Positions 1 through 64,000 of a DNA stretch of 64,000 bases are shown here, piece by piece. Below the pieces are notes generated by a model. The model saw nothing but the letters and a program-made list of their open reading frames with translations, searched no databases and was not told the DNA's origin. This DNA is from Henckelia pumila. Taxonomy: Eukaryota > Streptophyta > Magnoliopsida > Lamiales > Gesneriaceae. The position numbers and the translations under genes are program-made. The stretch spans positions 67,913,442-67,977,441 of the forward strand of contig NC_133122.1 of assembly GCF_033568475.1 (NCBI RefSeq), read 5' to 3'. The stretch's first letter is position 1, and every line of letters begins with the position of its first letter.

Positions 1-673
1 TGTTGTCATCTTTTTTTTCTTCAATTTTGCCTTTTTAACTCCAAGAGGTCGGCCGGATGAAGTGTCACCTACATTTTCATCACTACTTAAATTAATAGTA
101 AAAGAATTTATTCCTTGAGAACCTGATTCTGGTGTCTGAGTTTTTGACTGTGATGAATCCAAGTTCGTGACATTGGTTTGAGGTGCAAAGCTCGATGGAT
201 GGATGTCACTAGAAAATTTTTCAAGATCTTTCAAAATTGGTCATACATTATCAAACTTGAATTCTTTGTTGTAATTAGGATCTTGCATGAACAGATCTTT
301 TGCTCTGTGTAACTGCGAAAAAACCAAATCATATTAGAGTCTTTATAGCAAACTATAGATATATCTAAATAATACTCACAATGTCCTCGTCAGATGGACC
401 ACTTGGTTTGAGAATTTCGATTTGGCGAATGCATCCTCTTAATCTTCCAACTTGACTGAGTATAGTTTTCACGCGGCACTGCAGTGATCTTTTGTTATGT
501 ACTTGTAGGGTGTTTGATTTGCTACTATTGTAAGCTTCTTCAACACGAGCCCAGAACTGATCTTTGGATTGATTGATACCGATAATAGGATTCTGTGTTA
601 TGTCAAGGTATATATGACATAGAATCTTATATTTTTCAATGGTGTAAGAAGTAGTTCTAGCATTGGATGCCAT
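1..673 (-). pseudogene. Harbinger ORF1, Myb/SANT-like DNA-binding protein (broken, partial)
   Basis: Exon 1 (673 down to 380, 98 codons) carries a trihelix/Myb-like segment with FWARVEEAYN near residue 40, then a charged helix. A GTGAGT donor follows at 379, and a CAG acceptor at 315-313 opens exon 2 at 312. Exon 2 reads AKDLFMQDPNYNKEFKFDNV, then a TGA at 243-241 where the family has Trp before PILKD. After the stop the frame stays open to the window edge, with the SGRPLGVKKAK motif of the C-terminal NAM-associated domain. In PIF/Harbinger elements this protein cooperates with the transposase in DNA binding and nuclear import. Many databases label such proteins 'glutathione S-transferase T3-like'. 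A TATAAA lies at 734-729 upstream. The rest of the gene is off the window. Confidence 0.8.
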
Positions 674-728
674 TGTGTTGCTTGAAAAAGATGATAAGAT
701 TGAGTTTGTATAAGACTAATGTAGCCAA

Positions 729-734
729 TTTATA
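729..734 (-). promoter_or_regulatory. TATA box of Harbinger ORF1
   Basis: TATAAA is read on the minus strand about 60 bp before the ORF1 ATG at 673. The tandem array begins immediately upstream of it. Confidence 0.45.
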
Positions 735-739
735 CTGAA

Positions 740-1575
740 ATCCAATCCATCCGACGGTTGTGATTTAGCTATGAAAACATACATCCAACGGTCAAGATCT
801 TGATCCGTGTAGAATCCATCCAACGGTTGTGATTTAGCTCTAAAAACACACATCTAACGGTCAGGATCTTGATCCGTGTAGATGAAAAACACACATCTAA
901 TGGTCAAGATCTTGATCCGTGTAGAATTCATCCAACGGTTGTGATTTAGCTCTGAAAACACACATCTAACGGTCAGGATCTTGATCCGTGTAGAATTCAT
1001 CCAACAGTTGTGATTCTCTGAAAACACACATCTAACGGTCAGGATCTTGATCCGTGTAGAATCCATCCAACGGTTGTGATTTAGCTTTGAAAACACACAT
1101 CTAACGATCAGGATTTTGATCCGTGTAGAATCCATCCAACGGTTGTGATTTAGCTCTGAAAACACACATCTAATGATCAGGATTTTGATCCTTGTAGAAT
1201 CTGTCCAACAGTTGTGATTTATCTCTAAAAACACACATCCAACGGTCAGGATCTTGATCCGTGTAAAATCCATCCAACGGTTGTGATTTAGCTCGAAAAC
1301 ACACATCCAACGGTCAGGATCTTGATCCGTGTAAAATCCATCCAACAGTTGTGATTTAGCTATGAAAACACACATCCAACGGTCAGGATCTTGATCCGTG
1401 TAAAATCCATCCAACGGTTGTGATTTAGATCTGAAAACTCACGTCCAACGGTCAGGATCTTGATCCGTGTAAAATCCATCCAACAGTTGTGATTTAGATC
1501 TGAAAAAACACATCCAATGGTCAGGATCTTGATCCGTGTAAAATCCATCCAACGGTTGTGGTTTAGATCTCTCCA
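740..1575. repeat. 12-unit tandem array, 68-69 bp period, between divergent transposon genes
   Basis: The core GGTC(A/G)GGATCTTGATCC recurs with starts near 793, 865, 902, 971, 1037, 1106, 1175, 1244, 1312, 1381, 1450 and 1519. Spacing is almost always 69 bp. Each unit holds two CATC(C/T)AACGG motifs, one followed by TTGTGATTTAG and one by TCAGGATCTTGATCC, the latter containing a GGATC-TT-GATCC dyad. YAACGG fits the plant MYB core YAAC(G/T)G. Because 69 is divisible by three, long minus-strand frames stay open through the array (854-1414 and 1360-1548). These are repeat artefacts, not genes. The array fills the space between the two TATA boxes. Confidence 0.9.
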
Positions 1576-1598
1576 ATGGTTACATTCTTCACAACTAT

Positions 1599-1604
1599 TA
1601 TATA
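1599..1604 (+). promoter_or_regulatory. TATA box of Harbinger transposase
   Basis: TATATA lies 61 bp upstream of the transposase ATG at 1665 and directly downstream of the 69-bp array. Confidence 0.4.
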
Positions 1605-1664
1605 GTGTGATGTAATAATCTTATTTTCTCACAACACTCATTTCACATTCTCATTATCTAGAAA

Positions 1665-3025
1665 ATGAATTCTCAATCCAAATTACAATTATCTTCCACT
1701 AGCTCATCTTCGTTGTCGGGCAAAGAAGAAGAAACACAGAATGAGTGGTTGAATGTTGTTGAGAGTGTTAAAAATAAAAGAAAAGCAGTCATAGAAGTGA
1801 TAACTCAAGAGAAAGAGTTGGTTGTTGCGTACATGATTCAAAATGATGAAGAATCCACATACAGAGGTTCGATTCCAGGTCATGTAGTCATGCATCGTGA
1901 TCGAGAAGTCGCCGATCGTAATCTATTCAATGATTACTTTGCTGAAATTCCAAGATATAATGAAGCAATGTTTCGAAGACAATTTCGAATGTCTCAAAAA
2001 TTGTTCATTTGTATCGTAGATGAGGTAAAGAATCATGATTCTTATTTTGTTCAACGAGTTGATAGTGTGGGGCTGCTTGGTCTATCAACTCTGCAAAAAA
2101 TAACAGCCGCATTGCGAATGCTAGCATATGCTTTACCCACGGATGCTACTGATGAATATATCAAAATTGGAGAATCTACTGCAATTGTGTGTATGCAACG
2201 GTTTTGTCGTGCTGTAGTAGAAGTTTTTGCAGAACGATACTTGAGATCACCTACTTCCGATGATGTTGCCAGACTACTCTACATAGGTGAACAACGAGGA
2301 TTCCCAGGGATGTTGGGAAGTCTCGACTGTATGCACTAGAAGTGAAAAAATTGCCCAACGGCTTGGGCAAGCCAATATGCAGGTCGTAGTGGTTCTTCGA
2401 CAATCATTTTAGAAGCAGTAGCTGATTACGATCTTTGGATATGGCATGCATATTTTGGAATTCCCGGAACAAATAATGATATAAATGTTTTGGAGGCGTC
2501 TGGTTTATTCTCCAAACTTGCACAAGGTATTGCTCCTACTGCTTATTACAAAATTGGAGGAAAAGAATATAATATGGGATATTACTTAGCTGATGGTATT
2601 TATCCGAAATGGTCAACTATTGTGCAAAGCATTCATGATCCACGCGGACCAAAAAAAAATATTTCGCAATGAAGCAAGAATCCTGCAGAAAAGACGTTGA
2701 GCGTGCATTTGGAGTTCTTCAATCACGATTTGCTATTGTGGCATCCCCAGAACGTGGTTGGAAGAAATGTCATTTACATGACAGAATGTCATCATGTATC
2801 ATAATGCACAACATGATTATCGAAGATGAACGCGACCTCAGTGCACCCATTCAAGATGCGAGAGAAACACCTGCTCCAGAAGTAGAAATGATTGTCGATG
2901 AGAATATGAAGTTCCAAGAATTTCTCAGTCGATATAAAAAAATAAAAGACAATGATGCTCACTACGCACTGCGAAATGCTTTAATTGAGCATTTGTGGGA
3001 TGAATATAGTAGTTCAAATGCTTGA
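1665..3025 (+). pseudogene. PIF/Harbinger DDE transposase (HARBI1-like), broken
   Basis: The start at 1665 opens a 224-codon frame with the family's helix-rich N-terminus (FRRQFRMSQKLF, LQKITAALRMLAYALPTDA, RFCRAVVEVFAERYLR) and the first catalytic region GMLGSLDCMH. Two stops follow at 2337-2339 (TAG) and 2343-2345 (TGA), exactly where the family motif has W-K-W before KNCPTAW. The same frame continues with the second catalytic region (FGIPGTNNDINVL) and YYLADGIYPKW. At the A9 run near 2652-2660 one base appears to be missing. The downstream frame then gives MKQESCRKDVERAFGVLQ with the third acidic residue, HNMIIEDE, and a C-terminus ending at 3025. It is non-functional as written. Confidence 0.9.
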
Positions 3026-3039
3026 CAGTTGTACTCGAA

Positions 3040-3575
3040 CGGTCTAAGCATTTATGTTTGAAATTATATTTTTATTATGCTTATAATTTGTATGTGTTAT
3101 GTTTGATGTTGTATTCGTTTTGTATTCGTGTTATGTTTGAAGTTGTATCCATTTTGTGGTCGTCTTATGTTTGAAATCGTACCCATATCTATCAATTTTA
3201 ATCATTTTCATATATTAATTTGTATTATCTATAATTAATTTAATAATAATAGTTAAATCATAAAATGAAAATTAATATTTATATGTATTAACAATAAAAT
3301 AAATTTTAATTAATAAAAATATTAATTATATAACTTGTAAAAATATTTATTAACGTTAAAATATTTATTTTTTAAAAAATATTAATTATATAATTTGTAA
3401 AAATATGTTGAATAAAATTAATTAATATATGTGAAATAAAAGAAATATTTCGAGAATATTCTTTTTGGTGTAAGATTTGGTGTAAATGAGTTGGAGATGA
3501 ATGTTGTGTTTGGTGTAGAAATTGCACTATTTTAGTGCAAAACTTGCACCAAAATGACATTTGGGGTTGAAAATG
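3040..3575. other. Harbinger 3' flank: short tandem repeat then AT-rich subterminal region
   Basis: Between about 3085 and 3185 a unit of about 42 bp built on TTATGTTTGAAGTTGTAT(T/C)C is repeated roughly three times, degenerate. From 3185 to 3430 the sequence is almost pure A+T with no coding signal. From 3430 to 3575 it carries GTGTAAGATTTGGTGTAAAT and related motifs, probably the transposon's subterminal region. Confidence 0.5.
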
Positions 3576-4008
3576 GCACGAGGGTTCTAATTTTACATCA
3601 ATTAAATAACCCTAACAAATGACAGACTTTTGTCAAAAAGTTGCAACAAATAAACTCTGAACAGCTTCAGTTTGCTGTCGTGGATCTAAAGACAATTTTC
3701 CCACACAAACTCCTTTTAAAATGGACAAAAATAGAATAGTTAAAATATCCTCGGAACTCTTCAATTGAATAAAATTGGTTTCCGTGGGACGACGGAAAGA
3801 AAGTTCGAAGAATTTTCTTGAAAGACCTTGCGTCAGACTTCAACACCTCCTCCCACCTTTCATACACGCATACGCGTACCACTTTTAATAGAATGATCGT
3901 TTGGTTATTTATCTCTCTCTTTGTTCTAATCTAAAATTCGTCCACTTTTCTGGGTTTCAGTTTTTAGATTTTTTAGCGTTCAGTATTTGGTGCTTATTTG
4001 TTTTGGAG

Positions 4009-7000
4009 ATGGAGAAAGGGTCCAATTTTCGGGCTGGCAATCTTCTTGGCATGTTCAAGGTACTTTCTTAAAACTAAGTCACTAAAAGAATTACACAAAT
4101 GATTGAATTCCCTTTACAGTTCTTGTATATATGCGAATAGTCTGGGAAAGTTTTTATCTTTTTTTGATTAATGAATTTGATGAGCGGATGGTTTGTATGT
4201 TTTTCAAAACTTTAATTTATGAGAAAATGTGTGTATTCTCCAATTTATGATCAGTCAAGTGAAGCTATGGCATGGTCAAGGATATTGTTGGCGAGCAACA
4301 ATGCCCGTTTCGTGTGCTTCATCTATCCAATAGCAGCACATGGGCCGCGGCTAAGATTTGAACTGAAAGATAAATATCAAACTATAGCTTTTGGTGCAGG
4401 TATTCACTTGTTTTGCATTTGTTACAGAGCTATGCTCATGTTTTGATTTCCCCGAGTTTCGAGATAGAGCAACTATAAGAACAAGGATTGTTATAATTAC
4501 AATTGTGATAATTGTTCGGTATGGTTGGATGCGTGGGGTGACTGTCAAATTTTGATGTTTAGTGTATGATTTGAAATATATGAGTTGTACTATCGATATA
4601 AGGCATTATTTTCAGTACAACGGCGAGTAATCGGTCTTAAATAAATTTTTTGAAATTATTAATGCCATTTCTTTTTGGAACCCTGAGTTTCTTTTATAAC
4701 GTGTTCTGTAACTCGGTTAGACAGATCTTCATCAGATACTGGAAAGGGAAAGACTAAATTTAAGTTCCCATCGTGTACTATTAAGGTTTCACATGGATAT
4801 CACTTGGTGGAAGGGAAGGCAGGCCATGACATGGAGGACTACCATGTGGCTGAGTACCGGAAAAAGAAGGGTCACACGCTCGGTTTGTTTGCAATTTTCG
4901 ATGGTCATCTTGGTTATCGTATACCAATCTATCTAAAAGATAATCTCTTCAACAACATCCTTGAAGAGGTAAGTTTCAATTTTGCAAATTTGTGGTCTTT
5001 GATATGGTTTGATGGTTTTTGTTAATGGTTTTGCTTTTACATCAAATTTTGTTTCGAGAATTATTATTATTTTTAAAACTCACATGAGGATTGTTTTCTT
5101 TTCAAAAGTTGGAAATGGAAAGAACTTTAAATGTGATTATAGTTGAGTGGAGGTCTTGTAATGTTTGGAAAATGGAAAGAACTTTAAATGTGAGAGAACC
5201 ATTGACACGCAGTAAATATCTTTTGAAAATGGCGTATGAATCAAACATTGGAGGAAGGATGTAAAAGTAATGGTGGAATTGCATTAAACAGAAATCAGCT
5301 CAATTTGTATTTGTATGTTGTCTGTGTAGAATGGTCTGACAAACTCGTAAACACTAATGATGTATTTAAATTGGAGGATTTGAAGTCAAGAATTTGAAGC
5401 ACGTGATATAAATCAATTGTAGTTGTTTCGATGATTTTTACTTGTATGAATTCAAATCCTTTTCTCATCATTTTGTTCTTCTGAGTCCATAATCATAATG
5501 GATTTTGAATCCCTCCATTTCTGAGTAATATGAAATCCTCATATCAAATGCATTCCTTAAGTTTCAATCCATCAATATAGATGAAACCTAAGCCCTTTTT
5601 AATAGCACATAAATTGAGGTGCGCAATGAGTCGCTACTCGCTAGTTGCTAACTGAAAATGGACACTACGTGCTTTTATCAGTAGCACCACAAAAAAAAAT
5701 TCATGTCAGCAGCAATCAAATGGTAGCGTAATTGCATGAAGTTTGTTAGCCATGATACACAACCCCGTTATATTAAATGATTTTTTGGGATCAATGGAGC
5801 TTTATTTTTTTGGGGATCAATATATCTTTTAGTATTGTTTTTTCTGAAGGAAGTTATTCTGCACATTTTTGCAAATTTAGATAAGTTATTTCCAAATAAA
5901 ATATAATCCTTGTCATTAAGCAATTAGATTAGGAAGTTATTCTGTTGATTTATCTTTTTAGCATTTTAGGAAACGCCTTGTATCTGAGGAAGTGATTGAA
6001 ATGAAACAATTCGAATTTATTCACAAAAATGTTTATGAGGTTGCATGGTTCTCTTTAACGAGCCTCGATTAATCTGTGAGATCTTGAAATTTTCTTTTCA
6101 ACGAGCTTCAAACCCCTCTCTGTCATCCAGTAACTACACCATTACCTGATCCATGACTGGGGATTACACGCCTTTTAAGATGCAACACAGTTTTATGGTA
6201 AGATAGAAAACGCATAAATGAAAAAAGGTAGAAAAATGGTTTCGCAACAATGTTTTTTTGGCATTTTTTCATATTTTTAAAGACATTAAATTATTTTTTA
6301 TTTAGTAGCAGTACTTCTCCAAAAGGATTTAGTTGACAAAAGAATTTTTAATTTCCGAGTTGTCTTACCGGCCTTTACTTGCTTACAAACTCATGCATGC
6401 CCCAACAATATGAAAAAAGGGCATACCCCTATGGAGGTTGCTTTTGCCATATTTTTATTCACTTTGAGCTCTTATCTAAAATCTTAGAGTTTATCAAACT
6501 AGCTTTTTTGAATCACAAATTCGAAAGCACAAAATTCTACTTCAAATGAAACAATTTAGCCTTGGCTCCATAACTTAGGGTCTAAGTGGTTTCCTAGAAA
6601 ATTTTGATCTGGTTGTTCTTCAAATCTTTTACTTTAGCATCAGCGTGGATCCTGACATTCTCGTCTGAAGTTTGAACGTCTTGGTTCTGAGCTATTAAAT
6701 TAACTATTTTCGTGGCTTTTTTACTCCAGTGTAGGAGGAAATTATATGTTATTGACTGGACAAATTGCAATACTCTCTATTTATCAAAGCTGACTGATAT
6801 TAGTGCATGTTCATTTCAACCATATTGCTTAACCTTCGGGAAATCTATGTACACCTTGATGAGTTGTGGAACAATGGCACTCGATCTTGATCTATGAAAT
6901 GTTATTTCTTACCAAATCCAAGTTATTTTCCAGAATACACTTTGCAAGAAATTTGCAGAGGGGTGTTCTATTCTCCAATGGCGAGTTTTTACCATTTATC

Positions 7001-8630
7001 TCCTTTTCCTTTCAACTTGTGCAGCCAAATTTTTGGGATGATGCCAAGACTGCCATTAAGAATGCTTATCGATCAACTGATGAAGTCATTCTAAAAAATT
7101 CTCAACAATTAGGACCAGGTGGCTCTACAGCGGTTACTGCAATTGTTATTGATGGAAAAGATTTATGGGTGGCAAATATCGGTGATTCCAGGGCAGTCAT
7201 GTGCAAGAACGGAATTGCCTATCAACTAACGGTGGATCACGAGCCACGGAGTGAGAGGAGGAGGATTGAAGAGCAGGGTGGTTTCGTGACGACACTTCCT
7301 GGTAATTGTTGCTCCTCATTAATGTTTTTTGTTTTATTTTTAGCATGCATTTGAAAACTGTAATTTACTTATGAGTTATTTATGTGCTGTGGAATTTTAA
7401 CTCTTAGAAGTCATAGATTATATTTTACAATTTGATTCGATATTACTCAGATTGTGATTTATCTTTGCTGTGATTGTTTCCTATCATATTTATTCCAATC
7501 TATTTTCATATACAAGATGCTGATTGTTATTTAAGCTAAGAAAAATTACTAGGAGTTTTAGACAGTTTGGCATTATACCGTGTACATAGTCCTTTTGACC
7601 AAATCATGTAAATTACTTGTCATGTTGCATGCTCTTCAATGATTTTCTACTATTTAAAAGTCAACTGAACCTTGATGATGTTTCTTATCCTTTTCACAGG
7701 AGGTGTATCTCGAGTTAATTAGGCCAACTTGTCGTTGCACGTGCTTTTGGAGATGAAAACCTTAAAGCGCATTTAAGTTCAGATCCTGACATTTGTAACG
7801 CACATATTAATTCCAGTACACAATTTCTTATATTGGCAAGTGACGGCTTGTGGAAGGTCAGTTTTCTAATAATGTTCTGTTAAATAATTGATTAGCTTTC
7901 GTAGTTGCAGACCCTTTTCATTGAGGTATATTATGAACTTAAAACTCTCTGAGCCCATTCGATTTGTTTGCTACTCAGCAGCATCCTAGACATTAAGTCG
8001 TCTTTCTATTTCATTCATAGAGATCCAAACGGATTTTATGGCATGAAATTTTTGTTATTTACTGGAATTGTTCATTGCTAGTGAGTTTTGGATGGATGAG
8101 ACGCAAGAGACTTATTTAGAGGAAACTTGATGTTTATAATCTAGAGAATAGTATTTGATTTCCACATACAAAATTTATATTTGATTCGAAGTTAGGTACC
8201 GTTGTGAAGTGTAGCACAATAAGCGAGATTTTGACATGCCTCCGTACTTGAACCGGAAAAAATCTCTTACCCTACAGTTTTACGTGTTGGAATCTGCTAG
8301 GATGTGTCATCTTTTGTTTTTTGGTTGTCAGATACATTAAAACGATTCGTCGTTTTCTTTCTCTGCATTATAATTATGTCACCTATTTGTACGTGCATAA
8401 ACTGTTGATGTACTTTAAAGAACATGAAGTGATTGGCAGGCTCCTTAATTGAATGGTGCAACGTTTGAGGAAATGTCATTTGGTACAGGTTATGAGCAAT
8501 CAAGAAGCCGTAGATATGGTACGGGACATGAAGGATCCTCAAGCAGCTGCCAAGTACTTGACCACAAAGGCTTTGGAAAAAAAAAAAAAGCAAAGACGAT
8601 ATTTCGTGCATTGTGGTTCGATTTGAATGA
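4009..8630 (+). pseudogene. Protein phosphatase 2C (PP2C) gene, five exons, with frame lesions
   Basis: The product would be a Mg/Mn-dependent Ser/Thr phosphatase of about 290 residues, close to small plant PP2Cs. Exons read: 4009-4059; about 4725-4968 (SSSDTGKGK, MEDYHVAEY, FAIFDGHLG); 7025-7301 (FWDDAKTAIKNAY, GGSTAVTAIVI, VANIGDSRAV, DHEP); 7700-7856 (ARAFGDENLKAHL, DPDI, LASDGLWK); 8489-8630 (VMSNQEAVDMVRDM, then DDISCIVVRFE). All metal-binding Asp motifs (ED, DGH, DG, DD) can be read. Problems: the exon 1 donor AAG|GTACTT is phase 0 but exon 2 needs two carried bases. An extra TA near 7719-7721 puts a TAG in exon 4. The A13 run at 8577-8589 throws the frame just before SKDDIS. Intron 2 is about 2.1 kb with no gene in it. 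Either a recent pseudogene or a live gene with assembly errors. Confidence 0.8.
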
Positions 8631-9960
8631 TTCCACACATACAAGATTAGAAATGAGCCAAAATAGATAGCAAGGAGACACCTACTGGCATCTGATATTT
8701 AACAATGAGTCTTGCAGTGATGGAGAAAAGCACAGGGAATGATGGTGTATTTTTGTAAATATGAGAATAATGGCATGAAATTTACCCTTTTATGTGTATT
8801 GCGTGAATTTTTTGAAACTGAGGACGCCTTAATAGCGTTTGCAGATTGTTTTGTACTCATCAGCGTAGAGCTTTACCTTGTTCGAGTATTGGGTTCTAAG
8901 CAGCGGTTTTTGTCTTATGGTTGCACAGACCAAAGAAGTTGATATATGATGATTGCGTGGGAGTTTTTTCCGCCCATTTGATGGATCGGAGTTGGGTACT
9001 CAAAGATATCGAGATCGTTGCATCCCCTTTCTTGAGGCCAGGATTTCCTTTCTCGTGCAGAGCATAGCATATCATGGAATGGTGTGTGTTGTATTTGTAT
9101 ATTATATTTGATGCGTTGTTTATAAACATGTCTTGTTTTGTATTGAACGATTGTTCTTCCTACTGGGTGGTTGTTTCTGTTCCATATTTTTTTGGATATT
9201 TAGCGAATAAGATGTGATTCCGTGAGTAGCCAAAAGAGTTTATTCAAGTTATCGTCCAACAATATTAATGGATACAACTTCGATAAGATACATACTTCGA
9301 TCCATAATTCAAAACCAAAGAAATATGCAACCCGAATTTCGAATATTCCTTTTTATTTTTATTTTGGTAGTAAAGATGAAGTATTAGCTTATCTTTGGAA
9401 TGTGGACTTTCGGGAATTGAATAAGATTGTTGTAGGGATTAATTAGTCTGCATTTAGATAAGGAAGATGTTAGTTTTCAATGGGAAAATATTGCTCAAAA
9501 AATTAAAGTTTGGGATCAAATAAAATAAATCTTCAGTTGTCTGTCAAGGGACATTTCGTGAAGAAAATTATTGTTATCATCCATGGGACATATATGTAGC
9601 GTTTTAGCTCAACCAACACCATAGGAGAGTACTTTCGAATTTTCTTGAGATCTTCTCTTATAGAATCTTGCTGGGACTTTGTTGAATAAGAGAGATGATG
9701 GTTTAAATAGGCCGAGTGAAAACACGAAAGCTTACAACATACGTGCATTAATTGACTTAGGTGGTCGAATTCCTCCTCATGACGAGACACTCGGTCCGCA
9801 TGCGAGTGAAGTTCGTGCAACATAGGTCCTCGTCGCATTTCATGTTGACACATAATAATATCAATATCGATGTCATTCGCATGTATTCGATCATGTCAAC
9901 AATTAATAAGAACTAGTGTCTAGCGGAGTGTAATTAATTTGATTTATATCAAAGATAAAC
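8631..9960. other. Intergenic, no recognisable gene
   Basis: This is the 3' flank of the PP2C gene. Short open frames at 9222-9446 (plus) and 9533-9853 (minus) match no family I recognise and lack splice or start context. I treat them as chance frames. Confidence 0.5.
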
Positions 9961-9963
9961 ACT

Positions 9964-10770
9964 TGTGTGAGACCGTCTCACGGGTCATGTTTCGCATGGC
10001 CGGCTCCAAGGGGAGGCGGGATAGGCGCCTAGGGCCTCCCCTTGGCAGGGGCCTTAATTTTTTTTTATTTTTTTTAAATATTATTTTTTTTATATTTAAA
10101 ATATTATGCTAGTCTATTTATTTTGTATAAAATTCGAAATTGTGGTCAAATTTTTGTATTTTTTCCCATCATTTCTTTAGTAAAAAAAATATATCTTTCT
10201 ATTTAAACAAAAATCTCTTTTTTTCGTTAAATTGATCCACTCATATGAGTTATGCTATTCAAATTGGACCAATCATATTTCGTTTATTTATTGAATGAGA
10301 TTTATTTTTGTCTATTTTTGTACTGCAGTTGATTTTTTTAAATTGATTTAATTTTCGGTTTCGATATAAAAAAAACCTTGTAATTTTTTTATTCAACAAT
10401 GAGAATTACTTAATTAGATTGTAATTATTCCTTGTTTATGTTACTGTTTAAATTATAATATATATATATATTGTCAGATTTGTTGCGACAAAAATATAGT
10501 ATTTATGTTTTCTTAATTTGGAAATTCTTATTTTATTTGTATTATGCATTAATTCATCTCTGACTCATGAAATTTGATTATTCATCGAGTTTTTTTTTAT
10601 TTTTAGTTTTATTTTTTATATTTCGATTCAATTGTTGTTTATGTCTTTATTTTTATTTACAAAAATTTGAAATTTTGATTTTTAGACCATGAAGTAATTG
10701 TATCGATATTTAATTAAAAAAAATTATATAGCCATATCTTCTAATATTTGTCTAGGCCTCTAATACTCCC
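9964..10770. repeat. Possible fossil TIR element, AT-rich interior
   Basis: It begins with the near-palindrome GTGAGACCGTCTCAC at about 9968, common in plant intergenic DNA. A G+C-rich block follows (GGCCGGCTCCAAGGGG, CGCCTAGGGCCTCCCC, 9998-10055) that resembles the ends of decayed hAT elements. About 700 bp of A+T-rich sequence with poly-T runs and a short TA run near 10455 comes next. I found no convincing partner inverted repeat or target duplication. Confidence 0.25.
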
Positions 10771-10859
10771 ATGATATTTCGTGATATAGATTTTATTCGG
10801 GTCGGATCTAACCCGTATTTGTATCCCCGTCCGTCCGTCCATCCACAGAGAAATCTGAC

Positions 10860-10985
10860 GTCACTCGAATTTGATTTTTCTCCCAATTCTTCGCCTGCTT
10901 TTCTAATTTCATCTCTATTTTCACAATTTGAATTTTTCTCCCAATTCTTCTTCGCCTGCTTTCTCTAATTTCATCTCTATTTCCC
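10860..10985. repeat. Tandem duplication of about 60 bp, pyrimidine-rich
   Basis: The segment around AATTTGATTTTTCTCCCAA, followed by TTCGCCTGCTTT and TAATTTCATCTCTATTT, occurs twice in direct order (about 10868-10922 and 10926-10985). It is CT-rich like a plant 5' UTR and lies just upstream of the ATG at 11010. Confidence 0.65.
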
Positions 10986-11009
10986 AGCTTCTCAATCGCT
11001 TCCAACCAT

Positions 11010-11201
11010 ATGAAATCTCTGGCTATTAACCTTATCGAATCGCTGTCATCCATAGAATTGGGTTTCGCACATTTCTTGATTTCAATTTCAACTATCGGTT
11101 GTTGCGTTTTATTGATATCTCTTGCATTCTCCAGAAGATACACGGATACAACCAGTTTGCTTGCCTACGTTGATCCTTATCCGGGCTTCGCACAAAGGTA
11201 C
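11010..11201 (+). CDS. Putative first exon of an unidentified protein
   Basis: An ATG at 11010 follows a UTR-like CT-rich stretch. The frame gives about 64 residues with one strong hydrophobic segment (FLISISTIGCCVLLISLAF, residues about 22-40) followed by basic SRRY, as in a signal anchor. A possible donor CACAAAG|GTACCG lies near 11200. I do not recognise the family and found no continuing exon before the copia element at 12.07 kb. It could be a chance frame. Confidence 0.25.
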
Positions 11202-11231
11202 CGATTTATGCATACCCATTTGCCTATCTAG

Positions 11232-12069
11232 CTTTATCTCTTTGCATCCTAATCAACATATTTCCAATTTCAACTACGAATGTGTCTTTGGCTAGATCAG
11301 TGTCTTTTGTTTGGGAATCTTGTCATCATAACTGCAGAATCTTCTGTATTATTGGTGACGATCGATCTTTCTATGTAAAGTAGAGAGTATGAAAAACCGC
11401 GTGATGTCCTATATACATTTTCCCTCAAAAGAGCTAGTTCTGGCTCGAATCAATATGCTACGGCAAATAAAAAATGTTGTCTTTGAGTATAATAATGTTA
11501 ATCTTTGTTGGATTTGTGATATACTATAACTTTGTGCTGCTGAATTTGTGTAAAAATTGTCATGTCGTGTTTTGTTTAAGATCGATATGCCCTTGCAGGT
11601 GCATTGAAATCATGATGGCATGTGGCTGCTTTTGACTTGATCTGGAACTTGCCATTCTTCCTTCTGTAAATTTTTGCTTTGCCGCTGACAAGGTTATACA
11701 GTTAGTTCTTGCCTTAAAACTCTCCATATATTATTAAAGCAAATCAATATTTATCCAGTTTCGTTCATATAAGGAATCTTCCTCCCTCTCCAAAGTTAAA
11801 CAAACTTATTTTAAAGGCTGCTGTGATTTATGCTATGAATTTGGTTGTGTTTTGGTGATTCTTTGAATTTTTCATGCTGTGTTTGGCTACATTTTTAAAT
11901 CGATTTCATTTGTTAAAATTAAATTTGATGTATGATGTTAGATGCTGGAACTGAAATCTGATGCAGAGCTTTTGGTTGTCTTTTGTCGATCTTTCTGACT
12001 TCGTTTTTGTCTAACTTTTCAAATGAAACTTGGGGAGTCTGTTCTTGTTTTTGGTGAAATCATATATGT
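11232..12069. other. Intergenic or intronic, nothing recognised
   Basis: This is moderately AT-rich sequence with no open frame of note, up to the truncated 5' LTR of the copia element. Confidence 0.5.
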
Positions 12070-12224
12070 ATAATAATTAGATTGATTTTCTTAATATTTA
12101 GATTGATAACATGTATCTTTGATTAGCATAGATAAGGGGATTAGATTATAGTGATAGTATTTCCTAAAATTCTCCCTTGTAAAGTTATTGAGAAATAGAT
12201 CAGAAATTTACCATTTTTCTCACA
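12070..12224 (+). repeat. Copia 5' LTR, 5'-truncated
   Basis: It ends with ACCATTTTTCTCACA directly before the PBS and matches the 3' LTR at 32.76-32.95 kb over its whole length, apart from an internal deletion after TTGTAAAGT. It lacks the GGAGATTGAGA start seen in the 3' LTR. Confidence 0.85.
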
Positions 12225-12239
12225 TGGTATCAGAGCCCA
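12225..12239 (+). other. Primer binding site, complementary to initiator tRNA-Met
   Basis: TGGTATCAGAGCCCA directly abuts the LTR end. TGGTATCAGAGC is the standard plant Ty1-copia PBS. Confidence 0.9.
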
Positions 12240-12483
12240 GGTTCGCCGTATGAGTTGGACTGCCCATAATTGGGCCACCCGTCTCATAGTTGGCCACCCG
12301 TTAATATCTCCACGCTCCAGTCGTTTCATTTTTGAGCGTGAAAGGGGTGTGTTGGTCTGTTAATTGTGTCCCACATCGGTTGGATAAATAGCCTGTGAGT
12401 TTAATATATAGACATAGACAAAACTCCCCTCTTGAGCTAGCTTTTGGGGTGAGTTATATCTAAATCAATTTCTTAACAATCAG

Positions 12484-14178
12484 GTATACTCGAGAAGAAA
12501 GAAGCCCGAAGCTGATCCTGAGCAAGTTCAACAACTCCTTCTCGACTCCATAACTGAGGTTCGTCCTTCTCTCAATGTTTCGGTCTCACTGCCCAAAATA
12601 ATGATTTGCTCATTGCTCTTAGAAAGGAACAAGAGAATGCACAAAACAACCTCTTTTTCCTATGGCAAAGTGTGTTACCTTTAAAAAATTTTCCTCATCA
12701 CATAGAAACTTCTTAACGAGTCTAAATACTATTGACATTCCTAAATCTTTATTTGAGGCTTTATCTAATGAGAATTGGAGACTTGCTATGAAACAGAAAT
12801 GCAGGCACTAGAGAAGAATCAAACATGGAAAATTACAGATCTACCACGTGGAAAGAGAGTTGTTGGATGCAGATGAGTGTTTACAGTGAAGTATAAATCA
12901 GATGGATCGCTTGAAATATACAAAGCAAGACTAGTTGCTAAAAGATATACACAAACGTATGGGGTGGATTACCAAGAGACGTTTGCACTTGTTGCCAAGA
13001 TGAATACAGTTAGAATTTTGCTATCTCTAGCTGCCAAGTTTAACTGAAGCTTGGAGTAATTTGATGTCAAGAATGCTTTCCTTCATGGCACCTTGGAGGA
13101 AGAAATTTACATGGAAATCCCACCAGGATTCCCAACAGGATTCAAAGAGAGTTCCAAAAGCAGTAAGATGTGCAAACTGAAAAAGGCTTTATACGGTCTC
13201 AAGCAATCATCAAGGGCATGGTTTGGAAGATTCACTCAAGTTATGCTGAAGTCTGGATACAAGCAGAGTCAAGGAGACCACACACTGTTCTTCAAGAACT
13301 CAAATTCAGGGGGAGTCACAATCCTCCTAGTATATGTTGATGACATAATTATGACAGGGAATGAAGAGAAAGACAGGGAATGAAGAGAAAGAAAAGCAAT
13401 TCCTAAAAAGTTGTTTGACAAAAGAATTTGAGATAAAGGAGCTTGGGAGATTGAAATACTTCCTAGGGATTGAAGTGGCACACTCCAACAAAGGTATCTT
13501 TATTTCACAACAGAAGTATGTCATAGATTTGTTGAAGGAAACAGGTATGCTATCTCGTAAACTAGCCCAAAAACCGATAGATATCAACCATAGGATTGGA
13601 GAATTAATTGAAGAGCCCTTGGTTGATAAAGAAATATATCAGAGGTTGGTAAGAAAACTTATATATTTATCTCACACAAAGCCTGATATTGCTTATGCAG
13701 TAAGTGTTTTAAGCCAATTTATGCATAATCCACGAGATGGTCATTTGCAAGCAGTTCATAGAGTGTTGCATGATTTGAAGTCAAGCCCTGGCAAGGGAAT
13801 TTTGTTCAAAAGAAATATTGGATCGAGTCTTGAAGGGTACACTGATGCTGATTATGCAGGATGATCTGTGGATAGAAGATCTACAACAGGGTATTGCACT
13901 TTCCTTGGAGGGAATCTTGTGACATGGAGGAGTAAGAAACGTGCAGAATCAGAATTTAGGGCGATGGCTTTGGGGATACGTGAGCTCTTATGGATCAAAA
14001 TAATCCTAGATGATCTCAAGATCAAATGGGAAGGGCCTATAAAGTTGTTGTGTGACAATAAATCTGCTATCAATATTGCTCATAATCAAGTGCAACATGA
14101 TAGAACAAAACATGTAGAGGTGGATAGACATTTCATCAAGGAGAAGAATGATAGTGGACTCATTTGTACGCCATATGT
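12484..14178 (+). pseudogene. Copia pol: linker, reverse transcriptase and RNase H (broken)
   Basis: The readable order is the pre-RT linker (VYSRRKKPE, DLLIALRKE), then RT from WKITDLPRGKRVVGCR through [59 protein letters not shown], and the catalytic YVDDIIMTGN at about 13335-13364. Then come GRLKYFLGIEVA and RNase H (YTDADYAG, DRRSTTGYCTFLGGNLVTW, ESEFRAMA, LLCDNKSAINIA, RTKHVEVDRHFI). Lesions include stops near 12716, 12728, 12809 and 13044, a 19-bp tandem duplication at about 13350-13390 that shifts frame just after YVDD, and TGA at 13862. The frame is cut at CTPYVPT by the insertion and resumes at 32651. Confidence 0.92.
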
Positions 14179-14188
14179 ACCTACCAAT
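14179..14188. repeat. Left target-site duplication of the 18.5-kb insertion
   Basis: ACCTACCAAT here matches ACCTACCAGT at 32642-32651, 9 of 10 bases. The joined copia reading frame (V-P-T-S-G-Q-L-A-D) needs the right-hand version, so the left copy has since mutated G to A. Confidence 0.8.
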
Positions 14189-14640
14189 AGGGATGTAAAC
14201 GAACCGAACTGTTCGCGAGCTATTTGGAGCTCCGCTCGCGAAAAAGCTCGTTCGGACTCGTTCGTTAAGCTTATCGAGCCGAGCCCGAGCTTAATTTCGA
14301 GCTCGGTAATGTTCACGAGCCGAGTTTGAGATTAATGATATTCGGCTCGTTAGCTCGCGAACATGTTTCTTAATAGGCTCGGGAGCTCGATCTCGGCTCG
14401 TTTAGGTTGCTCATTAGCTCGGGCTCGAACTCGACTCGTTTATTGGCTCGTTAGCTCAAGCTCGAACTCGGCTCGTTTAGTGGCTCGCCAGCTTGAGCTC
14501 AGGCTCGGCTAGTGGTTCGCTAGCTCGAGCTCGAGCTAGGCTCGTTTACTGGCTCGTTAGATTGAGCTCGGGTTCGAGATTGTGCTTGGTTCATTTTGTT
14601 GGCTCGTGCATATTATTAGTTTATATGTATTCTCAAACTC
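14189..14640. repeat. Left end of MULE-type element, GCTCG-rich
   Basis: The 11-bp terminal AGGGATGTAAA is followed by about 430 bp dominated by GGCTCG, GAGCTCG and CTCGTT in many small direct and inverted copies. It resembles the right end in composition and motif. Confidence 0.75.
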
Positions 14641-15657
14641 GGCTCTTTTAATCATTTATATACCCCTTGAGTAAATTTACAAATTATGCTATTTTAAAAA
14701 CTAGTGTATTAAAATTTAAAGTAAATCTTTCTTAAAATAAAAAGATCTTGATTTTTCTTAAATAATAAAATTTGATTTTAATTAAAATTTCAAATATTAA
14801 ACCTTTCTTTATATATGTCAACTAGTATTAACGAAAAATTTGTATCTGAAATTTTATGTAAATTATTGATATGATATAATTAATTTATTGGATTTTTAAA
14901 TATTATTTTAAAAAATTATTATATAAAAATATTTATATTATTTTAGATAACCATAAATATGGATAAAAATGTGAAATTAAAAAAATAAAATGTTATTATA
15001 TATATCATTTTGAAAATTTTCACATATATATGCTCATCAAAAATTTATTTGAAATTATAAAGTTGTGATAACATCTTATCAAAATTTCAATTTTAATACA
15101 AAAATTAGTGTATTATAATTATAACTATAAATAGGTAATTACTGACAACATCCAATCAAATATAGAAATGAAAATTTTTATATCATCATATATAGCATTT
15201 ATAGAAATGTTCATGATACGTGGATGCAAAAATTAACTGAAATAAAAAATTACTCATATAATTCGATCAAATTTCAAATTGAGTACCAAAACTCAGAATA
15301 TCATTATAGATATAATATATGGATATTTTCACGTATATATAAATACAAAAAAATAATGTGAAATTTAAAAATGATAACATTCAGTCAAATTTAAAATTTA
15401 GAATGAAAAATAGGTACATTATCATCTATATCATTGTGGATATTTTTGCACATAAAAGACTATTGAAATAAAAAATCTTGATAATCATATCAAATTTTCA
15501 ATTTTTATCGGAAAGCATTATATATATATATATATATATTTTTGATTATCATTATTTTTTTTCTTGTTAATAATGTTTTTGGAAAAAAATTATATATATA
15601 TACATATATATATATACATGTCTCAAATTTTTAATAATAAAAACTTAAACTTTAATT
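14640..15657. repeat. AT-rich degenerate tandem region
   Basis: No gene is present. A degenerate unit of roughly 75-125 bp recurs near 15064, 15139, 15251, 15373 and 15478. It carries GATAACAT or similar, then ATCAAATTT, AAATT and a TATATCATTATAGAT-like stretch. TA microsatellite runs lie at about 15516-15540 and 15590-15615. Confidence 0.5.
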
Positions 15658-16975
15658 TTGTTTTGAATTTGAGACTGTAAAAAGTAGCCAAAAAGTGTAC
15701 ACTGTAAAATGTATAATGTCTGATTGTAAATGGGGAATCTGGACCTCAAAGATTAAGGATGATTCACATGCATTATTCATTCTGACATATTGCAATACAC
15801 ACACTTGTGGTTTGACAGGTAGACGTAAGAAAATCCGCGGAACTAGTTCGGTTGTTGGTCGTGATATGTTGGTAGATAATTTCCAAGGTCATCCAGTGCC
15901 AATTGTACCGAAAGCGGTCATGGCGATAATGCGCAATAGTATGAATGATATATCATATTACTATGCTTGGAGAGGTAAAGAACTAGCAGACAATTTTTTG
16001 AAAGGTTATTACACGAAGAGTTTTACTCTATTGCCTTGTTATATGCACATGGTTGAGAAAATGAATCGAGGAAGCATAACAAACATATGTGTTGACAAGG
16101 AAAACCAATTCAAGTATATGTTTCTTGCCTTTGGTGCATGCGTCATGGGATATCAAAGTATGCGGAAAGTTGTATCAATTGATGGTACGTGGTTGAAGGG
16201 CAAGTATAATGGTGTTTTACTAATGGCATCGGTCACCAATATCCTTTGGCGTGGGGAATTGTCGATGTCGAGTTTACTTCTTCGTGGAGTTGGCTTTTTG
16301 ACGAAGTTGTTAGATAGTACCAGACGAGGATGAACTGATGATAATTTCTGACAGACATCAGGAAATTATTAATGCGATTTCTAGTGTCTATAGAAATGCG
16401 CATCATGGTTATTATACATGACATTTATCCCAAAACATGAAAACTAGGTGCAAAAAGAAGGGTGCAACCAAAATGTTTCTGCACATTGCAAAAATTTATA
16501 AGCATATCGAGTTTAATATTGCATACAATGATTTTAGGAAGAGATGTCATGAGGCCGCACATTTTTTGGACGAGAGAGATTCACTTGATCGATGGACTCA
16601 AGCATATTGTCCAAAGACCCGTTACAATATTATGATGACAAACGGGGTTGAATAGATCAATGCTAGACTACGTGAAGAGAGGAAGCTTCCAATCATTACA
16701 CTTTTCGATTCTTTGCAGAGACTGGTTTCATCTTGGTTTGCCCGATACCGCCACGCATCAATTGCACCTAACACTAATTTGACCCCTACCATCGAGGGGA
16801 TTCTTCGTAGATGGTTCACTGATGCCCAGTGAATGCAAGTTTTTGAATTGGGTCGTCTTGAGTTTGATGTTAAGAGCGGTCGACATTCGGCCATAGTGGA
16901 CCTGGAATAAAAAAGATGCACATGCCGAGTTTTTGATATTGATATAATCCCATTTGCTCATGCCATCTTTATAAA
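15658..16975 (+). pseudogene. MuDR-type MULE transposase (MURA), left copy, 5'-truncated
   Basis: Homology to the right-hand copy starts abruptly at GAATTTGAGAC (about 15658), losing the N-terminal 160 or so residues. The frame at 15695-16333 reads the HTCGLTGRRKK zinc-binding region, YYYAWRGKELADN and the first catalytic segment VVSIDGTWLKGKYNGVLLMA. It then shifts near 16300 and continues with TRCKKKGATKMFLHIAKIYK, WTQAYCPKTRYNIMMTNGVE and a stop at 16654. The SWIM-type motif reads CTCRVFDIDIIPFAHAI, with Phe where the right copy has the third Cys. At about 16970 it fuses directly to the 3' end of gene copy A. Confidence 0.88.
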
Positions 16976-19900
16976 CCATGGCCTCTCAGGGTGTGTGTTG
17001 TTCCCAACAAGGGATAGCAGACGAGCAGCGTTGATAAGTATAGGCCCTATGTCTTCATTCAGAGCTTTGCAGTTAGCATCGTGCCTTCGCTGCAAGTCAA
17101 ATAGTGCACTTATTGACCCCTACCACGAGTTTTAACAAAAACCAGCGTCCATCTGTGTGGACATGGATGATAATTCTTTGTGCCTTTTCCCAGGAAATGC
17201 AGGGCCATTCTGCATCAATCCCTTCAACCACCCCTAGCAGATTTGTGTTGAGAACTCGGTTTTCATCTTCAGCCACTACTTACATCGATCGATATAATTG
17301 TCTATCCATTAGCGACATGACGGGTGACATCATTTCAGGATGTCGCAGCTACATCTCAAGCAATCCCCGGAGAGCTTCACCCATGTGCTGAATTCGATAG
17401 AAGAATAGGTTTTCAAAGTTTAAAAATAGGTGCTCTACAAATATACACAAATTGTAAATGCTTACACAGATCGTGACAGGCGACTTCGCGATTGCCATGG
17501 GCTTGTAGAACGACTTCTCATAATCTTCATAAAACCCTTTATCGTGCTCGGCGTACGGACGAGCATCGATGCCCTAACTCGAGCCAGCGAGTTGTTGACC
17601 TTGAAAGTCACGTTCTCCGCAAATGGTCTCACATCGTCATCTATAATTGCCCCAAACTGACGGTTCCCTGCATAATATGATAAATTATAAAAAGATTAAT
17701 GCAAACAGGAATAGATAAGATGCGGTGTACTAACCTCTCGATGTGGTTGCCTCGGCACCTGACATAACCGCATCAGGAGTCATCTGAATATCCAAAAACA
17801 TAAAGTTTAGCGTTTATTATACTATACATAAATATATAAGCCAAAAACTGCATTTAGTCACCTTCGAAGGATTTATTTGGTATAGTTGGCAGGCTAGACT
17901 CAAATACCGGTTTTGGGACTGGTTCAAGTGTTGAATCAGGTACTGAGACTGATGGTGCTGACTCCTCAACTTTGTTACTACTGGGAAACAATTCCCTGAC
18001 CATATTATCATCCACACCTAACAACATACATCACAACATACATCAAACAAATTAAAATTAGAATGACAATTCTAATACATTATTTTCTTACGTAAACATA
18101 AATAAAAATAACTCACCAAAGTCTGCCTCAAGTACGGATTATTTCGTCTTCTTCCCTATGCTATAGACCATGCTATTATCTCTCTGATACTGCACTGGTG
18201 TCTGAGACCTGATCTCAGCCAAACCTGCTCTAATATTTTCAACCAAACTCGATCTCAATTCATCAAAACCCAATTTCATATCCCTAATGCACGCGTTCTC
18301 AATAAATTCTGTTCTCATCTCAAGACGCAATGATTTAACAGTATCCTCCAATGCAGTCAAACGCCGCCCAAAACGATGATCCAGGGGTGATGGGCGGCGG
18401 GAATGATTGAGTCCTAAGTGAACTTGAGGACCCGTACCAATGGGAGAAGGGGTGCTGGAGCTGGATTTAGTAGCATCAGCAGAAGAGGTGCTGGAACCAT
18501 TCGGAGATGAAGGTGTGTGCTGGACTAGGGGATACTCCACAGGACGTTGGACTGGGAAAGACTCCACAGGATGCTGGACTGGGGGGACTCCAGAGGGTGC
18601 TGACTACATATAACAGTTTGACCCTGACTCCACGGCTTGAGTACCCAAGTGATGACTGCATCGCGTGCAGAATCAACAAAAACACCGGTCGTATAATACG
18701 GTGAAACGAGCTCCTCAGGAGTAGGAATCAAACATCCAACAGAATCCTATATTTATTTAAATATTGTATCAGATAAATTAAAAATTTATGTCCACAGTTA
18801 TTATATCAAATAAATTCATATTACTTACCACTGTAGCACAGACACCAAAGGTTGCACTAACATCAACAACAGACGGGACATGGTTTGTGGGCCATGTGTT
18901 AGTCACCCACTGAAACATCCTGGCCACTGGGCAACATCAAACTGTCCACCCCATTCCTTGTCATTGCAAAATTTTGTGTCACACTCGGATAATATTCATA
19001 AGCGAGGATCTGTAACATACTTTCAAACAATGTTATTATTAGAAATAAATATAACAAATTCATTTTAACTTTCAAAAAATGATATACCTGCAGAGGCAGC
19101 ACAAAACCATTGGGAAGGAAAATGCCATCAATTTCTTTACAACCCTCTGATTTGGTGACGTAAGTATATCTCCCTCAACGTCATTCTTCAAAGCTCTGAC
19201 TGCATCACGATAGACTACTCTATCCCAGGATAACTGTTAAACCTATCCAAATCATCTACAAGCCTTAGACATCTAGGGTCGATCTTTTTCCTAGTCCCCT
19301 CACCAAACACAATACAAGTAAAGACCAGTCATCTTCAACTACTCCACATTTATCCCCCTCAGTCTAATTATGTCTTGGACAGTAATCTTTGCCTCAAATA
19401 TGAGACTCACCAACAAAGTGTCTGGAGACAAAGACACCTCCTTCTGGTAGATCTGTCGGCTCTATAGAGCAGTTGAGACCGGTTATTAAACAATACTCTA
19501 ACATAGAAAATCTAACCGGCCTCTTGCGCACGACCATCCACAACTCATCACTATTGTTATAAAATATCTGACTACTCATTAAATACCCGATAATTTGACT
19601 ATAAACATTAAAATCTCGGTGATACCTAACGAGATTACCAAAAGAAGACTGCTCAAAAATCGTTTCTCTCTCCTCGTTGTTCAGGTAGTAATGAATCTTC
19701 TCTGCATTCTCTTTATATCTCGACTCAAGTGTCAATTTGCAGTAGAAAATTGCATCCCTGCCTAGTTTTTTTTTGGCAAATAGACCTAAAATATAAATAA
19801 ATGCGTTAGAAAAATCACATAGGCAACCAGTCTTACTTAACATTGGGTCGACCCAATGTTGGGTCCACAAGCATTGGGTCGACCCAGGCTTGGGTCGACC

Positions 19901-20044
19901 CAAGTTGTCGACGCGTCGACCATAAATGTCAACTGGTCGACCATGCTTCTCGACCCATAACTCACTAGGTCGATCATCGTCTTCCCTAATACGTACCCTA
20001 ATACAAAAATTTGAAAGAAACATTACCAGATTATTGTTAGCCAT
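16976..20044 (-). pseudogene. DUF1985-type MULE gene, copy A
   Basis: The start codon is at 20044-20042 (MANNNL), with donor CTG|GTAATG. The intron holds GGTCGACCC repeats and ends before GTCTATTTG. The next exon encodes LTLESRYKENAEKIHYYLNN, FGNLVRYHRDFNVYSQI, ELWMVVRKRPVRFSMLEYC and LITGLNCSIEPTDLPEGGVF, the core of DUF1985. Further down are ILAYEYYPSVTQNFAM, FPTPEELVSPYYTTGVF-like and ITWVLKPWSQGQTVICSQHP segments, a Ser/Pro-rich linker with VQHPVES-type repeats, and a helical stretch (DMKLGFDELRSSL). The 3' part is riddled with stops. DUF1985 genes with C-terminal Ulp1 protease domains are carried by Kaonashi-type MULEs. I could not see a complete Ulp1 triad here. Confidence 0.8.
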
Positions 20045-20437
20045 TTGTCCAATGGAGTTTGAGTGGTTGCGTCGATTGGAAGGGATTTGAGAGACGATTT
20101 GGGTCGATCCAAGAATTTGCGTCGAGAATCACCGAGAATGGAGAGAAGATTACAAGGAGGGTCGCCGGAAGTAAGGGGTTCCGTAAGGGAGGGTCACCAG
20201 AAGGGAGGGTCGCCAGGAAGAGAAGGGGGTCGACGGTGGATTTAAGTCGACGAGAATGAAAGATTTAGATGGGAATTGGATTTCGGTTTTAGTCGACGGG
20301 TATGGGGAGTGGATTGAGAATTGGATTTAGGTTTGAGTAAGTGTTTTCGAAAAATCTAATGGTGTACTTGCACTTAAACACAAGAACATATAGGTAAATT
20401 GACTCGTGGGTCCTTTTTTGGGAAATTTAGGGAAAAA
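20045..20437 (-). promoter_or_regulatory. Upstream region of copy A (arm of central inverted repeat)
   Basis: Read on the minus strand this is the mirror image of 20475-20815 upstream of copy B. Shared blocks include AAATCCAATTCTCAATCCA, TTCGAAAACACTTACTCAA and TTAAGTGCAAGTACACCAT. Small plus-strand frames (20059-20259, 20063-20245) are shadows. Confidence 0.75.
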
Positions 20438-20815
20438 GGGAGTGGATTGTAAGTTATTTAAAAAAAAAGATCCAAGAGTCAATTTGCCTATATGTCCTTG
20501 TGTTTAAGTGCAAGTACACCATTAAATTTTTCGAAAACACTTACTCAATACCTAAATCCAATTCTCAATCCATTCCCGTTGACTCAAACCTAAATCCAAT
20601 TCCCATCTAAATCTTCCATTCCCGTCGACTCAAATCCACCGTCGACCCCATTCTCTTCCCGGCGACCCTCCCTTAAGGCGCCCCTCACTTCCGACGACCC
20701 TCCCTTGTAGTCGTCTCTCTCTTCCTGGCGATTCTCGATGCAAATCCTTGGATCGACCCAAATCGTCTCTCAAATACCTTCCAATCAACGCAACCACTCA
20801 AACTCCATAGTACAA

Positions 20816-22345
20816 ATGACTAATAATAATCTGGTAATGTTTTTTTCGAATTTTGTGTTAGGGTTCGTATTAAGGAAAATGGGAAGACGACGATCGACCC
20901 AGTGAGTTATGGGTCGAGAAGCATGGTCGACCAGTTGATCCAAGCCTGGGTCGACCCAATGCTTGTGGACCCAACATTGGGTCGACCCAAAGTAAGACTG
21001 GTTGCCTCTGTGATTTTTCTTAACGTAATTATTTGTATTTTTAACAGGTCTATTTGTCAAGAAAACTAGGCATAGACGCAATTTTCCGCTGCAAATTGAC
21101 ACTTGAGTCGAGATATAAAGAGACTGCCGAGAAGATTCATCACTACCTGAACAACGAGGAGAGAGCAACATTTTTTGTCAGGTCTCCTTTTGGTAATCTC
21201 GTTAGGTATCACCGAGATTTTATTGTTTATAGTCAAATTATCTGGTATTTAATGAGTAGTCAGATAGTCGATAACGGTAGTGATGAGTTGTGGATGGTCG
21301 TGCGCAAGAAGCCGGTTAGATTTTTTATGTTAGAGTATTGTTTAATAACCAATCTCAACTGTGCTATAGAGCTGACAGATCTACCAGAAGGAGGTGTCTT
21401 TGTCTCTAGACACTTTGTTGGTAAGTCTCAGATTTTTCTGAGTGATTTGGAGTCAAAGATTACCGTGCAAGTACAGAATGAGACTGAGGGGATAGATGTG
21501 GAGAAGTTGAAGATGACTAGTATTTACTTCTATTGTGTTGTGTTCGTTGAGAGGACTAGGAAAAAGAGCGTGAACATCGACCCTAGATGTCTAAGGCTTA
21601 TAGATGATTTGGATAGATTTAACAATTATTCCTGGGGTAGAGTAGTCTATCATGATGCAGTCTTAGCTTTGAAGGACATTTTAGGGAGATATATTTACCT
21701 CATTGAGGCACAGGGTTGTAAAGAAATTGATGGCAGCTTCCTTCTCAGTGGTTTTGTGCTGGCTTTGCAGGTATATCATTTTTTGAACTTTAAAGTGAAT
21801 TTGTTATCTTTATTTCTAATAATAAAATTGTTTGAAATTTATGTTACAGATCCTCGCTTATGAATATTATCCGAGTGTGACACAAAAGTTTGCAATAAAA
21901 AGGGATGTGGTGGACAGTTTGATGTTGCCCAGGATGTTTCAGTGGGTGACTAACACATGGCCCTCAAACCGTGCCTCATCTGCTATTGATGTTAGTGCAG
22001 CCTTTGGTGCCTGTGCTACAGTGGTAAGTAATATGGATTTATTTGATATAATAACTGTTGACATAAATTTTTAATTTATCTGATACGATATTAAATAAAT
22101 ATAAGATTGTGTTGGATGTTTGACTCCTACCCTGAGAGCTCGTTTCACCGTATTATACGATCGGTGTTTTTGTTGATTATCACCCGATGCAGTCATCACT
22201 TGGGTACTCGAGCCGTGGAATCAGGGTCAAACTGTTATATGTATCCAGCACCCTTTGGAGTCCCCCCAGTCCAGCGTCCTTTAGAGTCTCCCCCAGTCCA
22301 GCACACAGCTTCATCTCCGGATGGTTCCAGCACCACTTCTGCTGA
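20816..22345 (+). pseudogene. DUF1985-type MULE gene, copy B (best-preserved core, 3'-truncated)
   Basis: The start is ATG at 20816 (MTNNNL), donor CTG|GTAATG and acceptor TTTTTAACAG before GTCTATTTG at about 21049. The exon then stays open for about 240 codons. It carries KLGIDAIFRCKLTLESRYKE, FGNLVRYHRDFIVYSQIIW, ELWMVVRKKPVRFFMLEYC, LITNLNCAIELTDLPEGGVF and RCLRLIDDLDRFNNYSWGRV, up to FVLALQ at about 21770. A GTATAT intron follows, then ILAYEYYPSVTQKFAIKRD and a further exon ending GACATV|GTAAGT-like at about 22022. The linker exon is cut at about 22345, where it meets copy C. This is the best copy for reconstructing exon structure. No Ulp1 part remains. Confidence 0.8.
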
Positions 22346-22843
22346 TGCCACTAGATCCAGACGCTGGACTGGGGGAGCCTCCAGAGGGTGCTGGATACAT
22401 ATAACAGTTTGACCCTGATTCCACGGCTCGACTACTCATTAAATACCAGATAATTTGACTATAAACATTAAAATCTCGGTGATACTTAACAAGATTACCA
22501 AAAGGAGACTGCTCAAAAAATGCTGCTCTCTTCTCGTTGTCTCGACTCAAGTGTCAATTTGCAGCGAAAAATTGCGTCTATGCCTAGTTTTTTTTGACAA
22601 ATAGACCTGTTAAAAATATAAATAATTGTGTTAAGAAAAATCACAGAGGCAACCAGTCTTACTTAACATTGGGTCGACCCAATGTTGGGTCCACAATCAT
22701 TGGGTCGACCCAGGCTTGGATCAACTGGTGACCATGCTTCTCGACCCATAACTCACTGGGTCGATCGTCGTCTTCCCATTTTCCTTAATACGAACCCTAA
22801 CACAAAAATTCGAAAAAAACATTACCAGATTATTGTTAGTCAT
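22346..22843 (-). pseudogene. DUF1985-type MULE gene, copy C (short remnant)
   Basis: The start codon position is 22843-22841 on the minus strand. The intron with GGTCGACCC repeats is retained. The coding remnant at 22433-22560 reads FGNLVKYHRDFNVYSQIIWY, then jumps directly to the linker segment GSNCYMYPAP at about 22432, so most of the gene has been deleted. It faces copy B tail to tail. Confidence 0.75.
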
Positions 22844-23218
22844 TTGTACTATGGAGTTTGAGTGGTTGCGTTGATTGGAAGGTATTTGAGAGACGATTTG
22901 GGTCGATCCAAGGATTTGCGTCGAGAATCGCCAGGAAGAGAGAGACGACTACAAGGGAGGGTCGTCGGAAGTGAGGGGTGCCTTAAGGGAGGGTCTCCGG
23001 GAAGAGAATGGGGTCGACGGTGGATTTGAGTCGACGGGAATGGAAGATTTAGATGGGAATTGGATTTAGGTTTGAGTCAACGGGAATGGATTGAGAATTG
23101 GATTTAGGTTGAGTAAGTGTTTTCGAAAAATTTAATGGTGTACTTGCACTTAAACACAAGGACATATAGGCAAATTGACTCTTGGATCCTTTTTTTAAAT
23201 AACTTACAATCCACTCCC

Positions 23219-23585
23219 TTTTCCCAAAAAAAGGATTTACGAGTCAATTTACCTATATGTTCTTGTGTTTAAGTGCAAGTACACCATTAGATTTTTCGAA
23301 AACACTTACTCAAACCTAAATCCAATTCTCAATCCACTCCCCATTCCCGTCGACTCAAACCTAAATCCAATTCCCATCTAAATCTTCCATTCCCGTCGAC
23401 TTAAATCTACCGTTGACCCCCTTCTCTTCCCGGAGACCCTCCCTTACGGAACCCCTCACTTCTGGCGACCCTCCTTGTAATCTTCTCTCCATTCCCGGTG
23501 ATTCTCGACGCAAATCCTTGGATCGACCCAAATCGTCTCTCAAATCCCTTCCAATCGACGCAACCACTCAAACTCCATCGGACAA
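23219..23585 (+). promoter_or_regulatory. Upstream region of copy D
   Basis: This is the inverse of the region upstream of copy C. The two diverge from about 23218. It carries the same AGTCAATTTACCTATATG, GCAAGTACACCATTAGATTT and CGAAAACACTTACTCAAACC blocks as the other copies. Confidence 0.7.
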
Positions 23586-26500
23586 ATGGCTAACAATAAT
23601 CTGGTAATGTTTCTTTCGAATTTTTGTGTTAGGGTACGTATTAGGGAAGACGATGATCGACCTAGTGAGTTATGGGTCGAGAAGCATGGTCGACCAGTCG
23701 ACATTTATGGTCGACGCGTCGACAACTTGGGTCGATCCAAGCCTGGGTCGACCCAATGCTTGTGGACCCAACATTGGGTCGACCCAATGTTAAGTAAGAC
23801 TGGTTGCCTATGTGATTTTTCTAACGCATTTATTTATATTTTTAACAGGTCTATTTGCTAAGAAAACTAGGCAGGGATGCAATTTTCTGCTGCAAATTGA
23901 CACTTGAGTCGAGATATAAAGAGACTGCAGAGAAGATTCATTACTACCTGAACAACGCGGAGAGAGAAATGATTTTTGAGCAGTCTCCTTTTGGTAATCT
24001 CGTTAGGTATCACCGAGATTTTAATGTTTATAGTCAAATTATCTGGTATTTAATGAGTAGTCAGATAGTTGATAACAATAGTGATGAGTTGTGGATGGTC
24101 GTGCGCAAGAGGCCGGTTAGATTTTTTATGTTATAGTATTGCTTAATAACCGGTCTCAACTGCGCTATAGAGCCGACAGATCTACTAGAAGGAGGTGTCT
24201 TTGTCTCCAGACACTTTGTTGGTAAGTCTCAGATTTTTCTAAGTGATTTGGAGGCAAAGATAGTAGTCCAAGACATAATGAGACTGAGAGGGATAAATGT
24301 GGAGTAGTTGAAGATGACTAGTCTTTACTTGTGCTGTTTTCGGTGAGGGGACTAGGAAAAAGATCGACCCTAGATGTCTAAAGCTTGTAGATGATTTGGA
24401 TAGGTTTAACCGTTATCCCTGGGGTAGAATAGTCTATCGTGATGCAGTCAGAGCTTTGAAGAATGACGTTTTAGGGAGATATACTTATGTCACCAAATCA
24501 CAGGTTTTAAAGAAGTTGATGGCATCTTCGTTCCCAGTGGTTTTGTGTTGCCTCTGCAGGTATATTATTTTTTGATAGTTAAAGTGAATTTGTTATATTT
24601 ATTTCTAATAATAACATTGTTTGAAATTTATGTTACAGATCCTCGCTTATGAATATTATCCGAGTGTGACACAAAATTTTGCAATGACAAGGGATGTGGT
24701 GGACAGTTTGATGTTGCCCAGGGGCCAGGATGTTTCAGTGGGTGACTAACACGTGGCCCACAAACCATGTCTCGTCTGTTGTTGATGTTAGTGCAACCTT
24801 TGGTGCCTGTGCTACAATGGTATAATAACTGTGGACATAAATTTTTAATTTATCTGATACAATATTTAAATAAATATAGGATTCTGTTGGATGTTTGTTT
24901 CCTACTCCTGAGGAGCTCGTTTCACCGTATTATACGATCGGTGTTTTTGTTGATTCTGCACCCGATGCATTCATCACTTGGGTACTCGAGCCGTGGAGTC
25001 AGGGTCAAACTGTTATATGTAGCCAGCACCCTCTGGAGTCCCCCCCAGTCCAGCATCCTGTGGAGTCTTTCCCAGTCCAACGTCCTGTGGAGTCTCCCCT
25101 AGTCCAGCACACACCTTCATCTTCGAATGGTTCCAGCACCTCTTCTGCTGATGCTACTAGATCCAGCTCCAGCACCTATTCTCCCATTGGTACGGGTCCT
25201 CAAGTCCACTTTGGACTCAATCATTCCCGCCGCCCATCACCCCTGGATCATCGTTTTGGGCGGATACTGTTAAATCATTGCGTCTTGAGATGAGAGCACA
25301 ATTTATTGCGACCAGAGCATGTATTAGGGATATGAAATTGGGTTTTGATGAGTTGAGATCGAGTTTGGATGAACAGATTAGAGCAGGTTTGGCTGAGATC
25401 AGGTCTCAGACAGTATCAGAGAGATTATAGCATTGTCTATAACAGAGGGAGGAAGAGGAAAGCATCCGTACTTGAGGCAGACGTTGGTGAGTTATTTTTA
25501 TTTATGTTTACGTAAGAAAATGATGTATTAGAATTGTCATTCTCATTTTAATTTGTTTGATGTATGCTGTTAGGTGTGGATGATAATATGGTCAGAGAAT
25601 TATTTCCCAGTAATAACCAAGTTGAGGAGTCAGCACCATCTATCTCAGTACCTGATTCAATACCTGAACTAGTTCCAGAACCGATATTTGAGCCTAGCTT
25701 GCCAACTATACCAAAGGAATCCTCCGAAGGTGAACTAATGCATTTTTTGGCTTATATATTTAAGTATAATATAATATAATAAATGATAAACTTTATGTTT
25801 TCAGATATTCAGGTAACTCCTGATGCGGTTATGTCAGGTGCCGAGGCGACCACGTCGAGAGGTTAGTACACCGTATCTTATCTATTCCTGTTTGTATTAA
25901 TCTTTTTATAATCTATCATATTAATCAGGGAACCGTCAGTTTGGGGCAATTATAGATGACAGTGTGAGGCCATTTGCGGAAAGCGCGACTTTCAAGGTCA
26001 ACAACTCGCTGGCTCAAGTTGGGGCATCGATGCTCGTCTGTACGCCGAGCAAGATAAAAGGGTTTTATGATGATTATGACAAGTCGTTCTGCGGGCCCAT
26101 GGCGATCGCGAAGTCGCCTGTCATGATCTGTGTAAGCATTTACAATTCATGTATATTAGTAGAGAACCTATTTTTAAACTTTGAAAACTTATTCTTCTCG
26201 CGAATTCAGCACATTGGTGCAGCTCTTCGGGGATTGCTTGAGATGCAGCTGTGACATTTTGAAGTGATGTCAACAGTCATGTCGCTGATGGATAGACAAT
26301 TCTATCGCTCGATTTCAGTAGTGGCTGAAGATGAAAACCGAGTTCTCAACACCAATCTGGTGGGGGTGGTTGAAGGGATTGATCCAGAATGGCCTTGCGT
26401 CTCCTGAGGAAAGACAAAGAATTCTCATCCCTGTCCACTCAGATGGGGCGCTGGTTTTTGCTAAAACTCGTGGCAGGAGTCAATAAGTGCACTATATTTG

Positions 26501-26874
26501 ACTTGCAGCGAAGACACGACCCTAACTACAAAGCTCTGAATGAGGACATAGAGCCTATACTTATCAACGCTGCTCGTCTTCTATCCTATGTTGGGAACAA
26601 CCCACACCCTGAGAAGCCATGGTTTATAATGATGTATGATGACTTCAGAGCCCAGATTAAACAGTATGTTCTCGTATCTCTAATGTGTAATAATTTCATT
26701 ATTCTTTTTACTTGTACATTGAGGATGCAGGAGCATTTGTCTTAGCTGCTACTGGATATGTCTTATCTAGGGACAGTGATCACCTAGTATTAAATTTGGA
26801 TGATAGACTTGTAACTGAGTTTAGATATTTTTTAGCCTGTAATACGTTTGATAATCAATGGACATTGTATTGAT
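23586..26874 (+). pseudogene. DUF1985-type MULE gene, copy D (longest copy)
   Basis: It starts with ATG at 23586 (MANNNL) and donor at CTG|GTAATG. The acceptor is TTTTTAACAG at 23848. The core exon reads FGNLVRYHRDFNVYSQIIWY and ELWMVVRKRPVRFFML, then TAG at 24134-24136 where copies A and B have Glu. Later exons give ILAYEYYPSVTQNFAMTRD, PTPEELVSPYYTIGVFVDSA, a VES-rich linker (PVQHPVESFPVQRPVES), SLRLEMRAQF and DMKLGFDELRSSLDEQIRAG, VDDNMVRELFPSN, and TPDAVMSGAEATTSRG. Then come SVRPFAESATFKVNNSLAQV, EDIEPILINAARLLSYVGNN, and a final FVLAATGYVLSRDSDHL to a TGA at 26872. The last piece has the shape of a Ulp1 C-terminus but reads DAGAF rather than DCGVF. Confidence 0.78.
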
Positions 26875-27520
26875 CTTTAAATTTTTTTCGAAGTGATGAA
26901 TTTAAGGTTTTATGGTCGAATGTTTGATGTTGGTCAGTTTTTGGGTCGACCCTGTTGATTTTGGGTCGACGTTGATTTTGGGTCTACCTTGGTGAAGTTT
27001 GGGTTGACCCTGTTGCTTTTGGGTCGACCATTTTGCTATTTGGTTGACCCCTGTTGTTTTGGGTCGACTTTGTTCAATCGTACATATTTTAACATATGAA
27101 TCCGCTAATTTCACAAGTATGTTCTATAATGATATATGTTTTAACATATGAATCCGCTAATTTCACAAGTATGTTCTATAATCGTACATGTTTTAACAAA
27201 TGAATTCGCTAATTTCACAAGTTTGTTTCGTACATGTTTTAACATATGAATCCGCTAATTTCACAAGTATGTTCTATAATCGTACATGTTTTAACATATG
27301 AATCAACTAATTTTCCTTGTTGTTCCGGTCGACCCAAAGCCTGGAACTTTGGGTCCACCCTTGTTGCTCCAGATCGACCCAAATGCTGAATCTGCTTCAA
27401 CCTTTTGCTGAATTCAACAATTGAAGGAATTCTCTTCTGTTTTCTTTTTTAAACAAGAGGACCATTGGAAAATTAATATTACGTGGCCATTCACTTTCTT
27501 CGGGAACGGGATACACAGCC
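26875..27520. repeat. Spacer between copy D and right MURA; two kinds of short repeat
   Basis: 26925-27070 is packed with TTGGGTCGAC(C/G) units. 27090-27310 holds four copies of a unit of about 55-60 bp: CATGTTTTAACATATGAATC then CGCTAATTTCACAAGTATG. Another GGTCGACCC cluster lies at 27325-27385. No gene seen. Confidence 0.8.
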
Positions 27521-27521
27521 T

Positions 27522-29649
27522 ATGAGTAAGCCATGCACCATGTCATCGTAGAATAGTACTCTGAACATAATTCATATAAATCAATCTTGGCTAACCAACT
27601 GGCTGCAATGACATGAGCACATGAGATTCTATCAATATCAAAAACTCGTCATGTGCATCTTTTTTATTCCAGATCCATTATGGCAGAATGTTGACCGCTC
27701 TTAACATCAAACTCAAGACAGCAAAATTCAAAAACTTGCATTCCCTGGGCATCAGTGAACCTGCTACGAAGAATCCCCTCGATGGTAAGGGTCAGATTAG
27801 TGTTAGGTGCAATTGATGCGTGGCGATATCGGGCAAACCAAGATAAAGCCAGTCTCTGCAAAAAATCTAAAAGTGCAATGATTGGAAGCTCCCTCTCTTT
27901 ACATAATCTAACATTGATCGATTCAACCCCGTTTGTCGTCATAATATTGTAACGGGTCTTTGGACAATATGCCCGAGTCCATCGATCAAGTGAATCTCTC
28001 TCGTCCAAAAATTGTGCGGCCTCGGGATATCTCTTCCTGAAATCATTGTATGCAATATCAAACTCGATATGCTTATAAATTTTTGAAATGTGCAGAAACA
28101 TTTCGGTTACACTCTTCTTTTTGCACCTAGTTTCCATGTTTTGGGATAAATGTCACGTACAATGACCATGATGCGCATTTCAATAGACATTAGAAATCGC
28201 ATGAATGATTCCTTGATGTTTGTTTGAAATTATCACCAGTTTATCCTCGTCTGATACTACTTCTAACAACTTCATCAAAAACCAACTCTACGAAGAAGTA
28301 GACTCGACATCGACGATTCCCCACGCCAAAAGATATTGTTGACCGATGCCACGAGTAAAACACCATTATACTTTCCCTTCAACCACGTACCATCAATTGA
28401 TACAACTTTTCGCATACTTCGATAATCCCTGACGCATGCACCAAAGGCAAGAAACATATACTTGAATCGATTTTCCTCGTCAACACATATGTCTGTTATG
28501 TTTCCTAGATTCATCTTCTCAACCATGTGGAAATAACAAGGCAATAGAGTAAAACTCTTCGTGGGATCACCTTTCAAAATATTGTCTGCTAGTTCTTTCC
28601 CTCTCCAAGCCTTGTAATATGATATATCAGCATTCATAGTATTGCGCATCATCGCCATGACCGTTTTCGGTACAATTGGCACTGGATGACTTTGGAAATT
28701 ATCCACCAACATATCACGAACAACAGACGAACTGGTTCCGCGGATTCTCTTACATCTTCCTGTCAAACCACAAGTGTGTGTATTGCAATATGTCCGAATG
28801 GAGAATGCATGTAAATCATCCTTAATTTTTGAAGTCCAGATTCTCCACTTAAAATCAGACACTATATATTTTATAGCGTACACTTTTTGGCTACTTTTTA
28901 TCGTCTCAAATTCAAAACAAGCTTCCAAACCGATTCTTCTTAACTCTTTTTTCACCGCATCTCTGTTTGGAAATTCTTGACCAACAAACAAGTTTGAACC
29001 ATCTGTGAATGAAGATGTGTCATTATCAATATCCACATATGCAACCACATTTGTCTCATTACTTGCAACCACATTTGCTTCAACCTCAACGTCTCGGATG
29101 ACATTCACATCACGTGCTTCATCATATAACTCAGCCGTGTTACTACGATCCACATGGATGGCATCCACATTATGTGCTTTGTCAAAAAAACTCAAGGGTA
29201 TTATTACGATCCAAAGAAACAATATTCAAATCAAAATAATCATCATAAGATCTCTATTCGTTATAATTATTATTGTACTCATCAATAGCAACTCCGTGTA
29301 CATTATCAGGAACATCCAAAGAAGCATCAACATGTTCAATTTCAACTTGAAGCACTGACATATTTTTGGGACAACCAAAATAAAAATATGCTTTCAAATC
29401 ATGGTCATTCTCTATATAAATAGGTTGAATGTTGCATGAAAACTCTAAAAGGTAACTCAACCTCAGGTTGGCAGTCTCGTCTACTTTCCCAGCTCTATAT
29501 AGTTCACTTTTTAAATTTTCGAGAAGGCAAATATCATCATCTATTGGAATAGCAACAAACTTTGAATTGGACCCTGGATTCCATTTATATACGTTAGCTT
29601 CACTCACTTCCCATCTACCATCGAAATGAACAACGATAACTGTAGGCAT
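27522..29649 (-). pseudogene. MuDR-type MULE transposase (MURA), right copy, nearly full length but broken
   Basis: Read on the minus strand from ATG at 29649. The N-terminal 131 residues (MPTVIVVHFDGRWEV) end in a stop, and the frame resumes with FVGQEFPNRDAVKKELRRIG and the CNTHTCGLTGRCKRIRGTS zinc-binding region. MNADISYYKAWRGKELADN and VVSIDGTWLKGKYNGVLLVA (first catalytic Asp) follow. A frame break lies near 28275. Then come VSDEDKLVIISNKHQGIIHA (second Asp region), TRCKKKSVTEMFLHISKIYK, WTRAYCPKTRYNIMTTNGVE (Glu region) and the SWIM finger, in which the second Cys is a TGA. The gene is convergent with copy D, as mudrA and mudrB are in MuDR. Confidence 0.9.
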
Positions 29650-29925
29650 AACCTACAAAATTCACCAAAAAATAAGAGAATATGATAATTAGAATCAGCA
29701 AAAATTAACAAAAAAATCATAAATAAGCATCGCCACACTTGGTCGACCAAAATTTTGGGTCGGCCAAGAAGAATTTTCTGGGTCGACACACTTGGTCGAC
29801 GGTTGCTTTTTCTCCATCGACCAAGAGTCAGAGTCCTTGTTCTTTAAATACTTTCTCTCGCACTCCTATTTTTTTAATTAACCTTTTTTTTAAACAACTT
29901 ACAATCCACTCCCTTTTCTCTAACA
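29650..29925 (-). promoter_or_regulatory. MURA upstream region and probable MULE terminus
   Basis: It contains GGTCGACC-type repeats (29736-29822) and ends in ACTTACAATCCACTCCCTTTT at about 29895-29915, the same terminal sequence as the right end of the B-C foldback unit. I read it as the outer end of the gene-carrying MULE. Confidence 0.5.
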
Positions 29926-30170
29926 GTATGTTTGGATGACCAAAAAATGGAATTTGGAATTGGATTTGGATTTGGATTTTAAATTCATTGAATTCAAATT
30001 TCATTTTGGTGTTTGGAAAAAAGTTAAAATACATATTGGAATTTACTAGCATAAATTTTAGGAAAGTGATATTTTGTAAAAAAAATGTTAGGAAAACTTA
30101 AATTTATAATTAAAGTTTATAAATTTGTTATTAGAAATAATTTTATTGTTTTTATAAACCAAAATCCCAT
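29926..30170. other. AT-rich, MITE-like fragment
   Basis: It begins GTATGTTTGGATGACC, with repeated GGAATTTGG/TTGGATTTGGA motifs, a style common in Tourist-like MITE ends. No partner end identified. Confidence 0.3.
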
Positions 30171-31275
30171 GAAATCCGATCGAGCGGACACAAGGAGAAA
30201 AGAAGAGTAGCGGACCAGAGGACGTCTCGCTCGATCTGCTACTTTCCACGATCGAGCGAGAAGGGAAATTCGGGAAATTTTTATCTGATAAGGAAACTTT
30301 CTTGGGAAGGACTCTAGCCTTAATTATAATACATTATCTCGATTTTTAGATCTTAGTAATCAGTTTTGGACGGGAGAAGAGAGGAGAACTCTTTGGCGGC
30401 TAGGTTTATCTTCCTTGTTCTTAGATTTAATCTCTTTATTAAATTTTTCTAAGTTTTAATTCTTGGTAGAGAGAGACAAACCCTTTGAAGTTTATTTATA
30501 TTGTGAGATTCAGATTTTCATTGTTTGATTTTTGTTTGAGTATCAAGATTTGTTTGGAATTGATTGTCATGCTTGTGTGTTTGATTATTGGATTGATTAC
30601 CTGATGATTTTTCATACAATCTAAAGCTAAATTAGATATCAAATCCGTAATTGTTTGATCCTTCTAATTTGCGAAGCAACTGCGATTAATAATTTCCGCT
30701 CGTAAATTTGTTAATTCGTAGGAACATCTCTTGACTAGATTAAATACAAACGTTTGTGTTTGTGTTGTTTAGTTTCATCAATTTCACTAGTTTGAATGCT
30801 ACATTGAATTTAAATCTCAATCGCTTGTATTTTGGTTAATTCATTGAATTTAAATCTCAATCGCTTGAGATAGAAATTAAATTTTTAATAATGAATATTC
30901 AATGAGAGTTAATTATTTTTAGGGAATCGATGATAGAGTGAATAACTTCAAGGATGTAGTCGACCGATACCAAGACTTGTTTTAATTAATTGTTTCGTTA
31001 TTATTTTAATATTGCATGCTAGTGATAAAATTTATTTTATTTTCTTTTAATTTTAGTTAGTTAATTCCAAAATCCAAAAATCCCTTTTATTTTCAGTACT
31101 TTTTAAGAACACAAATAAATTTCACTTTTCTCGTGAGAACTATCCCTACTCTCGCTACTACATGTTTATTTAGTTAATCTGAGTTGGTTAATTTGGACGC
31201 GATACGACTAAGCGCTACCACGGGACGTCCTTTGATCACGTTGTTCTTGCCAGTAACATTTTCCGGCTTTTAGAG
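30170..31275 (+). repeat. Probable Ty3-gypsy LTR fragment
   Basis: This is non-coding. It has the hallmark layout of long plant gypsy LTRs and leaders: a run resembling GCGAAGCAACTGCGATTAAT, AATCTCAATCGCTTG twice (about 30812 and 30855), then CTCGTGAGAACTATCCCTAC, CGCTACTACATG and TTGGACGCGATACGAC (31130-31210). I cannot define TG/CA ends or a target duplication. Confidence 0.45.
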
Positions 31276-31490
31276 TTCATTTTTGGCCTTTGATCTTCGG
31301 CCTTTGATCTTCTGCTTGAATCTCCTTGGCCAAACGATCTCCTCCATCGGGGCATTCATTTTATTTCTGGTACAGTTGAGATTGAATTTTTACCGTCGAT
31401 TTGTGTTGAGTTTTAGTACTGAATTGATATTAATTTTTTTATCTAAAAATTATAAAAGATTATAGAATAATTTTGAATGCTAGGATGTAG

Positions 31491-31655
31491 ATGAGTGCTC
31501 TGGCCGGCTTTATATTTCTAGTTTCTAGGTTAGCAGCTACACCACCTCGTGAAGTGGATGGATCCTCTAATTATACATTTGCAGAAGCTTGCGCAAATGA
31601 ATCTAATACGATTGAACTAACTAGGAAACTCTATGGAATTTTAGGCATTGTTTGA
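31491..31655 (+). CDS. 54-residue open frame of unknown origin
   Basis: ATG to TGA reads a hydrophobic start (MSALAGFIFLVSRLAATPP) followed by polar, codon-like sequence (YTFAEACANESNTIELTRKL). It might be a gene fragment captured by the surrounding MULE, but I recognise no family. Confidence 0.2.
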   Translation: MSALAGFIFLVSRLAATPPREVDGSSNYTFAEACANESNTIELTRKLYGILGIV

Positions 31656-32214
31656 TCTCGATCATCTCCTGCAAATTTAAACCTCTCTTGTAATGGAAAC
31701 TGCATGTGAAAAGCAACTTATAATTTTATGCAGCGGTAATTATGTTGATTTCCCAAGCTTTAGGGGTGCTGTGGATATGTTACTTGAATTCAATTCCCAA
31801 CTCTTATGAATCCGAACGTGTCCCAGATCGACTATGTTGGGGGCTTAAATTTATTGAATAAATGCAGTCGAGTTCGAATGGGAAAAAAATATCTCTTTGT
31901 GTTGTCTTTTCTAGATTTGCTAGCTATTAAATGTGAATAATCGATCAACATGAAATTTTTTAAGTTATGCTATGAATCAATGTTGTAGATACAATAATTA
32001 GTGGAATATGTGTATACTGACAGGTCCATTTCCATCTCTACAAGTTGTATACAAACAAGGGATGAGGAGATTTTATTTTGTTGCATGTGATTATGCACGG
32101 TTCACCTAAAACACACACTATATAACATGTGTTGAGATTTGATTGAGTGTTTGATATAATATTTTGGGGATGTTCTTTTTTCTATTAGGTTTGCCATTTT
32201 TATTTTATCTACGA

Positions 32215-32560
32215 AAAATGTAATTTTAGCTTATAATTAATTTATAGAGATGTATTTTATTGTATTTACGCTTAAAGAGCCAAAATACGAGCTAATGAGC
32301 TCGTTTAACGAGCCTACTAACGAGCTCTCTAACGAGCCTGAAAACGAGCTTGCTAAACGATTAACTCGATCCAGGCCGTTTAATACGATATATATAATTT
32401 TAGCTTATAATTAATTTATAGACATGTATTTTATTGTATTTACGCTTAACGAGCCAAAATACGAGCTAAGGAGCTCGCTTAACGAGCCTGCTAACGAGCC
32501 TAAAAACGAGCTTGTTAAACGATTAACTCAAGTCAGGCTCGTTTATACGGTAAACGAGAC
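32215..32560. repeat. Tandem duplication of about 177 bp near the right MULE end
   Basis: TTTAGCTTATAATTAATTTA, then TATTTTATTGTATTTACGCT and GAGCCAAAATACGAGCTAA, occurs at 32225-32385 and again at 32398-32560. Each unit carries several AACGAGC(C/T) motifs. Confidence 0.85.
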
Positions 32561-32641
32561 GAGCCAGAGCCCTTATATATCTCAAACGAGCCGAGCCCGA
32601 GCCTGATACTGTTCGGCTCGGCTCGTCTCATTTACATCCCT

Positions 32642-32651
32642 ACCTACCAGT
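32642..32651. repeat. Right target-site duplication of the 18.5-kb insertion
   Basis: ACCTACCAGT pairs with 14179-14188. Removing the insertion and one copy restores a continuous copia frame. Confidence 0.8.
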
Positions 32652-32750
32652 GGACAATTGGCTGATGTACTCACAAAGGGTCTCAACCATGCAGCTTTTC
32701 AAGACATTATTTCCAAGCTGGGAATGGAAGATCCATATTTATCAGCTTGA
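32645..32750 (+). pseudogene. Copia pol: C-terminal end of RNase H
   Basis: It continues the frame broken at 14178: SGQLADVLTKGLNHAAFQDI, then SKLGMEDPYLSA and a TGA at 32748-32750. ADVLTKGL is the standard end motif of copia RNase H. Confidence 0.9.
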
Positions 32751-32757
32751 GGGGGAG
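32747..32757 (+). other. Polypurine tract
   Basis: GAGGGGGAGAG lies directly between the pol stop and the LTR start, as required for plus-strand priming. Confidence 0.8.
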
Positions 32758-32943
32758 AGTTGGAGATTGAGATAATTAGATTGATTTTCTAAATATTTAG
32801 ATTGATAACATGCATATTTGATTAGCATAGATTAGTGGATTAGATTATAGTGATAGTATTTCCTAAAATTCTCCCTTGTAAAGTATATATATAGCTGTGT
32901 AAACTGTTGAGAAATAAGATCAGAATTTTACCATTTCTTCTCA

Positions 32944-32945
<2 letters not shown>
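32758..32945 (+). repeat. Copia 3' LTR
   Basis: About 188 bp, from TTGGAGATTGAG to TTTCTTCTCACA, matching the 5' LTR at 12070-12224. An AT microsatellite follows immediately, so no target duplication can be read. Confidence 0.85.
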
Positions 32946-32975
<30 letters not shown>

Positions 32976-32976
32976 T
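32946..32976. repeat. (TA)n microsatellite
   Basis: An uninterrupted TA run of about 25-30 bp directly after the 3' LTR. Confidence 0.9.
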
Positions 32977-33065
32977 GAAAATATTGAAATCATACTTTTT
33001 GGAGAACATTTGGCATGCATTCTTTTACCTCAATTATAAATAATACCTAGTTTGAGATTTCTCAT

Positions 33066-33660
33066 TTTCGGTTTATTCCTCGATTTTCTTTACCGTTATT
33101 TATAGAATCTTGCTTTGCTTCGAGTCTTGGATATTACGAGCTTGATCCCTGCCTTTGTGAGCTGTAGTGTGGCTGCCATCACTGTTCTCTTTCATGTGTG
33201 ATGGAGCTTTTCGATTGGAGCTTGTAATGTAGTTCGCATTTTCCGGATTTTTTTGGTTTATGGTGCCCTAGCTTGCAATTTCTTGTTTTCGGTTTATTCC
33301 TGAATTTTCTGTACGATTCTTGCTAGAATATTGCTTTGCTGAAATTTTGCTTCAAGTTTTGGATATTACGAGCTTGATCCCGCCTTCGGCCTTCATGAGC
33401 CGCATTGTAGGCTGCAATCACTGTTCTCTTATATGTGTGATGGAGGTGTGGATTGGATCTTGTAATGTAGTTAGCATTTTCTGGATTTTTCGTTTATGGT
33501 AGCCTTACGGTTTATTCCTCCATTTTCTGTACGATTCTTGCTAGAATATTGCTTTGCTGAAATTTGCTTCGAGTCTTGGATATTACGAGCTTGATCCCAG
33601 CCTTAATGAGCCGCAGTGTAGTGTGTGATGGAGGTTTTGGATTTCAGCTTGTAATGTAGT
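33066..33660. repeat. Three tandem copies of a repeat of about 220 bp
   Basis: GGTTTATTCC begins at 33070, 33291 and 33509. Each copy continues with TTGGATATTACGAGCTTGAT, CACTGTTCTCTT, TGTGATGGAG and CTTGTAATGTAGTT. The third copy lacks the CACTGTTCTC part. A partial relative, CATGAGCCACATTGTAGGCT, appears at about 35120. No coding function seen. Confidence 0.85.
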
Positions 33661-33841
33661 TAACATTAAATGAAGCTCAACATAGCAAATATTTATCTGC
33701 TGTTGGAGATGTCATTTTTGCTTTGGCACAAAAGAATGCTCATGTCCCCTACTATAACACCAGGATCAATCAAGTGCTTCAGAGGTCATTAAGTACTGAT
33801 AAGCTGTTTTATATAACTTAAACTTCCGAGAGTGCTGCTGT
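33660..33841 (+). pseudogene. Kinesin-14 motor domain fragment
   Basis: The frame reads LTLNEAQHSKYLSAVGDVIF followed by ALAQKNAHVPYYNTRINQVL. This is the late motor-domain region of plant kinesin-14 proteins, whose usual form is LNEAQHINKSLSALGDVI...HVPYRNSKLTQLLQ. Compared with that pattern it has lost a few residues after EAQH, has Tyr for the highly conserved Arg after VPY, and ends in a stop at 33839. No other kinesin exons are visible nearby, so it is a displaced gene fragment. Confidence 0.7.
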
Positions 33842-35200
33842 AAAATCCTGGTATTTTCTTGATTTTTTTTTAAATGAGTGGACTAAACTATAAGGTATTG
33901 TCTTGTTATATGTATTACCATTCCAAGAAGCATCTCCAGCTCTAAACCTTGAATTCGATTAGTAATTAATCAAAGGTTGTTTAAAGAATTAGGAATAAAA
34001 AGAAGCTAGCCACAATTAATATAATTAATAAACAGATACCTGAAGTTATAGTACTGATCAAGCCTTTGATGAAAGCTTGAAAGTATAGGGAGTTGGCTCG
34101 GGCTACAATATATATTCAGATGTAATCGGTTTTGGAGAAGCCTGTGATCTATGATCCCTACAATGAACCATGATTGTTAAAGATATAGAAAGCTCGAAAC
34201 CTTAAACACATGTTAGTTAAATCAAGTTTGAATGGAGCTGATCAATCGATATTAGAGCTTGAAAGAAGCTAACTATATGTAGAGGTACCTTGATTTGGGT
34301 TCTTCAATTTTCTTGCTCCTGAACATATGCAGAATTACAAATAAAATTTGACCACTCCAGAATAGAAAGAAAATACTTAATTGTAATCTCATTTCATACT
34401 TGCAAATGGCTCTTGACATGTGCAATATTTAGTCCTTCGATGTTCATCAACTGTATCACTAATTTTGGTGTTGCTCCTGCAACAAAACCCCAAAAACAAG
34501 CAAAATAAATAATTGATAATCTGAAAACATTATCTTTTTTTACTATTTTTTTTTTTACTAATACTTTTCACAGAAAAAATAATACTTTTGAAAGAAAAAA
34601 TGAGAATTTTTATATCCAGTAAGCACACATTTGAGGTAATACGTTTAATAGAATAGAAACACTAATACTTTTGACAAAAAATATAATACATTTTTAATTT
34701 AAAATTAGCATACTCTAGAAATAAAACTTTTGCTAAAAAATAATACTTTTGACCAAATAACTAATACTTTTTATTAAAAAAGTAAAATTTTTTAAAGGAA
34801 AACTAATATTTTTTTGGTCAAATTAACATACTTTAGAAGTAATACTTTTAGAAAACAAAAACTAATACTTTTGATCAAAAAATTAATATTGTTCATATAA
34901 AAAGTAATACTTTTGACTTGTTTGCCGACAAATGTCTGCCAAATTATATTATTCTACCTCACCTTGTGACTTGTCCAACCATTTTTTTCGTGTGGGTGTT
35001 TGACTGCTGATATTTTTTTTTGTTTCGTTTCGTAATTCACACACTCAAGAAAGCTATTCATGATGTATAGATTGTATTTAGTATTGATGATGAATATCAA
35101 CTCGCCATGGCTGCAATCATGAGCCACATTGTAGGCTGCAATCTGATTTTAGCTCATTTCCATTGTCACCTATTATGAAGAAAGCTACTGGATAGTTGTC
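33842..35200. other. Non-coding; TAATACTTTT-rich degenerate repeat at 34510-34920
   Basis: 33842-34500 shows no gene. From 34510 to 34920 the motif TAATACTTTTGA(C/A) recurs about ten times with A-rich spacers. The same motif family reappears at 45335-45450. Confidence 0.6.
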
Positions 35201-35202
35201 TC

Positions 35203-35478
35203 TTGTTTAGATTTTCCAGAAATATGCCAGCAAAAATAATTAAAATCGCAGATGATTTAAAGTTAAAGAACTTGTTGCAATTGGCAGCTGATTATTTGGA
35301 GCCCAGGTATCATCGGCTGAAGGATCCGGGCGAGCTTGATGCTCTGAACAAGGATATTGTTGAGAAGGTTCGTACAACATATAAGCAACTAATTTCTGAA
35401 GCTATGAGTGATCAGTCAAGTTCATCTTCATCATGGGAGCACTTGACTTATAAAGGCTCTATCCAAAATCCTCGTTAA
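35203..35478 (+). CDS. 91-codon open frame, likely a C-terminal exon of an unidentified gene
   Basis: The frame reads KIIKIADDLKLKNLLQLAAD, then YLEPRYHRLKDPGELDALNK and a Ser-rich tail ending at TAA 35476-35478. Codon use and the absence of low complexity look protein-like, with two amphipathic helices. An upstream acceptor may be near the TTTTCCAG at 35213-35220. I do not recognise the family. It could be the degraded end of a host gene or a captured exon. Confidence 0.35.
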   Translation: MFRFSRNMPAKIIKIADDLKLKNLLQLAADYLEPRYHRLKDPGELDALNKDIVEKVRTTYKQLISEAMSDQSSSSSSWEHLTYKGSIQNPR

Positions 35479-36040
35479 GATGTTTCATTCTGCATCTATT
35501 CAATGGTTTGGTGATATTTTCATAAGCACAACTTTTGTTGTGACCAGCTGTAATTGATGTTCTGTTTTTGCTTCACGCGTATAGACATATAACATTTTAT
35601 ACTCTGATACAGAACTATTAATGTGCTCGACTGCCCTTCTATTCCAACCAGCTAACACTTCTCTCATGCACACGCATAAAATCAAATCTAAAACACTCTA
35701 GTAAATCTTTACAAACATGTGGATCCATCAGAAAAAACACTTTCTCTCCACTGAGAACAAGCAGAAACAATGATCTACTTGAGGCAATTCAATTCCGCAT
35801 CCTTACAGAACACAAATATCACACACAGAAACAGAAATCATGCATCATAAGTGACCAACCAAACAATGTGTATATACACACACATAGAAAAAGTATGGCA
35901 GGATTCAAGTGAACTGCTAGACAAGCTAAATAAGACATCAACCTGCCAAAAGTTTTGTTTGTTATTGCAATATCATGAATAAGTAAAACATTATCACAAG
36001 ACCAATAAAAACCTGGACAATTACTTTTAACTAATGTTAT

Positions 36041-36592
36041 ATTAAAATCAGTGTTCTAAAAGGCGCCGCCTAGGCGCTAGGCGGTTGCCCACCGCCTCGT
36101 TTTTTTGCTAGGCTATGCCTCTAGGTTTGCCCGCCTAATCTCCGTCGCCTAGGCTGACAAAAATCCGCCTAGACGGGCAGAAATCCGCCTAAGCGGTTAC
36201 TATTTTTTATTAAAAAAATTAAAAATAAAAAACTAAAAGAGAGACGCGAAGCGAGAAACAAACACAGAAAGAAAAAAAAAGCGCAGAAAAGAATGTCAAG
36301 CAAAAAATTAATTCTCATATTACATATGAAGACTTGATATCTATTAATATTTATGTTGTTGTTATTATTATTATTATTATTAAAATTTTATAAAATTTTC
36401 GTACAAAAACTAAAAAACATAAGACATAAAAATTATATTTTATAGTAAAACTAATGAATATTCAAAGTAATTAATTATTTAAGTTTAAAAAAAAACCGCT
36501 TAGGCGATCGCCTAGGTGGCTAGGCGCTAGGCGCTAGGCGGTGGGTCGCCACCCGCCTATTGCCTAGCGCTTTTTAGAACATTGATTAAAAC
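36041..36592. mobile_element. Non-autonomous hAT element (536-bp MITE) with 8-bp target duplication
   Basis: Ends are CAGTGTTCTAAAAGGCGC (36049) and GCGCTTTTTAGAACATTG (to 36584), an imperfect inverted pair. Flanks are ATTAAAAT and ATTAAAAC, 7 of 8 matching. The interior is rich in CCTAGGCG/GCCTAGGCG near both ends and AT-rich in the middle. Eight-base duplications and CA..TG ends fit hAT. Confidence 0.85.
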
Positions 36593-39500
36593 AGACATAG
36601 GAAAAACACAAATACTTGAAAATAAATTTGGGAGACAGTGCAGTGCACGCAAATAAAACACTAATTTGGTTCAACTGCAAATCAACATAAAAAATACTGA
36701 TACCACTGTACAAAAGGAGGAAAAAACAACTTAGAAAGCAAAATAGGAAACATAAAAATGTAATTGAACTCGTGCTCGTGAACAAAGTATACATCTGTAA
36801 CGCCTCGATTTTATCTTAATTGACTTTATTTGAGATAATCGGAGATTTCAGAGTTCAAGAGCCGACTTGATTTTGATCAGGGTCCTTTTTGCAAATTTCG
36901 AATTTTTTTGGGACTAAAATGCAATTTTGGACTTAAATAGATATTTAAGCTTGCTTTGACTTCTTCTCCTCCATTCCCCCCTTCCTCCATCGCCTCTCCC
37001 TCCATTGAAGCCGCCCCATTTGGTTTTCAAGCTTTGGGAATTCGGTTTTCGCTCGATCCGTCCGTTGGAATTTATTTCTGAATGCAGATTAGCGATCACG
37101 GCTACGAGAGCTTCGTTCTACCGTAAGTATTTCTCCGATCAGATACGTTTCGTTTTTGGGATGTCGTTAGAATCGATTGAGTTGCTAGAATGTTGTTCTT
37201 GGCAGAGTTCTGATCGTTTATTATCTGTCGGTTTCGAAATAGAGCGTCGTTCGGATTTGTTATGATTTTTGAAGGGATTTTTGAAAGTTGAGTTTTTATG
37301 ATTTGTTGGAATTGGATTGTTATGGTTGAATATTGATTGATAAGAGTTGTTTGGATTGATATTATGCTGTCTGCGTTTTCGGTTTGATCATAATACAGCC
37401 GTTATGCCTACGGTTTGAGTTTTGGATTGTCAATCGGTTTGTAGTGTTTGAGCCAAGTCTTTGATTGAGTTATATTTTGATCTCGAGCCTTTATTACTTC
37501 TTTTGACAGATTCGTTTGAAGGCCGTTGAGTTGCGAGATTTCAAGAGTTGTATCGCTTTGAAGATTGTAGCCGGTATAGTATCGATTTTTTATTATCGAT
37601 TGAGGAAGTTTGATTTATCTTGATTGAGGAATTGTTGTTGTTTCCAGGTTGGAGCCTCGACGTTTGAAAGAGGTATAAGATGACTTAGACTGGAATGGAA
37701 CGTGTGACTCGAATCCGACTTGATTCGAGTGTTCCGGAAAAATCACATACTTGCATGTTATTTGATTATTTAAGTTATTTGAGTTACGTTTTGCATTGCA
37801 TTCATATTGAGCTAAGAATCCTTGATTTGAGCAGCGGGCAGGACGGCCCTTTTATGATAGACATTTTGGGGATTATATTGTAAGTGGTCTGGGTGTAGCC
37901 GTTTCACCTAGTGCTAGCATACTCCTTATAGTCGCACCAAAGTCTAGAGGATGGAGATACGTAGCACCACCTCGATCGGGAGAGTCGGTGAGTTGTTTAC
38001 GTGATCTCATCCTCGGGATCCCCAAAAGCAAAAGCAGCAACTCTTTTGATTATCCGACTTGATAATCCCAGATTTTAAAGACATGCATTGCATTGTATGC
38101 ATTTGAATTGAGTTTAGATATGAATTTGGAATTGATTGTCTTGTATATATATCATGTGTTGATATATTAATTGATATGCATATTTGTCTCTTTTACTGGG
38201 GATTGTATTCTTACCGGATTATCCGGCTGTTGTCTTTGTTTGTATGTGTACTTGGCAACAGGTGGGGCAGGACCGAGTCAGAGTAGACCTGGTTAACGTC
38301 AAGAGCAAGAGATAGTAGTGAGACTCGTTTAGAAGTCGAATCAGCATGTCAATCTAGTTTATGTTTTGCGAACATGTTTTGTCATTCGAACTTCTCGTTT
38401 TGTATTGTAAGCAAGAATCGATGTAGGTACTACCGAATCGAATGTTTTTCTTGTAACACCCGGTGTTTTTAATACGTAAATTCGTATGCATAATTAGGGA
38501 ATTTATTTATTTAAAATTTTAGATTATGGGTTAAATATTTATGTGAATTATTTGTGCATGATTTAAATGATTTTCAAGCATTTAACCCATAATTAGAGAT
38601 TTTCATGATTTATGGTAATTGTATTATTTTATCGCGTTGACGGGACCGTGGACGGACGAGATGACAACTTTCTACCCAAATTATTTTATGAGCCTTTTTG
38701 GAACCCGAAAATATTATTTTGAGTTTTTATTCCTCAAAATTATCAATATTTGATTTTTAAATAATTTTAGGAGTCCGTTTTATCCAAATTAAGTCATTTT
38801 AATGACTTTTTATTATCCTTAAAATTCCCTAAATCCATTATTTCGGTATTTATTTATTTTATTAGTTAGCTAGTATTTTATTAAGTTAGGAAATCTTTTT
38901 ATATTGGTATTTATCTCCTAATTAATTATTGAGATCATTATCTACCTAATCTACTCCCCAATCCATCGCCCAAAACCCCCCAAACACACGCTCACTCACT
39001 CATTCTCTCAACCTAGCCGCCTCCACTCTTCTCCCTCACCTCTCCATAGGCGCACGGCAGGAAGGAATCCATAGCCAATTTTGAAGCTTCAAAGTTAGTC
39101 GTCGTCGTCGTCCCGGATTCGTCACCGTCTATCCCTTCTATTATTTTTATCGGTGAAAGGCATGTTTTCTTCCTCTATTTCGCACTATATCAGTGATTAT
39201 TATGTGTGTGTTGTGTATGCATCGATTTGTTCATAGATTTTCAGAAAAATGAGACGGTTTTGTTCTTGATGCTCGTTCATGTGCTTTCTTCATTCAAGCT
39301 CACGTTTTTCTCCCTCCATGGTAGTATAGCTGCTGGTCAGGGGTCCCTAAGTCATGTGAGGGTGGTCTGGACTCGAGTGGCTCGAGTGGTTCAAGCCAAA
39401 CGAGCCCAGGTAGGTGCTGGTGCAGGATCGGGCTTGGGGCGCAGGTTTAGGGTTTGATGGAAGGGGGTTCGGTGCTCTGTGCGTGGGCTGCATGGGGTCG

Positions 39501-39754
39501 GGGCCTTGGTCAGGTTAGGACCGCCCAAACGTGGGCCACGTCTGGGCAGCAGAGCTCCGGCCAGGGGCGGCCGGAGCTGGGCGGCAGCAGCATGAAAAGG
39601 GAAGTAGGGTTCGGGTTAGGGTTTCAGTGATGGGTCCGGGTCGGGTTTGGTGGTCCGGGTCAAGTCAGTGAGTCATGGGTTATGTTAGTTGGGTCCGGGT
39701 CCGGGTCAAGTTAGTCGGGCTCGGGTATTTTTATTTTTAAGTTTTAAGTTTAAT

Positions 39755-40090
39755 TAAATGTTAAATGGGCCTAATTAAATCCCAAAAGTTAATTGGGCTC
39801 CATTTAATTATTTTGGGTTAAATTTAATCATTTTTTTGGGCTTAATTAAATTTAATTAAGTTAGCCCGATAATTTTTATGGGCTTGGGAGCCCATGGAAG
39901 TTATTGGGCCAGTCTTTGGGCTTTTGGGCCCATTGGGCCAGATTAAGTTGTTATTGGGCCAAGTATGTGCTAATGGGCTTTAATTGATTTATTGGGCTTA
40001 GAAATGTGTTAATGGGCTTAAGTATGTTAATGGGCCAGTCTCAGTGTTAATGGGCCAGAATTTAAGAAAATGGGCTTGAGTGTTAGGGCC
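39755..40090 (+). promoter_or_regulatory. TGGGCY (site II-like) cluster in LTR1
   Basis: About 15 plus-strand TGGGC(C/T) motifs occur in 335 bp. TGGGCY is the plant site II element bound by TCP factors. The equivalent stretch is conserved in LTR2 (41890-42210) and, inverted, in the solo LTR at 49454-51949. Confidence 0.45.
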
Positions 40091-40624
40091 AGCAGTTCAG
40101 TACAAACCATGAGAAATTGCATGTGTCCTAATTATATATTTAATTATTTTATGCATGAAAGTTATTTTAGTATTTATATGTTAATATAAAAATTAAATTA
40201 AATATATATGAAGGACACACATTTTTATTTAAGTACATGCATTCATGAAATAATTTTATGGCATGATTTAATGTTTAAGGTTGATCAAGAAAATAATTTT
40301 ATGTTGGAAGTTGAAGTAGTGTGACAATTTAAGGGGGGCAAGCCCCCACATGTTAAGGGCAGTTTACTGTCAATTTAAGGGTAGTTTACTACCAGCAAGA
40401 GGTGATTCGTCACCGCCGCGTACGTTGGTTTTAAGAGACTGATCAGTCAAATCATTTAAGTTTAAGGTTACACTATGGATATGATCATGCGATGTTAGAA
40501 AAATGTTATGCTCAACAATGTTTATGTATGTATTATATGATTATATTTAAGATCAAGTTTAAGCAAGATTTTAAGTTATGATTCACGATTTTTAAGCATG
40601 CTCGTTCATGTATATGTTATGTAT

Positions 40625-43253
40625 TAGTATGTAACACCCGGTATTTTTAAATATGTAAATCTGCATGCATAATTAGGGAATTTAATTATTTAAATTTGTG
40701 ATTTATGGGTTAAATAATTATGTGAATTATTTGTGCATGATTTAATTTATTTTTAAGCATTTAACCCATAATTAGTGATTTTACGATTTTTAGTATTTTA
40801 ATTGTTTTGATCGCGTAGACGGGACCGTGGACGGACGAGATGACAACTGTCTAGCCAATTTATTCCATGAGCATTTTTAGAGCCCAAGAATATTATTTTG
40901 AGTTTTATTACCTCAAAATTTTTAGTATTTAATTTTATATAATTTTAGGAGTCCATTTTTATCCAAATTTAGCCATTTTAATGACTTTTAATTATTTTTA
41001 AAATTCCCTAAATTTGTAATTTCGGGATTTTTATATTTTTAACTTAAGTTATCAGATTTTAACTTTTATTTGGAGTTTTAAAATTTTATATTTTATATTT
41101 AAAACTTTTAATTATCCTAAAACCTATTTTAATTAAAATAAAAACCCAAAACCTAATCTACCCAAACCCACCCGATCACTCACCTTATTCAGCCGCCTCC
41201 CTCCCTACTATTCATCATCTTCTTCCTCGAACCACAGCCAAGGAGGTTCCATAGCCGAATTTCTTCGAAGTTTCAAGGGTGCTCGTCGTCCCGTCGTCCT
41301 GAAATCGTCCCACGCACGTTTTTCTCTTCAAGTTCGGTGAAAGGCATGATTCTTTTTATTTTAACGTACTATATCAGTGTTTATACGTGTGTGTGTGCGT
41401 GAGCATCATTCTCCTTCAAAGAATTTTCAGAAAACAATTAGTTATGTGGTTTGAAGTTTGTGTATTCCTTGTTCATCCATCTCACGTTTTTTGTCATGCT
41501 TGGATCGAGGCTAGCTGCTGGTCGGGTCTAGGAGGTTGTGTAGAAGGGGTCTAGGCTGGAATGGCTCGAGTGGTTCGAGCCAAACGAGACTAGAACCAAG
41601 GTTGGAGCAGTTCGGCTGAGGGGGGGGGGTGCGCAGGTAGGGTTTTGGAAGAGGGATCGGGTTCGGTCCTGTGGGGTGCATGGGCCGGGGTCAGGGGCTA
41701 GGTTCGAACCGCCTAGACGTGGGCTACGTCTGGGCGGCGGGGCTCCGGCCAGGGGTGGCCGGAGCAGGGCGGCAGCAGCCGAGAGGAACAAAGGGGGGGG
41801 GCTTCGGGTTTAGGGTTAGGGTTTGGTTCCGGGTCGGGTCTGTGGTGGGCCGGGCTCGAGTCTTTTTAATTTTAAAGTATTTTATGATTTAATGGGTTTT
41901 TGGGCCAATTAATTAGGAATAAAATGATTTGGGTTCCATTTAATTATTTGGGTTAAATTTAATTATTATTGGGCTTAATTAAATTAATTAAGTGAGTCCA
42001 TTAATTTTTATGGGCCTTGGGGGCCCATGGAAGTTATTGGGCCAGTCTTTGGGCTTTTGGGCCCATTGGGCCAGATTAAGTTGTTATTGGGCCTAGAATG
42101 TTTTAATGGGCTTTAATTATTTAATTGGGCTTAGAATAATTTTTATTGGGCTTAAGTATGTTATTGGGCCAGTCTCAGTGTTAATGGGCCAGATTTAAGT
42201 AAATGGGCTTGGGTGTTAGGACCAGCAGTCCAGTACAATCCATGAGAAATTGCATGTGTCCTGAATATATATTTAATTATTTTTATGCATTGGAGATTAT
42301 TTTTATATTTATATGTTAGTATGAAATTAAATTAAATATATATGAAGGACACACATTTTATTTAAGTACATGCATTCATGAAATAATTTTTATGCATGAT
42401 TTAATGTTTAAGGTTGAGCAAAAGAAAATATTTTATGTTGGAAGTTGAAGTAGTGTGACAAGTTAAGGGGGACTCGTCCCCATATGTGAACTATTGAAGG
42501 GCAGTTTACTGCCAATTTAAGAGGTGATATGTCACCGCCACGTATGTTGGTTTCCACGCTGATCAGTATTTGATGTATGATTTAAGGTTACACTATGGAT
42601 ACAACCATGCGATGTTAGAAAATAATTTGCTCAACAATGTTTATGTATTATGTATGATTATGATATTTAAGTTAATTTAAGTTATGTTATGTCATGATGT
42701 TATTTTAAGCATGCTCATTCATGTATAGGTTATGTATTAGTATTAAAGTGATTTAAATTATTTTAAATCCTTGTTATGTTAGCATGCTGGGCTTTTAGGC
42801 TCACTATACTGGTATGGTGCAGGTGAGAACGTAGAGGAAGTAGTACCCACCGGAGGCGAGGACGTATGAGCAGACTGGCAGTGATCCCCGTGATCGTGAT
42901 AGATGTCTGAGTCACGTTGCATGTTTTTGAATATGTCAGCATGTTACACATTTTAATTATTTTTCAGTGGTTGTGGTTTGGAATATTTTATTTAAATATT
43001 TTCAGTGCATGCAAACTTTAATCATTTTATTTATGCAGTATTTTAATTCAATATTTGACTCAGATATTTATTTTATTAAGGAATGCATTTTTATTTGAGT
43101 TATTTATTTATTTATTTATTTATTTTTAAATCTTTTTATTCTGTGCATATATGTATGGGCATATATGTACATATTTTATTTAGTAAGTATATAAAAAAAA
43201 AAAATTTCCGCATATTTATTTATTATTTATAGAGTTAGGGTCATTTCATAGTA
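40625..43253 (+). mobile_element. Solo LTR2 (gypsy, same family as LTR1), innermost
   Basis: It starts TGTAACACCCGGTATTTT at 40630 and ends GTTAGGGTCATTTCA at 43248 (2,619 bp), with TAGTA on both sides (40625-40629 and 43249-43253). It was inserted into LTR1 in the same orientation. Frames at 41528-41791 and 41671-41892 lie in its G+C-rich centre and are not genes. G runs at about 41620 and 41792 are potential weak spots for sequencing. Confidence 0.92.
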
Positions 43254-44346
43254 CTTCAGTGATTTAAATTATTTTAAATCCTTGTTATGTTAGCATGTTG
43301 GGCCTCTAGGCTCACTACACTTATATGGTGCAGGTGAGTACGTAGAGGAAGATGTAGTGCCTACCGGCGGCGAGGACGTATGAGCAGACAGGCGGTGATC
43401 CCCCGCAGCCGTCTTTTGAGTCATTATGAATATTTTTAAGAATTTTAAACTCTGTTATTTATTTAATTCTTTTAAGTCTTTTCAGTGGCAAATTTTAATA
43501 CTATTTTTATTAAGTAATTTATTGCATGCAAACTTTTAAGTTAATTGTTTTGACAGTATTTTATTTAAGTTTGACTCAGATATTTAAGTATAAAATGTTG
43601 CATTTTATTTAAGTTATTTTTAAATCTGTTTATTGTTGTGCATATATGTATGGGCATGTATGTACATTTATTTCACTTAGGATATAAAAAAAAATAATTT
43701 TCCGCATATATTATTTTAGAAAATTTGGTCGTTTCATTTCTTTCCTAAACTTTTCTTGTATTGTTATTGACTTGTCAGATACTTTAAATGCAAATGTTTA
43801 GGTTTGGTTGGATTTCTTTTCGGTCCCTTGGATTTTTGGGCGAGAGGACGGCGCGGGCGCGCTGGTTTTGGTGAGGTGCCGACGCGGGCGCGCGAATGTC
43901 CTTTTAAAAAAAAAATTTATGTCTTTGTTTGTTTTGTCCGAGATTAGTTGTATAGAAACGAGGTCTCACAACATCACTTCACCAAAGATTGTTTCCAGAC
44001 CATAAAGTAGTACTCACTAAAAGCACATGGAAGAATATATCTTTTGCAAGAACAACACAAAAAAATTGATCTAAATCAAAGTGAGGCCATCCCCAAAAGG
44101 AAGAATATAAAATCTAGAGTATCTTTGATTATCAAGGTAACAGAAATAACGTACATCCATCCCCTAAAGTACTTAATAAAACTTCATTTGAACTAAAATA
44201 AACGAAATTCAGTACTAAAATACTTCAAACAAAAACTATTAACTTGTGGATGGATATTAAAATTCAACTGAAATCTAAACTTTTGGAAATGAAATCCATT
44301 CCAAAAGGAAGGAGCTTAGTCAAAATAGTCATAAAAACAAACTAGT

Positions 44347-45200
44347 TCATTTCTTTTGTTTCTTCTTCCTCTTATTTTCTGCTCCATCTCTCTTCAAATC
44401 TGAAATCTTTACTTTATAAAGTTCAGACTTTTTTTTGTAGAAATCAAACACTTTGCTCAGCACCTCCATCCTCAAACTATTTACCTTGCTAAGCACAATG
44501 GTTGCACATATTTCAGCTCTAATTACTCGTCTTACAGCATCCTAGAGTTAATAAAACAAAAACAATTAATTATAACTTATGATTTAAAAGGGGAAATTTA
44601 TACTACACTATCATTCAAAATTCCATACCTTTGACAAATTTTGAAATGAGTATACTATACCCTCAAAATTCTTCATATGATGCATCAAGTATATACCACT
44701 ATCAACATCTCTCTTTCTTGTTTGCCAACTTAAGGCAACATTTTCAAACTCATACAGCAAAACTTCGTCAGCTTCACATGATTTTTTTCTTTAAAAAACT
44801 TGGACATTTGATTATGCTACAAATCAGAATACATATAAGACAATCAAAGTGTAAAAGAGATATTATTAGATTTATTAAAATTATGTTGGATAATTTACCA
44901 CTACTTGCGCAGCATGAAAAAAAAATTTCATCTCATACCAACTTCAAATCATACCCATTTTTTTGGCAACATAAACAGGTCATTGACATCGTCTGCAGTT
45001 ATGACAAAGCTTTTGTTGTAGTTAATTCTGAACATTTTACTAGCTCCATTGAAAATTTTCACCAACCATCTTAATATCGTAGTTTGTAAAGATGTAACAT
45101 GCAGATGGAGCAAGCCACCAAAACCAGTGCATTTAACTGCCTGCTTTTGTTGTTCATTCAATTGTTCCACAAAATTGCACAGACCTTGTGGTCTGCACTG
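44347..45200 (-). pseudogene. Ulp1-like (C48) cysteine protease gene fragment, catalytic Cys replaced by Ser
   Basis: Read on the minus strand. An upstream exon (about 45190-44950) reads VEQLNEQQKQAVKCTGFGGL and FVITADDVNDLFMLPKKW, the N-terminal motif of a plant Ulp1-linked family. A middle exon ending at 44629 reads LLYEFENVALSWQTRKRDVD, then SGIYLMHHMKNFEGI, where active members have DCGIYLM. The Ser codon is at 44700-44698. It is spliced by GGTATGG...CTAG to the last exon (44541-44347), DAVRRVIRAEICATIVLSKV to TGA. The segment that would carry the catalytic His is missing. The basic C-terminus is NKRKKKQKK-like. Probably a remnant of a transposon-borne or captured gene. Confidence 0.6.
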
Positions 45201-45225
45201 TGTGACGAACCCTCTAACTTCACTA

Positions 45226-45227
45226 CA

Positions 45228-45284
<57 letters not shown>

Positions 45285-45288
45285 TGAA
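45226..45288. repeat. Compound (TA)n(TG)n microsatellite
   Basis: A run of TA units followed by about 15 TG units. Frames across it (45099-45300, 45158-45433) are artefacts. Confidence 0.95.
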
Positions 45289-45843
45289 ATAGCAACATAA
45301 ATAAATTTAATAGCATAACTAACACAAAATAATGCAAAATAATGCTGACTAAAAAAATATTTTTATGTGAAATAATCACTTTTAACAAAAAAAAACCTAA
45401 TACTTTTAATGGAAAACGTAATACGTTTGACATGAAAAGTAATACTTTCTATAAAAAAAAAATTATTCATTTGTTGGACATATTTACCAATTGGGCGCAT
45501 TCTATGTGTATTGATTCTAGTTCCATTTATGTTTGCATGATACTTTTGGTCATGTGTCCGTTTTCATCTTGTCTGGACTTTCTTCCGCCTTATCCTTACC
45601 AGAGATCAATTCTATCCGTCGTTGGGAGTGTTGTATCTTTATATATATTTTATGGGAATTAGGGGATGATACTTCTCTCCATCTTTGCCAGTCAACGAAC
45701 TTTAGTTCAAGAAATCGAATTGATGCATAAGTGATAGAGCATTTAACTCCAACCGACCTTTCTTGTATAATGAACTATCTATTAGATTCCCTAAAGCCTG
45801 AAGGGTCTTGCTTGGTGATCGTTGTTGCATTTTTCCTTCAAAA

Positions 45844-46632
45844 TTTAGGGAGTGTTTGTTAGTGCTTCTACAAAGTGATTTTTAGCTTCTACATGCATAG
45901 AAGTGCTTTTGAGTATTTGTAAATGTTAAAATTTGTTTTAGCTTCTACAACTTTTACCCAAAAGCAAGAAGCTAAAATTTGATTTTTTTTTTCTTCTGAT
46001 TTTTTATTTAAGACATAAAATTATAAGTTGACACTTACACCCTTAATAAAATTATTATATTACATATGCTTTTCTTATTTTTTAAAAATATTTTTTTAAT
46101 TTTACATTATTATTAAAAGTATTTTTTTAAAAAAATATTTTTTAATTTTACATTATTATTACAAGCATTTTTAAAAAAAATATTTTTTAATATTTTACAT
46201 TATTATTACAAGCATTTATTTAAATATATATATATATATTGCATTTTCATAAATTTTTGTACATATCTTGTATATTTATACAAAAAAAATTCATTTTAAA
46301 TTTTTATTTTTATTAATATTATATATTTTTTCAAGTATTCATGTTATAAAAAATAAAATATTTTTGATGCAAAATTCATAATGTAATAATAATATATAAA
46401 CTCATTTTTTATAGTGTGAATATCAAAAATTAAATAATCAAATAAGAGTATGGTTGTCATTTAGTTAAAAAATTAAGCTCGAAAGTAATTATTCTCCAAA
46501 CATTAAACTTTAGCGTGTATTACCTTTCAACTTCTATTTCCAAAAACTCCCTACTTTAGCTTCTCATCAACTTCAAAATAATCTCCTAGAATCACTTTTA
46601 AATAAGTAGAAGCTCTCCAAAACACTCCCTTA
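45844..46632. mobile_element. Tourist/PIF-like MITE, 783 bp, TTA target duplication
   Basis: It starts GGGAGTGTTTGTTAGTGCTT at 45847 and ends in the inverse, AAGCTCTCCAAAACACTCCC, at 46629. It is flanked by TTA (45844-45846 and 46630-46632). The homologous segment at about 63440 lacks it. The interior is AT-rich with AAATATTTTTTAATTTTACA-type repeats, and GCTTCTAC/GTAGAAGC blocks near both ends. Confidence 0.85.
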
Positions 46633-46827
46633 AATCTTTTTCTATGCTTTATATTGCTGCTTAGATATTTTTTTTGTTATACGGTCTCACAAGAGTTTTT
46701 GGCAGTGTTTGCAAATAATCATTTATTTTTAGAGTTTACAAACACTACCTTTGTGTATCTTGCTGCTTTGATTTTGGATATATATTTAGTTTTATTCAAA
46801 ATTCCACTTCTGTTTTTTGTAGAACAG

Positions 46828-47635
46828 AACTTTATTAGGGGCGGCCCTGCCCCAGGGCGGGCAGGGCCCATGCCCAGGGCCCCAAATTTATTAAAAAAAT
46901 TTATTATGGATATATATTATAAATATTATGAATTAATGTAGTTCAATTAATTATTATTATATTACAGTAGTTATTAAAAAAATCGAAAAATATTTATACA
47001 TAGTCAACAACAAAGTTATCACCCAAATTAATATGTTCGATCTTCGTTTCGTTCATCACCTCTCAATTTGGCGTTGTTTGTCGTCGACCATCACTTTTCA
47101 TTGTCTCTCCTTGATCATCGGCATTCTTGGCATTAAGTTTTATAGTTTGATGTTCGATCAATTTCTTCTTGACCTTTGTGTTTGTTAAAATTTGACTTAT
47201 AACTCGTTCAATTTATTTTTGATTTAATGTTATATTTTAAATTTATAGTTAATTTCATGTCGTGGTTGAAAATTATGGATTGAAGGTACGAATTTTGAAA
47301 CATAATTTTGAAAATTGGGACTTTTATTTAATTTATCTTTAATGACTAAATTAATTGGTTCTAAATTAAATTAACACTTAAATTGTGAGTTTTGATGGTT
47401 CAATGTGATTTTTTTTGGATAATTTCATAATTATACTCACAAAATATGAAGATAATTTCGTATAACTCGATTATATTATATTTTTTAAATGAGATTTGAT
47501 ATTTACACTCTATTTTGTGTTACCTACACTCCAATTCATGTGTAGAATGGAGTGCAAATTTATAGCCTCATTTTCTTTTGGACCGCCCCTGAACTTTATC
47601 GCCTCATTTTTTTTTGGACCGCCCCTGAACTTTAT
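46828..47635. mobile_element. Non-autonomous hAT element, about 790 bp, 8-bp target duplication
   Basis: It starts TAGGGGCGGCCCTGCC at 46836 and ends TTTTGGACCGCCCCTG at 47591, then again at 47627 after a 36-bp tandem duplication of its right end. AACTTTAT lies on the left (46828-46835) and after each right end (47592-47599, 47628-47635). The counterpart at about 63640 is the empty site. Confidence 0.85.
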
Positions 47636-47770
47636 CCATATCAAATGGTTGATTTTTTGTCCACCAAGCACAAATCCTTCTCAGTTTTGCTTTGGTTGAT
47701 TTCCTCACATTTCTTTTCAGTCTCTCCTTAGCACACCATTTTTTCCTTGTTTCGATGTACGATAATAATT

Positions 47771-48049
47771 TGAATGCTTCATCGGTGCAGAAAAATGGTA
47801 GCTAGGAAACGCAAATGAAGTGGTTGATCCCACTTCAAGACCCGTGTATAAATGGCGACGGGAAAGGAAACGTTGAGTAGAAAATACTCGTCTATCGCAG
47901 ATTTCTTGAATGAGAGCATGAGGTGGGGACGTGCAACAATATCTTCAAGTCGGAAAAACGGTTTTAGTATATGCGTTGAAAATGCGTAATTTTTTATTCA
48001 GAATCACAATAGATGGAAACAGAAGTATATAATTGTCTCAAGTCCAGCT
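47771..48049. other. Intergenic, nothing recognised
   Basis: This is unique sequence between the duplicated segment and the next hAT element. No open frame of note. Confidence 0.4.
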
Positions 48050-49047
48050 CTTGTACGCAGGGGCGAATTCAATGTAGGGCAAAAGAGGGCCACGGCCCCC
48101 CCAAAATTGTTGAAAATTTTATTAGTATATATAAGTATATTTTTTTGTTTATATATATATATATATATTAGCACATTAAAACATTTGTTGTCAGCATTTA
48201 GTCTAATGTTGACCTTTCAAACTTGAAGTTGGAGTCCTAGGTTCGATACTCGGGCCATCCATCATTTTAGTTTTTCTATTTTTATTATATATATATTCTC
48301 ACTTTAATATAGCACCCTTAATTTCTATTTTTTTCCTCTTTTTTTTTTTTAATTTGAAAAATTAGCACCTTTTTATTTTAAACTATCTTACAAATTTTTT
48401 ATTTTTTGTTAGTAAAAAAGTTACAATCATATTTATCTAAGACAATAAAATATGATTGCTTTTGTAATTTCTTAAATTTCATATTTCACACATTTTTAAT
48501 ATACATCTTGCTCAATTTTTCGCATATTTGAATGAATTTTAAGATTTGAGATTTTGGAATTGTTGGTAACTGATAATCTCATTGTTTATAAATTAAGTTT
48601 GGTAAATTCTCGGTTTTTCTTAACATTAAATTTTGGTTATGTTTTTTTATTTGATTTCGTAACTTCTTTAATATATTTTTTTATGTTTTTGTTTTGTTCT
48701 ATGATGTGTTTTTTTTTCTTATATTGTATTAATTTTGAATCTTATTAAAATACTTGCAAGTTGCGATAGTTTTTTTAATTGAAAAACTTACCCATCAACT
48801 TGGACAAAAACACAAACTCATGTTCACTTGTGCCCGCAAAACAAAAAATTAAAGTTTAATTCATTGAATGAATGATTACATATTACTTTTTTATTGTTAC
48901 TATTTTGCTAATATATAAAACTTTGGTATGACAACGATAGTTTTTTGTTAGATAATCGATAATATCATTTAATAATTATTTTTGTTATTTTGTATTTAAA
49001 CGCGACCCCTCCTAACATGGAGTTCTGGATCCACCCCTGCTTGTACG
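48050..49047. mobile_element. Non-autonomous hAT element, 982 bp, perfect 8-bp target duplication
   Basis: It starts CAGGGGCGAATTCAATGTAG at 48058 and ends TCTGGATCCACCCCTG at 49039. CTTGTACG is duplicated exactly on both sides (48050-48057 and 49040-49047). The interior is AT-rich. The 64-codon frame at 48554 is Phe-rich noise. Confidence 0.92.
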
Positions 49048-49448
49048 GATCTTTACTTTTTTATATGCCAAATTTATTTATGGTTCTTCCTATGAAGGTT
49101 TTTCTTGCAATGTTTCTAAATTCATAAAAATAAAACCATGAATCACCAGTTTAGTGATATTTCTTGCTTCAAGTTCCCCACGATACACTGTGCCATAAAA
49201 GCAACTACGGTATAGTGTGTAAAGTGTATAGTAGGGCTTGAAAATTTTTTCAAAATCCCGACTCTTCCCGAATCTCATCCCAATTCCCGTCCCGAAAAAA
49301 TCCCGAACCAACATTTCTCGACCCAAATTGTCAGGATTTTTCCCGTCCCGATTAATATCAGGAGAGGGATCGAGAATAAATCCTCCTCTCAACCGGATCT
49401 CCGATTTGACCCGAAGTAATTTTTTAAATAAATTTTATTAATAATTTT

Positions 49449-51601
49449 ATTAATGAAACGACTCGTTCCTACTACTACTGAAATTTTTTTAATAAACAAA
49501 TAAATATTTAATATAATATATATATAAATCGTGTAATAATAATAATACATAAATATTTAAACTTAAAAATAAACTTACATAAAATATTCTACATAAAATT
49601 CCATAATTTTGCATGCAAATATAATATATTAAAATAAACATAAATCTATGCATAAAAATATCGTAACTTAAACTCTCCATAACTTTCAACATAAAATCCA
49701 TAAACTCATAAGTAATAAATAAAACATGTGCGAAAAATGTATTAATATTCAAAAACCACTTAAAACTAATAGTATAGGTCACGGGCTAGCCGGGAGACTC
49801 ATACGTTTTCACCGCCAGTCAGGGATACATTCTCTAAATCATATTCTTTCTCAAAGAACCAACGCATGTGGCGGTGGGATCTCCACCTCTTATGTCACTT
49901 CATCAGTCTGACCCCGGATCCATAGACGCATTATCATAAACATATGAAAAGGCAACTGGGCCCCAGTATCCCGACCCACAGTTCCGTAGCATATGGAAAG
50001 GGTTCCGGGCCTAGGTATCCCCAATCTCGTATTTGTCATACACCCACTTCAACTTCTTTAAAAATATTTTTCATGCCCAACATCATACATATAACATAGA
50101 TCATCATGCACATACATAAAAATTCTTCATGATATCATATTCATAAAAATATGCCCGTAAATATATATTTAATTATTTTTTATAAAAAAAAAACTTATTC
50201 ATACTTAAAAAATATTCATGCAAGAATTAAATATATATTTACGGACTATTCATTTTTTTCATGGATTAGTTTAGACTGCTGACTTCTTAGACTTAGACCC
50301 ATAAACTTCTAGACTGACCCAATAACTCAACTTAATCCTATTAACTTAAATTTAGCCCAAATAATTTATTTAAGCCCAATAGTACATTCTTGGCCCATTA
50401 GTGAAGCTCAAGCCCATCAATAACATAGATTGGCCCAATAGGCCCCAATTACCATAAAAGGGCCCAATAATTTCCATGGACCCTAGGCCCATAAAAATTA
50501 TTGGACTTACTTAATCAATTATTTAAGCTCAATTAATAAAACTCATGTGGCCCATTTATTTAATTAACTTAAACTTAAGTTCATTAAAACTCTTAATCTA
50601 ATAATTAACTTAAAAATAAAATACCCGATCCCAACTAACACAACTCGAACCGGACCCAAATAACTTGACCAGTGACATTTTAGACCTGACCCGGACCCAA
50701 AAACCCGAGCCCGACCCACTAAAAACCAGCAACCCGATCTTCCCCTACTCTTCTACCTCACGGTCGTGACCAGCAGGTCCTTTATGGCCTGCGGCCGGCC
50801 AGCTCAGGCCGGAGATCCACCGCCCAGACGTAGCCCACGTCTGGGCGGTTCCAACATGCCCAGTCTTGCACGCAACCGAGCCCTACACCTCAAGAACGAC
50901 ACCTTCTTCCCAGAAACCCTAGCCGCGCGTTCTGCATCCTGCCAACCTAGACTAGCTTCGGCCCCAGCCTTAGCCACCCTTATGCGACCTAACAGACCAC
51001 CCAAGTGGATCCTAAGACACCTCATAATCGTGAGCCAATAACCTTGGCCGATCCCATGATAGAAAAGCATGAGATTTATGCAAGACAAGGAGAAAAACGT
51101 GAGATCCACATACATACAATCAAGAGTTCCATGCAAATCAAACATAGGATGCTAAATCAATGAATTCATGCTCAAATCAGAATATATAACTTAAATGGTG
51201 GCCAAGGAGAGAATTCAAACGTGTCTTTTTGAATTTTTGAAGCATAAAACGAGTTCTTGACGCATACATCGATCTTCGGGACGAACGAGCTTAAAAACCT
51301 TACTAAAATCTTCAAGGTGTTCGTGTGTGATGTGTGCTTTCTTCTGAAAAACGTGAGGGAGATGGGAGATGGCGGCTAGGGTGAAATAACGTGAAGAAGA
51401 AGATGAATATAAGGGCTAAATATATTATTTATGTATTTAATTATTAAGTTTAGAATTTTTTTGGAAAATAATATATAAATTTTAATATAAAAATAGCTCA
51501 TAAAATTATTATTCTTCTGATTAAATTTTGTAATATATAATTATATATTTTTAAAAGTCTATTAAAAACTCTTAAAATGGCTAATTTTAGTGAAAATTGG
51601 A

Positions 51602-51641
<40 letters not shown>

Positions 51642-51954
51642 CTATATTTTCTGAAAAATAATACTTTAAAATAATAAATTTAAGGCTCATAAAATTCTCA
51701 TAAAAATATTTGGAGTGAAAATCCTACATCTCGTTCATCCACGGTCCCGTCAACGCGATCGAAAAATAATATTTCTAAAAATTCCATAAATAGCATAAAT
51801 ACGAGTTAAATGCTAAAAAATAAAATTTAAATATGCAAATAATTTCACATAATTCACACAAGGTCATTCAACCCATTTTCTAAATTTTAATTCAATTATT
51901 TTTCCTTGTTATGCATGCGAAATCACCTAAGAAAAATCCGGACGTTACAATTAA
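49449..51954 (-). mobile_element. Solo LTR3 (Ty3-gypsy), minus strand, 2,496 bp
   Basis: On the minus strand it starts TGTAACGTCCGG at 51949 and ends GGAACGAGTCGTTTCA at 49454. ATTAA flanks both sides (49449-49453 and 51950-51954). It shares with LTR1 and LTR2 the GACGGGACCGTGGATGAACG block and a TGGGCC-rich region (about 50300-50560, inverted), so it is a related family. The 91- and 113-codon frames near 50.8-51.1 kb lie in its G+C-rich part and are not genes. Confidence 0.9.
51607..51637. repeat. (TA)n microsatellite inside solo LTR3
   Basis: An uninterrupted AT run of about 30 bp. Confidence 0.9.
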
Positions 51955-52855
51955 CATATTGGGCTATATGTTTATTGAGCTTCATCCCATACAAAGATTA
52001 ATTGTTGACTTATTTCTCATAATTATATGGTTGAAATGATTTAATATTAGAATCCCGAAATAACATTTTATTTTTTATTTTTTAAAAAATTATTAATAAT
52101 TTGATTAATTCATATTTATAATTATTTAATTATAACAAATATATAATAAGAGATATAAATTGTCCTTCATCTATTTAAAAAAATTTAATATTGAACACGT
52201 ATTTTGAATGTAATTTGTACCCGAACATTTTATCAATAATAATTATCTGGTGCACAGTTGATGTTCTTCTTCAACAAAAATGTGAAAATACAAGATTTTC
52301 ATATTTTAATCACAAATTTTGCTGTTAAATTGGGTTGTACATGAAAACATTTCGTGAAAAAATTGCTTGATTTGAGTTCTTGTGTACAATATTTTGAGTT
52401 TTATAATCATCAAATTTAATAGTAAACGTATATAATGATCTTGGTATGCACTAATATGTTTCTAGTTGAAAGTATGGTTCTTATAAGTTTTTAGATAGTT
52501 TATTTTTAAAAAATAGTAACAAATTTTTTAGGTTTCTCAAAAATCTTGAAATATTATCCTTAATATTTTAATATTATATGTTTTTAATTGAACATTTCTT
52601 TTTTCTTTAGACGAGTAAAATTCTAAATAGTATTTTTAAAAAAACAATAAAAAAAAAATTTGGACAAAATTTTGAACATGAAAAAATTATCGGGATATTC
52701 TCTGCCTACCCGATGGAATTCCGAATATTCGGGTCCCAACAAGTATCGAGTACGAGATCGGGAGAAAAAATAACTTCTCGATTCTTATCGGGACGAAAAT
52801 TGGATAGATGGATTACGTGATGTGTCCCTATCCGATTCCACCCCAAGTTTATAGT

Positions 52856-53225
52856 CATATTTTCAAAATTATATATACATGATGTCGAAAACTTTTGCCA
52901 TAAAAATGGAAATCTTTAACATTTAGACATATGTTTTCTTTCGATGAATTTTTTTCTTTTCTGTTTTTGAATCGATAAAAAAAAATTCTTCAAAACCGAA
53001 AAAATGGATAAATTGTTAAATAAAAACAATATTACATAAATCATAATTTTCTTTTTGGAAAAAAGAAAAGTGGAATATGAGGGGACATTTCCAAGCAATG
53101 GGAGTCAGAGTTCCTAGGGCCGCTCGATATGTGTGATAAAATTATTAGTGTAAAAACAAGTTATGAGATAATCATATTTTATTTAATGATAATTTAAATA
53201 CTAAAAAAATATTAGTTTGTTTGGT
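52856..53225. other. AT-rich intergenic, nothing recognised
   Basis: No gene or repeat boundary identified. The minus frame at 52916-53098 is A/T-rich noise. Confidence 0.4.
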
Positions 53226-53232
53226 TGGTTTT

Positions 53233-53640
53233 TTATGCTTAGGATTAAAAGTTGGACAAAAATGTTGTACCCAAATTTCCCTTGGGCATTGTGCGCTTAG
53301 GGGTGATCACTGTGCGGTTTCGACGTCATTTTCATAAAATGCAAACCAAATTGCTATGCACGGTTGTTTCAAATATAGTTTCTAATTGCGATTTTTCATG
53401 TAAATGTAGATATGCGATTTGGGATGATTGAAATTTTTTTTAATTTTTATGCTTATGATTAAAAGTTGGACAAAAATGTTGTACCCAAATTGCCCCTGGA
53501 TATTGTGTGCTTAGGGGTGATCACAGTGCGGTTTGAGCGGCATTTTTATAAAATTCAAACCAAACTTATATGCATGGTTCGGTTTCAAAGATAGTTTCTA
53601 ATTGCGGTTTTTCATGTAAATGTAGATATGCGATTTGAGA
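53233..53640. repeat. Tandem duplication, about 213 bp unit
   Basis: ATTAAAAGTTGGACAAAAAT, TAGGGGTGATCAC, GTGCGGTTT and TTTTTCATGTAAATGTAGAT occur in the same order in 53244-53425 and again in 53457-53635. The copies differ by scattered substitutions. Confidence 0.85.
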
Positions 53641-54820
53641 TGGTTTCGGACGGTTTTGGACGGTTTAGCAGTTTTTAATGAAGAAGAATGATCATCAAGT
53701 ATAAAAAAATAAATTATGAATACAATAACACCAAAAAATATAAGTTGATATAAAAATATTTAATGAACTTAGAATACTTTTTGTTTACTGCGACATGAAA
53801 TCATAAAGATTGTTTTTCAAATAAAAAATACAATCGAAAATTCCAAATCATTAAAAAATAAATAACATAAAACAATAGTCAAGTTTTTAATCATGGAATC
53901 TCATAATTCAAATTGAATGATCTATTGAAAATTATTTTTGAGTTTCAAGGTATAATACATGCAAAGAAAGAAAGAAATTCTCAAAGAACTGTATAAAAAA
54001 TTCCTCATGTTTTTTCAACATGCAAGATTAAAAAAAATAGTATAAGAAAGACAAAACAAACTGTTTTAAAAAAGAAAATTGTAGATAAAATTTTTTTACG
54101 AAGTCGCATTTAGAATATTTATCAATAAATTAAATTACTTCTTTTTCAGTAAACTTAAAGTCTTGACAAATTTTTCAAGAGAATATAGACTAAATGTTGA
54201 AAATTAAGAAAAAAGTTGAGACAATAGAATGAAATTAACTGACGGAATTAAGAAATGACCAGTGAGAGAATACACTGAAATTAGATTTTATGATTTTACC
54301 TAGTAGTTAATTTAGGTTAAATATTTATTTTAAACCTATAGAAAGATTTTACAAAGTAAGGATGATTTTTTTGTTTCCAACTTCGTTACATGTGTATGAT
54401 TTAATTTGATGATAACATATCTGATGAAATAAAGTTACTTTTTAATTCCAATGATATATTATATAGTCTAATTTATTTATTTTACATAAATTTCAAATTT
54501 CTATCATTATTATGATATTATAATTAGATATAGACGTAATTATGTTTAATATGAATCACTTTATTGAATTTAAAATAAATTATATAAAGTATATTCATGA
54601 TCATATTAATATATCATAAATAATTTTAAAAATATTTATTTATTTATGCGATTCCATCGGTGCGATTTTTTTACTAAAATGACTACAACACCATATTATA
54701 TGTTGCAGTTTGTTATTTTATTCAACCGCGGGTTTTTTTTTCAAAAAATTGAACATAAGGACGTGGGGCGATTGGATTAGATGAGTTTGGACGGTTTTTC
54801 ATTAAAGTTGATCAGCCCTT
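53512..54820. mobile_element. Possible non-autonomous hAT element
   Basis: The left end TAGGGGTGATCAC (53512) faces the inverse GATCAGCCCTT at 54810-54820. Both ends continue with GCGGTTT/GGACGG motifs. Flanks are TGTGTGCT and TGTGTGTG, 7 of 8. The duplicated left end makes the boundary ambiguous. The interior is AT-rich without genes. Confidence 0.4.
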
Positions 54821-55193
54821 GTGTGTGAGAAAGCTAATACACGGAGGGAGGGCTGGTCATTACGATGGTAAGTTGTTTTCGAAGTTTTTGTTGCTGTCTA
54901 CTGGAGAAGCTGCTTCAAAGAGTAATTTCATATTGTACTTTGAATTCGCAGCAACATTGATTGATCGCACTGTGCAGAACCCATCCTAAATAAAGAGAAG
55001 ATTTTTTGGGTGTAACGAGAGCCTCTCAATTAAGTAGGGCCAAGGGAAACTAATTTTTTTACTGTACCATCGTGAAAAAAGGTTTCCAGCTTGCACAGCG
55101 GATAATGTTGGGCCCGATGATATCAACTTGTGTCCTAAAAACGAGTCAAACGGCAGACTATTGACCTAATCCTAACCTAAAATAAGGAGTATA

Positions 55194-57488
55194 ATGCTCT
55201 TCAGCCTCCTCAGAAAGTCGAAACCCGCCACCGTCACCACCGCGCACTTCCACCTCTCCTCCACCCTCCGCCGCCAACGGCCCCAATTCTCCACCGAAAC
55301 TCATTCGCTCTCGAAGCAAGCCCTTGAATCCCTAGTACTCTCCTGCTGTCGTCACGGTAAATTCCAAGGCCTCTCTGACGTGGTCGCTGCACCCTCTCTT
55401 CTCCTCACTGCCTGCCAGAGCCTCAGAAAACATGCCGTCGAGACTCCTCCGCCGCCGCTCACTGTTGATTCAGTTTCCACCCACTTCTTCTCCCTCCAAG
55501 AGTTGTCCTTTCAGCTATGTACAAATTCATTTGACGTTGAATCTTGCTGCATTCGTGTTTCTCAACGAGGGAACAGAGGTACACCCCTTGTGCTACCCAA
55601 CTTGAAGCTTAAAGTTGTGATTGAAGCTATTAGGCTTGTGCTTGAAGTTATTTATGATGACAGGTTTGCTACCTTTTGCTACGGCGGGCGAGCAAACTTG
55701 GGCCGCCACACGGCTATTCGGTATTTAAAGAATTCGGTGGCAAACCCAACTTGGTGGTTTAGCATTAAATTTGATCGTGAATTATGTAATTCTGTTCATG
55801 TTGATAAGTTATTTTTTATGCTGGGGGAGAAAATTGAAGATGATTCATTTCTTGATTTGATAAAAAGGTTGTTTGATTGTAAGATAGTCAACATTGAATT
55901 GGGTGGGGTTTGTTTAGGCAGGGGGCTGCCTCAAGAATCGGCCTTGAGTTCGATTTTGATCAATGTTTACTTTAATGGATTTGATAGGGAAGTTCAAGAA
56001 TTAAGATTAAGGACGTATAAAGAAAATCCTAAGTTCATGGAAAACGATTTTGTCTTGGCTGAAAAAGATTCAGACCATGTTTTTTATAAGCCATTGAAGA
56101 TTTATGCTGTCCGATTTTTGGATGAGATATTGATTGTTACTTCAGGAACAAAGACGATGACTTTAGAATTAAAGAATGAAGTGGTGAAGTTATTAGAACA
56201 TGATTTGGATTTGAGAGTGGATAAAGTTACAACTGTCATTCATAGCGCGATTGATGAGAAGATAGGCTTCATGGGAATGGAGCTTCGGGCAGTTGCCCCT
56301 TCAGTGCTCCGTCCGCCTAAGACAGAGAAAGCTATTAGGGCACGAAAAAAGTATCTTAGGCAGAAAGAAGTCCGGCTTTTGGAGTTGAAAAATGCAAAAG
56401 AGAGAAACAGGAAGAAGTTAGGGATGAAGTTATTGAAGCATGTGTTCAGGAAGTTGAAACAAAGCAATGGATTCAAATTCGAGTTCCAAATTGAGAATGA
56501 AGTGAGGCAAATTTTTCACACTTGGGGTGAGGAAGTGGTTCAAGAGTTTCTTGAATCTGTGGATGAACGAGCTGAATGGCACCGAAAATTGTCTGCTGGT
56601 GATTTTCTCTCTTTGGAAAGGATTCGAAATTCTCTTCCACATGATCTTGTTGATGCTTATGACAACTTCCAACATCAAGTTGACAAGTATTTGAAACCGA
56701 CGAAGGCTAAGAGGGTGTTGGAGGAAGAAGTGAAAAGAGCGGAAGAGGAAGAACGTAAATATGCCGAAAGAACCATCGAGGATTTGACAAGACGGTGCAT
56801 CAAAGTCGATGCACCCATGGAACTCATTAAGAAGGCAGTCAAGATGGTTGGATTCACCAATAGCATGGGTCGTCCTAGGCCTCTAACTTGGCTCATGGTT
56901 CTTGAAGATATTGACATAATCAAATGGTATGCCGGGGTGGGAAGAAGATGGCTTGATTTCTATTGTTGCTGCCACAACTTCCGAACAGTGAAAATCATCG
57001 TAACTTATCATCTTAGATTCTCCTGCATCTTGACGTTAGCAGAAAAACACGAAGCCACCAAGCGCGAGACAATTAGGCATTTCACTAAGGATTTAAAAGT
57101 TTCAAACATTAATGGAGTTGAAGAAGTACACTTTCCTTCTGAAAAGGAGATCAAGATGATGGGAGATAGGAATCTCTCGGAACCGTTTCCGGTGGATGGG
57201 GTGATGAATTTGGTTTTGATCAGATTAGTCTCTGATGAACCTTCACACCGCTGTATCGCTCATTTCTGTGACAGGAGCGATACGATCGTTTACAGGATCC
57301 AGTTACCTCAGAACGGCCTCCAAAAACACCTCATCGACGAGAGTCTACGAGGTTGTCTGATGGGCTCGATTCATGAGAGTTTACACAGAAAGTGTGCTCC
57401 CTTGTGTTGTTTCCATGTAAGTGAGCTATACATGGGAAGATTGACTCTTCAAGACATCGATTGCGCGGCGCTTTTGGACTTTGAATGA
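55194..57488 (+). CDS. NMAT3: Nuclear-encoded group II intron maturase, mitochondrial (nMAT3-like)
   Basis: A single 764-codon exon from ATG (55194) to TGA (57486-57488). The first 40 residues are Arg/Ser/Thr-rich with few acids (MLFSLLRKSK, FHLSSTLRRQRP), a typical mitochondrial presequence. A reverse-transcriptase-like domain spans about 130-400, with YGGRANLGRHTAIRYL, GRGLPQESALSSILINVY (RT motif region) and YAVRFLDEILI at about 304-314 where an active RT has YADD. A maturase X domain runs about 480-650 (FTNSMGRPRPLTW, WYAGVGRRWLDFYCCCHNFR, SCILTLAEKHEATKRETIRH). The C-terminal endonuclease-like remnant has CIAHFC (about 687) and CAPLCCFH (about 734). The family helps splice mitochondrial group II introns. 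Domain retention with a degenerate YADD fits nMAT3/nMAT4, and I judge nMAT3 more likely. Confidence 0.88.
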   Translation: MLFSLLRKSKPATVTTAHFHLSSTLRRQRPQFSTETHSLSKQALESLVLSCCRHGKFQGLSDVVAAPSLLLTACQSLRKHAVETPPPPLTVDSVSTHFFSLQELSFQLCTNSFDVESCCIRVSQRGNRGTPLVLPNLKLKVVIEAIRLVLEVIYDDRFATFCYGGRANLGRHTAIRYLKNSVANPTWWFSIKFDRELCNSVHVDKLFFMLGEKIEDDSFLDLIKRLFDCKIVNIELGGVCLGRGLPQESALSSILINVYFNGFDREVQELRLRTYKENPKFMENDFVLAEKDSDHVFYKPLKIYAVRFLDEILIVTSGTKTMTLELKNEVVKLLEHDLDLRVDKVTTVIHSAIDEKIGFMGMELRAVAPSVLRPPKTEKAIRARKKYLRQKEVRLLELKNAKERNRKKLGMKLLKHVFRKLKQSNGFKFEFQIENEVRQIFHTWGEEVVQEFLESVDERAEWHRKLSAGDFLSLERIRNSLPHDLVDAYDNFQHQVDKYLKPTKAKRVLEEEVKRAEEEERKYAERTIEDLTRRCIKVDAPMELIKKAVKMVGFTNSMGRPRPLTWLMVLEDIDIIKWYAGVGRRWLDFYCCCHNFRTVKIIVTYHLRFSCILTLAEKHEATKRETIRHFTKDLKVSNINGVEEVHFPSEKEIKMMGDRNLSEPFPVDGVMNLVLIRLVSDEPSHRCIAHFCDRSDTIVYRIQLPQNGLQKHLIDESLRGCLMGSIHESLHRKCAPLCCFHVSELYMGRLTLQDIDCAALLDFE

Positions 57489-58370
57489 TCTCCATCACAA
57501 TGTTTTCTGGTTAGTTTGGAAAGAAAATTGTCATATTCCTCTCATAAAAACTTGTGATTCTTTTATTTTATATATCCGTTTGATTGATTTAGATCACTCG
57601 CAGTCCATGGATACAAAAATGCAACCTCTAGCATAGTGTCTCTACATGGAAATGGTTCATTGGGCCTTGTGGAAATAATATTTGGGCTTGACTCATTTCT
57701 GATTGTCTCCGAAATTAGAGTTCAAGTCTTGTGGGCTCAATCATCTGGATCCAACCAATTTGAAAAGATACATTTGTTTTGAAAATATTTTTATTCTTGG
57801 AAAATATAAATTAGCATATATCCATATAATTTTAAAATTATTCAATCAGCATCGTAATAGTTGTTATTTTATTTTCATTTTTCGATATTATCAAAAAGTT
57901 TATCATTATATTATATTTTAATTCAAAAACTTTCCAGGAAGGATATATTATAAACAACAAAATATTTACCACGATTTTCCAAGCTAATTTCTAAAAATGA
58001 AATATCCAAAATATAAATTTGAAATTTATGCGCCGTCTAGCTAGTAAATGTTTTATGAGGTGGGCAGGCATTAAATGTAACAACATTTATTGGTTGGGGA
58101 TGGTTAAATGGGGAATATTTCATGCTAGTAATAATAATAATAATAATTATTTATTATTAATCAATATAATGTTCGAAAAAATAAAAAATTCGATTTTCTG
58201 CTGAGGTAGATTTCTTTCTAAGGGTTACAAGATTGAACTGATTTTCTGTTCTCTCATATTATTATATAATAATATGTCAAGAACATATGAATTCTCTTGT
58301 TAGCAATTTTTTTGCCAATAATGCATGCCAAATTCATGATTGTGCTCTTTCTCTTCTTCTCCCCCCACCC
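57489..58370. other. 3' flank of maturase gene and AT-rich spacer
   Basis: No gene recognised. It contains a short ATT/AAT microsatellite at about 58128-58160. Confidence 0.5.
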
Positions 58371-58378
58371 ATTTTCAG

Positions 58379-58572
58379 TGTTCAGAGGTCGAAAAGTCTA
58401 CATCTCTGTTATCGTATCTTCTAAGGCTTTTTTTTGTGATAATCCATGTGATAGGAGTGCTGTTTCTTTATTTGTCCCAGATATATGTTAATTCTGCAAA
58501 CATGGATGACCATCTCATTAATTCAATCACGAGGCCTGCTGTTGACTCAAATGCTGGGCAAGTTTATTACAG
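58379..58572 (+). CDS. Putative internal exon of an unidentified membrane protein
   Basis: The acceptor ATTTTCAG|TGTTCAG and donor TTACAG|GTACGCC bound a frame reading SEVEKSTSLLSYLLRLFFVI, then IHVIGVLFLYLSQI (a membrane span) and NMDDHLINSITRPAVDSNAG. Boundaries and composition are exon-like but I recognise no family. It lies 2.3 kb upstream of the PIG-Q exons and does not resemble a PIG-Q N-terminus. Confidence 0.3.
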
Positions 58573-58759
58573 GTACGCCATTTGCTGCCAATCTCTATTT
58601 CACATTTGTCCTGGATCTGGAGTCATGACATTTAATCAATATAGCATTCATTACAAATTCTTTCTCCTGCTATTTGTTACTAAGTATACCATCCCAAAAT
58701 TCAATAACATGGTTCCAAAATATCCCCTACAATATTTTTTTACATGATTTTCGTAATAT

Positions 58760-60840
58760 CTTGCCACTTTTGATAATTTTTATAATTAAAAAAACCTGAT
58801 AATAACAACATATTATTATCTTTAAATTTCATTGGCTTATTTTATATTTTTTCTAAACATCTTAAAACCTAATTTGTAAAATTAGGCCTTATAGCTTATA
58901 ATTCCTAAAACAGATAGTTTATAGCTATTAAACCAATTTATATGGGACCAGGGAGGACTCTCAACCTTCAATAATCAAAAGTTAACATTGAGAAGTACAA
59001 TTTAGTATATGCTTATTTAGTTCTCTACATTTCTCCAAACTCTATGAATTTAGTAATCTAGCTTATACACTTCCCATCTCCAGATTTCAACTAATAAGTA
59101 TTTATTTCCGAGTATTTTGATAATTTTTTAATTTGCCATAAAAAAAAGAGAAGAAAAAATGAAAAAAAAATGATGAAATGGAAAAAAAGGAAAAAAAAGA
59201 AAAGAAAAGAAAAAAGAAATAAATGACAAAATTGTAATTATATTGAAAGCCATATCAAACTCACCAAAATTGTCGGTCTAGGGGGCGGAAGCTTTATATA
59301 TAGGTATAGCTATAGATATACATATATATATATATATGTATTATTATATTTAGTACAAGTATTTTTTAAATTAAAAAATATATTAGAACTGAGCCATTTG
59401 CGTGAGTTACCTAAACTATACATAATATGCTAGTGTGAACTATAGAGTGTCCGGGATGGAATGAGGATTTTTAATGAAGGGTGACAATATTCTTTTTAGA
59501 AAAAATAATTGTAAGAAAAAAAAAATGTCGTAATTAACATTTATCTATGCAATATAATAATTATTATATTTGTATGTATACTTACAGAAATATGATTATT
59601 AAAAAATTTTACTAATTGGTAGAATAGAAAGAAAAAATGCAAAGAATGATTTTCAATTAAGTAACCTATTAACCAGAGCAACGATTTACAACACCAAAAT
59701 TTTCAATGCTCAAAGTATAAGATGCTTCACGATAATCGAGTTCACAAAACATATATAAAACAAGAATAATGCTAAAGGTACAACAAATATCGTGTACAAC
59801 GATATTTATAACAATTATATCGTTGGATTTTGCTATTTTATCACGAAATTTTGTATTCAATTTATCATGAGATTATAATTGCAAGTTATGATATATATAC
59901 ACATAATATTGAATACTTTCGCCTGTGACGAGCCAGCACTTTCTTCCTCTATTGCTCCCCGATCAGATGTTAGGGTATGTACTACGATCTTTATTTTTAT
60001 TTTTTTAATTTTTTGCAATGTAGCTATTGGTTAGCTACTTCTGCGCTGATCGGCTTAATCTCGATTCATACGAGGTGACCGCGGAACATATTCAGCTTAA
60101 CTCACCTTCTTACGTGCTACCATAATTGCTTCTTCCAGTTCGGTACAATTTAGGCAATATTCATGAAATTATGATATGCTTATGTTGAGTTTAATTAGTA
60201 AGTTAAGCGGGGCAAGCTATTGTTTTGATTTTAGAGAGAAAGTATACTTCATGACCCAAACTCTGTGTAGGTGTTCAGAAATTAACTCTGTCCCCAATAG
60301 ATGGATCACTTTTGGATAAAAGCAAATAAATAGATCAGTATGAAGTTGTTAAGATGCTCATTATGGTTTAGGCCTTTTGTTTTGGTTGCGATCAAATGTT
60401 TTGTCAATATGATATAAGTGGTAGTACTATGTCGAATCACTCGAAACTTAATTTGGCCATGTTCTCTGAATTAGTTTTTGCTCTGGATTTTTAGAATGGT
60501 CGGAGCTTGTTTATTAGTTCTACTTTGACATTAGTGGTTCTGAGCCTCAATGCAATTTCTTAGTCAATTCCATGCTTATACTTTCCCTTGCTTGTTCTTT
60601 GTTATAATAAATCAGTCGTTTCAAGCTCCGAGATGTCCTGCAGTCACGTTTCTTTCGAAATTACCTGCAGCATTACAGACTCAGACAAACATTTACACTA
60701 ATGATTACACTTACTGTATAGTCCAGACATGGGGTGTTAGTGTTATTGAATTGGGTGCTTCTAATTGAAATTACCCAATATTCATTATTCGTCTGTGCTC
60801 TGTGTTACAATGTTTTACTTACATAGTAACTGTTATCTTT
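58760..60840. other. AT-rich spacer without recognised genes
   Basis: It contains a purine-rich GAAAA tract (about 59145-59220), a TA run at about 59318-59340, and AAGGTACAACAAATATCGTG near 59775 resembling MITE debris. The 72-codon frame at 60550 has no supporting context. Confidence 0.5.
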
Positions 60841-60847
60841 CGATTAG

Positions 60848-63328
60848 GAATTCCTTCGGGTGGCAAATGAGAATATGCTCGCATCTCTTCAAAACAAATG
60901 CGAATTTTCTCTGCTAGGGTCTTATGTCGCAGATTGTAGCGCCTATGGACAGTGGGCTGTGTATGGAAATGACGAAAAGACATGCAGGAATTTGGCTACC
61001 AATGGACAATGTTTGTCACGAAGTCCAAATGCACGTGCTAATAATTTTGGGAGTTTAAGATGTGGATGCCACAAACTTGATGGGTTATCAGAACAATTGG
61101 GACCTACGGGTCTAGGAATCACGTGGATCAAGCTTCTCTGTGGTCTGACAGAAACTGTTGGACAAAGAATTAGAATCGTACCTAAATTTGATCACTTACA
61201 TAAGTTACATTTGAAGGGAGAAACAGTGTTCCAGTTGGATATCCACGTATGCAAGTCATTTTCATCTGTAAAGCATACTTCTTTTTTTGGTTTAATTTGC
61301 TCCCCTTTTATGCTTACTTGGCTTTTCGATTAATGTAGGTCATAGTTTATGATATTCCCACTTTTAATGGTCACCATTATTGCCTGGGCCTCCAGGGTTC
61401 ATTCAATTCGTGCACAACTCCATGCAAGAAACCCAAATCGTTTGACAACCTTCACGAAAAAGATTCACATCTTAACTTGGTAAATATGCTTAAAAAATTC
61501 TGTCATTTCAGGACAGTAGATTTCTGACTGAATTGCATAACAGGACACTGTCATTCTGGCGATGAATAGTGCTAATGCTGCTCAAATGTTCCTTAGTAGA
61601 TGTCTTAATGCAAAGTCCAGTATTCGATTCCGAATTATTCACACGTAACCTCTCGAGACCATGATTTTATCCCTCCCCTAGAGCTAAAAGATTATGCTTG
61701 ACGATGTAACAGCTTCTTATTAACTTCACAGGATCAAAATGTTCATCTGGAAAGCATTTTCAGTATCTGTTGCTTTCCTTTCAACTGTCATATATATATT
61801 TCTTCAACACGCGCATGTTCTGTTCGGTTGCATGTCTCAGTCATTCATGTATAGCATACTGGGAAAAGTATTTAGCATTACTTGGCAAAGCATCATAATA
61901 CGCAGCTGTCAGTTATTGTATTGGCCTTTCTTTCTACAGGATCATGGTAAAAGGTGATGGACGACCTGATGATATGGCTTCTTGATTATGTTTTAACTTT
62001 CATTCGACTTTATTGACACAGGGAAGCATTTAAAACATCATTATCAGGCTTATATTGGAATGCATGCTTTTATCATATCTATTCATTATGCACAATCGTT
62101 TCTTTAGTAGGACACTTGTCCACGCACACAAAAGTGAAGCCGTAAATATGCTGTGGTACGAGGGAAGAAATGAATGCCAAACATAAAGCTTTAGCATACC
62201 TGGAAAAAATAAGAAAATTTCGCCTATAAAGTTACATGAACTTTTAGCACAAAAACAAGTCCTTTACTATTTTGAGAGAGAACGTAAACTTGAAATACAT
62301 TGGAAACAGATATAATTCAACTGAGTTGCACTTATTGGACCTTATCATTTGTCTATGCTCGAGGAATTTTTGTGTGAAGTGAGGATTCTTGCATGGCAGC
62401 TTGGGAAATCTTTTTCCTTTGATTCATTTAACGATCTATACTTGATAAATCCACGAGATTTCCATTTTTCAGTAAAGAAGTCAACGTTAAAGAATATGTT
62501 ATATTGAGATTCCCTTTTACTTTTTTCTATGTTACAGGTCTCAGACTTGTGTTGAATTTGCGGAGAAAGCTGCATTCCAGATGCACTTAATGTGGTCAAA
62601 TATTGTGGTTGATATATTTCTTGGGAATTTATACGGCATTGTGCTTTGGTATTTGTCAGAACCTTCTTGTTTATGGGTTTCAAGCTGTGCTCATGACATC
62701 ACAAACCATTGCTTACGTACTAGCATATGGCTGATGGGCAATCCAGCAGGTTTTAAGTTGAATACTGAGCTGGCTGGAGTTCTTGGAATGATTTCTCTGA
62801 ATGGGATTCAAATTTGGTCGACTCTTTGGGTGTTTATGAGTTTTCTCTTCATCCACTTTCTGAAAGGACTTGCTATATGTGGGATTTTTTTTGGTTTAAC
62901 AACAGCGGCAGCTCTAATAATTTATACAATTTCCATAGCCACAATTCATGTTTTGACGCTTCATTTATTTCTTTCCTTCTCTATTCATCTCAGATACAGA
63001 CTGTGGCAGCATTATGGCGACTCTTCAGGTTTATTATATACCAATCCTAGCTTTTTATTATAACTAGGAAAGTGCACGTGCGATGCACATAGGTTATACC
63101 TTGTTTGTTTGGTTACTTAGGCTGTTATTCAATGTGTATTTACATAACTGTTAAATCGATAACAGGGGTAGGAAGTGGAATCCTCTAAGTCAAAGATTAG
63201 ATAGCTACGACTATACTGTGGAGCAACATGTAGTTGGTTCTCTCCTCTTTACCCAGATTTTACTCCTATTACCAACCACATCTGCGTTCTACATTTTCTT
63301 TAGTTCAAGAAATCGAATTGATGCATAA
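60848..63328 (+). pseudogene. GPI1: PIG-Q/GPI1 subunit of GPI-GlcNAc transferase, six exons seen, one frameshift
   Basis: The GPI-GlcNAc transferase complex catalyses the first step of GPI-anchor synthesis, adding GlcNAc to phosphatidylinositol in the ER. Exons: 60848-61246 (ANENMLASLQNKCEFSLLG, CGCHKLDG, KFDHLHKLHLKG); 61339-61479 (VIVYDIPTFNGHHYCLGLQG); 61544-61644; 61732-61953 (membrane span, SCQLLYWPFFLQ); 62538-63028 (Gpi1 core: CVEFAEKAAFQ, MGNPAGFKLNTELAGVLGMI, NGIQIWSTLWVF); 63166-63328 (WNPLSQRLDSYDYTVEQHVV, LLLLPTTSAFYIFF). All junctions are GT-AG and in phase. Near 62975 one base is missing, so LYSSQIQTVAALWRLF sits in the neighbouring frame. The first exon is not found. The last exon (after FYIFF, with a possible donor at 63302) may be beyond the window. 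I class it as damaged, but a single-base assembly error would make it an active gene. Confidence 0.85.
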
Positions 63329-63745
63329 GTGCTAGAGCGTGTAACTCCAACCGACCTTTCTTGTAACCACTATCTATTAGATTCCCTAAAACCTGAAGGG
63401 TCTTGCTTGTTGGTAATCGTTGCTGCATTTTTCCTTCAAAATTTAATCTTTTTTCTATGCTTTATCTTGCTGCTTCGATATTTTTTTTGGTTATATGGTC
63501 TCACTAGAGTTTTTGGTATTGTTTGCAAATAATCACGTATTTTTAGAGTTTGCAAACACTACCTTTGTGTATCTTGCTGCTTTGATTTTGGATTTATTTA
63601 GTTTTATTCAAAATTCCATTTCTGTTTTTTGTAGAACAGAACTTCATCCATATCAAATGGTTGATTATCTGTCCACCATGCACAAATCCTTCTCAGTTTT
63701 GCTTTGGTTGATTTCCACACATTTCTTTTCAGTCTCTCCTTAGCT
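63299..63745 (+). repeat. Duplicated segment, copy 2 (uninterrupted)
   Basis: It matches 45697-47760 without that copy's two transposons. It begins at the end of the last visible PIG-Q exon (TTTCTTTAGTTCAAGAAATC), so it may be PIG-Q intron sequence or an inserted repeat. Frames at 63329-63743 are shared by both copies only as conserved non-coding sequence. Confidence 0.85.
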
Positions 63746-64000
63746 TTAGGCCTTCATGTTACTTTTGTTTCTCTTCTACGACGACGAAGGTAGACTAGAA
63801 TTTGTATTTAAGGAGTAGTCGAGATTCATCATGTATGGGGGGGGACATGGTCAACATGCAGGAAGACAGAGTTTTCATATCTTGAGCTAGAGGCTAGAAA
63901 AAGACGAGTACAAAATCTAGAGAAAATATACATGGATATGTATATATGCAGAAAGAGTTACATGTATCAGTATTTCAAAGAAATGCACACCATTTTTTCC
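63746..64000. other. No feature recognised at window end
   Basis: A G9 run sits at about 63838. No exon of PIG-Q or of another gene is visible. Confidence 0.4.

Follow-up and report, generated by a model that had tools for sequence, protein, structure and literature searches.

Introduction

The double Ds of maize is a transposon inserted in a near-identical copy in inverted orientation, and Kaonashi-type MULEs are defined by an Ulp1-type C48 peptidase domain. As far as a study including B73 describes, no double Ds was detected in this line (PMC3260210). For the tomato MULEs with multiple TIRs, the description given in PMC3310237 is that an internal target duplication is not recognizable, and these elements were judged not to result from nested insertion. 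In the Mu killer locus, both ends derive from one side of the element, with the partial gene copies ending in an inverted duplication (PMC3440606). According to the same source, plants in which Mu killer exerted silencing gave short antisense transcripts and not long hairpins, which was termed a new model. In Arabidopsis, VANDAL elements encode VANC proteins, which act in anti-silencing and include a DUF1985 domain (legend to Fig. 5 in PMC5735166); one of these proteins, VANC21, is described as binding to arrays of a short motif in noncoding regions of VANDAL21 (PMC5735166). A literature search pairing DUF1985 with MULE did not yield any paper. Titles and the first lines of abstracts of the papers listed did not contain a palindromic or head-to-head MULE dimer either; a printed report may exist.

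The locus described here lies within a stretch of 64,000 nucleotides of Henckelia pumila DNA, hereinafter called the window.

Results

Several relatives fetched from the genome have the gene order DUF1985>, 52-bp-type tandem repeats, <MURA and dissimilar ends (DUF side, GGGGAAATTTAG; MURA side, GGGGTGGTTAAAAAA). Target duplications of about 9 bp were detected in the relatives L011 (ATGGGAAGG) and L025 (GGCAAAAGC) and in a family dimer at C4:145 Mb. The relative L013 possesses an open MURA frame of 639 aa (PF10551, E=4.6e-21; PF03108, E=2.3e-12) and a DUF1985 exon (E=1.3e-19). Since MURA and DUF1985 domains occur together in L013 and relatives, the elements constitute a MULE family with a DUF1985 gene, for which an anti-silencing role is putative, by analogy to VANC. 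In the L013 frames, there was no significant Pfam match to an Ulp1-type C48 peptidase domain, SENP5 being the only match (E=0.95). An Ulp1 peptidase was rejected; L013:6539-7141 gave only a BRCT match below its cut-off. DUF287 had no match at E<=0.01 in the scanned L013 open frames; in two of these, raising the limit to E 10 gave none either. GGTYRACC motifs number 18 in the MULE block of the window, compared to 0.53 expected under an order-1 Markov model, and the motif is absent from the other 49.7 kb of the window. In relatives, GGTYRACC arrays reside inside both ends and in the middle of the element, with 17 bp as the most common spacing (52 of 175 spacings below 80 bp, five loci). Due to these arrays and to the binding of VANC21 to arrays of another motif, as described in PMC5735166, GGTYRACC is a candidate site for binding by the DUF1985 protein.

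The order MURA> <A B> <C D> <MURA, which had been noted earlier for the block, is present in the sequence, and its inverted arms are far above chance. The outer arms (15658-16966 and 27608-28920) show 90.7% identity, the adjacent ones (16964-21261 and 22430-26634) 90.6%, with some inner stretches reaching 97-99%; for the greater part, the arms are collinear. The two transposase copies and four DUF1985-type copies that had been proposed do exist as segments, but C is merely a remnant of 865 bp and both MURA copies are broken. Pfam revealed DBD_Tnp_Mut (PF03108) in MURA_L and MURA_R, and DUF1985 in A and B. A stretch of 976 bases in the right arm (26635-27610) is without counterpart in the left arm. 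As several family copies carry sequence at that place, these bases were lost from the left arm; for the same reason, a transposon insertion into the right arm is disfavoured. The divergent promoters suggested at about 20437 and 23218 are putative, their activity being deduced, and both positions fall at transposon-end junctions (20419/20420 and 23225/23226).

The block consists of a resident element 1 (15658-20419, minus strand) and an inserted element 2. Element 1 has lost its MURA-side end, and its DUF-side end is cut within a T-tract at 20419. It harbors MURA_L (15658-16967, plus strand), a transposase gene with stops and frame changes (DBD_Tnp_Mut; tblastn) that is truncated at 15658, where its 5' part is gone, and that also lacks the 976 bases near the 3' end. 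Compared to the L013 and L011 frames by tblastn, MURA_L begins at residue 234 and has 1+4+1 stops in its main pieces. The DUF1985 copy A, with the cut end, is located at 18139-20419 on the minus strand (PF09331, E=3e-9; alignment). Element 2 starts with B (20420-22360, plus strand), which has the intact DUF-side terminus GGGAAATTTAGGG, a stop-free DUF1985 exon (21048-21806) and a broken later exon; the gene is truncated at 22360. C (22361-23225, minus strand) is an inverted, internally deleted copy of B in which approximately 950 internal bases are absent, while its DUF-side terminus is nearly complete, lacking 10 bases. D (23226-25263, plus strand) repeats A in inverted orientation, including the cut end, which here lies in an A-tract. 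The remainder of element 2 (25264-29883, minus strand) comprises the 3' region, 52-bp tandem repeats at 27076-27313, the broken MURA_R and the MURA-side terminus. Thus, the right element ends at about 29883, and the following bases (29884-29925, minus strand; TTTTTTTTAAACAACTTACAATCCACTCCCTTTTCTCTAA), behind this terminus, are a displaced piece of the other element, namely the tip of the DUF-side end of element 1. The whole MULE block is enclosed by a hAT-type element (14188-32642; ends TAGGGATGTAAA, 8-bp flanks CCTACCAA / CCTACCAG), which, from reading of the sequence, appears to interrupt a copia element, separating the RNase H region of the latter from its end. No open frame of at least 170 aa was found at 36000-53000 of the window.

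The best-supported account of this structure is a double MULE that arose by head-to-head self-insertion and subsequent inverted duplication, an origin that we regard as highly probable. In the first step, for which the sequence gives strong support, a closely related family copy would have entered a resident element at its DUF1985-side end, in head-to-head orientation, thereby severing this end inside its T-tract. The intact DUF-side end GGGAAATTTAGGGAAAAAGGGAGTGG at 20420 adjoins A, whose own end is severed in the T-tract, and the missing tip of A was found in A's orientation, though without its outermost bases, at 29884-29925, directly behind the MURA-side terminus CACTCCTATTTTTTTAATTAACC. 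An intact end abutting a cut end, together with a displaced tip beyond the insert, is the arrangement left when one element inserts into another's end. That 29884-29925 belongs to a normal MURA-side end is disfavoured by one near relative, L020, in which nearly the same MURA-side terminus is followed by unrelated sequence, and by the more distant L011 and L025. The T-tracts flanking the insert (TCCTTTTTT / CCTTTTTTTT) allow for a 9-bp target duplication without being proof of it. MURA_L and MURA_R are identical at 2426 of 2667 positions, A and B at 1680 of 1846; both values correspond to 91.0% (Fisher P=1.0), demonstrating that the two elements diverge equally in both genes.

For the second step, we infer an inverted duplication of the A|B junction region into element 2. 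C and D would be the product of a backward copy of this region, for which template switching during repair is one possible mechanism. A and D share 1929 of 2015 positions (95.7%), B and C 759 of 780 (97.3%); B/C is nominally closer, but the difference is not clear (P=0.06). Of the sites that could be aligned across all four copies, 39 favour AD|BC, two AC|BD and none AB|CD. A difference of 10 bases and a few substitutions are all that distinguish the C|D junction from the A|B junction. In a tree of 25 rows, from which C and the dimer at C4:133 Mb were left out, A and D are sisters (100/100) and B is next (93/94). The outer breakpoint of the second step can be placed to about 100 bases, since the stretch 25166-25263 is covered by D only. 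Identity between A and D is uneven along the gene, which, along with the nominally higher value for B/C, makes it probable that some gene conversion between the copies was an additional process. An insertion of B-C as one palindromic element between A and D is disfavoured because the flanks are inverted and not direct repeats.

Three further inverted dimers were identified in the same genome, at C4:145 Mb, C1:108 Mb and C4:133 Mb. One of them has a clean 9-bp target duplication. Such dimers thus recur. The dimer at C4:145 Mb comprises two head-to-head copies, whose arms are about 98% identical. Its insert shows the target duplication AGTTTCCAC, the outer flanks of the resident are GTTAAAAAA, and a displaced end piece is located on the left outer side. 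Between the arms is a short spacer whose orientation is opposite to that expected after a simple insertion; this would be explained by recombination of the arms. The arms at C1:108 Mb are 85.9% identical; a diverged displaced end piece (L010, 9665-9752) lies behind the second element, and the target duplication is ambiguous. At C4:133 Mb, found in the list of MURA matches and covered over 3 kb around its centre, the MURA ends are joined; the arms show 97.7% identity, one terminus is intact and the other approximately 21 bp short. The junction has the same make-up in the window and in the three other dimers (4 of 4): one end is intact, and the end of the same type that it meets has been shortened, with the cut at roughly 20-150 bp from the tip. 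Beyond the insert, a displaced fragment of the resident's end was found in the window (29884-29925), at C4:145 Mb and at C1:108 Mb.

Among the 41 MURA matches listed (40 of 55 candidates scored), there are three close pairs, all of them inverted (window, C4:133, C4:145); the C1:108 dimer was taken from the DUF1985 list. Two cases of neighbouring rows on one strand (C3:199.44 Mb and the two C4:133 pieces) seem to be single genes that inserts have split. For DUF1985, 40 of 126 candidates were scored and 20 places fetched, L009 and L010 being chosen as the list already showed inverted pairs there. These two were the fetched loci with inverted arms above 1 kb (2/20), the others having either no inverted arms of at least 300 bases or only matches shorter than 700 bases, mostly in motif arrays. 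Under random placement, which is not real, and with a copy list that is a lower bound, about 0.0007 own-end insertions would be expected (~39 copies, two 200-bp ends, 39 insertions, 884.7 Mb); self-targeting or local transposition is likely. In the tree, the halves of the C1:108 dimer are sisters (100/99). Those of the C4:145 dimer fall within a near-identical group including L011 and L012, so that they need not be each other's sisters. These placements would fit an insertion into a sister or neighbouring copy. Judged by age, the dimers at C4:145 Mb and C4:133 Mb are young, while C1:108 Mb and the window are old.

Discussion

By the second step, the innermost 2.8 kb of the palindrome (20420-23225), consisting of a DUF-side end, B>, <C and another DUF-side end, would have obtained a Mu killer layout. 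The outer ends of B and C are both of the DUF side and have GGGAGTGGATTGTAAGTTATTT in common; the MURA genes sit outside this core. B ends at 22360, about 107 codons ahead of the stop codon position of A, and due to this truncation a B transcript is predicted to be able to continue straight into C. Transcription from either outward end of the core would thus pass through the truncated DUF1985 gene and then its antisense copy, yielding an RNA that is predicted to form a stem of approximately 0.75 kb, a potential Dicer substrate. In silico folding of 20480-23190 (2711 nt) gave a minimum free energy of -1780.6 kcal/mol with 732 pairs joining the arms (20480-21261 and 22430-23177). Within the stem, 13 stretches of 21 nt or more pair perfectly, altogether 636 nt, the longest of which has 113 nt. 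If there is any function at all, it would come from the B-C core, as only the core could form a hairpin without long read-through. The original prediction had envisaged hairpin arms of several kb covering both genes; these would require 9-13 kb of read-through, which speaks against them. The likeness to Mu killer holds for the layout of the core, a smaller part than had been proposed.

Whether the locus is an active suppressor, from whose core or whole palindrome hairpin-derived siRNAs silence the MULE family in trans as for Mu killer, is another matter, and we consider it unlikely. The Mu killer layout of the core and the strong predicted hairpin speak in its favour, as do perfect 21-mers in common with relatives: of 2244 (both strands), 196 are found in L018, 154 in L020 and 28 in each of the young-subfamily copies L009 and L011-L017. 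On the other hand, only four of the 41 listed outside matches to the stem (40 of 76 candidates scored) extend over a good part of its first 450 bases, at 72-84%, and one more has 79 bases therein; the remaining listed matches are confined mainly to the last few hundred bases of the stem or less. The young subfamily has only about 230 bp of the stem in common, at 84-86%, and it expanded to near-identical copies. Moreover, both MURA copies are broken, self-nesting together with a single inverted duplication already accounts for the arms, and the silencing plants described for Mu killer gave short antisense transcripts (PMC3440606). Given the few perfect 21-mers and the limited stem cover among relatives, targeting of these by stem-derived small RNAs may be possible, but would be weak, and a suppressor function of the locus is a doubtful hypothesis. 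We expect the locus to be mostly an inert, silenced relic, which at most affects itself and a few close relatives. A more far-reaching scenario, in which repeated insertion into own ends makes palindromes that seed hairpin silencers, and in which the core targets the DUF1985 (VANC-like) gene and helped to silence its own subfamily, is quite improbable. The four sampled outside relatives of the core's subfamily (L018-L021) are incomplete or interrupted within the 10 kb fetched for each.

Regarding the origin of the arms, a single inverted duplication of the entire left half (MURA_L-A-B) would match their collinearity over most of the length. It has only a slim chance, because identity is 91.0% in the outer arms but jumps to 95.7% between A and D (P=9e-11), and because the end piece at 29884-29925 and the unlike truncations at the two ends would stay unexplained. 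Similarly slim is the chance that gene conversion between two independently inserted elements made the arms alike without any inverted duplication. The identity peak near the centre and the uneven identity along A/D are in line with such a process; as sole origin, it is disfavoured since it cannot create C or the odd A|B junction that is repeated at C|D. An assembly artefact (missed adapter, chimera) is exceedingly unlikely because the arms differ by 3-9% with many private indels and the junctions and end pieces are consistent with transposition; similar dimers at three other places argue against it as well, and nothing was found in its favour.

With self-insertion followed by inverted duplication, the sequence alone reveals a simple way of arriving at a Mu killer-type layout: insertion of an element into a matching end, then one inverted duplication. 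The presence of four dimers in one genome, in which young and old ones can be compared for small RNAs, makes the route testable. Should the core yield siRNAs, it would represent a natural hairpin directed at a putative anti-silencing gene. Otherwise, inverted transposon copies by themselves would be insufficient for a suppressor.

Like double Ds, the locus would go back to an insertion in a near-identical copy in inverted orientation, but it is a MULE and not a hAT element, and the insertion lies close to the matching end. The family differs from Kaonashi-type MULEs in that the Ulp1-type C48 peptidase domain was not found. With VANDAL elements, as described in PMC5735166 and PMC10398659, it shares the lack of long similar ends, DUF1985 in the second gene and dense arrays of a short motif in noncoding regions. 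However, its motif is GGTYRACC instead of YAGTATTAY, and DUF287 was not found. Tomato MULEs with multiple TIRs likewise contain extra copies of MULE ends within an element; unlike what is stated for them (PMC3310237), the dimer at C4:145 Mb has an internal target duplication. Compared to Mu killer as portrayed in PMC3440606, the duplicated gene of the core is DUF1985 and not the transposase mudrA, the arms are shorter (approximately 0.75 kb versus 1.3 kb), the core is embedded in a larger double MULE and silencing is hypothetical. What the core and Mu killer (PMC3440606) have in common is an internally deleted, partly duplicated MULE, whose outer ends come from one side and whose truncated gene copies are arranged tail to tail.

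Inverted dimers and related elements

Dimers of MULE copies in inverted orientation also occur at other sites of the same genome. In the locus L031 dimer, situated on C4 (133053300-133056300), the copies are joined by their MURA ends and the arms share 97.7% identity. At the junction, one end is intact while its partner is shorter by approximately 21 bp. A fresh head-to-head dimer, comprising the loci L009, L029 and L030, was also detected on C4 (145076000-145096000). It shows clean 9-bp target duplications, and the spacer between its arms is inverted.

The loci L011-L017 constitute a young subfamily of the same MULE, whose copies are near-identical. One of them, L013, has retained an open MURA frame of 639 aa and revealed a third open frame of the element (L013:5481-5984), for which no Pfam match up to an E value of 10 was obtained. 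A comparison of this frame with the PDB gave a non-significant match to SENP5 (E=0.95); it is perhaps a decayed Ulp1-like domain.

Sequence environment of the MULE block

The entire MULE block (15658-29925) is carried within an 18.5-kb hAT-type element (14188-32642) with the 8-bp flanks CCTACCAA and CCTACCAG, for which a copia element serves as host sequence. Between the two MULE genes, 4.7 copies of a 52-bp tandem repeat are present (27076-27313), which in relatives such as L015 has grown to long arrays. Another array, composed of about ten copies of a 69-bp unit, is located at 744-1570. Elsewhere in the window, a direct duplication of about 2.2 kb with 76% identity (38452-42743 and 50046-51950) is accompanied by a weaker inverted copy (65-72%) and contains no open frames of at least 170 aa. 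Repeated pieces running in the same direction (45700-47732 and 63298-63744; 90-95%), with about 16-18 kb between them, may be a deleted dispersed repeat.

The GGTYRACC motif

The palindromic motif GGTYRACC occurs 18 times inside the block and is absent from the rest of the window (49.7 kb). Relatives (L011, L013 and the C4:145 Mb dimer) carry it as dense arrays within both ends and mid-element, the most frequent spacing being 17 bp. The GGTYRACC arrays of this MULE family resemble the target arrays of VANC, the anti-silencing proteins of Arabidopsis VANDAL elements.
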